DNA of 64,000 nucleotides from Arthrobacter zhaoxinii (GTDB lineage: Bacteria > Actinomycetota > Actinomycetes > Actinomycetales > Micrococcaceae). Position numbers and translations under genes: made by a program. The stretch spans positions 186,001 to 250,000 of the forward strand of contig NZ_JANFLT010000002.1 of the NCBI RefSeq assembly GCF_024385505.1, given 5' to 3'. Shown piece after piece: positions 1-64,000 of this stretch. The first letter of the stretch is position 1, and each line of letters opens with the position of its first letter. The notes under the pieces were generated by a model. The model searched no databases, had not been told where the DNA came from, and saw nothing but the letters and a program-made list of their open reading frames with translations.

Positions 1-333
1 CAGTCCCACGGCCCAGCGGTGCGTAACCAGCGCGGACCGGAGTGAAGCGGCACGAACGCGCAGAGCCTGCTTCCAGCCGTGCCCGCTGTCCGGCTCCGTG
101 ACCTCCGCCCAGACCAGGTCCACCATGCCCTCGAGCAGTTCCTGCTTATTCGCCACATGCTTGTACAGCGCCATCGGCACCACGCCGAGTTCCTGGGAAA
201 GCGTGCGCATGGTGAAGCCGTCGATGCCCGCCTGATCGGCCAGTACGACGCCGGCGCGGAGCACGGCGTCCCGGTTCAGGCGCGCGCGGCGCGCGGACGC
301 TTCCTGCTGCCGTACCTTCGGTACCTGTCCCAC
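1..333 (-). CDS. TetR-family transcriptional repressor (3' end outside window)
   Basis: The reading frame starts at a GTG at 333 preceded by an AGGAAGG Shine-Dalgarno and runs off the left edge, so about 110 residues are visible. The N-terminal part is a typical TetR helix-turn-helix: a helix containing AGIDGFTMRTLSQELGV, then the recognition segment PMALYKHVANKQELLEGM. The ligand-binding domain is mostly missing, so the inducer cannot be guessed. It is divergent from the DUF4386 membrane protein at 436, and the shared 100-bp region carries two near-identical palindromes that are its probable operators. The most likely role is autorepression plus control of the rightward gene. Confidence 0.85.
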   Translation of the reverse strand, partial: MGQVPKVRQQEASARRARLNRDAVLRAGVVLADQAGIDGFTMRTLSQELGVVPMALYKHVANKQELLEGMVDLVWAEVTEPDSGHGWKQALRVRAASLRSALVTHRWAVGL

Positions 334-359
334 AGAGCCGCCTTCCTGGAATTTGGTGC

Positions 360-389
360 TTGACAGAGTGTACGTCATACACCTAGGTT
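360..389 (+). promoter_or_regulatory. Rightward sigma-70-type promoter
   Basis: A perfect -35 TTGACA (360-365) and a -10-like TAGGTT (384-389), separated by 18 bp, point towards the gene at 436. The spacer contains the first of two palindromic operators, so a bound repressor would block RNA polymerase. Promoter activity is inferred from the match only. Confidence 0.5.
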
Positions 390-415
390 CGTCGCATCAG
401 GTGTACGCAGTACAC
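368..415. promoter_or_regulatory. Twin palindromic operators for the adjacent TetR regulator
   Basis: Two 15-bp palindromes share the arms GTGTA and TACAC: GTGTACGTCATACAC at 368-382 and GTGTACGCAGTACAC at 401-415. Their centres are 33 bp apart, about three helical turns, so two dimers would sit on the same face. The first lies in the promoter spacer and the second just after the expected transcription start. Position in the tetR/DUF4386 divergent region suggests control of both genes. Confidence 0.65.
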
Positions 416-435
416 CTTCGGCCGACAGGAGCACC

Positions 436-1164
436 ATGCACGCCTCCAACCGGACCGCCCGGACCGCCGGGATCCTCTTCCTCCTCACCTTCGCCTCCGC
501 CATCGCCGGGGCTGCGCTCTACGCACCGCTGCTGACCGACCCGGACTACGTCGCCGGACCCGGTGCGGACACCCGGATCCTGCTCGGAGCGGTCTGCGAA
601 CTGGTGCTGATCGTCGCGAACATCGGCACCGCCGTCGTGCTGTTCCCCGTCCTCCGCCGGCACAGCGAGACCGCTGCGGTCGGCTATGTCGCGGCGCGAA
701 TCATGGAATGCGCGCTGATTGCCGTCGGGATCCTCAGCGTGCTCACCGCCGTGACGCTGCGGCAGAGCGCCGGGGCCGACGCCGGGGAGTATCTTCCCGT
801 TGCCCGGGCGCTGGTGGCGGTGCACGGCTGGACCTTCCTGCTCGGCCCGGGGTTCGTGGTGGGCATCGGTAACGGGCTGCTGCTGGGGTTCCTGATGTAC
901 CGCTCGCACCTGGTGCCGCGGCCGATGGCCCTGTTCGGCCTGATTGGCGGTCCGCTGATGTCACTGTCCGGCCTGGCCGTGCTTTTCGGCGCCTACGGGC
1001 AGTCCTCGGTGCCGTCCGCGCTGGCCACCCTTCCGGAGATCATCTGGGAGGCCTCGCTGGGGATTTACCTGACAGTGGCCGGCTTCCGCCGGCCGCGGAA
1101 GGCCCGCACGGACAGGGTGCTTCCGCGCCACTCTGTGCGCCGGCTCGTCGGCATGCTCCACTGA
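436..1164 (+). CDS. DUF4386-family integral membrane protein
   Basis: A 242-residue protein with about six hydrophobic segments. The N-terminus (RTARTAGILFLLTFASAIAG) and the following pattern match the DUF4386 family, whose function is unknown. The ATG is preceded by CAGGAG. The C-terminal 20 residues are basic and probably cytoplasmic. The gene is divergent from a TetR repressor with twin operators in between, so it is probably induced by the TetR ligand. Aldehyde dehydrogenase follows 42 bp downstream and could be co-transcribed. Family assignment is good; function is open. Confidence 0.8.
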   Translation: MHASNRTARTAGILFLLTFASAIAGAALYAPLLTDPDYVAGPGADTRILLGAVCELVLIVANIGTAVVLFPVLRRHSETAAVGYVAARIMECALIAVGILSVLTAVTLRQSAGADAGEYLPVARALVAVHGWTFLLGPGFVVGIGNGLLLGFLMYRSHLVPRPMALFGLIGGPLMSLSGLAVLFGAYGQSSVPSALATLPEIIWEASLGIYLTVAGFRRPRKARTDRVLPRHSVRRLVGMLH

Positions 1165-1206
1165 TCCCTGACAAGCAACCACGCCCCAATGAAGGAGCAC
1201 ACCCCC

Positions 1207-2634
1207 ATGCCCGCCTCCGAATCTTCCCTCACTAGCTACGCGGACCTGCTCGCCGCCGTAGCCCCCGCCGGCGACTCCCGGCCGATTCTCGATCCGGCCA
1301 CCGGTGAACTCGTCGCCGAGGCCCCAGTGCACACCGTCGATGATCTCGAAAAAGCCGTCGCCGCCGCCCGCGCCGCCCAGCCGTCCTGGGCCGGCCTCGG
1401 CCATTCCGGCCGCCGGGAATCGCTGAACCGCGCGGCCGACGCCATTGACGCCGCTGCCGAAGGGCTCGCCGAGCTCCTCTCCCGCGAGCAGGGCAAGCCG
1501 CTGAACGGACCGAACGCCCGCTTCGAGGTCGGCGGGGCAGCCGCGTGGCTGCGCGCCGCGGCGTTGTTCGATCTGGAGCCCGAGGTGCTGGTGGACGACG
1601 ACGGCGGCCGCGCCGAACTGCATTACCGCCCCCTCGGCGTCGTGGGCGCCATCGGGCCGTGGAACTGGCCCATGATGATCAGCATCTGGCAGCTCGCCCC
1701 CGCCCTGCGGATGGGCAACACCGTGGTGATGAAGCCCTCCGAATACACTCCCCTGTCCGTGCTCGCCCTGGCGGCCGTACTCAACCAGGTACTGCCGGCC
1801 GATGTGCTGCATGTGGTCTCCGGCGGCCGCGACGTCGGAGAAACCCTCGCCGCCCACCCGGACGTGGACAAGATCATGTTCACCGGGTCCACCGCCACCG
1901 GCAAGGCCATCATCCGCTCCTCCGCGGACACCGTGAAGCGCCTGACCCTGGAGCTCGGCGGCAACGACGCCGGCATCGTCCTGCCCGACGCCGATCCAAA
2001 GACCATTGCCGAAGGCCTGTTCTGGGGTGCGTTCATCAACACCGGACAGACCTGCGCCGCGATGAAGCGCCTCTACGTGCACGAGGACATCTACGACGAC
2101 GTCGTCACCTCCCTCGCCGAGGTCGCCAAGGCCATGCCGATGGGCGTGGGCCTGGACGAAAACAACGTGCTCGGCCCGCTGCAGAACAAGGCCCAGTACG
2201 ACATCGTCGCGCAGCTGGTGGACGCCGCCCGCGACGCCGGCGCCCGTATTGTGCTCGGCGGCAATCCGGAGCAGGACCAGCCCGGCTACTTCTACCCCGC
2301 AACGCTGGTGGCGGACATCGACAATGACAATCCGCTGGTCGCCCGGGAACAGTTCGGCCCGGCCCTGCCCATCATCCGGTACTCCACCGTGGACGAAGCA
2401 GTGGAGATGGCCAACGGGCTCGACGTCGGCCTCGGCGCCTCCGTCTGGTCCTCGGACAAGGATGCCGCCCGCGAGGTGGCCGCCCGCATACAGGCCGGCA
2501 CCGTCTGGATCAACAAGCACGGCGCCGTTGATCCGCGGGTTCCCTTCGGCGGCGCGAAGCAGTCCGGCTACGGGCTCGAATTCGGCGTCGAAGGCCTCAA
2601 GCATCTGGGCGCCCCGCAGGTCATCAGCTACTGA
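1207..2634 (+). CDS. NAD(P)-dependent aldehyde dehydrogenase
   Basis: A 475-residue ALDH-superfamily protein of normal length that oxidises an aldehyde to the carboxylate. Visible hallmarks are the Rossmann-proximal motif GPWNWP near residue 150, the VMKPSEYTP cofactor segment, catalytic Glu249 in LELGGN and nucleophile Cys283 in GQTCAA. I chose ATG 1207 because AAGGAG lies 9 bases before it; an in-frame ATG at 1189 has no comparable site. It precedes a GMC alcohol oxidoreductase by 86 bp, so the pair could carry an alcohol through aldehyde to acid. Its sequence does not identify the substrate, and betaine aldehyde is not specifically supported. Confidence 0.9.
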   Translation: MPASESSLTSYADLLAAVAPAGDSRPILDPATGELVAEAPVHTVDDLEKAVAAARAAQPSWAGLGHSGRRESLNRAADAIDAAAEGLAELLSREQGKPLNGPNARFEVGGAAAWLRAAALFDLEPEVLVDDDGGRAELHYRPLGVVGAIGPWNWPMMISIWQLAPALRMGNTVVMKPSEYTPLSVLALAAVLNQVLPADVLHVVSGGRDVGETLAAHPDVDKIMFTGSTATGKAIIRSSADTVKRLTLELGGNDAGIVLPDADPKTIAEGLFWGAFINTGQTCAAMKRLYVHEDIYDDVVTSLAEVAKAMPMGVGLDENNVLGPLQNKAQYDIVAQLVDAARDAGARIVLGGNPEQDQPGYFYPATLVADIDNDNPLVAREQFGPALPIIRYSTVDEAVEMANGLDVGLGASVWSSDKDAAREVAARIQAGTVWINKHGAVDPRVPFGGAKQSGYGLEFGVEGLKHLGAPQVISY

Positions 2635-2720
2635 TCCCCCCATACCCGCGGTGTCGGACCGGGGTTCCCCCCTCACCGGCCCGGCACCGTGTTGTCCTTC
2701 CCCGCAGTGAAAGGTTCTCC

Positions 2721-4232
2721 GTGAACTCCTACATCGTCATCGGCGCCGGTTCCGCCGGCTGCGTGATTGCCCGCCGGCTGCTCGACGCCGGCCACACCGT
2801 CACCGTCCTGGAAGCGGGCGGCGAGGACACCAACCCGGTGATCGCCGACGTCCACGCCGCCGGCGGCCTGTGGCACGGCCCCGAGGACTGGGACTACTAC
2901 ACGGTGGAGCAGCCCGGCGCCTCGAACCGGAAGATCCATCTGCCCCGCGGCAAGGTCCTGGGCGGCTCGCACGCCCTGAACGCAACCATCTGGGTCCGCG
3001 GCGCCAAGCAGGACTACGACACCTGGAACTACCTCGGCTGCCCGGGCTGGGGCTGGGAGGACGTGCTTCCGGTCTTCCGCGCCATCGAGAACTACGACGG
3101 CGGCGCCTCCGAAAGCCGCGGCACCGACGGCCCGCTCGACGTCGTCGGGGATTTCCCGATGAACCCGGTACAGGAGTCCATCCTGGCCGGCGCCGCGGAA
3201 ATGGGGATCAAGCTCAACGAGGACTACAACTCCGGGGACGTGGAGGGTGCCTCGAAGATGCAGCTGAACATCCGGGACGGGAAGCGCTTCAACACCTGGC
3301 ATGCGTACCTCCGCCCGGTGGCCAATGACCCGCGGCTGACCCTGCTGACCGGGGCCACCGTGCGGCGGCTGCTGATCGAGGACGGCGCCGTGACCGGCGT
3401 CGAGTTCGAGCAAGACGGCGAGGTGCGGACTGTCCGCGCCGACGAGACCGTGCTGGCCGGCGGCGCGTTCGGCTCCCCCGAGGTGCTGCTGCGTTCGGGC
3501 ATCGGACCGGCCGAGGAGCTGCGGCAGGCCGGCGTCGAACCCGTCCTGGATCTGCCCGGCGTCGGCAAGAACCTGCATGACCATCTGCTCTCCCCGGTCA
3601 TCTTCACCACCACGGCCAAGCCCGTGCCGGCACCGGAGGTGGGCGCGGCGGAGACGCATCTGTTCTGGAAATCCCGTCCGGACCTGGCGGTGCCGGACAC
3701 CCAGCCCATCCACTTCTCACTGCCGATGTATTTCCTGGACTCGATGAGCGGACCGGACAACGGGTTCTCGCTGGTGGCCGGCATTGTCCGTCCGCTCAGC
3801 CGCGGCGAAATCACGCTTTCCGGACCTGAACCGGAAGACCCCATCCGCATTGATCTGGGCGCCCTCACGGAGCAGGCGGACGTGGACTCGCTGGCAGCTT
3901 CCGTCCGGCAGTGCCGCGAACTGGGCCGAACCGCTGCCCTGGCCGGGGAATGGGGTGCGGAGGAGGTCTACCCCGGTCCGGAGGTCTCGGACAGTGCCGA
4001 AGACCTGGAGCAGTACGTCCGGGACACTGCCGTGACCTATCACCACCAGGTCGGCACCTGCAAGATGGGTCTGGATGCCCTGGCCGTGGTGGATCCGCGG
4101 ACTCTGCAGGTGCACGGGATGTCCGGCCTGCGGATCGCCGACGCCTCGGTCATGCCGCTGGTACCCACGGGCAACACCAACGCACCCACCATCATGATCG
4201 CCGAGCGGGCCGCGGAGATGATCCTGAGCTAG
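2721..4232 (+). CDS. GMC-family FAD-dependent alcohol oxidoreductase
   Basis: A 503-residue glucose-methanol-choline family flavoprotein. The N-terminal FAD-binding motif is GAGSAG (residues 8-13), followed by the GMC signature GGSHALNATIWVRG. The C-terminal active-site region YHHQVGTCKMG carries the catalytic histidine (about residue 441-442), and GNTNAPTIM follows. The start is GTG with AAAGG upstream. It oxidises a primary alcohol, passing electrons to O2 or a carrier. It lies directly after an aldehyde dehydrogenase, which supports a two-step alcohol oxidation. It could be called choline dehydrogenase-like, but nothing here proves choline as substrate. Confidence 0.88.
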   Translation: MNSYIVIGAGSAGCVIARRLLDAGHTVTVLEAGGEDTNPVIADVHAAGGLWHGPEDWDYYTVEQPGASNRKIHLPRGKVLGGSHALNATIWVRGAKQDYDTWNYLGCPGWGWEDVLPVFRAIENYDGGASESRGTDGPLDVVGDFPMNPVQESILAGAAEMGIKLNEDYNSGDVEGASKMQLNIRDGKRFNTWHAYLRPVANDPRLTLLTGATVRRLLIEDGAVTGVEFEQDGEVRTVRADETVLAGGAFGSPEVLLRSGIGPAEELRQAGVEPVLDLPGVGKNLHDHLLSPVIFTTTAKPVPAPEVGAAETHLFWKSRPDLAVPDTQPIHFSLPMYFLDSMSGPDNGFSLVAGIVRPLSRGEITLSGPEPEDPIRIDLGALTEQADVDSLAASVRQCRELGRTAALAGEWGAEEVYPGPEVSDSAEDLEQYVRDTAVTYHHQVGTCKMGLDALAVVDPRTLQVHGMSGLRIADASVMPLVPTGNTNAPTIMIAERAAEMILS

Positions 4233-4262
4233 TCCCCAGCGGCTCCATAAAGAGGAGAGGCC

Positions 4263-5303
4263 ATGCGGGGTTCAGCACTGATCGTTGGAGCGGGTATTGC
4301 AGGAACCGCAGTTGCGCGGGGGCTGCTCCTCGCCGGATGGTCGGTCCAGGTGCTGGAACGCGGTGCAAACCTGCCCGGCAGCGGAACGGCGCTGGCCATG
4401 TGGCCCGAGGCGATGCGGGCTCTCGACGCATTGGGTGCCGGTGACGCAGTCCGCGCCGGTTCGGTGGAAGAGCACGGCGCACGGATCCTGAAACCCGACG
4501 GCAGCCAGGTTGCGGCCATGGGTCGCAGCCGGACCGCTCGCTTTGTCCCACGCACCGTCCTGCTGGACGCTCTCTCCGGGGATTTGCCCGCCGGAGTTAT
4601 CGAATGGAATTCGCCGGTCGCTGAGCCCTCAACCCTGCCCTCTGCCGATGTTGTGGTGGCCGCCGACGGCATCTTCAGCCGCCTGCGCACCGCCTGCAAC
4701 GGAATATCGCCCCGGGCGCTGGGAACAGTGGCCTTTCGCGGCGTTGTCCCCGGCCCGGCCGGCGGGGTCAGCGAGACGTGGGGGCACGGCCGGCTGTTCG
4801 GCATTACGCCGCTGGATGCCGGCAGCACTAACTGGTTTGCCTGTCTCCGCTCCACCGACCTTCCTCCGCTGGGTTCCCCGGAGGCTATCGGCGCCCAGGG
4901 GGCAGACCTGCTGCGCAGCCTCTACCGCGGGTGGCATCCGGACGTCGCCCGGGTTCTGGGAAAACTGGACGGAAGCCCGCTAGATTACCGGGAGCTGTTC
5001 GACGTTCCGCCGCTCGCGTCCTATATTTCCGGCAACTTGGCGCTGCTGGGCGACGCTGCGCACGGCATGGCACCGAACCTTGGCCGCGGCGCCTGCGAGG
5101 CTCTTCTGGACGCGGTTGCCCTGATTGACGCACTCAGCTCGGCTCCCGACGTTACCGCCGGCCTGCAGCGCTACGACGCCGGCCGGCGTCGGCGGGGAAA
5201 CCTCATGGTCCGGGCGGCACGGCTGCTGAACCGTGTCGCCACGGCCGAGCATTTCACCGGAGCCCGCAACCTCGCGATGGCCGCCGGGGCACGGTTCGCC
5301 TAG
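4263..5303 (+). CDS. FAD-dependent monooxygenase (aromatic-hydroxylase fold)
   Basis: A 346-residue class A flavoprotein monooxygenase. GAGIAG at residues 9-14 binds the FAD ADP moiety, and the second FAD/ribose motif GDAAHGMAPNLGRG contains Asp264. The length fits the smaller members of the group (salicylate or zeaxanthin-epoxidase-like). A strong AGAGGAG precedes the ATG, and only 30 bp separate it from the GMC gene, so co-transcription is likely. It presumably hydroxylates an organic substrate with NAD(P)H and O2; the substrate is not inferable. Confidence 0.82.
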   Translation: MRGSALIVGAGIAGTAVARGLLLAGWSVQVLERGANLPGSGTALAMWPEAMRALDALGAGDAVRAGSVEEHGARILKPDGSQVAAMGRSRTARFVPRTVLLDALSGDLPAGVIEWNSPVAEPSTLPSADVVVAADGIFSRLRTACNGISPRALGTVAFRGVVPGPAGGVSETWGHGRLFGITPLDAGSTNWFACLRSTDLPPLGSPEAIGAQGADLLRSLYRGWHPDVARVLGKLDGSPLDYRELFDVPPLASYISGNLALLGDAAHGMAPNLGRGACEALLDAVALIDALSSAPDVTAGLQRYDAGRRRRGNLMVRAARLLNRVATAEHFTGARNLAMAAGARFA

Positions 5304-5458
5304 TACTTTCCGCCGCCCCGAAGCCGCCGCAAAGCCGCCGTCAGGGGCGCCGTTGACGTCCCGGGGAATTCCACCGCAGCAGGAGCAGTTTCCTCTTTTG
5401 AGGGGCTGCCGGAGGACATCCGTGCCAGTCCAGCCGAACATCATCGAAGGGATACGCA

Positions 5459-6175
5459 ATGTCGACATTGGGAATCATTGGGAGCGGGAACATCGGATCC
5501 GCGGTTGCGCGGCTCGCGGTTGCGGCGGGCATGAACGTCGTTATTGCCAACTCGCGGGGACCTGAAACGCTCTCGGACCTGGTAGCCGAGCTCGGGCCGC
5601 TTGCCCAGGCCGGCACGGTGGAAGACGCCGCGAAACTCGGCGACGCCGTCGTGCTTTCCATTCCGCTGAACGCGGTTTCCGCTCTTCCGGACGGACTCCT
5701 GGCCGGCAAGATCGTCCTGGACACCAGCAATTACTACCCGTCCCGGGACGGGCGCATCGCCGAGCTTGATGACAGCACGGTGACCACCAGCGAACTGGTG
5801 CAGAGCCGGCTTCCCGGAGCGCAGTATGTCAAGGCCTTCAACAACATCCTGGCCCACCACCTTCCGCTTCTGGCCCGTCCCGCCGGGTCCGCTGACCGCT
5901 CCGCGCTGCCCATCGCCTCCGACGATGACACGGCCAAGGCTGAGGCGGCGGCGCTCATCGACGGGCTGGGCTACGACGTCGTCGACGCCGGCACCGTCGC
6001 CGAGAGCTGGAAGTTCGAGCCGGACTCCGCAGGCTACACCCGTCTTTACCTCGCGGATGCCAGCACACCCGACGACCAGCTGATGAGCTCGGATCCGGGC
6101 ACAACACCCAAGGAGAAGGTCGAATCCGCGCTGGCGTCGGCCACCCGGGTGAACGTTGCCGACCGTCTCTTCTAG
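5459..6175 (+). CDS. NADPH-dependent F420 reductase-like Rossmann protein
   Basis: A 238-residue protein beginning with the dinucleotide-binding loop IIGSGNIGSA (residues 6-15), then NSRG and the segment VLSIPLNAVSALP, a pattern typical of the F420:NADP oxidoreductase / NAD(P)-binding family (NpdG-like). GAAGG precedes the ATG. The family swaps hydride between NADP(H) and coenzyme F420 or acts on other substrates; which applies here cannot be told. The 155-bp gap from the upstream monooxygenase suggests a separate promoter, and a GC-rich hairpin follows. Confidence 0.72.
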   Translation: MSTLGIIGSGNIGSAVARLAVAAGMNVVIANSRGPETLSDLVAELGPLAQAGTVEDAAKLGDAVVLSIPLNAVSALPDGLLAGKIVLDTSNYYPSRDGRIAELDDSTVTTSELVQSRLPGAQYVKAFNNILAHHLPLLARPAGSADRSALPIASDDDTAKAEAAALIDGLGYDVVDAGTVAESWKFEPDSAGYTRLYLADASTPDDQLMSSDPGTTPKEKVESALASATRVNVADRLF

Positions 6176-6191
6176 GCGGTAGCTAGCTGGG

Positions 6192-6226
6192 TGCGCGGCG
6201 GCCGGGTGCGATCCGGGCGCCGCGCA
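6192..6226. terminator. Bidirectional GC-rich hairpin
   Basis: Perfect 9-bp arms TGCGCGGCG (6192-6200) and CGCCGCGCA (6218-6226) flank a 17-base loop between two convergent genes. There is no long T-run, which is usual for actinobacterial terminators. Confidence 0.45.
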
Positions 6227-6250
6227 GGCCGTCGCGCAGCAAACACCGCC

Positions 6251-6790
6251 TCAGCCCACGGCGTAGGTCACCCGGACTCCCCCGTTGTCGAGGCGCTGTT
6301 CCCGCAGCAGGCGAAGGTTCAGCGACAACCCGTCGGGCAGGGCCCGCGTGCCGCCGCCGGCAATGACCGGACAGATCACCAGCGACACAACGTCCACCAG
6401 GCCCATCCGCATAGCGCTCTTGGCCAGCTCCGGACCGCCGATCGTCACGTTTCCCGCGGCCTTGGCCCGCTCCACGGCATCCCGTGTCAGGGCAGATTCC
6501 AGGGTGGTCCGGCCGGTGTAAACCTCCGGGAGTGTGGAGGAAAACACCACCTTGGGCACCGCCGTCCAGGCCGCCGCGAACCGGTCCGTCCCCGGCGGCC
6601 CTCCGGCCAAGGCTGGATCGGTTTCCCAGACGGCCATGGTTTCGTACATCCGCCGCCCGTAGAGCACGGCGGCCGCGTCCTCCAGGTCCTCGGAATGTGA
6701 AACAAGAAAATCCTCGGTCGGCTCCAGCCAGGCGAAGTTACCGTCAGCGTCGGCGCTGTATCCGTCCAGTGAGCAGTTCATGGAGTACAT
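6251..6790 (-). CDS. Dihydrofolate-reductase/RibD-C-domain-like protein
   Basis: About 179 residues of the RibD C-terminal / bacterial DHFR superfamily. Visible are SLDGYSADADGNFAWL near the N-terminus, the substrate/NADPH region LYGRRMYETM, a glycine-rich NVTIGGPELA and ICPVIAGGGTRAL. These small NADPH-binding reductases are common in actinobacteria and rarely characterised. The ATG at 6790 is favoured since GAAGGG lies 12 bases upstream; ATG 6802 is also possible. It stands alone, convergent with the F420-reductase-like gene. Confidence 0.78.
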   Translation of the reverse strand: MYSMNCSLDGYSADADGNFAWLEPTEDFLVSHSEDLEDAAAVLYGRRMYETMAVWETDPALAGGPPGTDRFAAAWTAVPKVVFSSTLPEVYTGRTTLESALTRDAVERAKAAGNVTIGGPELAKSAMRMGLVDVVSLVICPVIAGGGTRALPDGLSLNLRLLREQRLDNGGVRVTYAVG

Positions 6791-6869
6791 CAGGGATCCC
6801 ATCCCTTCACTCAACCCCCGGGTCTTCCCGCTGCACAAGGGTGCCGGAACGCAGGGGTGTGCGGCGGTC

Positions 6870-8420
6870 CTACTTCGGCCGCGAGTACATCACCAGCAGG
6901 ACGCAGACCGCGGAAAAGCCCGCCTGCGCCAGGAGCAGCACCATAGGAACGTAGCCCAGGAACAGGCCCAGCAGCAGCGGCACCGCGGCCAGCAGAATGG
7001 TGTCCAGCCCCTGCGCCAGCGATCCGGTCTGCGCGGTGGGCACCGGCCCGAACACGGTTTCCACCGGCGGAGCGGTCCAGTCGGGCAGTGGCCGGTAGGC
7101 ACCCCGCACCGCCGCGGCGCCGAACCCGATCCCGGCGAGCGCACCAAGCCCGATCAACGCCGGAGTGCCCGTGCCCAGCAGCACCAGGACGGCGCAGAAC
7201 ACAGCGGACCAGAGTGCCAGGACGGCGGCGGGCAGGACCGTGCGGCTCAGCCGGACCAGTGCCGGGGACAGCGGCAGCAGGGCGTCCAGGCCCGGGGTGA
7301 TGGCGGTCTGCCGGGCCAGGGCACCCGGGGCCGGAACCACCGCGCAGACGGTGAGCAGGATGATGACCAGCTGCAGCGGCGCCGGCTGCTGGCCGGCGGT
7401 AAGCAGCACGGCCACGCACAGCAGGAGCAGCAGCACGGGACGCCCCCAGATCCCCGGGGTGCGCAGAAACGCGGTGGCATCGGCCCGCAGCAGCGCACTG
7501 AACGGAGTGCGCGCGCCCTTCGCGTACCAGCGCCGGGCACGGGAAGACGTCCTTCCGGGCGTCCCGGCGAACGCCCGTCCCAGCTCATTGGTGTCCATCA
7601 GGTACAGCGCGGCACCGGCATGCCCGGACACCCCGCCGCCGCGGATCAGTTCCCGGCCCGGGATCTCACCCATCCGCGTAAACACCAGCACTCCCAGTCC
7701 GACGACGGCGGCCAACGCCGCGGCGGCAGGCTCCAGTTCCCCGGCCGCGGCTCTCCGGGGCAGGAAACTCAGCAGGGCCAGCAGCACCAGCCCGCCGGCC
7801 GCACCCGCTGCTCCCGCCGGGAAACCGTTCCCGGCAGACTGCCGCAGCGCCGCCAGCAGCAGCGCGCAGGCCGCGGCCAACCCGAAGACGGCAGCGCCGA
7901 GGAACTGCCCTTCCACCGTTGCCGCCAGATCCGTAATGAAGCCGACCGGCAGATACAGGACCGCACCCGCGGCCCAGACCAGGCCCACCCGTCGGACCAG
8001 CCCTCCGACGAGAAACGGACGCCGCTCCACAGGCAGGCTCAGCCACCAGTACCCCTCGGCCGACGCGACGGCCACCGGCCCGAGCTTCCGCGCCCCCGCC
8101 ATCACAGCGGCCAGCGCGGCGAACAGCAGCACGGTCGCCGCGGCGCCGTCGGGCAGGGCGGTCCATTCCGCGGTCACAACGGTGCGGCGGCCGCCGGTGC
8201 CGGTCCCCAGGGCCTTCGCGACCTCGTTCCGCATCGCCAGCACCAGTCCCCCGGCCAGGGCGAGGATGGTCCCGGCGCCCAGCAGTGTGGCATAGGCATC
8301 CAGCAGCACATCCCGGACACGGACACTGCCGCGGCGGATGTCCCGCGAGGCAACGCGCGTATAGCGGGCCGGATTGAACTCCGTGGGTAATGGATCGGCA
8401 GACGCTTCGGTCCGGGCCAC
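6870..8420 (-). CDS. Multi-pass membrane protein, permease of an ABC exporter (DUF6297-like)
   Basis: A 516-residue protein rich in Leu/Ala/Val with roughly ten or more hydrophobic segments and short charged loops, for example VLLDAYATLLGAGTILALAGG. It is downstream of the ATP-binding gene with only 3 bases between that gene's stop and this ATG, so the two are one translational unit and probably one transporter. I think it belongs to the actinobacterial DUF6297 membrane family on general pattern, without a decisive motif. Substrate and direction are unknown; export is more likely because no binding protein is encoded beside it. Confidence 0.65.
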   Translation of the reverse strand: MARTEASADPLPTEFNPARYTRVASRDIRRGSVRVRDVLLDAYATLLGAGTILALAGGLVLAMRNEVAKALGTGTGGRRTVVTAEWTALPDGAAATVLLFAALAAVMAGARKLGPVAVASAEGYWWLSLPVERRPFLVGGLVRRVGLVWAAGAVLYLPVGFITDLAATVEGQFLGAAVFGLAAACALLLAALRQSAGNGFPAGAAGAAGGLVLLALLSFLPRRAAAGELEPAAAALAAVVGLGVLVFTRMGEIPGRELIRGGGVSGHAGAALYLMDTNELGRAFAGTPGRTSSRARRWYAKGARTPFSALLRADATAFLRTPGIWGRPVLLLLLCVAVLLTAGQQPAPLQLVIILLTVCAVVPAPGALARQTAITPGLDALLPLSPALVRLSRTVLPAAVLALWSAVFCAVLVLLGTGTPALIGLGALAGIGFGAAAVRGAYRPLPDWTAPPVETVFGPVPTAQTGSLAQGLDTILLAAVPLLLGLFLGYVPMVLLLAQAGFSAVCVLLVMYSRPK

Positions 8421-8423
8421 GGG

Positions 8424-9110
8424 TTACCGGCCCGCGATCTCGGCGGCGGCCAGTGCCGGTTCGATCTCCCGCACCTCGTCATCGATCAGCAGGCAGCGTC
8501 CGGCGGTGGCCAGGAGCAGCGCGGGGTCGTGGGTCACGAGCAGGACCGTGCCGCCGTCGTCGGCGTACCGGCGGATCCGCTCCCCCACCCGTTCGCGCAT
8601 CACCGGGTCCAGGCGCTGCTCGGGTTCGTCCAGGATCAGCAGGGAGGAGGGCCGGATCAGGGCCGAGGCGAGCAGCAGCCGGCGGCGCTGGCCGGAGGAG
8701 ACGGACTCCGGAACGGCGCCTGCGCGCTCCTGCAGGCCGAAAAAGTCCAGTTCCGCGTCGACGGCGGCATCCGGGTCCGCGACGCCGTGGCCGCGGGCAA
8801 CCAGCTGCAGATGTTCCCGCAGCGACAGGGAGGGGAAGAACGCGTCCTCGTCGAAGAGGGCGGCCACCTGCCGGCGGAACGGAATGGCGTCCTCGTTGGC
8901 GGGCAGCCCGTGCACGCGCACCTCGCCGTCCAGCATCAGCTGCTTCCCGGCGATGGTGCGGGCGGCGGTGGATTTGCCGGCGCCGTTGAAGCCCACGACG
9001 CCGAGGACCTCCCCCGCATCCGCATGCGCGGTGATGGCGCCGCACACGGGCGCCCCGGTGTACCCCACCAGCAGATTCGAAATCTCGAGCACGGCCCCCG
9101 GAGCAGTCAT
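8424..9110 (-). CDS. ABC transporter ATP-binding protein
   Basis: A 228-residue nucleotide-binding subunit. Walker A is GFNGAGKST (about residues 39-47), the ABC signature is the variant SSGQRRRLL and Walker B is LLILDEP. The signature SSGQR in place of LSGGQ is typical of drug/peptide exporters with separate permeases. It is the first gene of a two-gene unit with the multi-pass membrane protein (3-base gap). It energises that permease at the inner face of the membrane. Substrate unknown. Confidence 0.87.
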   Translation of the reverse strand: MTAPGAVLEISNLLVGYTGAPVCGAITAHADAGEVLGVVGFNGAGKSTAARTIAGKQLMLDGEVRVHGLPANEDAIPFRRQVAALFDEDAFFPSLSLREHLQLVARGHGVADPDAAVDAELDFFGLQERAGAVPESVSSGQRRRLLLASALIRPSSLLILDEPEQRLDPVMRERVGERIRRYADDGGTVLLVTHDPALLLATAGRCLLIDDEVREIEPALAAAEIAGR

Positions 9111-9175
9111 GGCCCTAATCTAGCGGGCCGGGAAGGCCTCCGCGTGGAGCGACTTCAGCCCGATGACGGACCGCG

Positions 9176-10033
9176 TTACAAACCCGGCTCCCTCCGGGCC
9201 AGGGCGATGACCCGCTCGGCGGCGCGCACCATCGCAACGTCGATGAAGGTGCCGTCCGCGAGCACGAAGGCGCCGGTGCCGTCGGCTGCGGCGGTTTGCA
9301 CGCGGTCGACGATGTGCTGGGCCCGGGCCACTTCCGAGGGACCCGGGGTGAAGACGCGGCGGATGACGCCGAGCTGGCGCGGATGCACGGCGGTGCGCCC
9401 GCCGAAACCGAGGCCGCGGCCGGTGCGGCAGCTGGCTTCCAGTCCGGCGGCGTCCACGACGTCGGCGTACACCGCCATCAGCGGGGCGGGCAGGCCTGCA
9501 GCAGCTGCGGCATTGACGATGCGGCTGCGCGACCAGGCCAGGCCCGCCTCTCCGGCCGGGCCGGCGGGAACCCCGAGTTCGGCGCGCAGGTCCGCTTCTC
9601 CGGTCGCGATCGAGGCCACCCCTGCGCCGGCAATCGCGAAGGCCCGCTCGACCGCCAGCGCCGATTCGAGCAGGGCGTGGACCTCACGTCCCGGCAGCGC
9701 GGCGCGGAGGGCGGCGACGTCGTCGGCCGACTGCGTCTTCGGCAGCCGGACCCCGAAGGACGGAGGGAGCTCGGCTACCGCAGCCAGGTCGGCGTCGTGC
9801 GCGGAGGATCCGAGAGCGTTCACCCGCACCTGGACTGCGGGCGCGGCCGCGCCGGAGGCCTCCCACAACGCCGCGAAGTCCTTCAGCGCCGCACGGGCCT
9901 CCACCTTGCGGGCGGCGGCCACGGCGTCTTCGAGGTCGACGATCACCGCGTCCGCGCCCGCGCGCAGCGCCTTCCCGAACCGTTCGGGACGGTCCGCGGG
10001 TGCGTAGAGTGCAACCATGATCGGCCGGGTCAT
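9176..10033 (-). CDS. HpcH/HpaI-family (CitE-like) aldolase/lyase
   Basis: A 285-residue TIM-barrel protein of the CitE / malyl-CoA lyase group. Motifs seen are VIVDLEDAV near residue 30 (acidic Mg-binding region), RVNALGS, IATGEADLRAELG with the metal-binding acidic residues, and GGRTAVHPRQL. Relatives cleave or condense 3-hydroxyacyl-CoA thioesters such as malyl-, citramalyl- or HMG-like CoA. Its ATG overlaps the stop of the CaiB gene by 4 bp (ATGA), so the two are made together: CaiB would form the thioester and this enzyme would cleave it. It is the last gene of the LacI-controlled operon. Confidence 0.85.
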   Translation of the reverse strand: MTRPIMVALYAPADRPERFGKALRAGADAVIVDLEDAVAAARKVEARAALKDFAALWEASGAAAPAVQVRVNALGSSAHDADLAAVAELPPSFGVRLPKTQSADDVAALRAALPGREVHALLESALAVERAFAIAGAGVASIATGEADLRAELGVPAGPAGEAGLAWSRSRIVNAAAAAGLPAPLMAVYADVVDAAGLEASCRTGRGLGFGGRTAVHPRQLGVIRRVFTPGPSEVARAQHIVDRVQTAAADGTGAFVLADGTFIDVAMVRAAERVIALARREPGL

Positions 10034-11217
10034 CCGATGCTTCCGTTCCCGCGCAGCGCGGCGATTTCGCCGGCAGAGTACCCCAGCTCGGCCAGCACGG
10101 CGTCCGTGTCCGCCCCGGGTGCCCGCCCGGTGAAGGCGATCGTCGCCTCATCCCGCGACATCCGGAACAGCGGTCCCTGCATGGCGATGTCACCCAGGTC
10201 CGCGTCTTTGATGCGGTGGATGGTTCCGAGCGCGTTGAACTGCGGATCGGCAACAATGTCCGAGGGGTCGTAGATGGGCGCGACGGCGGCGTCCGCTGCC
10301 TCGAACGCGGCGATGACCTCGTCGCGGGAATGCCGGGCGATCCACGAGCCGACGGCGTCGTCGAGGAGGTCGGCGTGCTCAGCGCGGTCGGCGCCGGTGG
10401 CGAACCACGGTTCGTCGGCGAGGTCGGGCCGGCCGACGAGGGCGACGACGCGCTCGGCAATGGACTGTGCACTCGTCGACACCGCCACCCAGGACCCGTC
10501 GCCGGTGCGGTAGGCGTTGCGCGGCGCGTTGTTGACCGAGCGGTTGCCCGTGCGCGGCTGCACGGTGCCCAGCGAATCCCAGCGCGTGATCTGCGGACCC
10601 AGCATCGCAAGGATCGGCTCGATGATCGCGACGTCGACCTCCTGGCCCCTGCCGTCCCGGTCCCGGGCGTGCAGGGCGACCATGACCGCGTAGGCGGTCG
10701 CGAGGGAGGCGACGCCGTCGGCGAGCCCGAACGGCGGAAGCGTGGGCGGTCCGTCCGGTTCGCCGGTGGAGGACGCGAAGCCGCTCATTGCCTCGGCCAG
10801 CGTGCCGAAGCCCGGCCGGTGTCGATACGGGCCCATCTGACCGAACCCGGTGACCCGGGCAAGGACAAGCCCGGGGTTGTCCGCGGACAGGGCTGCGTAG
10901 TCCAACCCCCAGCGTTCGAGCGTGCCGGGCCGGAAGTTCTCAATCACCACGTCCGCGGTCCGGGCCAGGCGCAGAAACGCGTCACGTCCGCCCTCCGTGT
11001 GCAGGTCGATGGCCACGGTGCGCTTGTTGCGGCCGAGTGTTTTCCACCAGAGGTTCTGCCCGTCCTTGCTCGGTCCGTGGCCGCGTGCCGGGTCCGGCCG
11101 GTTTGGATGCTCGACCTTGACGACGTCGGCACCCATGTCGCCCAGGTGCATCGCTGCCAGCGGGCCGGCAAACAGGGTGGAGGCGTCCACCACCCGCAGG
11201 CCGTTGAGCGGATTCAT
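10030..11217 (-). CDS. CaiB/BaiF-type (class III) CoA-transferase
   Basis: A 395-residue family III CoA-transferase of normal length. The N-terminus GLRVVDASTLFAGPLAAMHLGDMGADVVKVE and the segment VVIENFRPGTLERWGLDY are family hallmarks, and the catalytic Asp lies in the conserved EVDVAIIE. Such enzymes move CoA from a donor such as succinyl-CoA to carnitine, oxalate, malate, mesaconate and similar acids. It overlaps by 4 bp with both neighbours: the two-domain glycosidase-like gene upstream and the CitE-like lyase downstream. The pairing suggests activation of a hydroxy or dicarboxylic acid released from a sugar conjugate. Confidence 0.9.
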   Translation of the reverse strand: MNPLNGLRVVDASTLFAGPLAAMHLGDMGADVVKVEHPNRPDPARGHGPSKDGQNLWWKTLGRNKRTVAIDLHTEGGRDAFLRLARTADVVIENFRPGTLERWGLDYAALSADNPGLVLARVTGFGQMGPYRHRPGFGTLAEAMSGFASSTGEPDGPPTLPPFGLADGVASLATAYAVMVALHARDRDGRGQEVDVAIIEPILAMLGPQITRWDSLGTVQPRTGNRSVNNAPRNAYRTGDGSWVAVSTSAQSIAERVVALVGRPDLADEPWFATGADRAEHADLLDDAVGSWIARHSRDEVIAAFEAADAAVAPIYDPSDIVADPQFNALGTIHRIKDADLGDIAMQGPLFRMSRDEATIAFTGRAPGADTDAVLAELGYSAGEIAALRGNGSIG

Positions 11218-13184
11218 CCGGTTTCCCCTTCGTCAGTGGCCGGGTCGGTGCAGATGCGGAAACCGATCGACGTGGACGCGTCCAGGCCGAGTCCGGGCAG
11301 CAGCAGCTTCGCGCTGAACTCCGGATGCTGCACTCCGCCGTCGAAGTACCAGTTCGACCCCTCGCAGCGGTAGGCGCTGCCGCCTTTGAGCATGACGAAG
11401 CGGGTACGGCCGTCGGAGTGCTCGGATTCGGTCCAGTTCCACACCTCCGGGGTGCGGCGGACGAAGCCCGGCCGGATTGCCGCGAGCTGCCACTCGTCCT
11501 CCGAGGGGAGGCGTCCTCCGGCCCAGGCCGCGTACTCGCGGGCCCGGGCGAACGTCACCTTAGTGGCCGGACGCCCGGGGTCGCGGGCCTCCGTGTGCTC
11601 GCCGATGGCGTCCAGGAAACGGGCGTATTCGGCCTCGGTCACTTCGGCCGCGGCGACCCGGACCGGGTGTGGAATCACGACGGAGCGGTCCAGCGTGCGC
11701 TGGTCGTGAAGCCGGGGGGACAGCGGCTTCCACTCATCGACGTAGGGTGCGCCGTCGTACATGCCGGTTTCCCGCATCCGGAACCGCACGGTCAGCGTGT
11801 ACTGGCCGGGCGGAACCGTCACCGTGTCCATGGGCGGAACCGTATCCGCACGAAGGAATGCCGGTGCGGCCGGACCGGTCCGAGGCGGCGCACTTCTCCG
11901 CCGAGCGGAGCGGTGCCGGAAGGACGCATCGTGCTGGGCGGGTTCGCCGGCGAGAGCGGCCTGAACCCTGCCGATCTCCCCGGGGACCTCGGCGCCGGGG
12001 CGAACCCGCACCGCAGCGGCTATACCGTTTGCAGGCACGGTAACCGTGTCGGCGGTGTCCCCGACGTGCAGCGCTGCCCAGCCGCTGCCGGCCAACCGGT
12101 ACTCGGCGTCCGACCCGGACGTGTTCGCCAGCAGCAGCAGTGTGGCGCCGTCCAGCTCGAAGGTCGACCCGACGAGCGGGGCGGTGGTGACGGTGAGCGG
12201 CGTCCACTCGCCCTCCACCAGCCAGCGGTGGAATCCGCGCTGGACGGGAAGCATGCGGCGCAGCGTCGCGGCATCGCGGTCATTCCAGCCGACCCAGGAA
12301 CCGAAGACGACCTCCCACACCACAATGCCGACGCCGTTGAGCCAGGCCGAGCGGAGTTCTTCGGCGTGGTTCCGGTGCCAGCGGCGGATGTGATGCTGCA
12401 TGTGGCGGCGTTCGAACCACCGTGCACGGAGGACGCCGGGGGTGTCGGAGTCGGCGAACCACTGGGCCCAGGACAGTGTGTGGTCGGCGATCCGACCGGT
12501 CGTGAGCTTTGATTCGCCCTCCAGGCCGATGCCGGGCCGTGCAGCATCCAGGACCTCGACGAGCGTCCGGTCGGCCTTCTTCAGCGTGTCGAGGAAAACA
12601 CTGTCGGCACCGATCCGGCGTACGGCCGCCGCGAGCTCAGTGGCGTCGTCGCCGCCGCGGCGCGTTCCCGTGTCCCACGGCATGTAGGCCAGGAACACTG
12701 CGACGCCGGCGGCGCGCAGTTCGGCGGCAGCGTCGGCAAGGCCCGGCACGTTGTAAAAGTCCCACTGGTTGCGGTTGTCGATGCCGATGACCGGATAGGC
12801 GTGCCACAGCACAATGCCGTCAAGGCCGCCGAAGCGCCCGCGGGCGTCGGCAAGGAAACGCCCGGGCGTGAACCGCTGCGCTTCGAAGTCGAAAAACAGC
12901 TCGTCCCACAGCCAGACCTGCGCCACGGCGAAGCACCGGCTCGCCCAGGCGGACGCGCCGTCGTCGTACCGGCTGGGACCGAGGTGACGGGCCCACGCGC
13001 CGTTCCGCCAGGCGGTGAGCTGGGCGCGCCACCGGGCCAGATCGCCGAAGTCGGCCGGAGCCGCGAAAATCTTCGCGTCGTCGAGGGTAAGTGCCGCATC
13101 CCCGACCGCCAGATCCGTCTCGAGCGGCACCCGGGTGGGCAGGTCGAATTCGCGGGGCCGCAGGGGGTCGAACCCACCACTCAT
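11214..13184 (-). CDS. Two-domain protein: putative glycosidase-like barrel plus FGE-sulfatase-like C-terminal domain
   Basis: 656 residues from ATG 13184 (AAAGGA 8 bases upstream); the open frame extends further upstream but only as a shadow of the previous gene. The N-terminal 400 residues look like a (beta/alpha) barrel: GGLDGIVLWHAYPV, then GVAVFLAYMPWD and DSVFLDTLKKA, with an Asp at a typical strand end, then GIGLEGESK. The C-terminal 180 residues match the FGE-sulfatase/SUMF1 fold: AAAEVTEAEYARFL, VTFARAREYAAWAGGRLPSE, EWQLA, NWTES, KGGSAYRC and SIGFRIC. Only one cysteine is visible where true formylglycine-generating enzymes carry a pair, so formylglycine formation is unlikely. It lies between the ADP-ribosylglycohydrolases and the CoA-transferase and probably acts on the sugar part of the imported compound. 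Confidence 0.6.
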   Translation of the reverse strand: MSGGFDPLRPREFDLPTRVPLETDLAVGDAALTLDDAKIFAAPADFGDLARWRAQLTAWRNGAWARHLGPSRYDDGASAWASRCFAVAQVWLWDELFFDFEAQRFTPGRFLADARGRFGGLDGIVLWHAYPVIGIDNRNQWDFYNVPGLADAAAELRAAGVAVFLAYMPWDTGTRRGGDDATELAAAVRRIGADSVFLDTLKKADRTLVEVLDAARPGIGLEGESKLTTGRIADHTLSWAQWFADSDTPGVLRARWFERRHMQHHIRRWHRNHAEELRSAWLNGVGIVVWEVVFGSWVGWNDRDAATLRRMLPVQRGFHRWLVEGEWTPLTVTTAPLVGSTFELDGATLLLLANTSGSDAEYRLAGSGWAALHVGDTADTVTVPANGIAAAVRVRPGAEVPGEIGRVQAALAGEPAQHDASFRHRSARRRSAPPRTGPAAPAFLRADTVPPMDTVTVPPGQYTLTVRFRMRETGMYDGAPYVDEWKPLSPRLHDQRTLDRSVVIPHPVRVAAAEVTEAEYARFLDAIGEHTEARDPGRPATKVTFARAREYAAWAGGRLPSEDEWQLAAIRPGFVRRTPEVWNWTESEHSDGRTRFVMLKGGSAYRCEGSNWYFDGGVQHPEFSAKLLLPGLGLDASTSIGFRICTDPATDEGETG

Positions 13185-13206
13185 GCGTTCGTCCTTTCGA
13201 TGGCGG

Positions 13207-14598
13207 TCATAACGTTCCCTGGGATAACCGGAGGGTCCGTTCGGCCAGTTCGTGGATGGACCGCTCCGCCCCGCCCGGGAGGGAGGTGGCGATGCGGTCC
13301 TGAAGCGGAGCGGTCCAGGCCTCGTCGATCGCCCCGGCGCCCAGGAGCCCGCCGACGACGGACCCGACGGTCGCGCCGACCGAGTCGGTGTCCCATCCGC
13401 CCGCGACGGCGAGGGCGACGGCGGCGTCGAAGTCACCGCCGTAGGCCTGAAGGGCGCAGGCGGCGAGTGCGGCGTTGTTGAGGGTGTGGACCCAGTGCAT
13501 CCCGGCGAACTCCGTGTGGAGTACGTCGAGTGCGGCAGCAGCGGTCAGTGAGCCTTCGGCCAGGGACCGGCCGGTCCCGCGGCCGAGGTGCACCGCGGCG
13601 GCGAGGCGCGATGCCGGCGGCAGGACGGTGTCGGCCGCGTCCAGGGCGGCGTCGGCGGTGGTTTCGGTGAGGGAGGCGGAGCAGAGCGCCGCGGCCCACA
13701 TCTCCCCGTAGATGCCGTTGCGGGTATGGCTGAGCCGGGCATCGGTCCAGGCCGAGGCGGCGGCGGCGCGGATATCTCCGGGATGTGCCCAGCCGTGCAC
13801 GTCGGCGCGGATGAGCGCGCCGATCCATTCACGGAACGGATTGTGGTGCCGTGCCGTGTCGGGGATGGTCCGGGCGTCGAGGAGGTTCCGGTAGGCCGCG
13901 CGTTCGGCGGTGAAGATCCTCCCTGCGGGCAGCTCCGCCAGCCACGCGCCCGCGATGTGCTCCGTCGTCAGGTTCCCGCCGTGGGTCTCGATCAGCTCGA
14001 GCGCGAGGATGGCGAAGTTCAGGTCATCGTCTTCGGGCATGCCGTGGATGTTCTCGGCCAGCGACGTCGGGGCGGAGCGGCGGTTCCACGGCCAGCGCTG
14101 CGCGAGGTCCCGGGACAGCCCTGCCGCGGTGAAATAGGTGTGGATCGGCCAGTTCCCGGTGGCCCGGGCGAGCTGTTCGATCCCTTCGCGGGGAATCTTC
14201 TCCACGGGCTTTCCCAGCAGGCAGCCCGCCGACCGGCCCAGCCAGGCCCCGTGCACCCGTCCGAAGGACACGGATGCCGCCGGGGGCGGGGCGGGCGGCG
14301 GTGGTGCGGGCGGGACGGGCGATGGCAGCAGGGCGGCGATGTCGTTCCACTCGTCCGGTTCCTCCGCGCTCGGCACCTGCAGAATCTGCAGCTCATCAAG
14401 CAGGGTGCGGGCGAGGACGCGCATCGCGGGCGGGGCCGGGATGTCGCCTGCCCCGGACGGCGTGGGCCGGATCGGGCCGCCGGCGTCCGTCCACCGCTGC
14501 TCGATCGGCGCGATGCCGCTCTCCGCAACGCCCTGCTCGCGGAGTGCGGTCAGCTCGCCGGCGACCAGGTCCTCCGGCTGCGCCCAGGTCAGTCGCAT
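13207..14598 (-). CDS. ADP-ribosylglycohydrolase (DraG) family protein with N-terminal extension
   Basis: 463 residues. The first 110 residues form an uncharacterised extension ending in a proline-rich linker. The DraG-type all-helical domain begins at VHGAWLGRSAGCLLGKPVE. Di-metal site motifs are visible: EDDDLNFAILALE and, near the C-terminus, GGWDTDSVGATVGSVVGGLLG. The family hydrolyses N- or O-glycosidic bonds to ribose-like sugars. It overlaps the upstream DraG paralog by 10 bp and is followed 22 bp later by the glycosidase-like gene. In this importer operon, metabolite breakdown is more likely than protein de-ADP-ribosylation. Confidence 0.8.
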   Translation of the reverse strand: MRLTWAQPEDLVAGELTALREQGVAESGIAPIEQRWTDAGGPIRPTPSGAGDIPAPPAMRVLARTLLDELQILQVPSAEEPDEWNDIAALLPSPVPPAPPPPAPPPAASVSFGRVHGAWLGRSAGCLLGKPVEKIPREGIEQLARATGNWPIHTYFTAAGLSRDLAQRWPWNRRSAPTSLAENIHGMPEDDDLNFAILALELIETHGGNLTTEHIAGAWLAELPAGRIFTAERAAYRNLLDARTIPDTARHHNPFREWIGALIRADVHGWAHPGDIRAAAASAWTDARLSHTRNGIYGEMWAAALCSASLTETTADAALDAADTVLPPASRLAAAVHLGRGTGRSLAEGSLTAAAALDVLHTEFAGMHWVHTLNNAALAACALQAYGGDFDAAVALAVAGGWDTDSVGATVGSVVGGLLGAGAIDEAWTAPLQDRIATSLPGGAERSIHELAERTLRLSQGTL

Positions 14599-15764
14599 GC
14601 CGCGTCCTCCCTTCCCAGCAGCGTGTGCAGTGCCGCGGCCCGCTGCTCGGCGCGGTCCGCGTCGGCCTTCGCCACGTCGCGCACCACCTCCGTCATCACG
14701 CCCACCACTGCGTCGAGATCGAGGCGGCTGGCGGTGGTGACGTCCGCCAGCCAGTCGGGGGGCACGGCGTCGATCCCGTGCAGTCCGCCGCAGACGGCCC
14801 CGGCCATCGCCGCGATGGAGTCCGCGTCGCGGCCGTAGTTGACGGCGTCGAGCACCGACGCCCGCAGGTTCCCGCCGCGGGCCGCCACGAAGCCGAGCGC
14901 TACGGGCAGCTCTTCAATGGACTTGGTGCGCGAGGGCAGGCGGGCGTCCATTGCCGGGGCCCGGTAGTGGTCCCCCACGGTGTCGAACGGTGCGACGGCG
15001 GCGCGCACGATCCGGGCGACGTCGCGGGGGTCCTCCGATCCGCCGTCGGCAAGGAAGGCGTCGACGGCGTCGAAGACGGCGCGGATCGCTGCGGCGGTGC
15101 CGTCGTGGGCCAGCTCCAGCACGGCTTCGCGCACGTGGGCGACGGTGGCCCCGGGGGCGGCGGATGCTGCCACCGCCGCCGCGAACACCCCTGCGGCCTC
15201 GCGTCCGTAGGAGGACTGGTGGGCGCCGGCGAGGTCGATGGCCTCGGCGTAGGCACCGCGCGGGTCGCCGATGTGCACGAGCCCGACCGGCGCCATATAC
15301 ATGGTGGCGCCGCAGTTGACGATGTTGCCCACGCCGGCCTCGCGCGGGTCCGCATGGCCGTAGTGCAGCTTCGCGACGATCCATTTCTCCGCCAGGAAAA
15401 CGCGCTGCAGGATCAGTGCGGAGTCTTCGAGTTCGGGAACCCAGCGGCGTTCGCCGATCATCAGCGGCACCAGATCGCCGGCGACGTCGTAGGCGTCGAG
15501 GTGGCGGCGCCGCTTGGCGTACACCTCTACGAGGGCGTGGGTCATGAGGGTGTCATCCGTGATGTGCCCGTCGCCCTTGTGGTACGGCGCGATGGGCCGT
15601 GCGGTTTTCCAATCGGAAAGGAACGGGCCCACGATTCCCTCGACCCGGCCGCCGTGGCGCTCCTCGATCTGCTCAGGGGTCCAGCCCTCCGTCGCACCGC
15701 CCAGGGCATCCCCGACGGCAGCGCCTGCCAGCACTCCGGCCACCCGGTCCCGCAACAGGTTCAT
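14589..15764 (-). CDS. ADP-ribosylglycohydrolase (DraG) family protein
   Basis: 391 residues starting at ATG 15764, which has GAGGAG 5 bases upstream; the GTG at 15770 falls inside that site and is rejected. The DraG domain starts at once with RVAGVLAGAAVGDALGG. Metal-binding motifs are GHITDDTLMT (about residue 67) and NYGRDADSIAAMAGAVCGGLHG near the C-terminus. It lacks the long N-terminal extension of its downstream paralog, and the two have clearly diverged. It follows the sugar-binding lipoprotein by 69 bp. It probably hydrolyses a glycosidic bond in the imported compound; substrate unknown. Confidence 0.85.
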   Translation of the reverse strand: MNLLRDRVAGVLAGAAVGDALGGATEGWTPEQIEERHGGRVEGIVGPFLSDWKTARPIAPYHKGDGHITDDTLMTHALVEVYAKRRRHLDAYDVAGDLVPLMIGERRWVPELEDSALILQRVFLAEKWIVAKLHYGHADPREAGVGNIVNCGATMYMAPVGLVHIGDPRGAYAEAIDLAGAHQSSYGREAAGVFAAAVAASAAPGATVAHVREAVLELAHDGTAAAIRAVFDAVDAFLADGGSEDPRDVARIVRAAVAPFDTVGDHYRAPAMDARLPSRTKSIEELPVALGFVAARGGNLRASVLDAVNYGRDADSIAAMAGAVCGGLHGIDAVPPDWLADVTTASRLDLDAVVGVMTEVVRDVAKADADRAEQRAAALHTLLGREDAACD

Positions 15765-15833
15765 TCCCACTCCTCGGTTGCCTCTGAGAGCGTCGACGGT
15801 TCGGGGGCGGACCGTCGGCCCGCCCCCGAATCA

Positions 15834-17135
15834 TCAGCCGGCGATATCCGTCCAGCCGTCGGAGAGCTGGGCCGACAGCTCCTCGCTGGTGATTTGATCG
15901 GCCAGGTACTGCTGGTACGCGGGGGTCGCGATGGTGTCCTTCCACTCCGTGTACTTCTCCACCTTGAGGAACGGCGGTCCCTCGAGTCCTTCTCCGGAGG
16001 CCAGCACCTGGGTCCAGGCCGGGTCATCCGCGGCCAGGGTCTCCACCTCGGTGCGGGCCGAGCCGGACGAGGGGATCAGCGCGTCGGCGTAGGCGATCGA
16101 GGCGAGGTTCTCACCGTTCATAAAGAAGTTGAGGAACTCGGCCGACTCCTCCACATACTCGGAATCGATGTTCACCGAATAAGTCTGCGGATTGGCCGCC
16201 TGAATGGCACCGGCTGAGCCCTCCAGCGGCGGCAGCGCCACCCAGTTGAAGCCCTCGGGGGCATCGGCGGCGATGTTCGCCGCCTGGAAGGAACCCTGCA
16301 CGGTCATGGCGACCTTGCCGCCGTAGAACGAGGCCAGCACGTCCGAGCCGGACTGCGTCAGCGACGTGGGCTCAATCGACTTGTCCGTGTAGGCCATCTC
16401 GTGAATGAGTTCCGGCACGGCAAGCTCACCGTCGCCGACCTCGATCGAAGCCTCGGCGCCTTCGCCGTCGAAGAACCCGCCGTCGAAGCCGAGCGACAGG
16501 CTCATCATCGCCGCCGTCGGCGACGCGAGACCCCAGCCGAGGCCGTAGTTGCCGCCCGTGGTTGTTGCCCGGGCTATCTCCTGCAGCTCCTCCCACGTCA
16601 TCGTCTCCCCGCTGGGCACCTCCACCCCGGCGGCCTCAAGGAGGTCGGCATTGGCGAAGACCATGTAGGACTGCAGCGTCGACGGGTACGCGATGATTTC
16701 CCCGTCCTGGGTGACGGAATCCCAGACGCCCTCTGAAATGTCCGACTTCAGGTCGGCGTCGATATGGTCCGTCAGATCGGCGAGGTAGCCGTCGGACGCG
16801 AAGGAGACGATGGAGCTGGCCTCGTAGTGGATGATGTCCGGTGCGGTTCCGCCGGCGAACTGGGTGATGAGCTTGTCGAACGTCCCGTCCCATCCGGCCT
16901 GGACGATCTCGACCTGGACGTCTTCGTTTTCCGCATTCCAGGTGTCGACGATCGTCTTCACGGCTTCCTGGGTCGCGGGTTGGTCGGACAGCGACTGGAA
17001 CTGGAGGGTGACAGCGCCGTCGCCGTCGCCCTCGCTGTCCGATCCATTGCTGGCGCTGCCCTGCTGGCAACCGGTCAGCGCAAGGGCGACCGCGCCCGCA
17101 AACGCGACGGCGCCGATGCCTCGGATTCTCTTCAT
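15834..17135 (-). CDS. Sugar ABC transporter substrate-binding lipoprotein
   Basis: 433 residues. A basic start, hydrophobic stretch and lipobox LTGC (Cys23) mark a lipoprotein signal; an acidic Ser/Gly/Asp-rich tether follows. The mature part is a family 1 extracellular solute-binding protein (FDKLITQFAGGTAPDIIHYE, DLTDHIDADL, SFYGGKVAMTVQGSF, PSSGSARTEVE). It captures an oligosaccharide or glycoside outside the cell for the two permeases encoded just upstream. It sits 46 bp after the second permease. The ligand is not predictable by eye. Confidence 0.9.
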   Translation of the reverse strand: MKRIRGIGAVAFAGAVALALTGCQQGSASNGSDSEGDGDGAVTLQFQSLSDQPATQEAVKTIVDTWNAENEDVQVEIVQAGWDGTFDKLITQFAGGTAPDIIHYEASSIVSFASDGYLADLTDHIDADLKSDISEGVWDSVTQDGEIIAYPSTLQSYMVFANADLLEAAGVEVPSGETMTWEELQEIARATTTGGNYGLGWGLASPTAAMMSLSLGFDGGFFDGEGAEASIEVGDGELAVPELIHEMAYTDKSIEPTSLTQSGSDVLASFYGGKVAMTVQGSFQAANIAADAPEGFNWVALPPLEGSAGAIQAANPQTYSVNIDSEYVEESAEFLNFFMNGENLASIAYADALIPSSGSARTEVETLAADDPAWTQVLASGEGLEGPPFLKVEKYTEWKDTIATPAYQQYLADQITSEELSAQLSDGWTDIAG

Positions 17136-17181
17136 GATGCTCGCTTTCTCAGTGGTGATGCGTGGAGTGGTTCGTGCGGGG

Positions 17182-18021
17182 TCAGCCTTTGACTGCGCCG
17201 GCGAGCATTCCGCCGGTGAGTTTTCTCTGCAGGAGGGTGAAGATGATGAGCGACGGAATCGTCGCCAGGATCGCTCCTGCCGCCAGCGGGCCGAGCTGCA
17301 TCTGCCCCTCCGCGCCCAGGAACGAGCGCAGCGCGATCGGAAGCGTGTAGAACTCGGGGCTCTGCAGCAGGACGAGGGCGAGGAAGAATTCGTTCCATGC
17401 CGAGACGAAGGTGAACATGGCCGTCGCGACGAGTCCCGGTGCGAGCAGCGGAAGGATGATCGTCCGCAGGATCGTCATGCGCGACGCTCCGTCCATCTCT
17501 CCGGCTTCCTCGAGTTCGGTCGGTATCGCGGCAACGTAGCCCTGCAGCATCCACAGGGTGAAGGGCAGGGTGAAGGTGACGTACACCAGGATCAGGCCGA
17601 ACAAAGTGTCATTGAGCTGGATCGAGCGCAGCACCAGGAACAGCGGGATGATGATGAGGATCGACGGAAAGACCTGGCTGGTCAGGATCCATACCGTTCC
17701 GGCGGCGCGCAGCCGCCCCTTGAGGCGGGCGAGGGCGTAGGCCATCGGCATCGACAGCAGCACGGTGATGACCATCGTCGCGACTGAGACCAGGAGCGAG
17801 TTGCCGGCGGCGGGCAGGAGGTTCTGCCGCTCCAGCGCGGAACGGTAGTTGCTGAAATCCCACTCCGCGGGCAGAAGGTTGACGGCCAGGGAGTTCAGCT
17901 CTCCGGAGGATTTGAAGGACGCGGACAGCAGCCACAGCAGCGGGAACCCCAGGAAGAAGAGGAACCCGGCGAGGGCGACGTACATCAGCGCCGTCGCGTA
18001 CCAGGGGCGTCTGGTGGTCAT
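17182..18021 (-). CDS. Carbohydrate ABC transporter permease (MalG type)
   Basis: 279 residues with six hydrophobic segments. The cytoplasmic EAA loop that docks the ATPase is visible as ELEEAGEMDGASRMTILRTIILPLLAPGL. Length and pattern match the MalG/CUT1 group. Its ATG overlaps the stop of the partner permease by 4 bp. No ATP-binding gene is present in the operon, so it presumably shares a general sugar ATPase (MsiK/MsmK type) encoded elsewhere, as is common for CUT1 importers in actinobacteria. Confidence 0.92.
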   Translation of the reverse strand: MTTRRPWYATALMYVALAGFLFFLGFPLLWLLSASFKSSGELNSLAVNLLPAEWDFSNYRSALERQNLLPAAGNSLLVSVATMVITVLLSMPMAYALARLKGRLRAAGTVWILTSQVFPSILIIIPLFLVLRSIQLNDTLFGLILVYVTFTLPFTLWMLQGYVAAIPTELEEAGEMDGASRMTILRTIILPLLAPGLVATAMFTFVSAWNEFFLALVLLQSPEFYTLPIALRSFLGAEGQMQLGPLAAGAILATIPSLIIFTLLQRKLTGGMLAGAVKG

Positions 18022-18968
18022 GAACGTGCTCCCTTGGTCTGGCGGAACTGGTTGACGAGGTACAGCGACAGGATCAGCAGGATCGCGATCACGAGCACGT
18101 CGCCCATCGCCGACGCGTAGCCGATTTCACGGTTGCGGAAGGCTTCGAGGTAGGTGAACAGCGGCGGAATCATGGTGCGCCCGCCGGGGCCGCCTTCGGT
18201 CAGCACATAGATCAGGCCGAAGGAATTGAACTGCCAGATGAAGTCCAGGGCGGTCACGGCAAGGATGATGGGGCGAAGGCCCGGGAGGGTGATGTGCCAG
18301 AACCGGCGGAACGCTCCGGCGCCGTCGACCGCCGCGGCCTCATGCTGCTCGGTGGAAATGGACTGCATGCCCGCCAGCAGCAGCACGGTGGTCTGCGGGA
18401 TGCCCGCCCAGACGCCCACCACGATGACAGCGGGCAGCGCGGTGGAGAAGTCCCCGAGCCAGTTGACCCCGGGAATGCCCACCGCTTCGAGCGCACCGTT
18501 GAGGGGCCCCGAGTTGGGGTTGTAGATCATCCGCCACACGATGGCGATGACCACCGGCGGCATCGCCCAGGGGATCAGTGCCAGGACCCGGGTGAGGCCC
18601 TTCAGACGGAGATCACTGTTGAGCAGCAGCGCCAGTCCCATTGCACAGACGAGCGTGAGGAGCGCGACCGCCCCGGCCCACACGACGCCGATGCCGAACG
18701 AGCCCCAGAAACGGTTGTCGCCGAAGAGCTCGATGAAGTTCCCGAAGCCGATGAAGTTGATCTCGGCGTTCCGGCCCAGCGTGGCATCGGTGAAGCCCAA
18801 GGCCACGCCGCTCACCAGCGGAATGACGGAGAAGATGATGATGGGAAGCAGGGCGGGAATCACCAGGACGATGGCTTCGCGCCGCTGCGCGCGGGCGCGG
18901 TGACCGACCCGCTTCACGGCGCGCGGCGTCTCCGCCGCCTCGCGCCTGGTTTTCGTGGCGGTGCTCAT
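18018..18968 (-). CDS. Carbohydrate ABC transporter permease (MalF type)
   Basis: 316 residues with a basic N-terminal tail and six transmembrane segments. The EAA motif is EQHEAAAVDGAGAFRRFWHITLPGL. The pattern IPWAMPPVVIAIVWRMIYNPNSG is typical of MalF/UgpA CUT1 permeases. It overlaps both lacI (4 bp, upstream) and the MalG-type gene (4 bp, downstream), so the regulator and transporter are translationally linked. It forms the membrane channel with the MalG-type partner. Confidence 0.92.
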   Translation of the reverse strand: MSTATKTRREAAETPRAVKRVGHRARAQRREAIVLVIPALLPIIIFSVIPLVSGVALGFTDATLGRNAEINFIGFGNFIELFGDNRFWGSFGIGVVWAGAVALLTLVCAMGLALLLNSDLRLKGLTRVLALIPWAMPPVVIAIVWRMIYNPNSGPLNGALEAVGIPGVNWLGDFSTALPAVIVVGVWAGIPQTTVLLLAGMQSISTEQHEAAAVDGAGAFRRFWHITLPGLRPIILAVTALDFIWQFNSFGLIYVLTEGGPGGRTMIPPLFTYLEAFRNREIGYASAMGDVLVIAILLILSLYLVNQFRQTKGARS

Positions 18969-20026
18969 CGGGCTGGCCTCTCGTTGTTGAGGTCGGGTGC
19001 TTCGGCGTCGGATGTTCCGGCGTCGTTCGGGAGGCGCGCATGGGATGACCCGCGGACCACCAGCGCGGGGGCGACGGCGACCGTGTGGGCCGGGCGTTCC
19101 GGTTCCGCGATGCGCGCGAGCAGCAGCTCCGCCGCAACCCGGCCGCGTTCTTCGGCGCCGAGGTCGACGCTCGTGAGGCCCGGCCGGATGATGCCTGCCA
19201 GTTCCGTGTTGTCGACGCCGGTGACGGTGATGTCTCCGGGGACGGCCAGGCCAAGGTCTTCGGCGGCCCGGATCGCGCCGATGCCGATCAGGTCATTCGC
19301 CGCAACGATGGCGTCGGGGCGGTGGTCGTCGTGCAGGGCGCGGCGCGCGGCGTCGTAGCCGGCCGTGATTGTGAAGTCGTCGGCGTCGACGCTGCGTGCC
19401 GAGATGGCCGGGTGCGCCACCACCGCCGCAGCGAATCCGTCGCGGCGGAAGGCACCCGGGGTGGTGTCGCTGGGTCCGTTCACGAAGGCGAGGTCGCCCC
19501 GTCCCTCCGCAACGAGGTGTTCCACAACAAGCCGCATGGCTGTGAAGGAGTCAGCGGGCACGGTGTCGAGGCTGGCGTCGTCGGGCAACCGTCCGAGAAC
19601 GACCACCGGCACCGGCGCCTTGGCGAGTACCGCGAGGAGTTCATCCGTGACGCGGAGCGGCGAGAGGATCATACCGTCGACATATCCGCGGCCGAGATCG
19701 CGCACCACGTCGACGGATGAGGAAGACGTGCCCGTGGACGACATCACCAGCCGGTAGCCGGACGCCGAGACAACGCGTTCGATCGCGGTCATCATCTCGA
19801 TGTAGACCGGGTTGCCGATGTCGGCGACGGCATAGGCGAGCTGGTTCGTGCGGCCCCGCTTCAGCGACTGCGCCGTCGCGTCCGCCACATAGCCCAGTTC
19901 CTCAGCGGCGTGCTGCACCTTCGCAACGGTCTTGGCGCTCGCGGCCTGTCCGTTGAGCGCCCGTGAAGCGGACGCCACGGAAACGCCGGCATGCGCGGCG
20001 ACCTGTGTGATGGTGACCCGGACCAA
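18965..20026 (-). CDS. LacI-family transcriptional repressor
   Basis: 353 residues from a TTG start at 20026, with AAAGG 6 bases upstream; a longer reading from 20077 would place the operator inside the gene. The N-terminus VRVTITQVAAHAGVSVASAS RALNG is a classic LacI HTH plus hinge, followed by a periplasmic-binding-protein-like effector domain (YAVADIGNPVYIEMM, DGMILSP, DAIVAANDLIGIGAIRA). It is the first gene of the nine-gene sugar operon and overlaps the next gene by 4 bp. A LacI-type operator lies just upstream, so autoregulation with release by the imported sugar is likely. Confidence 0.92.
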   Translation of the reverse strand: MVRVTITQVAAHAGVSVASASRALNGQAASAKTVAKVQHAAEELGYVADATAQSLKRGRTNQLAYAVADIGNPVYIEMMTAIERVVSASGYRLVMSSTGTSSSSVDVVRDLGRGYVDGMILSPLRVTDELLAVLAKAPVPVVVLGRLPDDASLDTVPADSFTAMRLVVEHLVAEGRGDLAFVNGPSDTTPGAFRRDGFAAAVVAHPAISARSVDADDFTITAGYDAARRALHDDHRPDAIVAANDLIGIGAIRAAEDLGLAVPGDITVTGVDNTELAGIIRPGLTSVDLGAEERGRVAAELLLARIAEPERPAHTVAVAPALVVRGSSHARLPNDAGTSDAEAPDLNNERPAR

Positions 20027-20042
20027 CGCTCCCCTTTGAGTG

Positions 20043-20058
20043 TTGTAAACGTTTCCAG
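20043..20058. promoter_or_regulatory. LacI-type operator upstream of the nine-gene operon
   Basis: TTGTAAACGTTTCCAG is an imperfect palindrome around the AAACGTTT core typical of LacI/GalR operators, with 6 of 8 positions symmetric. It lies 17 bp before the lacI start codon and is the natural target of LacI autoregulation. Confidence 0.65.
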
Positions 20059-20102
20059 CTGTGAGCCAGACCACCATGCCACCGGGTTCGCGGCGGTGTC
20101 AA

Positions 20103-20417
20103 CTAGTGCAGGGTTTTCAGTCCGACCACGCCGCCGACAATCATGGCCAGGAACAGGATCTTCAGCAGGGAGACGGATTCCGCGCCGGTGGCCATGCCGT
20201 AGACCACGGTCAGGGTGGCGCCGATGCCCACCCAGACGGCATACGAGGTTCCCAGCGGCAGTTCCCGCATGGCGTAGGCGAGCCCGGCCATGCTGGCAAT
20301 GAGGGCGGTGACGAAGATGGCGGACGGCCAGAACCGGCTGAATCCCTGCGACCTGTCCAGAGCCGTGGCCCAGACCGCTTCCAGAACGCCGGACAGCACC
20401 AGAACAATCCATGACAT
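20103..20417 (-). CDS. gdx: Guanidinium exporter of the SMR family (Gdx/SugE)
   Basis: A 104-residue four-helix small multidrug resistance protein beginning MSWIVLVLSGVLEAVWATAL. Glu13 in the LEAVWA motif is the conserved proton/guanidinium site. The patterns FSRFWPS and LPLGTSYAVWVGIGA distinguish the Gdx/SugE group from EmrE. ATG 20417 is preceded by GGGAGA; upstream in-frame codons belong to the riboswitch. It exports guanidinium in exchange for protons as a dual-topology dimer. The upstream guanidine-III riboswitch independently confirms the substrate. Confidence 0.93.
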   Translation of the reverse strand: MSWIVLVLSGVLEAVWATALDRSQGFSRFWPSAIFVTALIASMAGLAYAMRELPLGTSYAVWVGIGATLTVVYGMATGAESVSLLKILFLAMIVGGVVGLKTLH

Positions 20418-20430
20418 GACAATCTCCCAT

Positions 20431-20473
20431 GGGCCGTCTTGTCGCACACCGGGTACGGCACCCCTCGTCCGGG
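20431..20473 (-). promoter_or_regulatory. Guanidine-III (ykkC-III) riboswitch
   Basis: Read on the minus strand, the 43-base element contains CCGGACGAGG, then GCCGTACCCGGT, then GACAAGACGGC, the three conserved blocks of the class III guanidine aptamer in order and spacing. P1 pairs CCGG with CCGG, and the pseudoknot pairs GCCGT with ACGGC. The pseudoknot closes next to the GGGAGA ribosome-binding site of the SMR gene (20423-20428), as expected of a translational switch that frees translation when guanidine binds. The match is from memory of the class, not a covariance search. Confidence 0.9.
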
Positions 20474-20613
20474 AGACCGTGTCGCGGCCTCCCCTCCACG
20501 GTTGCACGTCCCGTTTTCGGGGGCAACCTGGCTTCGCGGCGGGTGAAAACGCGGAGCGCGGGCTGAAGTAGACCTTGGCACCAAGACCGCTGGCCGTCCG
20601 CTAGCATGCCTCC

Positions 20614-20994
20614 ATGATGAACATCGTCTGGTGGGAAGTTGAGACCGAAGCCCCCGAGAAGTTCATGTCGTTCCATTGCGATCTCCAAGGTTGGACGTTC
20701 GCCCCCGCGTTCGAGGATTCAGAGCTCGACGCGAGCTACTGGATCATCAGAAGTGGCGAGTCGGGAATTGGCGGTCTTCAACGCGCAACCGAAGGAACTG
20801 CGCCTACGGCCGGAACCCGGGTCTATTTCGAAACTGATGACCTCGAAGGCTTCCTCTCACGAGTCCGAGAGCTCGGCGGCCAGGTCGAACGAAGCAGAAC
20901 TGATCTCGGCGGCGATGACCGCTGGTTCGCAACGTTCCAAGATTCATGTGGGGTGTCCTTCGGCATATGGACTGATAGAGCCCCCAACGAGTAA
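20614..20994 (+). CDS. VOC-superfamily (glyoxalase/bleomycin-resistance fold) protein
   Basis: 126 residues, a normal size for a single VOC module pair. It contains MNIVWWEVETEAPEKFMSFH, then LDASYWIIRSGESGIGGLQ, TRVYFETDDLEGFLSRVRELGG and SCGVSFGIWTD, the alternating beta-alpha-beta-beta-beta pattern of VOC proteins. There is no clear Shine-Dalgarno before the two adjacent ATG codons (20614 and 20617). The codon usage is somewhat less G/C-biased than that of its neighbours. The metal ligands and substrate are not clear; it is not a proven glyoxalase. Confidence 0.75.
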   Translation: MMNIVWWEVETEAPEKFMSFHCDLQGWTFAPAFEDSELDASYWIIRSGESGIGGLQRATEGTAPTAGTRVYFETDDLEGFLSRVRELGGQVERSRTDLGGDDRWFATFQDSCGVSFGIWTDRAPNE

Positions 20995-21010
20995 CAGCGC
21001 CTCTCGCTGC

Positions 21011-21100
21011 AACGAAAGTGCAGTAGTTACCGTTTCCGGAATCGAAAGTGCAGTAGTTACCGTTTTTCGGCTGAAAATCGGTAATTTGTGCACTTTCGAT
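21011..21100. repeat. Intergenic 30-bp direct repeat with inverted third arm
   Basis: A 30-bp unit occurs twice in tandem (21011-21040 and 21041-21070), sharing CGAAAGTGCAGTAGTTACCG. A third, inverted copy (21079-21100) lets the second unit fold into a long hairpin with arms of about 22 bp and a short loop. It lies 17 bp after the VOC stop and could serve as a terminator. Two direct units and one inverted unit do not make a CRISPR. Confidence 0.7.
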
Positions 21101-21138
21101 GCAGCGCACCCTCCCCGGGGAGCCACTACAGTGACCCC

Positions 21139-21636
21139 ATGCCCGAGCTGATCAGCCCCGACGCCGCCTGGCATCATGCCTGGCGGCAGGCACACCTCGA
21201 GTGGGGTCCGGGCCTCCACGAAGACGGCTTCGGGCTCCTGCCCGGCGACGACGTCGAAGCTCCGGCCGGATTCGATTCCTGGCTGCACCGGCTCGCCGCC
21301 AATACCCGGTGCACCTACCTGTGGATCACCGAGGACGGCCGGGTGCTGGGCGGGATCGCCCTGCGGCACGAGGAGCATGAGGCCGTACCGCGTGCCGGGC
21401 ACCTGGGTTACGGAATCCGACCCTCCGCCCGCCGCCGCGGAGTGGCGGCCTGGGCCGTGGAGGCCATGCTCAACGAAGCACGCAGGCTCGGGATGTCGCA
21501 GGTGCTGGCGGTCTCCGCGGCGGACAACCGCGCCTCGGTCCGGACGCTTGAAGCGGCGGGCGGCGTGCTCCAGCAGGACGACGACGGCGGGCAGGTGCGC
21601 CGCTATGTGCTCGCCGCCGCACCGGGCAGCGAATAA
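21139..21636 (+). CDS. GNAT-family N-acetyltransferase
   Basis: 165 residues. The acetyl-CoA-binding stretch is LGYGIRPSARRRGVAAWAVEAML (the RxxGxA-type P-loop, with RRRGVA), followed by NEARRLGM, SAADNRASVRTLEAAGG, which fits motif A and B of GNATs. ATG 21139 was chosen over an earlier in-frame ATG that falls in the upstream repeat hairpin. The substrate (amine, amino acid or protein N-terminus) is unknown. It is not obviously part of an operon. Confidence 0.82.
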   Translation: MPELISPDAAWHHAWRQAHLEWGPGLHEDGFGLLPGDDVEAPAGFDSWLHRLAANTRCTYLWITEDGRVLGGIALRHEEHEAVPRAGHLGYGIRPSARRRGVAAWAVEAMLNEARRLGMSQVLAVSAADNRASVRTLEAAGGVLQQDDDGGQVRRYVLAAAPGSE

Positions 21637-21703
21637 CAGGGCCGGACCGTCAGGTTGGTGCAGACCGTCGACCAGCAGAGGTGAAAGTGCCAGAGTTTTA
21701 GCC

Positions 21704-21943
21704 ATGACCGATGAACAGTTTGAGCGCGATGACCTGGGCATTGCCGAGTGGTGGCCGATGCTCGCGTCCGAGTCCCGCGAGTGGCTGACCGCCAACAACG
21801 GTGACGCGGTGGAGGCGTGGGTGGTGGAGGACATCTCCCGCAGCCGCGGCATGGCTTCCGACGGCAGCGGCGCCTATTTCCTGCCGGATGCCGCCGTGGA
21901 CTGGATCGAGGCTCGGGCAAACGGCGAAATGCCGGGGCTATGA
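21704..21943 (+). CDS. Small uncharacterised acidic protein
   Basis: 79 residues, acidic and without membrane segments. It is rich in Trp and Glu/Asp (IAEWWPMLASESREWLTANN, AVEAWVVEDISRS, DWIEARANGE). I do not recognise a domain. It ends 7 bp before the LssY_C membrane protein, so the two are probably co-transcribed. The start is ATG with only a weak upstream GAAAG. The frame has strong third-position G/C bias, which supports it being a real gene. Confidence 0.6.
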   Translation: MTDEQFERDDLGIAEWWPMLASESREWLTANNGDAVEAWVVEDISRSRGMASDGSGAYFLPDAAVDWIEARANGEMPGL

Positions 21944-21950
21944 CGTCCGG

Positions 21951-23294
21951 ATGACCCAGCGGGGCACCTCCGCGGAGCCCGACGGCGGGCCGGCGGCAAC
22001 CGCCGTCGACTGGGCTTTCTTCACGTTTAGCGGCATCGGTGCAGCCTGGTTCGCCGTGCTGCTGCTGGAGGAGAGCCTGCAGCAGCGGCATATCTGGTTC
22101 CTGGTGGTGTTCTGGGCTGCGCTGGCGTACTTGGTGCTGCCGCGCCTGGACCGGGTCCTGACGCAGATTTTCATTCCCAACTACTTCATGGGCCGCACCC
22201 GCACCAATGCTGGGCTGTTCGGCGACGCAGTCAACCTGGCCTTTCTGGGCACTGAGGCGCAGCTGCGGGGCGCCTTGGAAAAGGCCGGCTGGCACCTCGC
22301 GGACCCGGTGACCCTGGCCAGCAGCTGGCGGATTGTCTCCTCCACCCTGCTGCACCGCAGCTACGACCATGCCCCGGTCAGCCCCCTGCTCCTGTTCGAC
22401 CGGCAGCAGGATTTTGCCTACGAGCAGGAAATACACGGCAACCCGCGGCAGCGCCACCATGTCCGTTTCTGGCGCTGCCCCGAGGGCTGGATGCTCCCCG
22501 GCGGCATCGCCGCGGACTGGCTGGGTGCCGCATCCTTTGACCGTGCCGTCGGTTTATCCCTGTTCACTCTGCAGGTCACGCACCGGGTCGGCGAGAATAT
22601 CGACGCCGAACGGGACTACCTGATCGACTCGATTCGGGATTCCTCTCCGGAGGTGTCCGTGGAAGTGATCAAGAACTTCTCCACCGGCTACCACTCCCGC
22701 AACGGCGGCGGGGACTCGATTGTCACCGACGGGGACCTTCCGGTAGCCAACCTGCGCGATCTGCCGGAGACCGGCCCGGCCGTCCCGACGGGGGCAGCAG
22801 CTGTCCGCCGGGAACGACCGCCGGCACCCGTCATTTTCGGTACGGTCCTTGTATTGCTGCGCGGATTTGCTGCCCTGGCGGTGGCGGCACCCTTCCTGGT
22901 GCACGTGACCGATGTTTCCCTGGTGATTAACCTGCTGGGCACACAGAGCCGCGGCCTTGCCGAGCTGGGCAGTGCCTACGCTCCCACCAGCGTTTCTCTC
23001 ACCGTGTTCGCCGGGGTGGAAACCGTGCTGGCCGTGCTCATTCTGCGAGGCAGCAACTTCGCCCGGGTTACGGCAATGTCGCTGAGTTCCATCGCTATTG
23101 CCGTCCAGATAGCAGCCGTGTCCGCCGGCCCCGAAGCCGCGCTGCGGACCAACCTGTTCGGCTACGCGTTCGATGTCCTGCTGATCCTCGCCCTGTCGAG
23201 TGACGGGGCGAGGATTTACGCGCGCTCCCGCCCCCGCCGTCGTCGTCCGCCGGACTCCGCCCCGAGCGCGGGTGCTGCCGGTCCGCCCCGCTAG
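21951..23294 (+). CDS. LssY C-terminal-domain membrane protein
   Basis: 447 residues. Two N-terminal transmembrane segments (residues about 20-65) precede a cytosolic LssY_C-type domain: FLGTEAQLRGALEKAGWHLADP, then SPLLLFDRQQDFAYEQE, RQRHHVRFW and RVGENIDAERDYLID. After a Pro/Arg-rich linker come about four further hydrophobic helices. The family is linked by name to a Legionella type I secretion locus, but its biochemical role is unknown. ATG 21951 follows the 79-residue gene by 7 bp. Its 3' end carries a tandem 26-bp duplication that includes the stop codon. Confidence 0.72.
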   Translation: MTQRGTSAEPDGGPAATAVDWAFFTFSGIGAAWFAVLLLEESLQQRHIWFLVVFWAALAYLVLPRLDRVLTQIFIPNYFMGRTRTNAGLFGDAVNLAFLGTEAQLRGALEKAGWHLADPVTLASSWRIVSSTLLHRSYDHAPVSPLLLFDRQQDFAYEQEIHGNPRQRHHVRFWRCPEGWMLPGGIAADWLGAASFDRAVGLSLFTLQVTHRVGENIDAERDYLIDSIRDSSPEVSVEVIKNFSTGYHSRNGGGDSIVTDGDLPVANLRDLPETGPAVPTGAAAVRRERPPAPVIFGTVLVLLRGFAALAVAAPFLVHVTDVSLVINLLGTQSRGLAELGSAYAPTSVSLTVFAGVETVLAVLILRGSNFARVTAMSLSSIAIAVQIAAVSAGPEAALRTNLFGYAFDVLLILALSSDGARIYARSRPRRRRPPDSAPSAGAAGPPR

Positions 23295-23334
23295 TGCGCG
23301 GGCTGCAGCCGCCCCGCTAATCCGCGGGCTGCAG
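23283..23334. repeat. Tandem 26-bp duplication across a stop codon
   Basis: Two adjacent copies (23283-23308 and 23309-23334) share CCGCCCCGCTA and CGCGGGCTGCAG and differ at 3 positions. The first copy contains the TAG stop of the LssY_C gene. A recent slippage duplication is the simplest reading. Confidence 0.75.
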
Positions 23335-23393
23335 CGCACGCACCCGGGACCGGCCTGCGGGGCACGGGCACCGGCGACCGTTAGCATGGCCCG

Positions 23394-24203
23394 ATGACAA
23401 CACCTCCCCTGACCGGCCGCACCGCCGTCGTCACCGGCGTGAGCCGCCGCCGGGGCATTGGCTTCGCCGTCGCCGCCCGCCTGGCCGACATGGGCGCCAG
23501 CCTCTACCTGCAGCACTTCGCACCGCATGATGCCCGGCAGCCGTGGGGCGCCGAGGACATTGACGAGGTGATGGACCTGCTGCGGACGCGGCTGCAGCCC
23601 GGTGCCCGGCTTGCCCACGGCGAACATGATTTCGCCGCGCCCGATGCCCCCGACGCCCTGATCAACGACGCCGCGGCAGCCCTCGGGCACCTGGACATCC
23701 TGATCTGCAACCACGCCCGCAGCGGCGGCGACGGTCCCCTACAGGCGCAGAATGCCGCCATGCTGGACGCACACTGGGCCGTCAACGCCCGCTCGGTGCT
23801 GCTGGCCACCGCCCGCTTCGCCGACCAGCACGACGGTCGTGCGGGCGGGCGGGTCATCTGGTTCACCAGCGGACAGCTGCTGGGCCCGATGCCCGGCGAA
23901 ATTGCCTACGCCGCGTCGAAGGCCGCCCTCGCCGGCATCACTCCATCGGTTTCAGCAGACCTCGCCGACCGCGGAATCCTGCTCAACACGGTCAATCCGG
24001 GGCCGGTCAACACCGGCTACCTTGATGCAGAGACGGCCGACCGCCCGCTGGAAGTCCTCGACGACGTGGGGTCCGCTTTCCCGGGCGGCCGCTTCGGCGC
24101 CCCTGATGACCCGGCACGGCTGATCGCCTGGCTGGTGTCCGACGAGGGCCGCTGGGTGGTCGGCCAGACCATCAGCACCGAGGGCGGTTTCCGGCGCGGC
24201 TAA
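23394..24203 (+). CDS. Short-chain dehydrogenase/reductase
   Basis: 269 residues. The cofactor loop is TGVSRRRGIGFA (residues about 13-24), the NNAG equivalent is CNHARSG, and the active-site motif YAASK is preceded by a Ser-containing strand (IWFTSGQ). C-terminal GRWVVGQTISTEGGF is typical of classical FabG-like SDRs. The three arginines in the cofactor loop favour NADP(H). The gene is monocistronic, convergent with the flavoprotein hydroxylase, with a terminator hairpin in between. The substrate is unknown. Confidence 0.87.
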   Translation: MTTPPLTGRTAVVTGVSRRRGIGFAVAARLADMGASLYLQHFAPHDARQPWGAEDIDEVMDLLRTRLQPGARLAHGEHDFAAPDAPDALINDAAAALGHLDILICNHARSGGDGPLQAQNAAMLDAHWAVNARSVLLATARFADQHDGRAGGRVIWFTSGQLLGPMPGEIAYAASKAALAGITPSVSADLADRGILLNTVNPGPVNTGYLDAETADRPLEVLDDVGSAFPGGRFGAPDDPARLIAWLVSDEGRWVVGQTISTEGGFRRG

Positions 24204-24286
24204 CGGGCCGTCGGCGCCGCCCCGGCGGGCCGGACCACCTCGAAGCGTTCGAACACGATTTCCTCGGACGGTGCGGTTAACGCGGG

Positions 24287-24317
24287 ACGACGGCGGCACC
24301 TGGGGCGCCGCCGTCGT
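24287..24317. terminator. GC-rich bidirectional terminator hairpin
   Basis: Perfect 11-bp arms ACGACGGCGGC (24287-24297) and GCCGCCGTCGT (24307-24317) with a 9-base loop lie between two convergent genes. No T-run follows. Confidence 0.5.
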
Positions 24318-24334
24318 CGTACGTGGAAAAGGAG

Positions 24335-26233
24335 TTACGCCTGCGGCTGGCGGGCCGGCAGCAGGGGTGCGAAGAACTCGGTGAGCTCGGCCGAGGCAGT
24401 CAGCGGCAGCACGTTGGCCACGTACTGGTCCGGGCGGACCACCACCACGGCGCCGTTCCGGGAAATCCCGCGCTGCTCGAAGATGTCGGCGGTCGGGTCC
24501 GCGCCGTAGACCTTCGCCAGGTTGTCGAGCTGGAACGGTCCGACCTGCGGCTTGAACAGCGCCGGCACGGCGCCGAGGTCGATGCCCGTGTGGTCCTGCT
24601 GGTAGATGACCTTCACATCGAACCAGGCATCCCGGTCCGCGCCTTCCGGCGTGGCCGCGAGCGGAGAGTCCGGGGCGGTGTCCAGCCATTCGGCCAGCTC
24701 GGTGACGGCCGACGGGGTGCCGGCGGCTGCGGCGTCGGCGAAGACGTAGATCCGCCATTTGCCGTTCGCCCGCGCCTGGTGGCCCAGCTGCACCGGGTTG
24801 GTGTCGCAGACCCGCAGCACGGGTGCGGACTTGAAGCGCTTGCCGAGGGGGAAGCCGGCGGCCAGTTCCTGGTGCCGAGGCTCGGCAATGAGCACGGAGG
24901 GGGTGTACTCGGTCATGAACCCGGCCGGGAACTCGGCGGTGCGCACGTAGAAGTCCTCCAGGTCCGAGGGGTTCTCGAACTCTTCGGGCCTCTTCGCCAT
25001 GAGCGTGGACCACTCTTTGTCGAAGTCGATGAGGTTCTTCGCGACCACCTGGCGTTCCGCGGAATAGGTGGAAAGCAGGCTTTCCGGGCTGCGGCCGTCC
25101 AGCACGTGGCCGAGTTTCCAGCCCAGGTTGAAGCCGTCCTGCATGGAGACGTTCATGCCCTGGCCGGCCTTGGCGCTGTGCGTGTGGCAGGCGTCGCCGG
25201 TGATGAAGACGCGCGGGGTGCGGGTGCCGAGATCCTCGGTGCGGACGTCGTCGAACCGGTCGGTGAGCCGGTGACCCACTTCGTACACGCTGTGCCAGGC
25301 GACGTTGCGGACGTCGAGCGTATACGGGGCCATGATGCCGTTGGCCTTGGCAATGATCTGGTCAATGGAGGTCTTTCGGACGGCGCCGTTGTCGTCTTCG
25401 GGCACAACGCCGAGGTCCACGTACATGCGGAACAGGTGCCCGCCCTCGCGCGGGATGAGCAGGATGCTGCCGCCGTTGGAGGACTGGATGGCGCACTTGG
25501 TGCGGATATCCGGGAAGTCGGTGTTGGCCAGGACGTCCATGACGCCCCACGCGTGGTTCGCCTTGTCTCCGGCCATGGTGGCGCCGATGGATTCGCGGAC
25601 CTTGCTGCGGGCGCCGTCGGAGCCCACCACGTACTTGGCCCGCACCGTGCGTTCGGTGCCCTCATCCGGACCGGCGGTGGACAGGAGGGTGACGGCGACG
25701 GGGTACTCGGCGTCGTCGTCGACCTCCAGGCCGCGGAACTCGAAGCCGTAGTCGGGCCGCATACGGGTGGGCGAGTTGGCCATGAACCGGGCGAAGTAAT
25801 CCAGCACGCGGGCCTGGTTGACGATCAGGTGCGGGAATTCGCTGATCCCGGCCGGATCATCCAGGGCGCGGCCGGAGCGCACGATGTTCTCCGGGTGCTC
25901 CGGGTCCGGACGCCAGAAGCACATTTCGGAGATGCGGTAGGCCTCGGCGGTGATTTCCTCGGCGAATCCGAAGGCCTGGAAGGTTTCCACGCTGCGGGCC
26001 TGGATGCCGTCCGCCTGGCCGATCGCGAGGCGGCTGTCCCGTCGCTCCACAATGCGGGTGGTGATACTCGGGAACTGTGACAGCTGTGCGGCGGTGAGCA
26101 TCCCGGCGGGGCCGGAGCCGACGATCAGCACGTCCACTTTGTCGGGCAGGTCGGCGGGCCTGTCGATACCGGTGCCGGCCGCCGGCTCGATGCGGGGGTC
26201 GCCGGATACGTAACCGTGATGGTGGAACTGCAC
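24335..26233 (-). CDS. 3-hydroxybenzoate 4-monooxygenase-like flavoprotein hydroxylase
   Basis: 632 residues, the length of phenol 2-monooxygenase / 3-hydroxybenzoate hydroxylases. FAD motifs are VDVLIVGSGPAGML near residue 35 and GDACHTHSAKAGQGMNVSMQD, and the C-terminal third is a thioredoxin-like domain without the CXXC. GTG 26233 is chosen because GAGGA lies 5 bases upstream; an alternative GTG is 12 bases earlier. It would hydroxylate 3-hydroxybenzoate or a related phenol to a catechol-type acid with NAD(P)H and O2. Two palindromes typical of IclR targets lie in its promoter, which fits control by the aromatic substrate. Confidence 0.82.
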   Translation of the reverse strand: MQFHHHGYVSGDPRIEPAAGTGIDRPADLPDKVDVLIVGSGPAGMLTAAQLSQFPSITTRIVERRDSRLAIGQADGIQARSVETFQAFGFAEEITAEAYRISEMCFWRPDPEHPENIVRSGRALDDPAGISEFPHLIVNQARVLDYFARFMANSPTRMRPDYGFEFRGLEVDDDAEYPVAVTLLSTAGPDEGTERTVRAKYVVGSDGARSKVRESIGATMAGDKANHAWGVMDVLANTDFPDIRTKCAIQSSNGGSILLIPREGGHLFRMYVDLGVVPEDDNGAVRKTSIDQIIAKANGIMAPYTLDVRNVAWHSVYEVGHRLTDRFDDVRTEDLGTRTPRVFITGDACHTHSAKAGQGMNVSMQDGFNLGWKLGHVLDGRSPESLLSTYSAERQVVAKNLIDFDKEWSTLMAKRPEEFENPSDLEDFYVRTAEFPAGFMTEYTPSVLIAEPRHQELAAGFPLGKRFKSAPVLRVCDTNPVQLGHQARANGKWRIYVFADAAAAGTPSAVTELAEWLDTAPDSPLAATPEGADRDAWFDVKVIYQQDHTGIDLGAVPALFKPQVGPFQLDNLAKVYGADPTADIFEQRGISRNGAVVVVRPDQYVANVLPLTASAELTEFFAPLLPARQPQA

Positions 26234-26275
26234 GGGGGTCCTCACTTCGTTGTGCCGTAGGTGCCCGCCGATCGT

Positions 26276-26310
26276 GTTCGTTATTTGAACAGAACGTTCG
26301 ATAGTCGAAC
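26276..26310. promoter_or_regulatory. Twin IclR-type operators upstream of the hydroxylase
   Basis: GTTCGATAGTCGAAC (26296-26310) is a perfect palindrome apart from its central 3 bases, and GTTCGTTATTTGAAC (26276-26290) is a weaker copy. Their centres are 20 bp apart, two helical turns. GTTCG-based repeats are typical of IclR regulators of aromatic catabolism (PobR/PcaU-like). No IclR gene is in the window. Confidence 0.6.
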
Positions 26311-26385
26311 CGCCGGTGGTCTAGTCACCGTACCGGAGACATGACGTGCGTCACAAGCAGGACCGCGCCGTGCGTCTTTCCGGTG

Positions 26386-26586
26386 TCACTCCCCCTCGGC
26401 CTGCCGGAGCCGGGACACCGTAATCCCCACGAATGCTCCCGCTGCGGCCACCAGCAGCAAAGCGAGGGCGATCATGGCGATTCGGATCGGAAGCGGGGAA
26501 ACCGCGACGCTCGAAAGGGAAATTCCCGTACCCATCAGTGCGAGGAAAATCGCTGCAAAGGCCGGGGTTTTCGCTGAGGTGCTCAT
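26386..26586 (-). CDS. Small two-helix membrane protein
   Basis: 66 residues with two clear hydrophobic helices: AFAAIFLALMGTGISLSSVAV and IRIAMIALALLLVAAAGAFVGI, ending in a basic/acidic tail SRLRQAEGE. No known domain. The ATG at 26586 is chosen since the upstream in-frame extension runs across the start of the divergent dehydrogenase gene and is not hydrophobic or conserved in style. The Shine-Dalgarno is weak (GAAG). It is too short for function to be guessed. Confidence 0.55.
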   Translation of the reverse strand: MSTSAKTPAFAAIFLALMGTGISLSSVAVSPLPIRIAMIALALLLVAAAGAFVGITVSRLRQAEGE

Positions 26587-26719
26587 TGCTTCAATATTCA
26601 GCGGGAGCGGATTCCTGTCAACTAAGGGGATATGCCGCCGGAGCGGCGGAGTGCCCGTGGTTGCAGCCGGGCACGGTAGCTTGGTGCCCATCAGGCCAAC
26701 CGCCAGCAGGGAAGAGTTC

Positions 26720-27676
26720 ATGACTGTTACATGCGCAGTGATCGACGATTATCAGCAAGCCGCCACCCGGTTCGCCGACTGGGAACAGCTGGCTGATCAG
26801 GTGGAGCTGACCGTCTTCTCCGACCACCTGGCCGACGAGGACGCCGTCGCCGCACGCCTGGCCGGGTTCGACGTCGTCGTCGTCATGCGCGAGCGCACCC
26901 CCTTTCCGGCGACCCTGCTTGCCCGGCTGCCCCGCCTGAAACTGCTGGTGACCACCGGGGCGCGCAACGCCTCGATCGATCTGCCGGCAGCCCGGGAGCA
27001 GGGTGTGACCGTCTGCGGGACGGCCAGCAATTCGGCCCCGCCCGCAGAGCTGACCTGGGCGCTGATCCTGGGACTCTCCCGGCACCTGGTCCCGGAGGCA
27101 ACCGCGCTCCGGGACCGCGGACCCTGGCAGCAGACCATCGGCACCGATCTGGACGGCGCCACGCTCGGGCTGCTGGGGTTGGGGAAAATCGGCTCACAGG
27201 TTGCACGGGTAGGCGCGGCGTTCGGGATGGACGTCCTCGCCTGGAGCCAGAATCTCACCGCCGAACGTGCCGAAGCCGCCGGAGCCCGGCTCGCTTCCTC
27301 CAAGGAAGCGCTGCTGGCGGCGTCCGACATCGTGTCCGTCCATCTGGTGCTGAGCGACCGAACGCGCGGGCTGCTCGGGGCCGGGGAGCTGGCGCTGATG
27401 AAGCCGGGCGCTTTCCTGATCAACACCTCCCGGGCCGGGATAGTCGACCAGCCCGCACTGCTCCATGCGTTACGGCAGCAGATGATTGCCGGCGCCGGGC
27501 TGGACGTGTTTGCCGAAGAGCCGCTGCCCGAGGATTCCCCGTTCCGCAACCTGCCCAACGTCCTGGCAACCCCGCACCTCGGCTACGTCACCGAGCTGAA
27601 CTACCGCACGTTCTTTCCGCAAGCGGTGGAGGACATCTCCGCGTTCCTGGCAGGCACCCCGATCCGGACTCTATAG
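26720..27676 (+). CDS. D-isomer-specific 2-hydroxyacid dehydrogenase
   Basis: 318 residues. The NAD-binding loop is LLGLGKIGSQVARVGAAFGM (about residues 150-170). Family catalytic features follow: LINTSRAGIVDQPALLHAL, GAGLDVFAEEPLPEDSPF (acidic residue) and NVLATPHLGYVTE with the catalytic His. It reversibly reduces a 2-keto acid to the D-2-hydroxy acid. AGGGAAGAG precedes the ATG at 26720. It is divergent from the 66-residue membrane protein. The substrate could be glyoxylate/hydroxypyruvate or another 2-oxoacid. Confidence 0.9.
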   Translation: MTVTCAVIDDYQQAATRFADWEQLADQVELTVFSDHLADEDAVAARLAGFDVVVVMRERTPFPATLLARLPRLKLLVTTGARNASIDLPAAREQGVTVCGTASNSAPPAELTWALILGLSRHLVPEATALRDRGPWQQTIGTDLDGATLGLLGLGKIGSQVARVGAAFGMDVLAWSQNLTAERAEAAGARLASSKEALLAASDIVSVHLVLSDRTRGLLGAGELALMKPGAFLINTSRAGIVDQPALLHALRQQMIAGAGLDVFAEEPLPEDSPFRNLPNVLATPHLGYVTELNYRTFFPQAVEDISAFLAGTPIRTL

Positions 27677-27747
27677 CCGCCGCGGACGTTCGGCTTTCCG
27701 CCCGCATCGTCTTCTGGCCGGGGCCGCGGACTCCTATTCTTTGTGCC

Positions 27748-28954
27748 ATGCCGCATCTGCCGCGCCCGCCGCTTCCTGCGGCTCGCATTTCGGACGAAAC
27801 GCACCGAGTCACCACCTTTGAACTCTTCTTCGACCTGGTCTTCGTGTTCGCCTTCACCCAGGTCACCGGCTTTATGGTGCATGAGTATTCGTTCCTGGGG
27901 GTGCTGCAGGGGATGGTCATCCTGACCCTGCTGTGGTGGTCCTGGGCGCCCTTCTCCTGGCTCGCCAACCAGGCACACGCCGATGAAGGACTCATGCGGT
28001 TCGGCCTGTCCGCCGTCATGGTGGCCATTTTCATTGCCGCACTGGCCATCCCCGAGGCCTTCAAAGACCTCGACGGCGGCCTCGACGGTCCACTGGTCCT
28101 TGCCCTGGCATACACCGCGGTCCGGATCCTGCACCTGGGGCTGTACGTGTATGCGGCCGGAAACGATCATCCGCTGCGCCGCCAGGTAGCCAAGCTGACC
28201 GTCACCGCCGCCCTGGGAGCGGCACTGGTCATCACCGGGGCGCTGCTGGGCGGAACCGCGCAGACCTGGTTCTGGCTCGCCGGCATGGCGTTGGACACCG
28301 GCATCACTTTCCTCATCTCCTGGCCACGGGAACTGGCGGGTCCATTCGGCGGCGCACTGGACCGAGCGGTACGGCCTCGTCATCATCCTCGCTCTCGGCG
28401 AATCCATCGTCTCCATCGGCGTGGGCGCCTCCGAGGTGCCCGTCAGCATCCCGGTGCTTGCCGGTGCGGCGGCAGGTATCTGCTTGTCCATCGGGCTCTG
28501 GTGGCTCTACTTCGACGTCACGGCAGTAGCTGCCGAACACCGTTTCGCCGCACTGCGCGGAGCCGTCCGGTCGTCGGCCGCCGTCGTCGCGTACACCTAC
28601 CTGCATCTGCCCCTCGTGGCCGGCATTGTCCTCACGGCCCTGGGCGTGGAGGACGCGCTGGCCCATGTGGAGGAGGGCAAGACCCTGGGCCGCGTCGGGG
28701 CTTTCGCGTTGTTCGGCGGACCGGCACTGTACCTGCTCGCCAGCGCGGGCTTCTGGCGGAGGATGGGCGGCGGCTGGAAGAAGTGGCGGCTGGGCACGGC
28801 TGTGCTGATGCTGGTCCTGATAGCTGCTGCTCCGTCGTTGACCTCCCTGGCGGCGCTTCTCCTCGTCACCGCACTGATTGTGGCGCTGGTTGCCGTGGAG
28901 AGCCTGCTCTACCGCGAGGTCCGGAACCGTGTACGGGGCGCGCACGCGGGCTGA
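27748..28954 (+). pseudogene. ltrA: Low temperature requirement protein A (LtrA), frameshifted
   Basis: The LtrA membrane family is recognised from RISDETHRVTTFELFFDLVFVFAFTQVT near the start and, in the next frame, YGLVIILALGESIVSIGVGAS followed by the C-terminal helices to a stop at 28954. The first frame is good up to LISWPRE (about 28330), then changes to meaningless Arg/His-rich sequence, while the +1 frame continues with NWRVHSAAHWTERYGL. An extra G in CCACGGGAACTGG (CGGG for CGG) would explain it exactly. Restored, the protein would be about 400 residues with many helices. It is either a real mutation or a homopolymer sequencing error. Confidence 0.85.
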
Positions 28955-28984
28955 CGCGGGGTGCGCACGCGGGCTGACGCGGGG
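28940..28984. repeat. Tandem 22-bp duplication at the ltrA stop
   Basis: GCGCACGCGGGCTGACGCGG plus two G occurs at 28940-28961 and again at 28963-28984. The first copy holds the TGA stop of ltrA. It resembles the stop-spanning duplication at 23283. Confidence 0.75.
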
Positions 28985-29025
28985 CAGCACGGGCTGGAGC
29001 CTGCGAACGGCGTGACCTGGTGGTT

Positions 29026-29114
29026 GGATTCCCTGCGTTTTGGGCAAATCCCTGCAGTTTGTGACAATCCCTGCGCTGCGCGCCGCAGGGATTGTCACGA
29101 ACCGCAGGGATTCC
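29026..29114. repeat. Nested inverted-repeat element
   Basis: Perfect 15-bp arms GTGACAATCCCTGCG (29061-29075) and CGCAGGGATTGTCAC (29084-29098) are separated by 8 bases. Outer partial copies of ATCCCTGC and GCAGGGATT flank them, giving five CCCTGC-type cores in under 90 bp. It lies between ltrA and the YnfA-family gene and could fold as a large cruciform or act as a terminator. Confidence 0.7.
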
Positions 29115-29234
29115 GACACTGTGCAGGAAATCCGGCGCTGGCCGACTGGCCACACGTCCGCATCCCCCGGCCGCCCGTCGATCCCCCGCCCCCCTCCGGT
29201 CGCTCCCTTCCAAACCTGCGGCAGGATGGATGCC

Positions 29235-29543
29235 ATGACCGTTGCAAAAACCATTCTGCTGTTCCTCCTGGCCGCTGCCGCCGAAATCGGCGGAGCCTGG
29301 CTGGTGTGGCAGTCCGTGCGGGAGGACCGGGCGTGGTGGTGGGCGGGTCTGGGAGTGATGGCCCTGGGCGCCTACGGTTTCGTGGCGACGCTGCAGCCGG
29401 ACGCACACTTCGGCCGGATCCTAGCCGCGTACGGCGGAGTCTTCGTGGCCGGATCGCTGGTCTGGGGCATGGTCTTCGACGGCTTCCGGCCCGACCGCTG
29501 GGACCTCTTCGGCTCACTGATCTGCCTCGCGGGGTGGCCGTGA
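29235..29543 (+). CDS. YnfA-family (UPF0060) membrane protein with frameshifted C-terminus
   Basis: 102 residues as read. The family is evident: [19 protein letters not shown] at the N-terminus, then [32 protein letters not shown] and [14 protein letters not shown]. YnfA relatives end with a [10 protein letters not shown]-like tail. Here the frame reads AGWP and stops, while the next frame supplies exactly [10 protein letters not shown] up to a stop at 29575. One missing G in the GCGGGGTGGCC run explains this. The four helices are intact, so the protein may still fold. Function of the family is uncertain; small-drug efflux has been suggested. Confidence 0.82.
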
Positions 29544-29756
29544 TTATGTTCGCGCCCCGCAGCCCGGTGTCATAAAAGATCTCAGGAGCCAGGGAAGCAG
29601 CCCGGAAAGACGGCGGCGTCCAATCTTCCCGACCCCGGACCCATCCCCTCGGGGAGGCCAATCCGCTATTCTGTGGACGTCGGCCGCCGTACAGTGTCCG
29701 ACCCCCGCGAGACCTGCCGGACGGCGCAACAAGCCGCTGCAGAGAGGCCGCCGATT

Positions 29757-31190
29757 ATGGACACCAAGGTTCAGCACCCGAGCGTTGCGGACCGCGTGGC
29801 AGTTGGCAAGGATCGCCGCCAGGCAGCACCCGTCTCCGCCCACCAAGGCTGGGTTCCCGCGTCCGCCCGGCCGGACCCCGTCGCGCTCCTCGAAGAACAG
29901 AACCTCACCCGCGATCCGGACCTCGTGCCGGTGCGTCACGGCCGGATGCTTGATTCCCCGTTGACCTTCTACCGGGGTGCAGCCAAGATCATGGCCGCGG
30001 ATCTCAAGGACACCCCTCGATCCGGCCTGGCCACCCAGCTGTGCGGCGACGCCCATTTGTCGAACTTCGGGGTATTCGCCTCACCCGAGCGCACCCTGCT
30101 GTTCGACCTGAATGACTTCGACGAAACACTTCCGGGACCATTCGAGTACGACGTGCTGCGGATGTCCGCGAGTTTCACCATTGCGGCCAGGAACAACTCC
30201 TTCACCGACGAAGAGGCGCGCTCGGCAACCCTTGCCGCGGTTCGGGCTTACCGCGAAGCGATGCGGGAGTTCGCACAAATGGGAACCATGGACATCTGGT
30301 ACGCGCGTCTGACGGAGCAGGACATTTTGTCAACGATCCAGCTGGGGGCGGACACCGGCAAGGGCAAGGCGGCCAAAAAGGCGGCGAAGCAGATGGGCAA
30401 GACGGCGAAGAAGACCGCTCGGAAGGCTCGTTCCCGGGACAGCCTGCAGGCTCTCGCCAAGCTGGCTGAGCTCGTGGACGGGAAGTACCGCATCATCAGC
30501 CAGCCGCCGATCGTCATCCCGCTCAGGGAGTTCGGTGATTCGTTCGGTTTGTCCGCGGATCAGATGTGGGAGGAATCCCGCGAACAGCTCCGGTCCTACC
30601 GGACCACGTTGCAGGATGACAGGCGCCACCTCCTCGAGCGCTTCGAGATTGTCGATATTGCCCGCAAGGTGGTGGGTGTGGGCAGCGTCGGCACGCGGGG
30701 CTTCATCGCGTTGCTTCAGGGCCGCGATTCAGACGACCCGCTGTTCCTGCAGGTGAAGGAAGCAACACGGTCGGTCCTTGAGGACCACCTGCCCAAAAGC
30801 AGATACCGCCAGCCGGGCCAGCGCGTGGTGCAGGGCCAGCGAAGAATGCAGGCCGCCAGTGACATTTTCCTGGGCTGGACCAAGGGAGTGCAGGAAAACC
30901 GGTACCTGTACTGGCGCCAGCTGCGGGACATGAAGGGCTCGGTAGTGGTGGAAACGATGAAACCCCGCGGGATGCAGTTTTACGCCCGCACCTGCGGCTG
31001 GACCCTGGCCCGGGCCCACGCCAGATCGGGAGATCCGATCGCGATTGCCGCCTATCTTGGCAAGAGCGAGAAGTTCGACAACTCGGTCACCGACTTCTGC
31101 GAGCGGTACGCAGATCAAAACGAGCAGGATTACCAGACCTTCGCGGACGCGGTACGTTCCGGGCGGCTGCCCGCGGTCGAAGGGGTCTAG
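29757..31190 (+). CDS. DUF2252 family protein
   Basis: 477 residues from ATG 29757 (AGAGAGG upstream). The DUF2252 signature is clear: PVRHGRMLDSPLTFYRGAAKIMAADL, then CGDAHLSNFGVFASPERTLLFDLNDFDET, the latter like a kinase-type HGDxHxxN catalytic loop (here GDAHLSNFG) with a DLNDFD metal motif. The family shares the aminoglycoside phosphotransferase-like fold but no substrate is known. Residues about 200-225 hold a Lys/Ala-rich insertion (GKGKAAKKAAKQMGKTAKK) that looks like a flexible basic linker. The gene stands alone. Confidence 0.87.
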   Translation: MDTKVQHPSVADRVAVGKDRRQAAPVSAHQGWVPASARPDPVALLEEQNLTRDPDLVPVRHGRMLDSPLTFYRGAAKIMAADLKDTPRSGLATQLCGDAHLSNFGVFASPERTLLFDLNDFDETLPGPFEYDVLRMSASFTIAARNNSFTDEEARSATLAAVRAYREAMREFAQMGTMDIWYARLTEQDILSTIQLGADTGKGKAAKKAAKQMGKTAKKTARKARSRDSLQALAKLAELVDGKYRIISQPPIVIPLREFGDSFGLSADQMWEESREQLRSYRTTLQDDRRHLLERFEIVDIARKVVGVGSVGTRGFIALLQGRDSDDPLFLQVKEATRSVLEDHLPKSRYRQPGQRVVQGQRRMQAASDIFLGWTKGVQENRYLYWRQLRDMKGSVVVETMKPRGMQFYARTCGWTLARAHARSGDPIAIAAYLGKSEKFDNSVTDFCERYADQNEQDYQTFADAVRSGRLPAVEGV

Positions 31191-31230
31191 CCCGCAGCCC
31201 GGCTTCTTGAGGAGAAACCGGCAGCGAACC

Positions 31231-33645
31231 TCATCCCGCCACGTACGCCGCCAGATGCTCCCCGGTCAGCGTGGACGCGTCCGCGACCAGATCCGCAGGT
31301 GTCCCCTCAAACACGATCCGCCCGCCGTCGCGCCCGGCGCCGGGACCCAGGTCGATGATCCAGTCGGCATGCGCCATCACAGCCTGGTGATGCTCAATCA
31401 CGATCACCGACTTCCCGGCATCCACCAGCCGGTCCAGCAGGGCCAGGAGCTGTTCGACGTCGGCCAGGTGCAGGCCGGTGGTCGGCTCGTCCAGCACGTA
31501 AATACCACCCTTGCCGCCCATGTTCGTGGCCAGCTTCAGCCGCTGCCGCTCCCCGCCGGACAGGGTGGTCAGCGGCTGCCCCAGATGCAGATAACCGAGC
31601 CCGACGTCGGCGAGCTGGCCCAGGATCCGATGTGCGGCAGGGGTGGCGGCCTCCCCTTCGGCGAAAAAGGCCTCAGCATCGGTGACCGACAAAGCCAGCA
31701 CCTCCGCAATGTCCTTGCCGCCCAGCCGGTATTCCAGCACGGAAGCCTGGAAGCGGCGGCCCTCGCAGTCCTCGCAGACCGATTCCACCGTGGCCATCAC
31801 ACCCAGCTCCGTATAAATGACCCCGGCACCGTTGCAGGCCGGGCAGGCCCCCTCGGAGTTGGAGGAGAACAGGGCCGGCTTCACCCCGTTGGCCTTCGCA
31901 AACGCCTTCCGGATCGGTTCCAGCAGGCCGGTGTAGGTGGCCGGATTGCTGCGCCGGGAGCCGCGGATCGGGCTCTGGTCCACCGTCACCACACCCTCCC
32001 GGCCGGACACCGACCCGGTGATCAGCGAGCTCTTGCCGGAGCCGGCCACCCCTGTCAGCACCACCAGCACCCCCAGCGGAATGTCGACGTCGACGTCGCG
32101 CAGGTTGTTGGTGGCGGCGGCGCGCACCTGCAGGGACGACGACGACGGCCGCACCGACTCCTTGAGCCGCGCCCGGTCCCCCAGATGCCGGCCGGTCAGC
32201 GTACCGCTGTCCCGCAGTCCGGCGAGCGGGCCCTCGAAGGTGACCGTGCCGCCGTCGGTGCCGGCACCGGGTCCCAGGTCCACCACGTGGTCCGCAATGC
32301 CGATGGTTTCGGGCTTGTGCTCCACCACCAGTACGGTGTTGCCCTTGTCCCGCAGCTGCAGCAGGAGCTGGTTCATCCGGGCAATGTCATGCGGATGCAG
32401 GCCGATGGTCGGCTCGTCGAAGACGTAGGTGACGTCGGTGAGCGAGGAGCCCAGATGCCGGATCATCTTGGTCCGCTGCGATTCGCCGCCGGAGAGGGTG
32501 CCCGAGGGCCGGTCCAGGGACAGGTAGCCCAGCCCGATTTCCGCAAACGCGTCCAGCAGGTGCTGCAGGCCGGTCAGCAGCGGAGCCACGGAGGGTTCCT
32601 TCAGCCCGCGAACCCAGCCGGCCAGGTCGCTGATCTGCATGGCGCAGACGTCGGCGATGTTGACGCCGTCGATCTTCGAGGAACGTGCCTCCGGACTGAT
32701 CCGGGTGCCGTCGCATTCGGGGCAGGTGCTGAAGGTGATGGCCCGGTCCACGAAGGCGCGGATGTGCGGCTGCATTGCTTCGGGGTCCTTGGACAGCATG
32801 GACTTGGAGATCTTCGGGATGAGGCCTTCATAGGTGAGGTTGATGCCCTCCACCTTGATCTTGACGGGCTCCTTGTAGAGCAGGTCGTGCAGCTCGCGCT
32901 TAGTGAACTTGGCAATCGGCTTGTCCATGTTAAAGAACCCGGAACCTGCGTAGATCCGCCCGAACCAGCCCTCCATGCTGTAGCCGGGCACGGTGATCGC
33001 GCCTTCGGACAGCGATTTCGCGTCGTCGTACAGGGCCGTGAGATCGAAGTCGGTGACCGCTCCGGTGCCCTCGCAGCGCGGGCACATGCCGCCGAGCCGG
33101 TTATAGGTGGCCTTCTCCGCCCGGGTCTTGCCGTCGCCGCGCTCCACCGTAATGGCGCCGGACGCCTTCACGGACGGGACGTTGAAGGAATAGGCGTTGG
33201 GCGGGCCGATGGAGGGTTTCCCCAGCCGGCTGAACAGGATCCGCAGCATCGCGTTGGCGTCCGTGGCGGTGCCGACCGTGGAGCGCGGGTTCGACCCCAT
33301 CCGCTCCTGATCCACGATGATCGCCGTGGTCAGCCCCTCCAGCAGGTCCACCTCCGGGCGGGCGAGTGCGGGCATAAAGCCCTGCACAAACGCACTGTAG
33401 GTTTCGTTGATCAGCCGCTGGGATTCGGCGGCCACGGTGCCGAACACCAGCGAACTCTTGCCGGAGCCGGATACCCCGGTGAACACCGTCAGCCGCCGTT
33501 TGGGGATCTCGATGCTGATGTCCCGCAGGTTGTTCACCCGCGCCCCCTGCACCCGGATCACGTCGTGGCTGTCCGCTGCATGCGCTCCCTGCCCGGGACC
33601 GGCGCCGCCGCGTGTGCCTGTCCCGGCGGTGGTGTCCGTGCTCAT
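31231..33645 (-). CDS. UvrA2-like ABC-type excinuclease subunit A homolog
   Basis: 804 residues, shorter than housekeeping UvrA (about 940), as in the UvrA2/DrrC-like group that lacks the UvrB-binding region. Two ABC modules are present: Walker A GVSGSGKSS and GVAGSGKSS; signatures TLSGGESQR and TLSGGERQR; Walker B YVFDEPT and YVLDEPT. Zinc-finger cysteines occur as CPRCEGTG, CPECDGTR, CPACNGAG and CEDCEG. Such proteins are linked to resistance to DNA-binding drugs and repair tolerance. It is monocistronic; the N-terminal 28 residues are low-complexity Gly/Thr. Confidence 0.9.
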   Translation of the reverse strand: MSTDTTAGTGTRGGAGPGQGAHAADSHDVIRVQGARVNNLRDISIEIPKRRLTVFTGVSGSGKSSLVFGTVAAESQRLINETYSAFVQGFMPALARPEVDLLEGLTTAIIVDQERMGSNPRSTVGTATDANAMLRILFSRLGKPSIGPPNAYSFNVPSVKASGAITVERGDGKTRAEKATYNRLGGMCPRCEGTGAVTDFDLTALYDDAKSLSEGAITVPGYSMEGWFGRIYAGSGFFNMDKPIAKFTKRELHDLLYKEPVKIKVEGINLTYEGLIPKISKSMLSKDPEAMQPHIRAFVDRAITFSTCPECDGTRISPEARSSKIDGVNIADVCAMQISDLAGWVRGLKEPSVAPLLTGLQHLLDAFAEIGLGYLSLDRPSGTLSGGESQRTKMIRHLGSSLTDVTYVFDEPTIGLHPHDIARMNQLLLQLRDKGNTVLVVEHKPETIGIADHVVDLGPGAGTDGGTVTFEGPLAGLRDSGTLTGRHLGDRARLKESVRPSSSSLQVRAAATNNLRDVDVDIPLGVLVVLTGVAGSGKSSLITGSVSGREGVVTVDQSPIRGSRRSNPATYTGLLEPIRKAFAKANGVKPALFSSNSEGACPACNGAGVIYTELGVMATVESVCEDCEGRRFQASVLEYRLGGKDIAEVLALSVTDAEAFFAEGEAATPAAHRILGQLADVGLGYLHLGQPLTTLSGGERQRLKLATNMGGKGGIYVLDEPTTGLHLADVEQLLALLDRLVDAGKSVIVIEHHQAVMAHADWIIDLGPGAGRDGGRIVFEGTPADLVADASTLTGEHLAAYVAG

Positions 33646-33770
33646 TGCCGCTCCATCTGTCCGCGGTGCCGCCCGAATGCGTCCTCCGTCAAACCGTCCG
33701 TCTGATTCTGCCCGGTTGCCCCGGGTGCGGCAACGGTTATCCGGAACGACGACGGGGCCGTCTGCCCGCG

Positions 33771-34496
33771 CTAGCAGGCTCCCTGCTCCTGTGCGACGGG
33801 CGCCGGGGTTGGTGCATCCTGGTCGAACTCCGGCAGGGCGTGGTCGGAAAAGTCGGAAACTAGCCGGTTTATTCTCTCGCCCGTCTCATCCAGGTACTCC
33901 ACATCCCATTCTTGAAATCCGTTGGTCAGCTCGTAATAGCTGCAATCCACCAATTGCCCTACTTGCTGGTTCAATTCCCGAAGACTTTCCGGCGCAATCA
34001 TCCGTACGCTCCAGATTGAAGTGACTGCCTTCCGGTAGCTCCCCTCGGCGGTGTTTAAAGCCGCCACCACTTCCTGCGCGTCCTGGGTCCCGCCAAGGCG
34101 TTGGGCGATTTCTCCGTATCTGTCCGCGTCCACGATAAAGGTCTGCACGTCACTGACTGCGGAGGCATACATCGCCAATCTCTGCGTACGCAGGAATTCC
34201 GTCCGAGCCTGTTCGGCTGCGTTGTCCGCGCTGATCTTAATGCCCACAAGGGAGAGACTCCCTGTCAGAACTGATCCGACGACGACGCCTACGAACCCCC
34301 ATACCGCCGGATTGGACTCTTTGGCCAAGGCGTTTGAAGCCGTGCCGTCTGGACCAGGCGACCGTCCTGAGACCTCGTCCCCGGCATCCCTGCCCGGACT
34401 CTCTTGCCGGGCGCCAGATGTCCCCTGAACGGACGCACCTTTCCGGCCCGGCAGCCATTTGCCTTTCATGGGCAAGATGGTACTCACATAGCCCAC
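33771..34496 (-). CDS. Uncharacterised single-pass membrane protein
   Basis: 241 residues from a GTG at 34496 with a strong GGGGAGG 5 bases upstream; an ATG at 34469 lacks one. The first 60 residues are hydrophilic, followed by one transmembrane helix (VWGFVGVVVGSVLTGSLSLVGI) and a soluble, mostly helical C-terminal domain beginning SADNAAEQARTEFLRTQR and ending in an acidic, Pro-rich tail with a terminal cysteine. No domain is recognised. Base composition is less G/C-rich at third positions than that of its neighbours, which may indicate acquisition. Divergent from the hydrolase at 34745. Confidence 0.62.
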   Translation of the reverse strand: MGYVSTILPMKGKWLPGRKGASVQGTSGARQESPGRDAGDEVSGRSPGPDGTASNALAKESNPAVWGFVGVVVGSVLTGSLSLVGIKISADNAAEQARTEFLRTQRLAMYASAVSDVQTFIVDADRYGEIAQRLGGTQDAQEVVAALNTAEGSYRKAVTSIWSVRMIAPESLRELNQQVGQLVDCSYYELTNGFQEWDVEYLDETGERINRLVSDFSDHALPEFDQDAPTPAPVAQEQGAC

Positions 34497-34744
34497 AATT
34501 GCCTCCCCTGCGGGCCGCTTTCGGCCGCGGTGGGGAGCATTTTTGTCCCGAAACCCCGAACCCGGCGACACCAGCGCAAGGCTCGCCGAGCCTCGGCTAG
34601 AGCCTGTGCGTTTTGGAAAGGCCAGCTCAGCTATGCACCCTCCCCCGATCGAGTCACGTTGAAATCCCCGGTTCTGCCGGTATAGATCCGTAAACTGCCA
34701 CTGTTATGGGCGGCGAGGGTACTTACCGACGGAAAGGCACCAAC

Positions 34745-35707
34745 ATGGCAAAGCTGGATCTGCGGGTACGGCTGGTGGGCAAGGTACTGGCCAGGACCTC
34801 CATTGCCCATAAGAGCGAGGAGCAGATCCTTGCCGACCAGCAGCGCATCATCAAGCACAACCCGGTGGTGGACTGGGTGCTGGGCGGCGTCGCCTCCGGG
34901 GTGAAAATGAAGGACGAGACCGCTGCGGGAGCCGGGGGCCGGATCCCCGTCCGGGTGTACCGGCCAAAAGATGCCGACGGCACATTGCCGCTGGTGGTCC
35001 TGATCCACGGCGGCGGCTGGACCATCGGCAACCTGGACATCTATGACTCGCTGGCCAGCACCATCGCCCGGGACGCGCGCGCCGTCGTCGTTTCCCTCGA
35101 GTACCGGCTGGCGCCTACGCACCCCTGGCCCGCCGCCGCGGAGGACTGCTATGCCGCGCTGCTCGAGGTGGCCGCCCGCGCCGATGAATGGGAGGCCGAC
35201 GCCGGCCGGCTCGCCGTGGTGGGCGACAGTGCCGGCGGCAATCTTGCTGCGGTGCTGACGCTGATGTCCCGGGACCGGTCCGGTCCCGGGATCGCTTTCC
35301 AGGGGTTGATCTATCCCGCGACCGATATGACTTTGGGCAGCGCGTCCATCGAGGAGAACGCCCATGCCCCCATCCTCACCAAGGAGGAGATCCTCCGCTA
35401 CGGCAGCCTCTACGTCCCGGATCCGGCGGACCGCAGCAACCCGTATGCCTCGCCGCTGCTCGCACTGGACCACACCGGGCTGCCGTCGGCGTTGATCCAG
35501 GTGGCCGAGCATGATCCCATCCGCGACGACGGGCTGCGCTACGCCGAAGCCCTGCGCAAGGCCGGCGTTGTCGTCCGCGTCACCACTTATGTGGGGATGC
35601 CGCACGGGTATCTGGCCTTCCCGCGGCTGTGCCGCAGCGCTCCGCAGGCGTTGGCGGAGCTGTGCGCTGAGCTGCGGCGGCATCTGGCACCGGCAAGGGT
35701 CCGGTAA
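34745..35707 (+). CDS. Alpha/beta hydrolase, hormone-sensitive-lipase family esterase
   Basis: 320 residues. The HSL oxyanion motif HGGGWTIG (about residue 100), the nucleophile elbow GDSAGGN (about residue 160) and a C-terminal His in GMPHGYLAF, with an Asp in AEHDPIRDDG, form the triad. The start ATG 34745 has AAAGG 9 bases upstream. It hydrolyses short- or medium-chain esters; the physiological substrate is unknown. No neighbours suggest a pathway. Confidence 0.9.
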   Translation: MAKLDLRVRLVGKVLARTSIAHKSEEQILADQQRIIKHNPVVDWVLGGVASGVKMKDETAAGAGGRIPVRVYRPKDADGTLPLVVLIHGGGWTIGNLDIYDSLASTIARDARAVVVSLEYRLAPTHPWPAAAEDCYAALLEVAARADEWEADAGRLAVVGDSAGGNLAAVLTLMSRDRSGPGIAFQGLIYPATDMTLGSASIEENAHAPILTKEEILRYGSLYVPDPADRSNPYASPLLALDHTGLPSALIQVAEHDPIRDDGLRYAEALRKAGVVVRVTTYVGMPHGYLAFPRLCRSAPQALAELCAELRRHLAPARVR

Positions 35708-35765
35708 CGTCCCGCACGCGCCGCTGCCGGATCCGGCTTGAGGATGACGGGGTACCCTCGCTGCC

Positions 35766-36377
35766 ATGGGGAATTCTGCCGTGAAACCGCTGCTTCTACC
35801 CGCCGTCGTCGCCGCTCTCTGGCTGCTATCCGGGCTGGGATACTCCGTGCTGGTCAATGACGGCCGGCTACCGGCCGCCTTCACCGCTTTGGTTTTCCCG
35901 GACACGCTGCCGATCCGCGCCCAGGTGCTGCTGGACAATCCGGGACGGGTGCTGGTGGCCGGGCTTACCGCACTGGCCGTCGCGGCCGCCACGCTGGCAC
36001 TTTTGCCGGCGCCCGGAAGGACCGGCGCCACGCCGCGGCGCACCAGGTTCCTGGCAGCATGGATGTCCGTCGCCCTGGCTGCCGTGGCGGGGTCGGCGGC
36101 GCTGGGCACGGGTATGGTGCTGGCCGATTGGCCGACCGGACAAGAGGCATGGGTTTTCACTATGGTCTCTCCGGTTCTGCTCACCGGGGCGTACTGGGGC
36201 ATCGCCTGGGGGTGGCTCCCCGCCCTCGTGTCACTGGCCGCCCGCACTCACGACGACGACGCCCTGCCGCCGGAGGCGCGCAGCACGGGCCCCCGGCGCA
36301 CGTGGGCCCTGGGCGCCTTCGTCCTGTTCTCGGCAGCCGTTCTGGTGGCACTGCCGCTCACCGCCCGAAGCCTGTAG
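35766..36377 (+). CDS. Uncharacterised membrane protein
   Basis: 203 residues with about five hydrophobic segments, starting LLLPAVVAALWLLSGLGYSVLV and ending TWALGAFVLFSAAVLVALPLTA. There is no domain I recognise. The start ATG 35766 lies 58 bp after the esterase and lacks a strong Shine-Dalgarno. It might be co-transcribed with the esterase, but nothing ties the functions together. Confidence 0.6.
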   Translation: MGNSAVKPLLLPAVVAALWLLSGLGYSVLVNDGRLPAAFTALVFPDTLPIRAQVLLDNPGRVLVAGLTALAVAAATLALLPAPGRTGATPRRTRFLAAWMSVALAAVAGSAALGTGMVLADWPTGQEAWVFTMVSPVLLTGAYWGIAWGWLPALVSLAARTHDDDALPPEARSTGPRRTWALGAFVLFSAAVLVALPLTARSL

Positions 36378-36416
36378 CGAGGCTCCCGAACCCTCACGGC
36401 CGAGGCGCCCGCCGGG

Positions 36417-36659
36417 CTAGGCCTTTCCGGCGGCCATGACCCCGGCCTTGGACCGCGAAGACATGATGGACCCGACGGACAACCAGGACATCACCGCCAC
36501 CGCGGACAATGCCGAGCCGATGGACAGCACCGACCCGAAGGACCCGATCGAACCGATCGAACACGCCGATCCCACGCTGCCGACCGACAACACCGAATTC
36601 TTTGATCCGATGGACAGCACCGATCCGGATGACCACAGCGACAGCACCGAACGTTCCAT
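36417..36659 (-). CDS. Small repetitive protein with serine at every third residue
   Basis: 80 residues from ATG 36659, with a good GAGGAG upstream. From Ser4 to Ser52 serine occupies every third position without a break (17 in a row), and after one gap the pattern resumes to Ser70. The positions between are Val, Leu, Ile, Gly and Ala, as in VLSIGSVGS. Short similar proteins occur, I believe, in other Arthrobacter-type genomes as hypotheticals. The period of three suggests an extended or helical-solenoid fold or a surface-active peptide. The opposite strand is also open but acidic and without a ribosome-binding site. Confidence 0.6.
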   Translation of the reverse strand: MERSVLSLWSSGSVLSIGSKNSVLSVGSVGSACSIGSIGSFGSVLSIGSALSAVAVMSWLSVGSIMSSRSKAGVMAAGKA

Positions 36660-36762
36660 GTCCGCTCCTCTTCTGGGAGTGCACCGCTGATGGCGCACCA
36701 TTCCCAGCACCCTAGCCGCGGCGGATCGGCCATGCCCGGGTACCGGGAGCCGAAAAATAAAG

Positions 36763-36809
36763 TGTCAACAAACTGTTGACATGAGGTTCGTGTCAAGCTT
36801 TTATTGACA
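36763..36809 (+). promoter_or_regulatory. Twin TGTCAA-N7-TTGACA operators overlapping a leaderless promoter
   Basis: TGTCAACAAACTGTTGACA (36763-36781) is a perfect palindrome with 3 central bases. A second TGTCAA-N7-TTGACA spans 36791-36809, 28 bp away centre to centre. TTGACA at 36776-36781 serves as -35, and TTTTAT (36799-36804) 17 bp later as -10. The expected transcription start falls on or next to the ATG at 36811, so the mRNA would be leaderless. A repressor at either site would shut the promoter. Confidence 0.6.
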
Positions 36810-36810
36810 C

Positions 36811-37059
36811 ATGAAAACTTCTCGTAGCTACCTGATCGCCATGGCGTCAGTTTTCCTCCTGTTGGGTTTCGTCCTGGGCGGGCTGTATCTGTGGCTCGAT
36901 CTGAACGGATTCGTGGGCGGCATGTTCACCGGAGCGTCGGTGATGCTGATGATCTGCGGCGTCTATGTCCTGGTGCGGTATGTCTGGTGGGGACGCGGAC
37001 GAAACGGTACCGACAGCGCCGACTGGCTGCCCAGCCGGGAACGGACGGATAAGCCGTGA
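36811..37059 (+). CDS. Small two-helix membrane protein, first gene of an HTH-linked pair
   Basis: 82 residues: a short N-terminal tail, two helices (YLIAMASVFLLLGFVLGGLYL and FTGASVMLMICGVYVLVRYVWW) and a hydrophilic C-terminal tail. No domain recognised. The promoter lies immediately upstream, with no room for a Shine-Dalgarno, so leaderless translation is likely. The stop overlaps the GTG start of the HTH gene by 4 bp (GTGA), so the two are translationally coupled. The membrane protein may sense or restrain the regulator; that is inference. Confidence 0.65.
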   Translation: MKTSRSYLIAMASVFLLLGFVLGGLYLWLDLNGFVGGMFTGASVMLMICGVYVLVRYVWWGRGRNGTDSADWLPSRERTDKP

Positions 37060-37622
37060 CGGACCGGAACGGCACAAACCCCGGCCAGCCCGGCCCGGAC
37101 CTGCAGGAACAGATCGGCGCATTGATTCTCGGCGCCTACGACGACGCCGGGAACCTCACCGAGGCGGACCACCTTGCCCTGGTGGCGCGGGCGGGCGCCG
37201 CCGAGCAGGCCAGCCAGCAGCTGCAGCACCGGGCGGTCGCGGCAGCACGCCGCGCGGGGGTCAGCTGGGCGGCGCTCGGCCGGGAACTCGGCATGACGCG
37301 GCAGGCGGTGCAGCAGCGTTTCGGCGGCCAGCAGGAGGAGCCGGCCCCGGGATCCCGGGAACGCTGGCTCGGCCCCGTCACGGCCTTCGACGAAATGAAC
37401 GAGTTGAAGGTGGCCGGGCAGCTGGGATGGCGCACCATCGGCGTCGACCTGCTGCGGCACCGGATGCTGCAGACCGATACCCAGTGGGAACACCGCCGTG
37501 TGCTCTGGACCCGGCCGTCTTCCCACTACGAAACGGACGGCTGGGAGGTGGGCAGCCGGTCCTTCCCATGGCTCTATCTGGTGCGGGACCTGCAGCGGGC
37601 GCCCGAACCTACTCCAGTCTGA
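37056..37622 (+). CDS. Helix-turn-helix DNA-binding protein coupled to a small membrane protein
   Basis: 188 residues from a GTG overlapping the previous stop. A helical region (residues 10-65) leads to an [26 protein letters not shown] (about 69-92), of the winged or sigma-like type often seen in small actinobacterial regulators. The C-terminal 90 residues ([30 protein letters not shown]) form an uncharacterised domain. It is the best candidate to bind the twin TGTCAA-N7-TTGACA operators of its own operon. Its 3' end overlaps the convergent aldo/keto reductase by 14 bp. Confidence 0.68.
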
Positions 37623-38454
37623 CTCCGCTCAGGCGGGCCACGGCCTCCGGGTCCCGGTGGTCGAAGAACAGGGATTTCCCGGTGTCGAGGTCGGCGATGG
37701 AGGCCATTTCCTGGGGGCTGAGCTCGAAGTCGAACACGTCGAAATTCTCCGCCATCCGATCCGGACGGACAGATTTCGGGATCACCACTATTCCGCGTTG
37801 GATCAGCCAGCGGAGCACCACCTGAGGGATGGACTTCCCGTGGGCCCCGCCGACGGCCGAGAGCGTGGGATCCGAGAAGAGGTTGTTCTTCCCCTCGGCG
37901 AACGGCGCCCAGGACTCATGCCGGACGCCACGGTCGGTCATTAGCTGGTTTTCGACCGCCCGCTGGCAGAACGGGTGGGTTTCAATCTGGTTCACGGCCG
38001 GAACCACGTCGTGGTGCAGGATCAGATCGATCAGCCGGTCCGGGGTGAAGTTTGAAACCCCGATGGCCCGCGCGGCGCCGTCGTTGTAGAGCTGTTCCAT
38101 TACCCTCCACTCGCCGTAGACATCACCGAAGGGTTGGTGGATCAGGTACAGGTCCACATACTCCATGCCCAGGTTCTGCAGCGAAGTCTCGAAGGCGCGC
38201 GTGGTGGTGGCCTCGCCGTTGTCCTGGATCCAGAGCTTGGTGGTGATGAACAGTTCATTACGCGCCAAACCGCTCTTCTGCACGGCGCGCCCCACGGCGT
38301 CTTCGTTTCGGTAGGCCGCGGCAGTGTCCAGCGAGCGGTATCCCGCGGCCAGGGCATTGGTTACGGCCTCTTCGGTCTGGTCCGGCGGGACCTGGTACAC
38401 GCCGAAGCCCAGGATCGGCATTTCGACGCCGTTGTTAAGGGAAACATTTTCCAT
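37609..38454 (-). CDS. Aldo/keto reductase
   Basis: 281 residues of the AKR5-like bacterial group (2,5-diketo-gluconate reductase-type). The catalytic tetrad is Asp43, Tyr48, Lys73 and His106, seen in [18 protein letters not shown] and LIHQP. C-terminal [13 protein letters not shown] binds the NADPH phosphate. It reduces an aldehyde or ketone using NADPH. The start ATG 38454 has AGAGGAAAA upstream. A cupin gene lies 28 bp upstream in the same direction, so the two may be co-transcribed. Confidence 0.92.
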
Positions 38455-38482
38455 CGGTTTTCCTCTCTTGGGTCATCCGAAA

Positions 38483-38887
38483 TCAGGACCGGGCACCGTA
38501 TTCCTCATCGGTGACGAGTTCACCCCAGTCGGACTCCGCGCCGTCGTCCGGCGGGGCCTCCCACATGGCCAGGTGGGTCATGAGGTTGTCCGGGGCGGCG
38601 CCGTGCCAGTGCCACTCCCCCGGCGGGGTGTAGACGGTGTCGCCGGGACGCATCGTCAGGACGTCTCCGCCGCGGGACTGGATCAGGCCGTAGCCTTCGG
38701 TGACGTGCAGGGTCTGCCCGACGGCGTGGACGTGCCAGGCGGTGCGGGCACCGGGGGCAAAGTGCACGGCGTTGACCCGCATCCGGGACGGTGCCGGCTG
38801 GGGTGCCGCAATGACTTCGAACCAGACGTCGCCAGTGAACATGTGGGCCGGGCCCTTGGTGCTGGGTCTGCGCGGTTCCAGTTGCAT
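38483..38887 (-). CDS. Single-domain cupin protein
   Basis: 134 residues from ATG 38887 (AGGGAGA upstream). Cupin motif 1 is TAWHVHAVGQTLHVTEG with the two His and a Glu/Gln set, and motif 2 is PGDTVYTPPGEWHWHG with a further His. It resembles small manganese cupins such as the mandelonitrile-lyase/decarboxylase-like group. It is followed 28 bp later by the aldo/keto reductase. A metal-dependent detoxification or decarboxylation role is possible; the substrate is unknown. Confidence 0.78.
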   Translation of the reverse strand: MQLEPRRPSTKGPAHMFTGDVWFEVIAAPQPAPSRMRVNAVHFAPGARTAWHVHAVGQTLHVTEGYGLIQSRGGDVLTMRPGDTVYTPPGEWHWHGAAPDNLMTHLAMWEAPPDDGAESDWGELVTDEEYGARS

Positions 38888-39079
38888 GAGGTCTCCCTGG
38901 GGCCAACGGGTTCGATGCGGCACCCGCGTGGATGCCGGGGTGCGGCGCTTAGTCGGATCCGCCGTCGGCCCTTCGAGAGTACAAGCATTGAGCGGCAGGC
39001 GGGAGGGCCTCCCCCGGACTCGGCACCGGACGGTGACATCATGTTCCGGCAGTTCGGCGCCGCAGCCGCGCGTGGCCGG

Positions 39080-39481
39080 TTAGAGAATTGCCGCCGAGGC
39101 CCGGCGCTCCTCATCGCTGCGCAGGATGCAGAATTCGTTGCCCTCGGGATCTGCGAGCACGACCCATCCGGTGCCGTCCGCGTTGCGCCGGTCGTCGACT
39201 TTGCGGGCTCCCAGCCCCAGGAGCCGCTTCAGTTCCTGGTCGCGGGTGCCTTCCGCGGGCTTCAGGTCCAGATGCAGGCGGTTCTTGATCTGTTTGGCGT
39301 CCGGAACCTCGATGAACAGCAGCCGCTGCGTGCCGTCCTCAGAGAAGATCATGCATTCCTCCTCGCCCGGCCGGTTCGGGTCCTCCGGGTCTTCCCTGAA
39401 GCCGAGGATCCGCCGCCAGAACACGGACTGGCCGTAGGCGTCGAGACTGTCGAAGGATGTGTGGGAGATCAGGGATGCCAT
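39080..39481 (-). CDS. VOC-superfamily protein
   Basis: 133 residues, with the ending VVLADPEGNEFCILRSDEE typical of the VOC DPEGNxFCL motif, and an N-terminal SFDSLDAYGQSVFWRRILGF. KQIKNRLHLDLKP carries the central His. The ATG 39481 has no clear Shine-Dalgarno, which may mean a leaderless message. It is divergent from the SDR at 39647 across 165 bp. It probably belongs to the glyoxalase-like proteins of unknown substrate that are numerous here (five in this window). Confidence 0.78.
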   Translation of the reverse strand: MASLISHTSFDSLDAYGQSVFWRRILGFREDPEDPNRPGEEECMIFSEDGTQRLLFIEVPDAKQIKNRLHLDLKPAEGTRDQELKRLLGLGARKVDDRRNADGTGWVVLADPEGNEFCILRSDEERRASAAIL

Positions 39482-39646
39482 GGGGAGGAGCCTATTGGGT
39501 TTCCTGCGGATATGACACTGCCCACAACGAGGCCCGTCCGTCGGATTTTGCCCGATTCCGCCGCCGTACGATCGAAAGCGGGCCCCGCCCCACCCCAGCA
39601 CCGAACGTGCCGTGGAAACCGGCAATCCAACCAGGAGGATCCAACC

Positions 39647-40399
39647 GTGAGCGAACGACTCAAAGACAAAGTAGCCCTGATTACCGGCGCAGCCAGCGGG
39701 ATGGGCGCCTCTCACGCGCGGGCTTTCGTGCGTGAAGGCGCCAAGGTGATGATCGCGGACATCAACGACGATGCCGGTGCCGCCCTGGCCGCGGAACTGG
39801 GCGACGCCGCCCGTTACGTTCATCTGAACGTCACCAGCGCCGAGGACTGGGCCGCCGCCGTGGCAGCCACCCTGGATACCTTCGGCAGGCTCAACATCCT
39901 GGTGAACAACGCCGGCATCCTCGACGGCGGTCCGCTCGGCCAGTACCCGGCGGAGCGCTGGCAGCGGGCGCTGGACATCAACCTGACCGGCCCCTTCCTG
40001 GGCATGTCCGCCGCCGTCGACGCACTGAAGGCGTCCGCGCCGGCGTCGGTCATTAACATTTCCTCCACCGCCGGGCTGGAGGGCATCGCCGGGATGCACG
40101 GCTACACGGCGTCGAAGTTCGGTCTGCGCGGCCTGACGAAGTCGGCCGCGCTGGAACTGGCCGCGTCCCACGTGCGGGTGAACTCGGTGCACCCGGGGTC
40201 CATCCAGACGCCGATGACCGCCGTGATGGGCCGGCAGAAGCCGATCGACTTCACCGAAACCACCCTCACCCGGCCGGCCGCGCCGGAGGAGGTCACCAGT
40301 GTTGTCCTCTTCCTGGCCAGCGACGAATCCAGCTTCTCCACCGGCGCGGAGTTCGTAGTCGACGGCGGGATCACCGCCGGGAAGATCTACAACGTCTAA
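39647..40399 (+). CDS. Short-chain dehydrogenase, 3-alpha/20-beta-hydroxysteroid-dehydrogenase type
   Basis: 250 residues from GTG 39647, which has the strong CAGGAGGAT upstream. Motifs: TGAASGMGASHARAFVREGA cofactor loop, ILVNNAGI, catalytic Ser in INISSTAG and YTASK. NVTSAEDW and IADINDD support NAD(H) use. The sequence is close to the actinobacterial 3-alpha(or 20-beta)-hydroxysteroid dehydrogenases, but many relatives act on other alcohols. A perfect hairpin terminator follows. Confidence 0.88.
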   Translation: MSERLKDKVALITGAASGMGASHARAFVREGAKVMIADINDDAGAALAAELGDAARYVHLNVTSAEDWAAAVAATLDTFGRLNILVNNAGILDGGPLGQYPAERWQRALDINLTGPFLGMSAAVDALKASAPASVINISSTAGLEGIAGMHGYTASKFGLRGLTKSAALELAASHVRVNSVHPGSIQTPMTAVMGRQKPIDFTETTLTRPAAPEEVTSVVLFLASDESSFSTGAEFVVDGGITAGKIYNV

Positions 40400-40412
40400 A
40401 CCTGCGGTGTTC

Positions 40413-40441
40413 CGCGGACCGGCACCCGGTGCCGGTCCGCG
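40413..40441. terminator. Perfect GC-rich bidirectional terminator hairpin
   Basis: Fourteen-base arms CGCGGACCGGCACC and GGTGCCGGTCCGCG surround one central base, so the real loop is formed by the innermost few bases. It lies between the convergent SDR and MerR genes, and no T-run is present. Confidence 0.6.
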
Positions 40442-40447
40442 ACCCCC

Positions 40448-41251
40448 TTACGCCGGCTGGACGGGCTGCTGCAGCTCCGTGACCCAGTCCGCCTGGTCAT
40501 CGGAGGCTGCACGGATATACACCTCGCGGCACGGGCCGGAGAGAACAAAGCCGCGAGCAATGGTCTCCGTGTGCACGGCCTGCCAGCTTTCCCCGATGCG
40601 GTCCATGGTGCCAAGGTGGATACCGCAGATGGCCGTCGGGACGGACGGCAGATCCACCATCTCCACGCCGCCGGGACCTGCAGAGGAGACGGCATACCCG
40701 GCCACGATCTGCATACCGTCTTCGCTCACCTCGTACTGGGCGACCGGCTGATCCAGGGATGCGCCGGTGGGTGCCAGCGCCTCCGCGACGGCGTCGAACA
40801 ACGGCCCGACGACGCCGGCCACTTCAGCCTGTTCGGAGACAACGGCGGTGCGGGCGGCCAAACGGACCGCGGGCAGTGACTTCTGCACAATTTCGATCTG
40901 GGACATGGCATTTTCCTTTTCAATGAGGTGGAGCCGCCGTTCCACGTCGAGGAGCCGCGCGGCCGCCGTCCGCTGTTCGCTCTCCACCTCGGCCCGCCGG
41001 ATGCGGAGCATCCGGGCGATCCGGGCGGCGTCGACTCCGGCGTCGAGAATGGAGGCAACTTGCTCCAGGCCGAAGCCGAGCTGGCGGAGGGCGACGATCC
41101 GGTGCAGCCGTTCGAGCTGGGAGGGATCGTAGGAGCGGTAGCCGCTGAACTCGTTCACGTGGGCCGGTACGAGCAGCCCGGCGGTGTCCCAGTGCCGCAG
41201 CATGCGGTGGGTCACCTGGCCGATCTGTGCGAAGGCTCCGATGGATAACAT
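40448..41251 (-). CDS. MerR-family regulator with GyrI-like effector domain
   Basis: 267 residues. The N-terminal winged HTH is SIGAFAQIGQVTHRMLRHWDTAGLL, followed by the MerR helices and a long coiled-coil dimerisation helix to about residue 110. The C-terminal 150 residues (QIEIVQKSLPAVRLAART, then AQYEVSEDG, EMVDLPS) match the GyrI/BmrR-type small-molecule binding domain. It should activate a multidrug or detoxification promoter when a hydrophobic cation binds. ATG 41251 has AGGAGA upstream. An operator overlaps its own promoter, so autoregulation is likely; no efflux gene is adjacent. Confidence 0.88.
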   Translation of the reverse strand: MLSIGAFAQIGQVTHRMLRHWDTAGLLVPAHVNEFSGYRSYDPSQLERLHRIVALRQLGFGLEQVASILDAGVDAARIARMLRIRRAEVESEQRTAAARLLDVERRLHLIEKENAMSQIEIVQKSLPAVRLAARTAVVSEQAEVAGVVGPLFDAVAEALAPTGASLDQPVAQYEVSEDGMQIVAGYAVSSAGPGGVEMVDLPSVPTAICGIHLGTMDRIGESWQAVHTETIARGFVLSGPCREVYIRAASDDQADWVTELQQPVQPA

Positions 41252-41263
41252 GTCCCAGTTCTC

Positions 41264-41288
41264 CTGCCTGCCACTGTGTCAGGGTCAA
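41264..41288 (-). promoter_or_regulatory. MerR-type operator/promoter of the GyrI-domain regulator
   Basis: On the minus strand, -35-like TTGACC (41288-41283) is followed by the palindrome CCTGACACAGTGGCAGG (41283-41267, 7 of 8 positions symmetric). This is the usual MerR arrangement of an operator lying in a long spacer. A weak -10 would overlap the Shine-Dalgarno. Confidence 0.5.
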
Positions 41289-41343
41289 GATTCACGCCGA
41301 AATGATTTTCCCCTGCGGCGGTCACCACGGCACACCGCTCCGG

Positions 41344-41760
41344 TCAGGTCGCGAGGCCGCCGCCCCACACATCATTGGGCTCGCTGTACAGGATGAAATC
41401 GAGGACCACCCAGGAAAAGAAGAGGAACAATGCCAATCCCGTGACGTTGAGGATTGTAGTGATCCAGCCGAGCACCTTCCCGGCAGTCGCCGGTGCGTTC
41501 AGCTTCTCGGCCTTTCGGGCGTAGTAAATGGCGAGCGGACCAAGAATGATGCCGGCCGCGAACAGGCCCACAATTCCCAGAATCATCGCCTGCTGGGCAA
41601 GGTGTTCCCCGGGAGTGCGCTCCCGGATCCCGGGACCTGCGTACCCGGGATCTATAAACCCGGGGTACAGCGGCGGCGGCGGCGTCCCCGGGTAACCACC
41701 GGAAAATGCCCCCGGGTGTGGTTGGGCATGCTCCTGTGGTGCGGAGTTCGGTGCGGTCAT
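41344..41760 (-). CDS. Pro-rich small membrane protein (DUF4190-like), paralog 1
   Basis: 138 residues. A Pro/Gly/Tyr-rich cytoplasmic tail of about 50 residues precedes two helices: QQAMILGIVGLFAAGIILGPLAIYYARKAE and AGKVLGWITTILNVTGLALFLFF. The YYARKAE loop between helices is typical of DUF4190-like proteins. GAGGAG precedes the ATG. The next gene on the same strand is a clear paralog. Function unknown. Confidence 0.72.
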   Translation of the reverse strand: MTAPNSAPQEHAQPHPGAFSGGYPGTPPPPLYPGFIDPGYAGPGIRERTPGEHLAQQAMILGIVGLFAAGIILGPLAIYYARKAEKLNAPATAGKVLGWITTILNVTGLALFLFFSWVVLDFILYSEPNDVWGGGLAT

Positions 41761-41837
41761 GCGGGCCTCTCCTCTTCGGTGCTGATTCCGATCATCGTAA
41801 GGGTTTTGCCCGACCCTGGCGGCAGACGGCCGTTCGG

Positions 41838-42212
41838 CTAGAGGCCCCCGTCCCCGTAGCCGGTGAGCGAGGCGAGGATAAGGAAGTAGACCAAGGTCTG
41901 GAAGAAAGCCGCGTAAATGGCGTAGATGACCACGGTGACCCAGCCGAGCACCTTGCCCGCAGTCGCCGGCACCTCCAGCTCTTCCGCTTTCCGGGCGTAG
42001 TAAATGGCGAACGGCGCAAGCACGAGTCCGGCCACAAACAGGCCAAGCACCCCGAAAAGGAGCGACTGGTTCTTAAAGCGCTCCCCAGCAGCCCGTCCGC
42101 CGGGCAGCTGGACAGACCCCGGGTAGGGCGGCAGTGCAGTCGACGGCTTTCCTTCGGTCGTTGAAGGGTAGGGATACTGCTCGTCCTGCGGGGCGGAGTG
42201 GGATGTTGACAC
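41838..42212 (-). CDS. Pro-rich small membrane protein (DUF4190-like), paralog 2
   Basis: 124 residues from GTG 42212. As in its neighbour, a Pro/Tyr/Ser-rich tail is followed by two helices (LLFGVLGLFVAGLVLAPFAIYYARKAE and AGKVLGWVTVVIYAIYAAFF). The shared core YYARKAE-x-PATAGKVLGW shows a tandem duplication that has since diverged at both ends. The upstream reading frame is rejected, since the residues there are not like the family. It is probably transcribed with paralog 1, 77 bp downstream. Confidence 0.7.
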   Translation of the reverse strand: MSTSHSAPQDEQYPYPSTTEGKPSTALPPYPGSVQLPGGRAAGERFKNQSLLFGVLGLFVAGLVLAPFAIYYARKAEELEVPATAGKVLGWVTVVIYAIYAAFFQTLVYFLILASLTGYGDGGL

Positions 42213-42518
42213 TGGAGACTCGTTTCTACGGTGCTGCGGGATTCCGTTTGTCGGAGGCTGGTGCTTGATGATGCCCCGGCGGAAGAAGGCTACAGGACGA
42301 TGCACAGCCGCCCGGGGTTCAGCGGTGCCGGGCGGGGCTGGTGCCGGCACGCGGCGTCGTCCGCAAGCCATACCTGCACCGAACCCCGCTGGACGCGGCC
42401 CGCATCCCCGTCGAAGCGGCAGAGTTATGAGACCCTTCCCCTGTCAGGCAGGCGCCAATGCCGGACATCGGTTTCGGTCCGCGGCCTAACGTGCGGGCCG
42501 CAGAAATGGGGGAAATTC
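42213..42518. other. Divergent intergenic region, no gene identified
   Basis: This 306-bp region separates the DUF4190-like pair from the lipoprotein at 42519. It has open frames but none with coding-like bias and start signals. I see no clear promoter or operator palindrome apart from a short GC-rich inverted repeat near the lipoprotein start (CGGCC around 42482 and GGGCCG near 42495). Confidence 0.5.
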
Positions 42519-43253
42519 ATGTATAAGTCCGCGAAAGCCGGAGCTATTTTGGTCGGTGCCCTGGTTCTGGGCGGGTGCGGCTCAACTGAGCCAGCCTCCG
42601 CTCCGTCTGCCCCGTCCAGCCAGCCTGCTGCTGACTCTCCGACGTCGCAGCCCGCCAAAGACCCTTCACCTACCCCGTCGGCCGAGCCGACTGCGCAGAT
42701 GAAAACGTATACGACGGCGGACGGCATGCTCGAGTTTGAACATCCTGCAGACTGGACCGTGATTGACGGACCTCCTCCTGCGGTGGGTGCAGGACAAGCG
42801 GTTAGTGTTCTTGACGGCGCGGGCCGAACCATGGCGACCCTCAGCACCGGATACCCGGGCGTGCACGACGCGGCCATGATGAGCCCCTCGCAGCCGACCG
42901 AACTGGATTATCAGGAGATGCCCGCAGACCAGCTGCCTTTGGTCTTCGCGGACTCGGTCAACGCCTTCAACTTCCAGGTTGTCTACAATCCCAATACCGA
43001 TGTGACCGGAGCGGTGATGAGCATCAACAACCTCGCGGCAGGCTCCGATCACGGGTGGCTGCGCGGCATTGACCTGGATGCAGCCACGGGCGCGTCATTC
43101 TCCCGATGGATAGACGGCACGGACAGCCTGACCGGCCTGGCCCCCGAACTTTCGGCAGCCGGCGGTGCGGCAGCGTACGAGGCCTACATGGCGACGCCGG
43201 AATACCAGGCAGTCAAGACCATGCTCTTGTCCCTCCGCCAAACGGCAGGCTAA
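42519..43253 (+). CDS. Lipoprotein of unknown function
   Basis: 244 residues. The lipobox LGGC puts the lipidated cysteine at residue 20. A Pro/Ser/Ala-rich tether spans residues about 22-60, and the mature domain begins at TYTTADGMLEFEHPADWTV. That resembles the PsbP/LpqN-type or DUF-type extracytoplasmic fold (a FEHPADW-like strand), but I cannot name the family with confidence. GGGGGAA precedes the ATG. A second, shorter lipoprotein gene follows 85 bp later. Confidence 0.75.
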   Translation: MYKSAKAGAILVGALVLGGCGSTEPASAPSAPSSQPAADSPTSQPAKDPSPTPSAEPTAQMKTYTTADGMLEFEHPADWTVIDGPPPAVGAGQAVSVLDGAGRTMATLSTGYPGVHDAAMMSPSQPTELDYQEMPADQLPLVFADSVNAFNFQVVYNPNTDVTGAVMSINNLAAGSDHGWLRGIDLDAATGASFSRWIDGTDSLTGLAPELSAAGGAAAYEAYMATPEYQAVKTMLLSLRQTAG

Positions 43254-43338
43254 ACAGCGCACGTGCAGAATCAGCCCGAACGCTATCAGTGCCCCTGATG
43301 TCGCAAGAAGAATCAACCGCGTAGAGGAGTAACCCGGA

Positions 43339-43668
43339 TTGCAGAAGAAAATGGCCGCCGCCGTCCTTGCGGCAGGAATGCTCGGCACCTCGGCATGCTC
43401 GGACTCTCGGATGTCCACTGAGGAGACCTGCCAGGAAATCAGTGACCTTGTTTTGGCCAGCCCGTTGACCTGGGAGCCTGAAACACTCTACGAGGGGTTC
43501 AAACCCATCGAAGCTCGGGCTTCCAGGGAGCTGCGGAAGCCGACTAAAGCCGTCTTGGATTACTTGGAAGCAGCAGCCAAAAATGAATCAGATATGGAAC
43601 GCATGTCCGAGCTGGAAGCCGGCTTTGATGAGGCCGAGGCCCAGATTGACGAAGTCTGCATCAAGTAA
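43339..43668 (+). CDS. Small putative lipoprotein
   Basis: 109 residues from a TTG start, with GAGGAG 10 bases upstream. A signal peptide runs to TSAC, with cysteine 20 as probable lipidation site; Thr at -3 makes the lipobox weak. The mature part is acidic and helical (TKAVLDYLEAAAKNESDMERM), with two more cysteines (TCQEISDL and the C-terminal VCIK) that may form a disulphide. Codon bias is weaker than usual for this genome. No domain recognised. It may be co-transcribed with the lipoprotein upstream. Confidence 0.6.
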   Translation: MQKKMAAAVLAAGMLGTSACSDSRMSTEETCQEISDLVLASPLTWEPETLYEGFKPIEARASRELRKPTKAVLDYLEAAAKNESDMERMSELEAGFDEAEAQIDEVCIK

Positions 43669-43724
43669 TCTCTGCGAATACTCCGGGGACCGCCCGGCCC
43701 AGGTGCGCAAAGGGTGCGTTCGGG

Positions 43725-44924
43725 TCAGGCGAAGGCACTGATCCCGGTGAGGTCGCGGCCAAGAATGAGTGCCTGGACGGATTCCGTTCCCTCGTAGGTA
43801 TGGAGCGCCTCCACATCGGTCAGGTGCCGGATGACATGGTTTTCGAGCAGAATGCCGTTGCCGCCCAGCATGTCCCGTGCCACCGAAGCGATCCGCCGGG
43901 CGGCGCGGGTGTTGTGGTATTTGAGCATTGAGGCCTGCACAGGACGCATCCGGTTCTCTGCCTGAAGCTGGGTCACGGCTCTGCACTGCAGCTGCATATT
44001 GGTCAGCTCCGCCAGCATCTGTGCCAGCCGTTCCTGAACCATCTGGTGCGCGGCAAGGGGTTTGCCGAACTGCGTTCTCTGCTTGGCGTAGGACAAGGCA
44101 GCCTCGAACATGGCCGTCGCGTGACCAAGGGCCGACCATCCGACGCTCACCCGCGTCTCGACGAGCGCCCGGGAGACGTCCTTGAAGGAACCGGCCCATG
44201 GAAGGAGGGCTTCCGGGCCCACTTTCACCCCGTCCAAGGCGATTTCCGCTTGGTGGATCGCCCGTAGGGCGCCCTTGCCGCGGATGACCTGGGCGGAGTA
44301 GCCCGGGGCGGACTGCTCCACGAGAAACCCTTTGACCTGGCCGTCGGCCTCATCGCGTGCCCACACGATGGTGATACCGCCGGCAGCGCCGTTGCCGATC
44401 CACTTCTTGTGTCCGTTGAGGACCCAGCCGCCCCCGTCCGGCCGGGCGGAGGTCTCCAGCGAAACGGCATCCGAGCCGTGGTCCGGCTCGGTGAGGGCAA
44501 ATCCTCCGAGGAGCTCGCCGGAGGCCAGCGGCCCGAGGTACCGTTCCTGCTGCTCGATGCTGCCGAACAGGACAAGGCTGCGCAGAACCAGCCCGCCCTG
44601 GACCGCGGCGGCCGCACCCATGGACCCATCGGCCCGGGAGATTTCCATGGTGACCAGCCCGGCAGCCAAGGGGGACATGCTTTCGTGTCCGGGGATCTGC
44701 AGGCCGTCGGTGAACAAATCAAGCTCGCCCATGCGGCGAACCAGATCTAGCGGGTACTCTCCGCGGTCCCAGTACTCGTTGATGCGGGGCAGCAGCTCGG
44801 CCGTGTATTGGCGGGCGCGGTCCCAGTGGGCGGAGTCGGCGGACGGGATGTTCCCCAGGGCACCGAGGTAATCGGTGCCGAGAGCTTCGACCAGCTCATA
44901 GTCCGTGGACGGCTGGGCGGTCAT
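43725..44924 (-). CDS. Acyl-CoA dehydrogenase (glutaryl-CoA dehydrogenase-like)
   Basis: 399 residues with the acyl-CoA dehydrogenase domain order: N-terminal helices, FALTEPDHGSDAVSLETSA in the FAD/beta domain and the C-terminal helical domain. The catalytic base is Glu in LHTYEGTESVQALILGRDLTG, as in glutaryl-CoA dehydrogenases. It would oxidise an acyl-CoA to the 2-enoyl-CoA, passing electrons to ETF. Its ATG overlaps the acyl-CoA synthetase stop by 4 bp (ATGA), so the synthetase product is the probable substrate. Whether it also decarboxylates cannot be told. Confidence 0.9.
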   Translation of the reverse strand: MTAQPSTDYELVEALGTDYLGALGNIPSADSAHWDRARQYTAELLPRINEYWDRGEYPLDLVRRMGELDLFTDGLQIPGHESMSPLAAGLVTMEISRADGSMGAAAAVQGGLVLRSLVLFGSIEQQERYLGPLASGELLGGFALTEPDHGSDAVSLETSARPDGGGWVLNGHKKWIGNGAAGGITIVWARDEADGQVKGFLVEQSAPGYSAQVIRGKGALRAIHQAEIALDGVKVGPEALLPWAGSFKDVSRALVETRVSVGWSALGHATAMFEAALSYAKQRTQFGKPLAAHQMVQERLAQMLAELTNMQLQCRAVTQLQAENRMRPVQASMLKYHNTRAARRIASVARDMLGGNGILLENHVIRHLTDVEALHTYEGTESVQALILGRDLTGISAFA

Positions 44925-46540
44925 GTCTGGATCCCCGAACCCTGGTCTGCCCGCTCCGCGCGCAGCTCGCGCTTGAGGAGTTTGCCGGACTGGTTGCGGG
45001 GCAGCTCGGCCACGAAGTCCACACGCTTGGGAACCTTGTAGTCCGCGATCCGGTTCCTGACGTGCGCACGCACGGTTTCCGCGGTGAGCGACGTCCCCTC
45101 CTTGAGGACCACGACGGCGGTGATCGCCTCAACCCACCGCTCGTCCGGCAGACCGACGACGGCAACCTCGGCTACCTCGGGCAATTCGTAGATGCAGTCC
45201 TCGACTTCGCGCGGGGCAACGAGCACCCCGCCGGTGTTAATGACGTCCTTGATCCGGTCCACCACCTGGATGTAGCCCTGCGTGTCCCGGGCGACCTGGT
45301 CCCCGGAGCGGAACCAGCCGTCAGTGAAGGCCTCGGCCGTGGCTTCGGGCTTGTTCCAGTAACCGGCCAGCAGCTGGGGCGACCGGTACTGGATCTCGCC
45401 GGGCTCGCCTGGCTCGGCGGCACGCCCGTCCGCGGTGACCACCCGCGCCTCAACGAAGTACACCGGCCGGCCGCACGAGGCAGGGCGGGCATCGTGCTCC
45501 TCGGGACGCAGCACTGTGCACAACGGGCCGAGCTCGGACTGCCCGAAACAGTTGTAGAAACCGATTTTCGGGTAGCGGGAGCGCAGCCGCTGCAGCACGG
45601 TGACGGGCATGATCGAGGCTCCGTACTGCGCCTTGGTCAGGGAGGACAAATCGCGGGTCTCCAGCTCCGGGTGGTTGCTCAGCGGCACCCACACGGTCGG
45701 GGCGAGGAACAGCGAGCCGATGTGCTCCGCCTCCACCAGGCGCAGGATCTGTCCGACGTCGGGGCGCGGGATCAGCCGGACGGTCGCCCCCAGCGAAAGA
45801 TACGGGAGGGCGAACACGTGCATCGCGGCCGAATGGTAGAGCGGCATCGCGATGAGCGGGCGGTCCTCCGCCGTGAGGTCCAGGGCAATGACCGAGGAGA
45901 CGTACTCGGCCACCAGGGCCGCATGCGTCATCATGGCCCCCTTGGGGGCCGAGGTGGTGCCGGAGGTGTAGAGCAGCTGCACCAGGTCATCCCCGGCCAC
46001 GCTCACATCAAGCGGGGCGGTGTCCGCCTGCGGATCCAGTGCGGTCTCCAGGACGGAAGGGTCATTCCTGCCGGTGCCGGGGAAAATCGGCCACACCTGC
46101 TCAATCGCCGGGGCCCGGCCGGCAGCCCGAATGTCGTCCACGAGCGGCAGCAGCGCGTCATCGGCCACCACCAGGCTTGCTCCCGAATCCTCCAGGAGAT
46201 AGCTGAGCTCGTCGCCCTTGAGTGCAAAGTTCACCGGGACGTGGACCAGCCCTGCCTCGGCGCAGGCCAGGAAGAGGAGCAGGTAGGCGTCGGAGTTTGC
46301 TCCGTAGGCAGCAACACGGGCGCCGGAGGGAAGCCCGGCGTCCGCCAGACGGCGTGCGAGCCGATGTACAGCGGCCCCGAGTTCGGTATAGGTCCAGCGC
46401 CGGTCCTCGAACAAGAGCGCGGCAGCCGATCCGTTGCGGGAGACAGTGCGGCGCAAGAGGGCGCCGACGGTGTTGGACGGCGTCTCCTGCACGGGCCCGG
46501 CGGCGGCGGAACTGTCAGAGTCCAGGGGTAGTACTTGCAT
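44921..46540 (-). CDS. AMP-forming acyl-CoA synthetase
   Basis: 539 residues from ATG 46540 (AGAGGA upstream). ANL-superfamily core motifs are all visible: LLYTSGTTSAPKGAMMTH, FYNCFGQSELGP, GWFRSGDQVARDTQGYIQVVDRIKD and the C-terminal Lys in QSGKLLKREL. It activates a carboxylic acid to its CoA thioester with ATP. The gene is the first of a two-gene operon with the acyl-CoA dehydrogenase. A GntR-like palindrome in the promoter fits induction by the acid or its CoA ester. The substrate could be a fatty, branched or aromatic acid. Confidence 0.9.
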   Translation of the reverse strand: MQVLPLDSDSSAAAGPVQETPSNTVGALLRRTVSRNGSAAALLFEDRRWTYTELGAAVHRLARRLADAGLPSGARVAAYGANSDAYLLLFLACAEAGLVHVPVNFALKGDELSYLLEDSGASLVVADDALLPLVDDIRAAGRAPAIEQVWPIFPGTGRNDPSVLETALDPQADTAPLDVSVAGDDLVQLLYTSGTTSAPKGAMMTHAALVAEYVSSVIALDLTAEDRPLIAMPLYHSAAMHVFALPYLSLGATVRLIPRPDVGQILRLVEAEHIGSLFLAPTVWVPLSNHPELETRDLSSLTKAQYGASIMPVTVLQRLRSRYPKIGFYNCFGQSELGPLCTVLRPEEHDARPASCGRPVYFVEARVVTADGRAAEPGEPGEIQYRSPQLLAGYWNKPEATAEAFTDGWFRSGDQVARDTQGYIQVVDRIKDVINTGGVLVAPREVEDCIYELPEVAEVAVVGLPDERWVEAITAVVVLKEGTSLTAETVRAHVRNRIADYKVPKRVDFVAELPRNQSGKLLKRELRAERADQGSGIQT

Positions 46541-46661
46541 GCTGTGGTGTTTCCTCTCGCTGATCAGTAACGCCGTTCGAGGAGGCCTGCGTCGGTTTAT
46601 CGGCCGACGCCCGGTCATCCCGCCGGGGAGGATCCTTCGAAACAACCGCCCCGCCTGTCAC

Positions 46662-46679
46662 TAGTAGGATGTCCAACTA
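46662..46679. promoter_or_regulatory. GntR-like palindromic operator of the acyl-CoA operon
   Basis: TAGTAGGATGTCCAACTA is an 18-bp palindrome with 14 symmetric positions and the GGA-YR-TCC core typical of FadR/UxuR-type GntR operators. It lies in the region between the acyl-CoA synthetase and the divergent GAF-ANTAR gene. No GntR gene is adjacent. Confidence 0.45.
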
Positions 46680-46821
46680 TCTGACTGTTGTCCAGATCAC
46701 ACTTTGGTCTCTGTGACCGGGGGAGGAAGAAGCCCCCGGGACCGCTCTGGGAACGGCAGCATTTTCGGAGCGTGTGGCAGGCGTCCCAGGGACGAATGCC
46801 CCCTTTAGGTAAGCTGTTGCA

Positions 46822-47550
46822 ATGACAGCCCTTACTCGTGGAACCTCAGTTGCGGCACAGCTGCAGCAACTCATTCTGGACAACCCGGGCATGGAACTTT
46901 TTCTTGAAGCCTTCGCCGGGCAGGCTGCTGAACTTTTCAGCGACCCGAACCAGCTGCTCTGCAGCATCACCCTGAAGCGGGACAAACGCGCCCAGACCGT
47001 GGCCAGCAGCAGCACCGAGGCCAATAAGCTCGATGAACTCCAGTACGGCTACGGCGACGGGCCCTGCCTATATGCGGCGGAGAGCGGAGAGCTGACGCTG
47101 GTGGCGGATACCCGCACCGGGTCCCGCTGGATCGAGTATTTCGAGGCCATCCATGGTCTCGGTTGTTATTCCATGCTCGCCGTACCCCTGCTCATTGGTG
47201 ACGACGGCGGAGCGGCCCTGAACCTCTACGGCAGGAGCACCGGCATCTTCACCGATGATTTCGTGCGTGCTGTGGAGGATTATGCAGCGGAAGCGGCCGT
47301 GACACTGCAGGTTGCCGTTATGATCGCGAACCACCAGGACGTCAGCGACAATCTGCACAAGGCGATGGAATCCCGGACCGCCATCGACGTTGCCGTCGGC
47401 ATCGTTGCCGGCCAGAACCGCTGCAGCCAGGAGGAGGCCTTTGCCATCCTCAGCCGGGCGTCCAGCCACCAGAACATCAAGCTGCGTGCCCTGGCCGAAC
47501 GGCTGGTTGAATCGGTGACCGCGGCCAAGGTGGCAACCCACTTCGCCTAA
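46822..47550 (+). CDS. GAF-ANTAR domain RNA-binding antitermination regulator
   Basis: 242 residues. A GAF domain (about residues 30-160: LLCSITLKRDKRAQTVASSS, YGDGPCLYAAES, SMLAVPLLIG) is followed by an ANTAR domain (about 175-235: LHKAMESRTAIDVAVGIVAGQNRCSQEEAFAILSRAS). In actinobacteria this architecture is common; ANTAR binds paired RNA hairpins and prevents termination, and the GAF domain senses a ligand or redox state. It is divergent from the acyl-CoA operon. The target transcripts are not identifiable here. Confidence 0.9.
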   Translation: MTALTRGTSVAAQLQQLILDNPGMELFLEAFAGQAAELFSDPNQLLCSITLKRDKRAQTVASSSTEANKLDELQYGYGDGPCLYAAESGELTLVADTRTGSRWIEYFEAIHGLGCYSMLAVPLLIGDDGGAALNLYGRSTGIFTDDFVRAVEDYAAEAAVTLQVAVMIANHQDVSDNLHKAMESRTAIDVAVGIVAGQNRCSQEEAFAILSRASSHQNIKLRALAERLVESVTAAKVATHFA

Positions 47551-47586
47551 CAGGCCGGGCAGGCCAGCGGCGCCAGGCGGCGCGGA

Positions 47587-48714
47587 TTACAGATTCCCCC
47601 GCACCTCCCCGAACGGTTTCCAGAAGTAATCGAAATGCTCCTGCGGGCTGCTCAGGAACCGCTGGGTGAAGACGACGCCGATGTCCCCGTTGGGATAGAC
47701 GGCGGCGCTGGTCCCGGATCCGCCGGCCCAGCCCCCCATGCCCGGCTCGGACCAAGCCGCCCCGCGTCCGGTCTGCACGGCGGTCATGAATCCCCAGGAC
47801 TCGTCCGGGCCGGCCACTTCAGCCACACCGACCTGCTGCGGCGAGGTCAGCTGATCCGCGGTCATTTCGCGCCGCAGCTCGGCGGGCAGCACCGTGTCAT
47901 CCGCGAGCCCGGCGAGGAAGCGCAGGAAGTCCGGCACGGTGGAGACCAGGCCGCCGCCCAGGGACGCGAACTTCGGCGGGCCGGCCAGTGCGTCCCGGTA
48001 GGACACCGCCTCGAACAGCCCGCCGTCGTCGTTCGCTGCATACACCACGGGGAAATGTTCGGTGCCAGTGGGGAACCCCGTGCCGATCAGCCCGAACGGT
48101 TCGCTGATCCGTTCCTGCACCAGCTGGTCCAGGGGCGTGACGGCAGCTGCCGCGAGCAGGACGGAAAGCACGTCCGCGCTGGAGTGGTACATCCAGCGCT
48201 CCCCGGGCTGATAGGCCAGCGGCAGGCTGCCGAGCCGGGTCAGATACTCCTCGGGAGTCATGTCCGGCGGGTTGGGACCCCAGAGGAAATCCTGGGTTGC
48301 CGCCACATAGGGGGTCGGTTCGAGGTCGACGCCGAGCCCGGCGGTGAAGGTCAGCAGGTGGCGCACCGTGACGGGGCCGCGGGCCGGGACCGTCAGCGTC
48401 AAAGGCGCGTCAGGGGTGGCCAGCACCCGCAGGTTCGCGAGTCCCGGCAGCCAGCGGCCGGCGTCGTCATCCAGCCCGAGCGTACCGTCGGCCACCAGAC
48501 TCATGGCCAGGGCGCCGCCGATCAGCTTACTCAGTGAGGAAATGCGGAACGGGGTGTCCTCGGCCATCGGTTCGGACCGGTCGAGTCCCAGCGACCCGGC
48601 GGCGAAAATTTCGGTCTGCCCGTTGATCCGAACGCCTGCCACCAGTCCCGGGCACCAGCCCGATTGGACGGTCTCGGTCAGCCTGTCCCAGAGGGGTGCG
48701 GCGATGCCTGGCAT
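47587..48714 (-). CDS. Serine hydrolase of the beta-lactamase/penicillin-binding fold
   Basis: 375 residues from ATG 48714. The active-site SxxK is SLSK in FRISSLSKLIGG, and the YxS motif is Tyr-His-Ser in WMYHSSADVLS. The third box lies near GGWAGGSGTSA. There is no signal peptide, so it is probably an esterase-type class C beta-lactamase-like protein acting in the cytosol. An upstream TTG frame is possible but has no ribosome-binding site. Function is likely ester or amide hydrolysis; resistance is not implied. Confidence 0.85.
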   Translation of the reverse strand: MPGIAAPLWDRLTETVQSGWCPGLVAGVRINGQTEIFAAGSLGLDRSEPMAEDTPFRISSLSKLIGGALAMSLVADGTLGLDDDAGRWLPGLANLRVLATPDAPLTLTVPARGPVTVRHLLTFTAGLGVDLEPTPYVAATQDFLWGPNPPDMTPEEYLTRLGSLPLAYQPGERWMYHSSADVLSVLLAAAAVTPLDQLVQERISEPFGLIGTGFPTGTEHFPVVYAANDDGGLFEAVSYRDALAGPPKFASLGGGLVSTVPDFLRFLAGLADDTVLPAELRREMTADQLTSPQQVGVAEVAGPDESWGFMTAVQTGRGAAWSEPGMGGWAGGSGTSAAVYPNGDIGVVFTQRFLSSPQEHFDYFWKPFGEVRGNL

Positions 48715-48811
48715 GCTTCTACTGTCCGCTTGTGCGGCGGAGCGCGTCAACGGATGGGGGTCCCGGGCTCTTTACGGGGGATTGATTGCACCCGCTCCGT
48801 CCCGGCGCCGG

Positions 48812-49378
48812 TTACTCCCTGCGGTCCCGCACCGCCGCGTAAATGAACAGGTCCCTGCGCTGCCCGGAGATTTCCATGTAACTCCGCAGCAAGCCCTCCC
48901 GTTCAAAGCCGGCCAGCTCGGCGGTCCGGATCGAGGCGGTATTCCACGGCTCGATGTACGCCTCCACGCGGTGCAGTTCCGGAATACTCCAGGCGAAGTC
49001 CAGCAGTGCCCGCAGGGCGTGGGCGGCAAACCGGTGGCCGCGGGCGGTCGGCATGATGCCGTAGCCGGCCTGGGCACGGCCGTGCTGCAGCTCCCACCCC
49101 CAGAGTCCGATCTGCCCCACGCACCGGTCCGTGCCGGCGTCGGCCACCGCAAAGGAAAAGCCTGTTCCCTCGGCGTGCCGCTGCCGCTGCCGTTCCAGCC
49201 ACTCCAAGGCCTGCCCGTGGGTCGCCCGCGCCAGAAGGCTTCCTACCGTGGGGACGTACTTGTCCCGGGCCAGCTCCATGGCCATCCCGACGTCGGTGTC
49301 CCGGAACGCGCGCAGCCTCACGTTGGCATACTGCGGCTCGACCGAAGGCCATGGGGGAATGCCGGTGCTGGTTTCCAT
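48812..49378 (-). CDS. GNAT N-acetyltransferase (RimJ/RimL type)
   Basis: 188 residues from ATG 49378. The family pattern is VRLRAFRDTD at the N-terminus, then QIGLWGWELQHGRAQAGYGIMPTARGHRFAAHALRALLDFAW and VEAYIEPWNTASIRTAELAGFEREGLLRSYMEISGQRRD, the typical RimJ/RimL NxxSIRTAEKAGF signature. It probably acetylates a protein N-terminus, a polyamine or an amino-sugar-type compound. It is divergent from the gene at 49517. Confidence 0.88.
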   Translation of the reverse strand: METSTGIPPWPSVEPQYANVRLRAFRDTDVGMAMELARDKYVPTVGSLLARATHGQALEWLERQRQRHAEGTGFSFAVADAGTDRCVGQIGLWGWELQHGRAQAGYGIMPTARGHRFAAHALRALLDFAWSIPELHRVEAYIEPWNTASIRTAELAGFEREGLLRSYMEISGQRRDLFIYAAVRDRRE

Positions 49379-49516
49379 GGCGACAGCCTGCCACAGCCGC
49401 GCCCGGTGGCCGGAGGCGAACCGCCGAACCGCACCGTTTGCATGGTCCGGGCATTCCCGGCAGGGACTCTCGGAGACAATGTACGGATACCTGCCCCACA
49501 CGGAAATAGAGGAAGT

Positions 49517-50143
49517 ATGACCACCGTCAATCTCAGCGTCAGTATTCAACGGAAAAAGCTAATGCCCTGGCAGCGGCCGGATGCCGTCTTCAAAACCGGC
49601 ATGGACGTGGAATCCGTGGACATCTCCGAAGCTCCGGTCGCCGGCGTCTATGAGCCGGGAAGCGAATACTCCGGCGAATCGCTCCGAATCAGGGGCGGAG
49701 ACTGGTTCGTTAGCCTGGGCCAGAACGCACGGGAGGTCATAGACCTTTCCGCCCATCTCCACGGACTCTCCCGGACGAAGGACCAATCAGCGGCAGAGGA
49801 GGCCGCCCGCCGCGCCGCAGACCAGTTCCTCGTTATTGCAGGCACCGTCTGGAAGAAGATCGGGGAACCGTACTACGAGATCATCGATTCCAGGGTAGAC
49901 GGTGAGCGCGGCACCACCATTCTGGCGAACTGCAACGCCAACTCCCCTGTCGAGGACACTGCCTACTGCTACGGTGCGGACGAACGTGAGCAGGCCGTGA
50001 AGGACGCTACGGATCTCGCCGACCGCCGGGTGCGCAGCAAAGAGGTCTGCCTGGCGCTGCAGGATTTCGCCGGTATCGCGGTGACGCCCGAAGCGATCCT
50101 GACCATCAGGCACGGGATGCAGCCCGGCAGCCCCCTGGGGTAA
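49517..50143 (+). CDS. Uncharacterised soluble protein
   Basis: 208 residues from ATG 49517 (AGAGGAAGT upstream). No signal or membrane segment. The first half has beta-rich segments (VESVDISEAPVAGVYEPGSEYSGESLRI), and the second half helices with conserved-looking Lys and Asp (RRAADQFLVIAGTVWKKIGEPYYEIIDSRVDGERGTTILANC). I do not recognise a family. The frame upstream is open for another 390 codons, but only as a shadow of the GNAT and serine hydrolase genes. The gene is followed 95 bp later by the rhodanese gene. Confidence 0.65.
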   Translation: MTTVNLSVSIQRKKLMPWQRPDAVFKTGMDVESVDISEAPVAGVYEPGSEYSGESLRIRGGDWFVSLGQNAREVIDLSAHLHGLSRTKDQSAAEEAARRAADQFLVIAGTVWKKIGEPYYEIIDSRVDGERGTTILANCNANSPVEDTAYCYGADEREQAVKDATDLADRRVRSKEVCLALQDFAGIAVTPEAILTIRHGMQPGSPLG

Positions 50144-50238
50144 ACCCTGCCCTCACTGGCTTCCGGGCGCGCACGGTTTCCCGACAGCAGCCGTTTCACC
50201 GCCCGGGAAATCAACCTCCCAAATCTTCATCTACAGAA

Positions 50239-50829
50239 ATGAGCCATTCCATGTCTTCTACCACCACCGCCCTTGACGCCGCCGCACTGCAGAACCTCAT
50301 CACCCGGGATGAGGACCTAGTAGTCCTCGACGTCCGTTCCGCCGCCGAGTTCGAAACCCTGCACATCCGCGGCTCTTACAACGTCCCGCTGCCGCTGCTG
50401 AGCGGGCACACCGCGGACTTGGCTGAGCGCCTCGGCAGCCGCGTGGTGCTGGCCTGCCAGTCGGGCATCCGCGCCGAGCAGGCCCGTGAGCGCCTCGCCG
50501 GTGCCGGCGTTGACGCCCAGGTACTCGCCGGCGGTGTGCCCGCATTCGCTGCCGCCGGCGGCAGCGTCGTCCGCGGCGCCCAGCGATGGTCGCTGGAACG
50601 CCAGGTCCGGATGGCCGCAGGCTCCCTCGTGGTGGCAGGGCTGGCCGGCGGTCGGCTCGTGTCGCCGAAGATGCGCCTGCTGGCCGGAGCGATCGGCGCC
50701 GGGCTCACGTTCTCCGCCGCGACCAACACCTGCGCCATGGGCCAGGCCCTGTCGAAGATGCCTTGGAACAAAGCCGCGTCCGAGCCCACGGCCCAGTCGG
50801 CCATCAGCCAACTGCCCGCCACCCGCTAA
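50239..50829 (+). CDS. Rhodanese-DUF2892 membrane protein (YgaP-like)
   Basis: 196 residues. The rhodanese domain occupies residues about 12-110, with the catalytic Cys in VLACQSGIRAEQARE (CQSGIR active loop) and the CH2A-type motif DVRSAAEFETLHIRGSYNVPL. Then come two hydrophobic segments (LVVAGLAGGRLVSPKMRLLAGAIGAGLTFSA), fitting the YgaP-like DUF2892 membrane part, followed by NTCAMGQALSKMPWN, the cysteine-bearing tail typical of the group. It probably transfers sulfane sulfur or nitrosyl groups at the membrane. Start: ATG 50239; ATG 50251 is an alternative. Confidence 0.85.
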   Translation: MSHSMSSTTTALDAAALQNLITRDEDLVVLDVRSAAEFETLHIRGSYNVPLPLLSGHTADLAERLGSRVVLACQSGIRAEQARERLAGAGVDAQVLAGGVPAFAAAGGSVVRGAQRWSLERQVRMAAGSLVVAGLAGGRLVSPKMRLLAGAIGAGLTFSAATNTCAMGQALSKMPWNKAASEPTAQSAISQLPATR

Positions 50830-50851
50830 GCACCGCGGTGCGCCGGCCGGT

Positions 50852-50891
50852 GGGCCGATGGGCCGATGGGCCGATGGGCCGATGGGCCGAT
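50852..50891. repeat. 8-bp tandem repeat array
   Basis: Five exact copies of GGGCCGAT lie head to tail just after the rhodanese stop codon. The unit is not a multiple of three and lies in no gene. It may vary in copy number between strains by slippage. Confidence 0.9.
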
Positions 50892-50918
50892 GATCAGGAA
50901 ACTGTCCGTTCCGCTGCC

Positions 50919-52301
50919 CTAAACCGACCGGGTCTCCCCCGCCCGGTCCGTGAAGGCGGACCGCAGGTCCCCGGCCAGCGCTTCCTCGACCCGGCGGGCC
51001 ATGTCCCGGACCTCCTGCTCATCGGCCACGGCCAGATCCCGGGAAGTGCTCTCCAATACCAGCGAGGACTGCCGGCGGATCTCCTCACGCTGGTCGTCAT
51101 TGACGGCGTTGGCCGCGCAGTCACGCAGCAGCCGCAGGAGCCCGGACAGCACAACCGGCTCCGAGTGCGCGAAGCGCCGCACGGGACCGCAGACCAGGTC
51201 CATGAAGTACCGGTAGTCCCGGCCTGCAGTGACCAGCCGCAGCACACCGGCGGAGTCCGCCTCCCCCTCCGGGCCGAGCCGGCGGCGGGAGATGTCGACC
51301 AACAGATCCGCGCAGTACCCCAACGCATGCGCAGCGGTGATCGGATCGTTGATGCTGGGGGAAATGGCCTTGACCGCAATATCCGTCAGCTGCCGCAGCC
51401 CGAGAGCGGCGTCCTGCTCCGGCGTCCGCTCATAACCGATCTCCAGTGCCTCGGCCAGGGAAGCCCGTACCGCACCCAGCGGGACAACGCCGCCGCTGTC
51501 GCTCCACACCCGGGCCACCGGCGTCCCGAAGGTCACGTGATCGCCCGGCTGCACCTCGATCCGCAGAGTCAGCCCGTGCCGCTGCAGCATCTGGACCAGC
51601 GGCTTGGCCTGCACCGCCTGTACGATGCCGCTGCGGCGGGCCGGGACGACGGTGCCGCCGTCGGGGACGGGGAATTCCTGTACCTCGCCGGCCTCGGAGT
51701 CGGGATAGGTTTCGCGCAGCACCGCCAGGCAGCTCTGATGCGCGTTAAGCATCATGGTGTCCACCCGCAGGGACCGGGTGATGTGCCCGATGAACAGCAG
51801 CAGCACCACGCCGCTGGCAATCCCCAGCACGTAGACCAGGCCCACCACCAGGACCGGGACGGACCGGTCCACTTCCATTCCGTACAGGCCGGTGACGGAG
51901 ACCATGAACGTTCCCATCAGCACGCCAAGAATGGTCTGAGTGCGGGCATCCCGGGCGAACTCGCGCAGCAGCCGCGGCGAAAACTGCTGCGAGGCCAGCT
52001 GCAGGGCCACAACAGTCAGGGAGAACGTCACGGTGGCCGCGGTCATCACGCTGGTGGCCACGGTCTGCAGCAGGCTGCTCGCCGCGTCGACGCCGGCCGG
52101 CCAGATCCAACGTGCCCACGCGACGTCGTCGGCCGGACGGACCTGAAGCAGCAGCAGCGCCAGCAGCACCGCAGCCAGCGAAGCGCTGGTGGGCCAGAAC
52201 CAGAGCGAGGCCCGCAGCGCATCGCGGGACACGTGGAACCGCCGCTCTGGCCCCGGGTGGCTCGGCAGGAAGGTGGATGGACCGTGCACCGTATCGCTCA
52301 T
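50919..52301 (-). CDS. DUF2254 family membrane protein
   Basis: 460 residues from ATG 52301 (AGGGG upstream). Two N-terminal helices plus two further helices (SLWFWPTSASLAAVLLALLLLQ, VMTAATVTFSLTVVALQLASQQFSPRLL, GVLMGTFMVSVTGL and VLVVGLVYVLGIASGVVLLLFIGHI) precede a large soluble C-terminal domain. The SQQFSPRLLREFARD motif is typical of DUF2254. A second characteristic stretch is AVKAISPSINDPITAAHAL. Function of the family is unknown; membrane stress or channel roles have been suggested for relatives. The gene is monocistronic. Confidence 0.87.
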   Translation of the reverse strand: MSDTVHGPSTFLPSHPGPERRFHVSRDALRASLWFWPTSASLAAVLLALLLLQVRPADDVAWARWIWPAGVDAASSLLQTVATSVMTAATVTFSLTVVALQLASQQFSPRLLREFARDARTQTILGVLMGTFMVSVTGLYGMEVDRSVPVLVVGLVYVLGIASGVVLLLFIGHITRSLRVDTMMLNAHQSCLAVLRETYPDSEAGEVQEFPVPDGGTVVPARRSGIVQAVQAKPLVQMLQRHGLTLRIEVQPGDHVTFGTPVARVWSDSGGVVPLGAVRASLAEALEIGYERTPEQDAALGLRQLTDIAVKAISPSINDPITAAHALGYCADLLVDISRRRLGPEGEADSAGVLRLVTAGRDYRYFMDLVCGPVRRFAHSEPVVLSGLLRLLRDCAANAVNDDQREEIRRQSSLVLESTSRDLAVADEQEVRDMARRVEEALAGDLRSAFTDRAGETRSV

Positions 52302-52453
52302 CGAAGCCCCTGGGAGAGTAAAAGTAAGCCTGCTTTCATTGTGCCCGGGTTCGGCATGCGACTCCAATCCGAGGACTGTCTCGTCACGTACCCCCATGAG
52401 ATCGGTCACCAGCAGGCGCATATCGGCAGGGCGGCGAAAAAGCCGGACCTAAC

Positions 52454-52469
52454 GTTGATATAGATCAAC
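52454..52469. promoter_or_regulatory. MarR-type palindrome upstream of the transporter operon
   Basis: GTTGATATAGATCAAC is a perfect 16-bp palindrome with 6-bp arms and a 4-base centre (TATAGA inside it could serve as -10). It is 24 bp before the DHA2 transporter, whose operon ends with a MarR gene, the probable binder. Confidence 0.6.
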
Positions 52470-52493
52470 TTTTCCCAGCTTTTTGGAGTGCGC

Positions 52494-54224
52494 ATGTCCG
52501 TTTCCCCTGCCCGGGAGGGCGCTTCCCCCTCAACGCGAGCCGAGGCGCGCGCCGAGGCCAAACGCAAGCACCGCGCCGTCCTCCAGGCTCTGACCGGCCT
52601 GCTGCTGGGCATGTTCGTCTCGATGCTGGCCAACACGGTGGTCAGCACCTCGCTGCCGGTGATCATTTCCGATCTCGACGGCGACCAGGCAGCCTTCACC
52701 TGGGTGGTTACCGCCACCCTGCTGGCCACCGCGGTCTCCACCCCGGTCTGGGGCAAGCTCGCTGACCTGCTCAACCGCAAGGTCCTGATCCAGCTGGCCT
52801 TGATCATCTTCATCGTGGCCAGTGCCGCGGCAGGTTTCGCCCACAACACCGACTGGCTGATCGCCATGCGCGTGATCCAGGGCATCGGCGCCGGCGGCCT
52901 CGGTGCGCTGACCCAGATTGTCATGGCGGACATTGTTTCCCCGCGTGAACGCGGCCGCTACATGGGCCTGTTCGGTGCCGTGATGGCCCTGTCCACGGTG
53001 GGTGGCCCGCTGATCGGCGGTGTCATCACGGACACCGTCAACTGGCGCTGGAACTTCTACGTCGCGGTGCCGCTGGCCGTCGTCGCACTGGTGATGATCC
53101 AGAAGACCCTGCATCTGCCCCCGCTGAAGAAGCGAAAGGTCCAGATCGACTACGCCGGCATCGTGCTGCTTTCGGCATCCGTGTCCTGCCTGCTCGTCTG
53201 GGTCTCCCTGGTGGGCAGCGACTTCGGCTGGGCCAGTGCCGCCACGGCATGGATGGTGGGCGGTTCCCTGCTGGGCCTCGCCGCGTTTGTGGCCGTGGAG
53301 CGATCAGCTACGGAGCCGCTGATCCCGCTGAGCCTGTTCCGCAACCGGACCTTCACCTTCTCCGTGATCGGATCACTCTCCGTCGGAGTCGCCATGTTCG
53401 GCACCACCGTCTTCCTGTCCCAGTACATGCAGCTGGCCCGCGGCGCCTCCGCGACCATGTCCGGGTTGATGACCATCCCGATGATGGCCGGCCTGCTGAT
53501 CATCTCCACACTGGTGGGCCGGATGATCACCAAGACCGGCAAGTGGAAGGCCTACGTGGTGGTCGGGTCCGTACTGCTGACCGTCGGGCTGGTCCTGATG
53601 GGCACCATCGAATACGACACCGACTTCTGGCTGGTCTCCGTGTACATGTTCCTGCTCGGCGCCGGCGTGGGCATGGTGATGCAGAACCTGGTCCTCGTGG
53701 TGCAGAACGACGTTCCCACCCGGGACCTCGGCGTCGCCAGCTCCAGCATCAACTTCTTCCGCACCATCGGCGGCACCGTCGGTGTCTCCGCCCTCGGCGC
53801 CGTGCTGGCCACCCAGGTGACGGACCGGCTGGCCGCGAAACAGGGCGAGCTGATGGCTGCCATCGGCGCACTCGGTGCGGAGGGCAAGGAAGTGGCCGAT
53901 TCACTGGCCTCCGGCACCATCCCGGATGTGAACTCGCTGCCCGAATCGGTGCGCTTCATTGTGGAATCGGTCTACGGCTCCTCCGTGGCGCACATCTTCA
54001 TGATCGCGGCGCCGCTGGGGATCCTGACCCTGCTGGCGGTGCTGTTCCTGCCGAACCTGCCGCTGGGCAGCCTGACCCGGCACGAGAAGATGCAGGCCGA
54101 GGAATCCGCAGTGGCCCCTGCCGGCTCCGCGGAAACGGTAGCCCACGTATCCGAGCACACCGCCGGGCAGAATCCCGCTGTTCCGTCCGGAAAGGATGTT
54201 CCCTCCGGAAAGGACAACAGCTAG
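52494..54224 (+). CDS. DHA2-family (14-TM) MFS multidrug transporter
   Basis: 576 residues from ATG 52494 (GGAG 5 bases upstream). Fourteen hydrophobic segments are expected. MFS motif A is GKLADLLNRK, and motif C-like is LSTVGGPLIGG. WRWNFYVAVPL is typical of the DHA2/EmrB-like drug:H+ antiporters. The C-terminal tail of about 70 residues is hydrophilic, ending in a repeated VPSGKD. It exports drugs or dyes in exchange for protons. It is followed 1 bp later by a MarR repressor gene and preceded by a palindrome, so it is likely induced by its own substrates. Confidence 0.92.
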   Translation: MSVSPAREGASPSTRAEARAEAKRKHRAVLQALTGLLLGMFVSMLANTVVSTSLPVIISDLDGDQAAFTWVVTATLLATAVSTPVWGKLADLLNRKVLIQLALIIFIVASAAAGFAHNTDWLIAMRVIQGIGAGGLGALTQIVMADIVSPRERGRYMGLFGAVMALSTVGGPLIGGVITDTVNWRWNFYVAVPLAVVALVMIQKTLHLPPLKKRKVQIDYAGIVLLSASVSCLLVWVSLVGSDFGWASAATAWMVGGSLLGLAAFVAVERSATEPLIPLSLFRNRTFTFSVIGSLSVGVAMFGTTVFLSQYMQLARGASATMSGLMTIPMMAGLLIISTLVGRMITKTGKWKAYVVVGSVLLTVGLVLMGTIEYDTDFWLVSVYMFLLGAGVGMVMQNLVLVVQNDVPTRDLGVASSSINFFRTIGGTVGVSALGAVLATQVTDRLAAKQGELMAAIGALGAEGKEVADSLASGTIPDVNSLPESVRFIVESVYGSSVAHIFMIAAPLGILTLLAVLFLPNLPLGSLTRHEKMQAEESAVAPAGSAETVAHVSEHTAGQNPAVPSGKDVPSGKDNS

Positions 54225-54225
54225 C

Positions 54226-54690
54226 GTGGCGACGCCGACGGCCGGGGACTCTGAGAACATCACCTTCGAGTCCTCGGTCCTGGAGGTGGAACACCAGTTC
54301 TCGATGATGCTTGCCGCCGCCCGGCGGTCCGTTAAGCACGCCGCGGCAGCCGTCCACCCTGCCCTGCAGCCGCTGGGTTTCACGGTCCTGATGACCCTGT
54401 ACCGCGGTGGGGAATGCCAGCAGGGCAGTGTTGTCGAAACCCTTCACGTGGACAAGGCACTGCTCAGCCGAACGGTGTCTCAGCTGGAGGCCCTGGGCCT
54501 GGTGGTCCGCCGGACCGATCCCGCGGACGGACGGGTCCAGCTGCTGGATCTGACCGCCGAAGGCCGGGCCCGCTTCGAAGGAGCGAATACAACCAAACGG
54601 TCCAAGCTGCGCGCCCGGCTGCGGAGCTGGACCCCGGCCGAGCTTCGGAACCTCTCTGACCTGCTGCACAAGCTCAACGAGCGGGACTGA
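54226..54690 (+). CDS. MarR-family transcriptional repressor
   Basis: 154 residues from GTG 54226, with AAAGGA upstream and one base after the transporter stop. The winged HTH is visible: GECQQGSVVETLHVDKALLSRTVSQLEALGLVVRRTDPADGRVQLLDLTAEG. It probably represses the transporter operon through the palindrome at 52454 and is released by the exported compound. An ATG at 54196 inside the transporter gene is a less likely start. The 3' end overlaps the convergent histidine kinase gene by 17 bp. Confidence 0.9.
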   Translation: MATPTAGDSENITFESSVLEVEHQFSMMLAAARRSVKHAAAAVHPALQPLGFTVLMTLYRGGECQQGSVVETLHVDKALLSRTVSQLEALGLVVRRTDPADGRVQLLDLTAEGRARFEGANTTKRSKLRARLRSWTPAELRNLSDLLHKLNERD

Positions 54691-56290
54691 TTTCCTCAGC
54701 GTTTACCGCGTTCAGGGGCAGGGACACCGTGAACTCGCTCCCCTGCCCCGGGCTGCTGATGAAGCTCAGCTTCCCGCCGTGCGCCTCCACGATGTTCTTG
54801 GTGATGACCAGTCCCAGCCCCACGCCGGGGACCGCTGAGGCGACGGCACGGCGGGCACGGAAGAACTTGGTGAAGACCTTTTCCTGCTCCGCAATGCTCA
54901 TTCCAATCCCGGTATCCGCCACCCGGAGATGGACTGCCTGCTCGTCCTGCCACAGCCGCACGGTCACCGTTCCGCCGTCGGGGGAATACTTCACGGCATT
55001 GGAGAGCAGGTTATCCACCACCTGGCTCATACGCTGCGGATCCACGTCCGCGGTCAGGGAAGCCGGGATGTCCGATACCAGCTCCACCCGGCCGGCATCC
55101 GCCTTCGGTTCCACTGACTCCACCCCGGCCCGCACAATCTCAGCCAGATCCATCGGACGGCGGTCCATTTTTGTGGCACCGGACGCCACCGACAGCAGAT
55201 CGGACACCAAAGCCAGCAGCCGCTCCGAGTTACGCAGCGCGACGTTCAGGGCCGACTCCACCTGCGGGGGCAGGCCGTCCTCGTCCAGGGCAAGGTCGAG
55301 GTACCCCATGATCGAGGTCAGCGGGGTCCGCAGCTCGTGGGACACGCTGGCCACAAACTCATCCTGCGCCGCCCCGGCACGGACCAGCTTGGTGACATCG
55401 CTGAAGGCAAGCACGGATCCGGGGAAGGATCCCTCGGTTTTGATGGGCCGCGCGGACACGTTGAGGGCCAGCTCGTGTTCACCTGTACCGAACCACACCA
55501 GCTGGTCCGAGAATGACTCGCCGGCGGCGGCCCGCCGAATGGGGTGCTCAGTCTCGGGGACAGGCGTCGTCCGGTCCGGACCATAAATCTGCGGCCCTAC
55601 CCCTGCGAGGGGGATGGGTCCGACGGTCCGGCGCCAGCTCGAGAGCAGATGGGAGTTGGCCAGCAGGGTGTTGCCCTGTGAATCCACTACCAGCAGGCCG
55701 ACGTTGGCGGCGTCCAGCACGGATTCCAGCAATGCCTCACGTTCCCTGCTCTCGAGCAGGTTTGCCTGCAGGATGCGGTCCTTCTCCACGATGGCTTGCT
55801 GCTTTTCCCGGAGTTCCTCCACTGCCACGGCACGGGCAGCTTCGGCCGCTTCGGCCTTCCGCAGTGCCTCCACGAGCTCACGCTCGTAGAGGGTGCGTTT
55901 GGCGGCCTTGAAGGCTGCGATCCGGTCCACCGAGGTGCCGTCGCTGTCTTCGGAACGGACACCGGACAGGAGTACCGGAACCGGCTCCCCGTTCACCGAC
56001 AGCAGCTCCGCGGCCATTTCGTTGAAGCACCCGGACACGGCCAGCTGGGACACCGCATAGGAGGCAAAAACCACCCGGTCACCCACGGGCATCAGGTCGG
56101 TGACGTTGCTGCCGAGCAGTGCGTCCCGGGAACGCCCGGTCCAGGCGGCAAGGGTCTGGTTGACCTCCAGGATGGTTCCATCCGCGGCCAGGACGAGGTG
56201 TCCGGAAGGCGCCGCGTGGAAGTGCTCCTCGTAGGCGCTTCCATGCGGCTGCGGTTGGTTCGCTCCCCGGCCGGTACCGGCGCCGGTCAT
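54674..56290 (-). CDS. PAS-domain sensor histidine kinase coupled to an RsbQ-like hydrolase
   Basis: 538 residues, soluble. Two PAS-type domains come first: AAPSGHLVLAADGTILEVNQTLAAWTGRSRD (about 26-60) and, after a coiled coil (ELVEALRKAEAAEAARAVAVEELREKQQ), LLESVLDAANVGLLVVDSQGNTL. The HisKA phospho-acceptor is His318 in SVSHELRTPLTS. The HATPase N box is DNLLSNAVKYSPDGG, with G1 ADTGIGM. There is no transmembrane segment. Its ATG overlaps the RsbQ-like gene's stop by 4 bp (ATGA). No response regulator lies beside it. The signal is probably made by, or bound with, the RsbQ-like protein. Confidence 0.9.
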   Translation of the reverse strand: MTGAGTGRGANQPQPHGSAYEEHFHAAPSGHLVLAADGTILEVNQTLAAWTGRSRDALLGSNVTDLMPVGDRVVFASYAVSQLAVSGCFNEMAAELLSVNGEPVPVLLSGVRSEDSDGTSVDRIAAFKAAKRTLYERELVEALRKAEAAEAARAVAVEELREKQQAIVEKDRILQANLLESREREALLESVLDAANVGLLVVDSQGNTLLANSHLLSSWRRTVGPIPLAGVGPQIYGPDRTTPVPETEHPIRRAAAGESFSDQLVWFGTGEHELALNVSARPIKTEGSFPGSVLAFSDVTKLVRAGAAQDEFVASVSHELRTPLTSIMGYLDLALDEDGLPPQVESALNVALRNSERLLALVSDLLSVASGATKMDRRPMDLAEIVRAGVESVEPKADAGRVELVSDIPASLTADVDPQRMSQVVDNLLSNAVKYSPDGGTVTVRLWQDEQAVHLRVADTGIGMSIAEQEKVFTKFFRARRAVASAVPGVGLGLVITKNIVEAHGGKLSFISSPGQGSEFTVSLPLNAVNAEEISPAR

Positions 56291-57099
56291 GAGCGAACCA
56301 CCGGTAGGTGTTGGAGGATGGCCTCAACCGTCTCGCGGGGGGAAATGACGTGCGGCATGCTTCCGCGGACGTTCAGCTCCGCCAGCGTACTGCCGGGAAG
56401 GAACCGGTGAAGGTACAACCCCGCCGCTTCAGGAGTAAGCGGGTCGGCCCGGGACTGCAGAATCAGGGCCGGGACCGACACCTGGGGCAGCAGGTGCCGG
56501 ATGTCCGTGGCAAAGGTCATCCGCAGGAAATCCCGCACGTATTCCGGGTGTAGCCGGCACATCTGCTCGGCCATGGCAGCTTCACCCTCCGGGCCGGCGT
56601 CCGGGCCCGCTATTCCCGGAGCCACCATCCGTGCCCAGAGCGGATAGTTTGCCTCCACGGCATCCATCACTCCCTGGATATCCTCCTCCGAGAACCCACC
56701 GGCATATCCGTCGTCGCTGACGTAGCAGGGCGCGGTGCAAAGCAGAACGAGGCGTGCAATCCGTGGAGTCTGCACCGAGGCGGCCACTGCCATCGCGCCG
56801 GCGATGCTGTGCCCCACAATGATGGCCTGCTCCAGGTCCAGAGCATCCAGAATTTCCACCAGGTCCGCCGCATAGCCTTCGAGGACGGCATACTTGGCCG
56901 GGTCATAAGCCTCAGGATCGGCACCGCCGGTTCCTACGTGGTCAAACAACACCACCTTGTAGGTGTCCGTGAATGCCGGCAGGATCGGATTCCAGATCAC
57001 CTGGTCGCAGCCGAAACCCTGCACAAGCATCAGCACCGGACCATCGGCACGCCCCAGCACCCGGACGTTGTTGCGACGGATCACTGTCTGCGCATTCAT
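56287..57099 (-). CDS. rsbQ: RsbQ-like alpha/beta hydrolase
   Basis: 270 residues from ATG 57099. It aligns along its length by eye with Bacillus RsbQ: VQGFGCDQVIWNPILPAF, then VVLFDHVGTGGADPEAYD, GHSIAG (nucleophile Ser98), LCTAPCYVSDDGYAGGFSEEDIQG, ALILQSRADPLTPEAAG (Asp) and GSMPHVISP (His). RsbQ is needed for PAS-domain energy-stress sensing by RsbP and belongs to the KAI2/D14-like hydrolases. Here the downstream partner, overlapped by 4 bp, is a PAS histidine kinase and not an RsbP phosphatase. Confidence 0.9.
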   Translation of the reverse strand: MNAQTVIRRNNVRVLGRADGPVLMLVQGFGCDQVIWNPILPAFTDTYKVVLFDHVGTGGADPEAYDPAKYAVLEGYAADLVEILDALDLEQAIIVGHSIAGAMAVAASVQTPRIARLVLLCTAPCYVSDDGYAGGFSEEDIQGVMDAVEANYPLWARMVAPGIAGPDAGPEGEAAMAEQMCRLHPEYVRDFLRMTFATDIRHLLPQVSVPALILQSRADPLTPEAAGLYLHRFLPGSTLAELNVRGSMPHVISPRETVEAILQHLPVVRS

Positions 57100-57395
57100 C
57101 CTGCTTCTGCCTTCGTCGGGTCCGTGATGAGACCCGGAATTGGAAGAAGTACCGGTCGTATTGCGCATGAAGTTGAGGCCTTATATCGAGACTGTTTCAA
57201 GTACCGGCGAAATTGCCGGAGAGAGAAAGCGGCACGAACGCGCAGAGATTCCCCGTTGCAATCTAACAGAGCCGCAGGTACGGAAGAAATCAATGCAATG
57301 ACATGTACTGCTAATCGGCAGCATCCTTGCCTTTTCGTAGGGCAGCTGCCGATACGGCTCCCGTCATGAAGGAGATTTCACCGTCATACAGAGTC

Positions 57396-57878
57396 CTATT
57401 CCTCCCTGTTCCGGCCAAGATTTCCGAGGATCCGTGCCAGATCCGCCCGGTCTCCGGGCGACAGGACGGAAAAAAATTCATCCGCCTCACGTTTCCGCTC
57501 CGCCAGGACTGTTTCGCGCAGGCGCTCCCCGGCCCCGGTGAGTGACAGCAGGGCAGCCCGCCGGTCGGTCGGATGCGCCCGGCGCTCCACCAGGCCCTTG
57601 GCGGTCAGCTGGTCCACCACCTCCGTGGCGGAACGCGGCGCAATGCGCAGCCGCTCCGCCAACTCCTTCAGCCGCAGCCCGGGCTCACTGCCCGGAGGCA
57701 CATCGGCGTCCCCGCCACCGTTCTGTTCGGCGGCCCGCGCCACCTCGTTCATCGCCCGGAACTGGTGCGGCGTCAGCTCATACGGAGCGAGCTGCTGCAT
57801 CCAGCGTTTCCGCAGTCCGCGGAACGCGGCATGCATCAGGTCACCAAGGGCAGCCGGATCGGCAGGGGCATTCGTCAT
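57396..57878 (-). CDS. MarR-family transcriptional regulator
   Basis: 160 residues from ATG 57878; ATG 57896 is the alternative, and neither has a strong Shine-Dalgarno. The helical N-terminus LGDLMHAAFRGLRKRW and the winged HTH PGLRLKELAERLRIAPRSATEVVDQLTAKGLVERRAHPTDRRAALLSLTGAG are standard MarR. It is divergent from the ABC exporter at 57973. Direct repeats in the region between are its probable operator, so it likely represses the exporter and itself. Confidence 0.88.
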   Translation of the reverse strand: MTNAPADPAALGDLMHAAFRGLRKRWMQQLAPYELTPHQFRAMNEVARAAEQNGGGDADVPPGSEPGLRLKELAERLRIAPRSATEVVDQLTAKGLVERRAHPTDRRAALLSLTGAGERLRETVLAERKREADEFFSVLSPGDRADLARILGNLGRNREE

Positions 57879-57901
57879 GGAGATCAGTCTACTCATTTCA
57901 C

Positions 57902-57926
57902 AGGTAACCACATAATGAGGTAACCT
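57902..57926. promoter_or_regulatory. AGGTAACC direct-repeat operator between marR and the ABC exporter
   Basis: AGGTAACCA (57902-57910) and AGGTAACCT (57918-57926) lie 16 bp apart. The second is itself a perfect 4+1+4 palindrome. They sit just upstream of the MarR start codons, in the divergent promoter region, where a bound dimer could block both genes. Confidence 0.55.
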
Positions 57927-57972
57927 CTGCATTAGCTGCCGATTCGCATCTCCCGGCAGCACAGGAGGAACC

Positions 57973-59832
57973 ATGGCTATTCCCGAAGCGGCCCCGGAGG
58001 GCCCCGGAAGCGGTAGAGGATCAGGCGGCGGCCGCGGCCCCGCAAAACTGAATCCCGCCGACCAAAAACAACTGACCCGGCATCCGGTTCATCTGCGGCG
58101 CATCGCCGCCCTGTTCGCCCCGCACAAGGGGACGATCGCCGTCGTCGTTCTGCTGATCACCGCCTCGTCGGTGGTCGGCCTCGCCCAGCCGTTCCTGGTC
58201 CGCGCCGTGATTGACGACGCGCTGCCGCACGGCAATACCCGCCTGCTGCTGTTCCTCACCGCATCCATGGTGGGGGTGGCCGCGCTGACCGCCGCGATCG
58301 GCGTCGTCCAGACCTGGCTGGCCACCGGCATGGGCCAGCGCGTAATGCACACCCTGCGCGTCCGCCTATTTACCCATTTGCAGGCCCAGTCCCTCGGCTT
58401 CTTCACCCGCACCCGCGGCGGGGAGGTGCAGTCCCGGCTCACGCACGACATCTCCGGCATGCAGTCCGTGGTCACCACCACCGCCACTGGAGTCGCCTCG
58501 AACCTCACGACGGCGGTAGCCACCGCCGTCGCCATGGTGGCCCTCTCCCCCGGGCTCACCCTCATCTCGCTGGTGGTGCTGCCGCCGGCCATCTGGCTTT
58601 CCCGCCGCGTGGCCATTATTCGCCGCGACGTCACCGACGAACGCCAGCGCGAACTTGCCGCCCTGCACACCCAGGTAGAGGAGGGCCTGTCCGTTTCGGG
58701 GGTGCGGCTGGCCAAAACGCTGGGCACTGTTCCGCGCGACGCCGAGCGGTTCCGCGCCCGCTCCGAGACCCTTGTGGGACTGGAGATGCGGAGCCAGCTC
58801 GCCGGCCGCTGGCGGATGGCCACCATGCAGATTGTCTTCGCAGCCATCCCGGCCGTCATTTACCTAGCCGCCGGGTTCCCGGCCACCAGCGGCGACATGA
58901 CCATCGGCACCCTGGTGGCTTTCACCGGGCTGCAGGCCGGCATTTTCCGGCCGGTCATGGGTCTGCTGAACATCGGTGTGCAGTGGGTGACCGCCATGGC
59001 GTTCTTTAGCCGGATCTTCGAATACCTGGACCTCGAGCCGCAGATCCGTCCGGCCGCGCATCCGGTCCGGCTGGATCCGGGCGCGGTGCGCGGCGACGTG
59101 CGGTTTGAGGACGTGCACTTCGCGTACGACGACGGCACCGAAGTCCTGCACGGCATCGACCTGGCGCTGCCCGCCGGGACGGCCACCGCCGTCGTCGGCC
59201 CCACCGGCTCCGGCAAAAGCACCCTCGCGTCCCTGTTGCCGCGGCTCAACGACACTGGTTCCGGCAGTGTGAGCATCGACGGCGTGGATGTACGTAATCT
59301 GGCGCCGGAGGACCTGGTCCGGATTGTCGGCGTCGTCTCGCAGGAGACGTATCTGATTCATGCCTCCATCCGCGAGAACCTGCTGCTGGCCGATCCGCAG
59401 GCGAGCGACGAGCAGCTCTGGTCCGCCCTGGCCGCGGCACAGATGGCCGACACCGTCGGTGCCCTGCCCGAGGGCCTGGACACTCTGGTGGGTGCGCGCG
59501 GCCACCGCTTCTCCGGCGGCGAGCAGCAGCGCCTGGCCATTGCCCGCACCATCCTGCGCAATCCGCCGGTGCTGGTGCTGGACGAGGCCACTTCGGCGCT
59601 GGACAACACCACCGAGGCACAGGTGCAGCTCGCCCTGGAGCGGTTGTCGGCAGGCCGGACCACGCTCACCATCGCGCACCGGCTCTCCACCGTGGAGAAC
59701 GCGGATCAGGTGGTGGTGCTCGACGCCGGCCGGGTTGTCGAGGCAGGCACGCCGGCGGAGCTGCGGGCTGCCGGGGGTGCGTTCGCCCGGCTTGCCGCTC
59801 ATAGCGCCGTGCAGGACGGCGTCATAGCCTAA
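57973..59832 (+). CDS. ABC exporter (fused membrane and ATPase half-transporter)
   Basis: 619 residues. Residues about 45-330 carry the six-helix ABC type-1 membrane domain, and 370-600 the ATPase: Walker A GPTGSGKST, Q-loop VSQETYLIHASI, signature FSGGEQQRLAIAR, Walker B LVLDEATSALD and switch His in IAHRLSTV. A strong AGGAGG precedes the ATG. The N-terminal 25 residues are Gly-rich. It must dimerise to work. Repression by the divergent MarR suggests drug or lipid export. Confidence 0.93.
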   Translation: MAIPEAAPEGPGSGRGSGGGRGPAKLNPADQKQLTRHPVHLRRIAALFAPHKGTIAVVVLLITASSVVGLAQPFLVRAVIDDALPHGNTRLLLFLTASMVGVAALTAAIGVVQTWLATGMGQRVMHTLRVRLFTHLQAQSLGFFTRTRGGEVQSRLTHDISGMQSVVTTTATGVASNLTTAVATAVAMVALSPGLTLISLVVLPPAIWLSRRVAIIRRDVTDERQRELAALHTQVEEGLSVSGVRLAKTLGTVPRDAERFRARSETLVGLEMRSQLAGRWRMATMQIVFAAIPAVIYLAAGFPATSGDMTIGTLVAFTGLQAGIFRPVMGLLNIGVQWVTAMAFFSRIFEYLDLEPQIRPAAHPVRLDPGAVRGDVRFEDVHFAYDDGTEVLHGIDLALPAGTATAVVGPTGSGKSTLASLLPRLNDTGSGSVSIDGVDVRNLAPEDLVRIVGVVSQETYLIHASIRENLLLADPQASDEQLWSALAAAQMADTVGALPEGLDTLVGARGHRFSGGEQQRLAIARTILRNPPVLVLDEATSALDNTTEAQVQLALERLSAGRTTLTIAHRLSTVENADQVVVLDAGRVVEAGTPAELRAAGGAFARLAAHSAVQDGVIA

Positions 59833-59870
59833 CCGCCGCTCATTCCGCCCGGCCTCCGCTTATCCGGCCG

Positions 59871-60236
59871 CTAGCCCTGGCAGAGGCAGAAGGGATGACC
59901 CGCCGGATCCAGGAACACGCGGAAGGTCCTTCCCAGCTGGTGCTCATGTTTGGTTGCCCCAAGCGCGAGGACCGCGGCTTCCCCCTCGTCCAGATCGTCA
60001 ACATCGACATCGATGTGCATTTGCTGGGGAGCATCCTGGCCGGGCCAGACCGGCGGCGTGTAGTTCTTCACCCGCTGGAAAGCGAAGCGCTGGCCGGTGA
60101 CGTCGGAAATCTCGGTCCAGTCGCCGTCGTACCCGTCCAGGTCCACCTTCCAATCCAGGAGGGCGCCGTAGAAGGTGGCGAGTGCCTCGGGATCCGGGCA
60201 GTCAATAACTGTGCTGGGTACTCGTGCGATAGCCAT
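59871..60236 (-). CDS. VOC-superfamily protein, recent tandem paralog A
   Basis: 121 residues, nearly identical in most positions to the next gene upstream (60270). The metal/VOC pattern is visible as TVIDCPDPEALATFYGALLDWKV, QMHIDVDVDDLDEGEAAVLALGAT (His) and FLDPAGHPFCLCQG. Members often bind small amphiphilic or aromatic compounds or carry out glyoxalase-like reactions. Only 33 bp separate the two copies, so they are one transcriptional unit. The function is not assigned. Confidence 0.82.
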   Translation of the reverse strand: MAIARVPSTVIDCPDPEALATFYGALLDWKVDLDGYDGDWTEISDVTGQRFAFQRVKNYTPPVWPGQDAPQQMHIDVDVDDLDEGEAAVLALGATKHEHQLGRTFRVFLDPAGHPFCLCQG

Positions 60237-60269
60237 GGCTGGAACCTTAGCCGGGCTTCAGTCACCCTG

Positions 60270-60629
60270 CTAGCCGACACAGATACAGAAGGGGTGGCCG
60301 GCCGGGTCCAGGAACACGCGGAAGGTCTCCCCCGGCTGGAACTCGTGCTTGGTCGCGCCAAGGGCGAGGACGGCGGCTTCCCCTTCGTCCAGATCGTCCA
60401 CATCGACGTCAATGTGCATCTGCTGGGGAACATCCTGACCCGGCCATTCCGGCGGCGTGTAGTTTTCCACCTTCTGGAAGGCGAAGCGCTGGCCGGTGAC
60501 ATCGGTGATGTCCGCCCAGCCGTTGTCGTCCACCGACACCTTCCAGTCCAGGAGGGCGCCGTAGAAGGTGGCGAGTGCCTCGGGGTCCGGGCAGTCGATG
60601 ACAGTGTTGGGAACTCGTGCGATAGCCAT
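60270..60629 (-). CDS. VOC-superfamily protein, recent tandem paralog B
   Basis: 119 residues. It shares with its downstream copy MAIARVP, then TVIDCPDPEALATFYGALLD and ending DPAGHPFC, and differs mainly in residues 30-45, where the substrate-facing loop would be. This localised divergence suggests a change of ligand specificity after duplication. It is the first gene of the pair. The MMPL terminator hairpin lies about 130 bp upstream, so it must have its own promoter in 60630-60757. Confidence 0.82.
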   Translation of the reverse strand: MAIARVPNTVIDCPDPEALATFYGALLDWKVSVDDNGWADITDVTGQRFAFQKVENYTPPEWPGQDVPQQMHIDVDVDDLDEGEAAVLALGATKHEFQPGETFRVFLDPAGHPFCICVG

Positions 60630-60756
60630 GGCGGGAAGCTTAGGGCGCTGCGAGGCCGGCTGTCACGCGAATTTCTGCTGCTGACACGCAGGAACAAGGT
60701 TGCTCCAGGCTCCGGCAGAAGAAGCCACCACCTTCTGGGCATGCTTCGCGGGAACG

Positions 60757-60799
60757 AAAAACGTGCCGCCCTTCCGGAAGGAAGGACGGCACGTTTTTT
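60757..60799. terminator. Rho-independent terminator after the MMPL gene
   Basis: Arms AAAACGTGCCG (60758-60768) and CGGCACGTTTT (60787-60797), extended by CCTTCC/GGAAGG around a GGAA tetraloop, form a 17-bp stem with one mismatch. Runs of A and T flank it, so it would work on both strands. It lies 21 bp past the MMPL stop codon. Confidence 0.9.
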
Positions 60800-60819
60800 G
60801 TTCTTCGGGAACGGGCGGA

Positions 60820-63339
60820 CTAGCTCCGGACCGGTTCCTCCACTTCTGAGTGCTGCTCGTCGACGTGCGGGTGGCGGCGTTCCAGGGAGGCGCCCTCGAC
60901 GTCGACATCCGGCAGGATCTTGTCCAGCCACTTCGGCAGCCACCAGGCCTTGTCGCCGGCCAGGTGCATCAGGGCCGGGACCAGCAGCATCCGCACCACG
61001 AAGGCATCAACGAGGACACCGAAGGCCAGCGCGAAGCCGATCGGCCGGATCATCGTGCTGTGCGAGAAGATGAAGCCGCCGAACACGGACGCCATGATGA
61101 TGGCCGCGGCGGCCACCACCGAGCGTCCGGCGCGGAAGCCCTGGGCGACGGCGAGGCGTGCCGGTGCGCCGTGGACGAAAGCCTCCCGCATGCCGGAGCC
61201 GAGGAAGAGCATGTAGTCCATGGCCAGGCCGAAGAGGATGCCCGCCAGGATGGTCGGCAGGAAGCTCAGGATCGGGCCGGGGGTTTCCACCCCGAAGATG
61301 CCGGCGAGCCAGCCCCACTGGTAGATGGCCACCACGCCGCCGAGGGCGGCGAAGTAGGACAGGATGAAGCCGAGAGTGGCGATCACCGGAACGAAGATGG
61401 ACCGGAACACCAGGATCAGGATCAGCAGGGACAGTCCCACCACCACGCCGAGGTAGAGCGGCAGGGCGGAGCCCAGCTTCTCGGAGATGTCGATGTTGCC
61501 GCTGGCAGAGCCGGCCACGCCGATCTCGTAGTCGCCGTTCTCGCCCTCAACCGGGGACATGCCGCGCAGCGAGTTCACGAGTGTTTCGGTGGATTCGCTC
61601 GTGGGGCCTTCTTCCGGAATGACCTGGAAGGCAGCCACGCTCCGGTCTTCGGAGGTACCGATGGGGGCTACTGCCGCCACGTCGTCCTGCTCGAAGATGG
61701 CGGTGGCAATCTCGTTCTGGGCCACCAGCGCTTCCTCTTCGCTGGGCTCGCCGGGCAGCTCGGCCACGAGCAGCAGCGGACCGTTCTGTCCTTCACCGAA
61801 CTTCTCGGAGACGGCCGCATAGGCCCGGTACTGGGTGGTGTCGTGCGATTCGGCGGAACCGTCGGGCAGGTTCAGCCGCAGGTCCATCGACGGCACGGCC
61901 AGCAGCAGCAGCGCGGCAATGGAGCCGACAACCGTCACCACGGCACGGACGGAGGACATGGGCTTGGCCGACGCGAGCTGCGGGCGGCCCTCCTTGGAGT
62001 CGGCGCCGCCGGCGGGAGTGATGGCCGCGCGTTCCTTGCGGCTGAGGATGCGCATGCCCACGAGCTTCAGCAGGGCCGGGGTCAGCGTGACGGCAACCAG
62101 CACGGCGATGGCAACACAGGCTGCACCCACGGTGCCCATGAGGCCCAGGAACGGGATTCCCGTGACGTTGAGCGCGAGGAGTGCAATGAAGACGGTTGCA
62201 CCGGCGAACACCACGGCGTTGCCCGAGGTGCCGTTGGCCAGCGCAATGGACTCCTGCAGGGAGAGGCCGGTCTTGAGCTGGCGGCGGTGCCGGTTCACGA
62301 TGAACAGGGCGTAGTCGATGCCCACGGCGAGGCCGAGCATCAGGCCCAGCACCGGGGTTACGGAGGCCATTTCGACGACGCCGGAGAAGGCGAGGCCGCC
62401 CAGGGCACCGATGCCGACGCCGATCAGCGCGGTCAGCAGCGGCAGCCCGGCAGCGATCAGGGTGCCCAGCATGACGAACAGGACCACGCCGGCGATGACG
62501 AGGCCAACCACCTCGCCGATGCCGAAGAGCGCCGGAGTCGCGGCCGAGATTTCAGCGGAGAAGTCCACCTTGACCCCGTCGATGGGCTCATCCTCGAAGA
62601 GGGCCACCACGGCATCCTTGGTTTCCTGCGTAATTTCCATCTGCGACTCAGTGAAGGTCACGTTCAGGATGGCGGCGCTTCCGTCCTCGGAAACGGTGCG
62701 GATTTCCGTGGCCATGTCCAGCAGGGCTGCGCCCTGTTCGGCCTGCACGGCGCCGGCTTCCAGCTCTTCGCTGCCGGCGTCCAGCTCCGCCCGCTTAGCA
62801 TCCAGTTCGGCCTGCTGTGCGTCCAGTCCGGCCATCATTTCGGCGGGTGCACCCGCCGCTTCGGCCTGTTCCCGCGCGGCGTCGAGCTGGGCCTGTCCGG
62901 CCTCCAACTGGGCGCGGCCGTCCTCAATCTGGGCGCGGCCTGCCTCAACCTGCGCCAGGCCCGCCTGCAGTTCCTGCCCCTGCTTGGCCCGCTCCGCCTC
63001 GGTGGCGAACGGATCGATGACGTTTTCCACGCCGTCAATCTCGCCGGCCTCGTTAACCCACTCGGAGATTTCCTGCTGCTGGGTATCGGTGAAGCGGGAG
63101 CCGTCGTCCGTCTGAACCATCACGGAGCCGGAGCCGCCCGATGCCTGCGGAAGTTTTTCCTGCAGCCGCTCGGTGACCTTGGTGGTGGGTGTATCGGGAA
63201 TCGAGAACGCGGTGGTGAGGGTGCCGCTGAAGAGCGTGTAGGCCACACCGGCCACCACGAGCACAGCGAACCACGCCGCCAGGACGGTGCGCGCACGGCG
63301 TGCGGCCGCCGCACCAAGGCGGTAGAGGAATTCAGCCAT
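60820..63339 (-). CDS. MMPL/RND-family membrane transporter
   Basis: 839 residues from ATG 63339, with AAAGGAC 9 bases upstream; upstream in-frame codons belong to the tetR overlap. It has the MMPL order: one helix, a large external loop, five to six helices (GLMLGLAVGIDYALFIVNRHRRQ, with the GIDYALF proton-relay region), a second helix and loop, and a second helix bundle (ILFGLAMDYMLFLGSG). The first loop contains a long Ala/Glu-rich heptad-like stretch (AQVEAGRAQIEDGRAQLEAG, residues about 130-215), as in YhgE-type proteins. The tail is acidic/His-rich. It exports lipids or drugs by proton motive force. The TetR gene overlaps its start by 8 bp. Confidence 0.92.
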   Translation of the reverse strand: MAEFLYRLGAAAARRARTVLAAWFAVLVVAGVAYTLFSGTLTTAFSIPDTPTTKVTERLQEKLPQASGGSGSVMVQTDDGSRFTDTQQQEISEWVNEAGEIDGVENVIDPFATEAERAKQGQELQAGLAQVEAGRAQIEDGRAQLEAGQAQLDAAREQAEAAGAPAEMMAGLDAQQAELDAKRAELDAGSEELEAGAVQAEQGAALLDMATEIRTVSEDGSAAILNVTFTESQMEITQETKDAVVALFEDEPIDGVKVDFSAEISAATPALFGIGEVVGLVIAGVVLFVMLGTLIAAGLPLLTALIGVGIGALGGLAFSGVVEMASVTPVLGLMLGLAVGIDYALFIVNRHRRQLKTGLSLQESIALANGTSGNAVVFAGATVFIALLALNVTGIPFLGLMGTVGAACVAIAVLVAVTLTPALLKLVGMRILSRKERAAITPAGGADSKEGRPQLASAKPMSSVRAVVTVVGSIAALLLLAVPSMDLRLNLPDGSAESHDTTQYRAYAAVSEKFGEGQNGPLLLVAELPGEPSEEEALVAQNEIATAIFEQDDVAAVAPIGTSEDRSVAAFQVIPEEGPTSESTETLVNSLRGMSPVEGENGDYEIGVAGSASGNIDISEKLGSALPLYLGVVVGLSLLILILVFRSIFVPVIATLGFILSYFAALGGVVAIYQWGWLAGIFGVETPGPILSFLPTILAGILFGLAMDYMLFLGSGMREAFVHGAPARLAVAQGFRAGRSVVAAAAIIMASVFGGFIFSHSTMIRPIGFALAFGVLVDAFVVRMLLVPALMHLAGDKAWWLPKWLDKILPDVDVEGASLERRHPHVDEQHSEVEEPVRS

Positions 63340-64000
63340 TGAGAGTCTGTCCTTTAGAGGGATGGTTGGGGGAAACTGCGGAACTAGGGCAGGCTTGCCC
63401 GGCCGGTCCGGCGGCATGGCCGGTACGGACGGTGTCGAGAAGCTGGTCCAGCATCCGGGCCCAGCTGCGTCGGGACTGCGGAGTGTCAACGGCACCGGTG
63501 GCGCAGTGCCAGTGGTGGTACAGCACCCCCAGTCCGCTGGTGAGGGCGCCCACCAGCAGGTGCACGCTGAGCTTATCGGCCTCGGGGTGGCGGCTGAGCA
63601 TCACGGAGGAGAGCCGTTCGCTGAGCTCGGTGAAGGCCCGCAGGGCCATGGGGTGTGCCGTCGCTGCCGGCCCCCCGTCTCCGAGCACGCGGTTCAGGTA
63701 GGCCATGGGTCCCACCAGGTCCGCGTTGCGGAAGGCCTCGGCAATTTCGTCCAGCACGGCCGGGCCGTCGGACGCAGGGACGGCGGTCAGGCTTGCGACG
63801 GCGGAACTGAGCACGTCGCTGCAGACCTCGGACACGATGTCATTGATGGAGCCGAAGTGGTTGAACACCGTGCGGCGGGAAACGTCGGCGCGCTGCGCCA
63901 ACTCGTCCACAGTGAAGTCTGTGGTCTGGCGCTCGTCCATCAGCGCGGCCGCGGCAGCCACGATTTCCTGCCGGTGGCGGCTTTTGAGCGCTTTGCGGCG
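63332..64000 (-). CDS. TetR-family repressor of the MMPL transporter (5' end outside window)
   Basis: At least 222 residues are visible, but the frame stays open and coding-like to the right edge (ALKSRHRQEIVAAAAALMDE), so the true start lies beyond 64000. The TetR HTH is FTVDELAQRADVSRRTVFNHFGSINDIV. The C-terminal ligand domain follows. Its stop overlaps the MMPL start by 8 bp, so the two are translationally coupled, and it probably represses the pair. The promoter is off the window. Confidence 0.9.
   Translation of the reverse strand, partial: RRKALKSRHRQEIVAAAAALMDERQTTDFTVDELAQRADVSRRTVFNHFGSINDIVSEVCSDVLSSAVASLTAVPASDGPAVLDEIAEAFRNADLVGPMAYLNRVLGDGGPAATAHPMALRAFTELSERLSSVMLSRHPEADKLSVHLLVGALTSGLGVLYHHWHCATGAVDTPQSRRSWARMLDQLLDTVRTGHAAGPAGQACPSSAVSPNHPSKGQTLNG

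Follow-up and report, generated by a model that had tools for sequence, protein, structure and literature searches.

An operon of nine genes in Arthrobacter zhaoxinii, a soil-type actinobacterium, joins two ADP-ribosylglycohydrolase-family genes (DraG1 and DraG2) to genes for a class III CoA-transferase (CaiB) and a CitE-type lyase, and gene neighbourhoods across genomes identify these four, DraG1-DraG2-CaiB-CitE, as the core of the set. In the reading that we tentatively favour from sequence comparison, the operon would be inducible and would import a sugar conjugate, hydrolyze it with the DraG proteins, pass the sugar to a kinase and degrade the acid through CaiB and CitE.

The nine reading frames are open and all lie on the minus strand, at positions 9176-20026 of the window (the whole stretch of 64,000 nucleotides that was analyzed). 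Their order is LacI, permease 1, permease 2, binding protein, DraG1, DraG2, FGE-like protein, CaiB and CitE, with intergenic gaps of -4, -4, 46, 63 or 69, -10, 22, -4 and -4 bp. The four gaps of -4 are ATGA overlaps (LacI/permease 1, permease 1/permease 2, FGE-like/CaiB and CaiB/CitE). These coordinates bear out the initial annotation, which described nine co-directional genes with spacings of -10 to +69 bp, four ATGA overlaps and a LacI operator ahead of them. The operator, TGTAAACGTTTCCA at 20044-20057, lies 17 bases before position 20026. It is the single site with at most one mismatch to TGTAAACGTTTMCA in the whole genome of 3,506,218 bases, and 59 of 83 loci have the same kind of site ahead of their first gene. 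The LacI-family regulator (18965..20026, minus strand) matches the Pfam models LacI and Peripla_BP_3, and its top NCBIfam models are those of RbsR, with a score under the cut-off. We assume the TTG at 20026, which is preceded by a purine-rich stretch, as its start. The listed reading frame extends further, to an ATG at 20077, a start with which the operator would fall within the gene. Simple scans for a promoter or terminator gave no number above that of shuffled sequence.

The operon has the make-up of a CUT1/LacI sugar operon: genes for a LacI protein, two permeases and a binding protein follow a palindromic operator. The importer comprises CUT1 permease 1 (18018..18968; BPD_transp_1, 8.7e-23), permease 2 (17182..18021; BPD_transp_1, 2.2e-22) and a sugar-type binding protein (15834..17135; SBP_bac_1, 3.1e-31), all by Pfam and on the minus strand. 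The closest solved relatives of the binding protein are mostly sugar-binding proteins, and its ligand could not be named from them. As first annotated, the operon holds no ATPase gene for this importer. Two unlinked genes elsewhere in the genome score over the cut-off of the UgpC model, and an ATPase is thus available as UgpC-type candidates whose pairing with the importer is putative.

DraG1 (14589..15770, with the start at 15770 or 15764) and DraG2 (13207..14598, with an extra N-terminal part), both on the minus strand, match Pfam ADP_ribosyl_GH (PF03747) at 1.3e-44 and 1.8e-39, as expected of the two DraG-family proteins noted earlier. Paired acidic motifs are present at both ends of the domain in each protein. 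At least 97% of 79 sequences retain T71-D72-D73-T74 and D315/D317/S318 of DraG1, and at least 97% of 77 retain E189-D190-D191-D192 and D403/D405 of DraG2. We take the paired acidic residues to bind metal. The all-helical ARH fold was found in the model of DraG2 (pLDDT 90.6; top match MJ1187, TM 0.80 by target).

The next protein (~13184-11214, minus strand) is an accessory TIM-barrel, beta-strand and FGE-like protein. The first ~84 residues of its 740-residue reading frame overlap DraG2 and are probably untranslated. Its match to FGE-sulfatase (1.9e-10) covers the C-terminal part only. Formylglycine-generating enzyme (FGE) needs a catalytic cysteine pair, and no cysteine of the FGE-like domain is invariant or 90% conserved among 56 sequences, a pattern that does not fit this function. 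Naming a glycosidase family for the barrel failed: no Pfam glycosidase family matches the 740-residue protein, no Pfam family of any kind matches its barrel, and with the model (pLDDT 87) Foldseek returns GH13-type and other distant TIM barrels for it at TM 0.29-0.35 by query. The gene occurs in 20 of the 394 genomes of the class, and in none of 20 fetched class loci that were picked as being without it; it was dropped as a core member. Of the two-domain glycosidase/FGE-like protein originally proposed, the C-terminal match stands but the core status does not, and a glycosidase role is at most hinted at by the distant fold matches.

At the end of the operon, Pfam agrees with the CaiB and CitE pair assigned at the outset: CaiB (10030..11217) matches CoA_transf_3 (3.5e-119), and the CitE/RipC-like acyl-CoA C-C lyase (9176..10033) matches HpcH_HpaI (3.3e-29), both on the minus strand. 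D167 of CaiB is conserved in at least 97% of 83 sequences, and E123, D148 and D265 of CitE in at least 97% of 82. At 139.7 bits against the RipC model NF038242 (cut-off 375), CitE is by sequence a member of the CitE superfamily and is not assigned as RipC. CaiB, with a best score of 234.9 against the succinate-glutarate, formyl-CoA, mesaconate and carnitine CoA-transferase models (equivalog cut-off 750), is by the same measure assignable to the class III family only. With all NCBIfam equivalog scores this far under their cut-offs, neither enzyme allowed the acid to be named, and at this similarity the operon's enzymes have no known substrate. Among 19 loci in which CaiB relatives lie away from DraG genes, CitE is beside CaiB in eight, and in 11 there is no CitE beside it on its strand. 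The neighbours there are MmgE/PrpD, FAD-enzyme and amino-acid-type transporter genes, or RraA-like and TRAP DctM genes; the MmgE/PrpD, RraA-like and TRAP neighbours hint at a (hydroxy)dicarboxylic acid. In locus L208, a CaiB relative adjoins a dihydroorotase/allantoinase-type amidohydrolase gene.

Linkage was followed in a set of 83 loci, selected for the FGE-like gene and mapped for gene content by tblastn, and in the survey of the 394 class genomes. Some other gene maps of the loci still contain antisense ORFs. CaiB and CitE share a strand in 82 of the 83 loci. DraG1 is carried by 62 class genomes; CaiB lies within 10 kb of it in 58 and on a different contig in four. The FGE-like gene is missing from 38 of these 58, and in all 20 loci fetched from the 38, CitE is on the strand of CaiB. 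In the CaiB tree the DraG-linked proteins cluster (3 changes against a shuffled mean of 16.8; 0 of 500 shuffles). A draw of 198 genomes from the phylum has DraG1 in seven, all from the same class as A. zhaoxinii. The set spans genomes from 1.3 Mb up to 7-11 Mb, in part on rhizobial plasmids. Six plasmid loci with an importer and both DraG genes have the order importer-DraG1-DraG2-UgpC, then CaiB where present; CitE is found in two of the six and ribokinase-type genes in two. CaiB is absent from three of them and from the Nonomuraea locus L245.

The neighbourhood search proposed with the initial annotation finds the last two genes conserved with the DraG genes. The proposed LacI-CUT1-DraG-DraG-FGE-CaiB-CitE set holds in its DraG-CaiB-CitE part, but not for the FGE-like gene or the importer. 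Permease genes are present in nine of the 20 fetched loci without the FGE-like gene, and no importer gene was found in the other 11, for which import is thus putative at most; the importer was dropped as a constantly linked part. Five of these 11, viewed closely, have the DraG-CaiB-CitE cassette among apparent housekeeping genes. The nine genes listed initially are there, but the list overlooks a ribokinase-like PfkB held by most relatives (68 of the 83 loci) and missing from the window. The single PfkB scanned, that of L010, scores 285.1 bits against the ribokinase model TIGR02152, just under the cut-off of 299.65. Secreted PF00756 esterases lie by the cluster in a minority of cases (7 of the 99 loci clustered), and in L029 the esterase gene, on the opposite strand, has its own operator copy. 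We count these esterases in favour of an ester link in the conjugate.

From the gene order, its conservation, the operator, the family memberships and the retained motifs we infer the reactions, the sugar, the acid and the conjugate as follows. Without a bound inducer, the LacI protein would block the single operator. The CUT1 importer, with a shared ATPase from elsewhere, would bring in a small sugar conjugate, and DraG1 and DraG2 would act on it as small-molecule glycohydrolases, breaking the bond to the anomeric carbon of a furanose, of which ribose is the likeliest. The ribokinase-like PfkB, or in A. zhaoxinii a ribokinase-like enzyme encoded elsewhere, would phosphorylate the sugar. The freed acid, probably hydroxydicarboxylic or related, would be made a CoA ester by CaiB, and CitE would split the acyl-CoA into acetyl-CoA and an oxo acid. 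An optional extra would be the FGE-like barrel protein, perhaps a trimming glycosidase. Malate itself needs no CoA step, which counts against this reading. Uptake and splitting of a sugar-acid conjugate, with the acid broken down as its CoA ester, had been suggested before; the acid-CoA genes do belong with the DraG genes (82/83 loci, 58/62 genomes and 3/6 rhizobial loci), but the FGE-like and importer parts of that suggestion did not hold as stated. Bacillithiol-type glucosaminyl malate, HMG glycosides and methanopterin fragments were weighed as conjugates and set aside for want of support.

Other readings of the same genes have to be weighed. The operon might serve to salvage a modified nucleoside or a derivative of ADP-ribose, either taken up or formed inside the cell, with the DraG proteins as ribohydrolases and CaiB-CitE degrading the acid from the other half. 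The ribokinase-like partner gene, the amidohydrolase gene in L208 and the 11 of 20 fetched loci with no adjoining importer are in line with this, as is E. coli yegTUV, where a nucleoside-symporter-like protein is encoded together with a DraG-type protein and a sugar kinase (PMC10819704). But where there is an importer it is of the CUT1 type, as used for oligosaccharides, the ten conserved genes include no base-opening enzyme, and the secreted esterase does not fit; we regard such salvage as rather unlikely. A linear pathway, in which one sugar would become a sugar acid that CaiB activates and CitE cleaves, with no separate acid branch, is improbable: the ten conserved genes include no dehydrogenase or oxidase, and the FGE-like domain has no cysteine that is invariant among 56 sequences, against the catalytic pair that FGE needs, although the whole set stands under one upstream operator and 15 Kribbella loci have an FAD-dependent oxidoreductase gene after the operon. 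Very little speaks for DraG proteins that regulate an otherwise ordinary sugar operon by removing ADP-ribose from pathway proteins; family name and fold would allow it, but each set has two, in one group four, DraG genes, and an ADP-ribosyltransferase is absent from those ten genes. Chance adjacency of CaiB-CitE is unlikely on linkage grounds, and we give hardly any credence to the pair lying outside the pathway, because the counts in loci and genomes, the clustering in the CaiB tree, the overlapping start and stop codons and the lack of an operator site in between outweigh the occurrence of CaiB, partly with CitE, in other contexts and its absence from the Nonomuraea and some rhizobial DraG loci.

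A sugar-acid conjugate remains, as far as sequence can tell, the simplest reading left. Annotations of DraG-family genes tend to name the removal of ADP-ribose from proteins, and a conserved catabolic cassette around two to four DraG genes and an acid-CoA module, often with a kinase and often with an importer, would be a testable second role for them. No described pathway with this gene set was found in open-access literature text, in keeping with the initial annotation, which knew of none. With more reserve, we raise the possibility of an undescribed pathway, in at least two phyla, in which DraG enzymes, rather than erasing protein ADP-ribosylation, are dedicated to nutrition and hydrolyze a natural conjugate into a ribose-type sugar and a hydroxy(di)carboxylic acid, the acid then passing through the class III CoA-transferase and the CitE-type lyase. 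The range of genome sizes and the rhizobial plasmids argue for a substrate of probably wide occurrence in soil or on plants. If the reading is true, bacteria would feed on a soil or plant compound that is widespread yet so far unrecognised as their food. The single-operator regulator and the binding protein are direct handles for finding the substrate.

The operon resembles actinobacterial CUT1 sugar operons that are controlled by a local LacI repressor in its regulator, its two permeases and binding protein without an ATPase, its single operator and the UgpC-type ATPases elsewhere, but where those have classical glycosidases downstream it has DraG-type hydrolases and an acid-CoA module. DraG1 and DraG2 share fold and acidic motifs with the ARH/DraG ADP-ribosylhydrolases (DraG, ARH3 and MJ1187), yet DraG2 has 13-20% identity to the structures listed, and both are encoded in a putatively catabolic operon. 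The FGE-like protein matches the formylglycine-generating enzyme/EgtB fold in its C-terminal domain, here a partial domain fused to a TIM barrel and lacking an invariant cysteine. The itaconate degradation lyase RipC provides the closest NCBIfam model for CitE, whose closest solved structure is 8khl; unlike in itaconate degradation, no itaconyl-CoA hydratase is encoded among the nine genes, and both CitE and CaiB score far under the cut-offs. In E. coli yegTUV, as described in PMC10819704, the symporter-like YegT, the DraG-type YegU and the sugar kinase YegV, whose functions are called unknown there, are encoded under the regulator GgaR/YegW. Both yegTUV and the set described here combine a transporter with a DraG-family protein and a sugar kinase under a repressor, in a single operon, but in that description the transporter is of the MFS type, there is one DraG protein, and neither CaiB nor CitE is part of it.

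The operon is a catabolic operon of the LacI–CUT1 kind whose set of enzymes is both unusual and strongly conserved. All nine of its genes lie on the minus strand, between 20026 and 9176 (LacI, two permeases, a binding protein, the ADP-ribosylglycohydrolase-family proteins DraG1 and DraG2, an FGE-like protein, the class III CoA-transferase CaiB and the CitE-like lyase), and the ORFs of the window bear out the spacings and four ATGA overlaps read in the initial annotation. Pfam and NCBIfam confirm the gene families named there, except for the 740-residue FGE-like protein, of which only the C-terminal part was matched (FGE-sulfatase); translation of this protein probably begins near 13184. The LacI gene begins with TTG at 20026, and the operator palindrome TGTAAACGTTTCCA lies 17 bases ahead, at 20044-20057, the only site of this type (at most one mismatch) in the 3.5-Mb genome. 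By eye, an ABC ATPase gene (8424-9110) and a SugE-like small transporter gene (20103-20417) flank the operon, whereas in the related neighbourhood L007 (16747-18642) the two adjoin each other with the operon off to one side, which suggests that the operon moves. Elsewhere in the window, which spans positions 186001-250000 of its contig, 24335-26245 encodes a flavoprotein of the phenol-hydroxylase type (FAD_binding_3 and Phe_hydrox_dim).

Scanning a single genome for each species confirmed 174 relatives of the FGE-like protein. The best 80 of these 174 come from 28 named genera and 16 named families; 79 are from Actinomycetota (one of them Acidimicrobiia) and one is unplaced. With L007, L009 and L010 they form a set of 83 loci in which the FGE-like gene is always present, as it was the basis of selection. 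Same-strand CaiB and CitE genes are found in 82 loci each, DraG2 in 80, the permeases, the binding protein and DraG1 in 78 each, LacI in 77 and a ribokinase-like PfkB gene in 68; four loci lie on short contigs (L019, L029, L044 and L083). The sole locus without CaiB and CitE, L071, also lacks the importer and DraG genes. PfkB is absent from the window, L007, L009, L011 and L028, and present in Arthrobacter sp. Bz4 (L058). Across 67 complete loci, with species relatedness uncontrolled, the pairwise distances computed for each of the nine proteins show correlations of 0.82-0.95 (0.82-0.92 for CaiB and CitE). Within the family, 5 of 197 genomes encode the FGE-like protein, as do 4 of the 12 same-genus genomes listed, its own included; the nearest named relative among those found is from Arthrobacter yangruifuii (85%). 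In L037 (5300-7932) and similar Kribbella loci, a long opposite-strand insert, read by eye as encoding a PhoD-like phosphatase and a discoidin-type domain, separates DraG1 from DraG2.

Profile searches of 394 genomes of the class gave hits for the FGE-like protein in 20 (E ≤1e-20), DraG1 in 62 (1e-60) and CaiB in 106 (1e-130). Gene order is kept through CaiB and CitE in 14 of 15 neighbourhoods fetched for the 20 FGE-like hits; in the other, L137, the gene stands on its own. The neighbourhood search proposed in the initial annotation found same-strand CaiB and CitE in 82 of the 83 loci; across the class, DraG1 lies within 10 kb of CaiB in 58 of the 62 genomes with DraG1 (on different contigs in the remaining four). 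The FGE-like gene is absent from 38 of these 58. Twenty of the 38 neighbourhoods were fetched: all carry DraG1, DraG2, CaiB and CitE, 13 carry PfkB and nine importer genes, permease genes not being found in the other 11. The core is therefore DraG1-DraG2-CaiB-CitE, with PfkB and the importer as frequent partners and the FGE-like protein as an addition. In five importer-less loci inspected by eye (L219, L220, L225, L228 and L236), the cassette lies between genes that look like glutamate synthase on the one hand and lgt/trp on the other, and four or more of these loci carry two extra DraG-type genes. In one locus group, two further DraG genes bring the total to four. The set, importer included, is retained in the small genomes of L138 (1.8 Mb) and L233 (1.3 Mb). 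In a CaiB tree of 70 rows, the 51 DraG-linked rows group with three label changes (shuffled mean 16.8; none of 500 shuffles as low). Against a fixed linkage, CaiB-CitE is located apart from DraG1 in G326 and G508 (L217, L218), and Nonomuraea L245, with LacI, importer, DraG genes and PfkB, gave no CaiB or CitE hit. The DraG, CaiB and CitE genes very probably serve one pathway.

By script, an operator-type site precedes the first gene in 59 of the 83 loci; L009, stored in the other orientation and outside that count, also has one, and 22 have none at the threshold used. No sites were found inside the operon in the 83 loci scanned. L007 (genome G159) has lost the LacI gene beside the operon and retains a perfect operator, TGTAAACGTTTACA, at 4202-4215, 79 bases ahead of the first permease start (4295).

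DraG1 was found in 7 of 198 genomes drawn from the phylum, all seven in the window's own class. A tblastn search of plasmids with DraG1 returned seven records, Nonomuraea and six Rhizobiales. All six rhizobial loci carry LacI, two permeases, DraG1, a longer DraG2 and a UgpC ATPase. This shared set is followed by a ribokinase gene in Agrobacterium (L242), by CaiB in Ensifer (L244), by CaiB and CitE in Sinorhizobium (L248) and Rhizobium (L247), and by neither CaiB nor CitE in L243 and L246, the latter having a ribokinase-type gene upstream on the other strand. In the Rhizobium sp. RCAM05350 plasmid copy (L247, 8700-15309) the reading frames of DraG1, DraG2 and CaiB are broken. Identities to the window proteins of 44% (Ensifer CaiB) and 28% (the L247 CitE piece) indicate that the DraG/CaiB-CitE link is either old or of multiple origin.

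DraG1 and DraG2 retain the acidic motifs of their family, and the DraG2 structure model resembles MJ1187, ARH3 and DraG. In the model of the FGE-like protein (56 sequences, pLDDT 87) a barrel is followed by a middle part rich in strands and by an FGE-like end; Foldseek returned many GH13-type and some other barrels (TM 0.29-0.35 by query). The invariant residues are D199, E222 and E224, with no cysteine among them. The protein may plausibly act like a glycosidase; there is no support for an oxidase role of the FGE type. The L010 PfkB scores 285.1 bits against the bacterial ribokinase model, below the cut-off of 299.65. The window's own genome has an unlinked ribokinase-like gene scoring 255 bits.

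CaiB and CitE retain the conserved residues that we take to be catalytic. Both score far under every curated cut-off, so the acid cannot be named from them. Of 20 CaiB neighbourhoods fetched, one (L201) holds the DraG set; in the 19 others CaiB is at most 71% identical, and eight of these have an adjacent CitE gene on the CaiB strand. Genes around CaiB in these loci encode, among others, MmgE/PrpD proteins (those of L199 and L200 confirmed by Pfam); L199 also has a putative cyclase and L200 an amino-acid-type binding protein. Further neighbours are a flavocytochrome/tricarballylate-dehydrogenase-type FAD enzyme in L205, RraA-like proteins with a TRAP DctM permease in L206 and, in L208, an amidohydrolase of the allantoinase/dihydroorotase type. 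This company suggests a di- or tricarboxylic acid. In 7 of 99 loci the cluster adjoins a gene for a secreted PF00756 esterase, the family being checked for L024 and L087 and assigned by clustering for the others; L068, judged by reading, has one as well. In L029 the esterase gene (4245-6941, minus strand) lies behind CitE on the opposite strand, with its own perfect operator copy at 6960-6973, just ahead of its start. The substrate may be a conjugate, perhaps an ester, of a ribose-type sugar and an acid; the sugar would pass to a kinase, and the acid would be activated as a CoA ester and undergo C–C cleavage, a tentative reading to which we give slightly less than even confidence.

No described pathway with this gene set was found in searches of an open-access library. 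The nearest published analogue found is E. coli yegTUV, whose gene functions are called unknown in PMC10819704.
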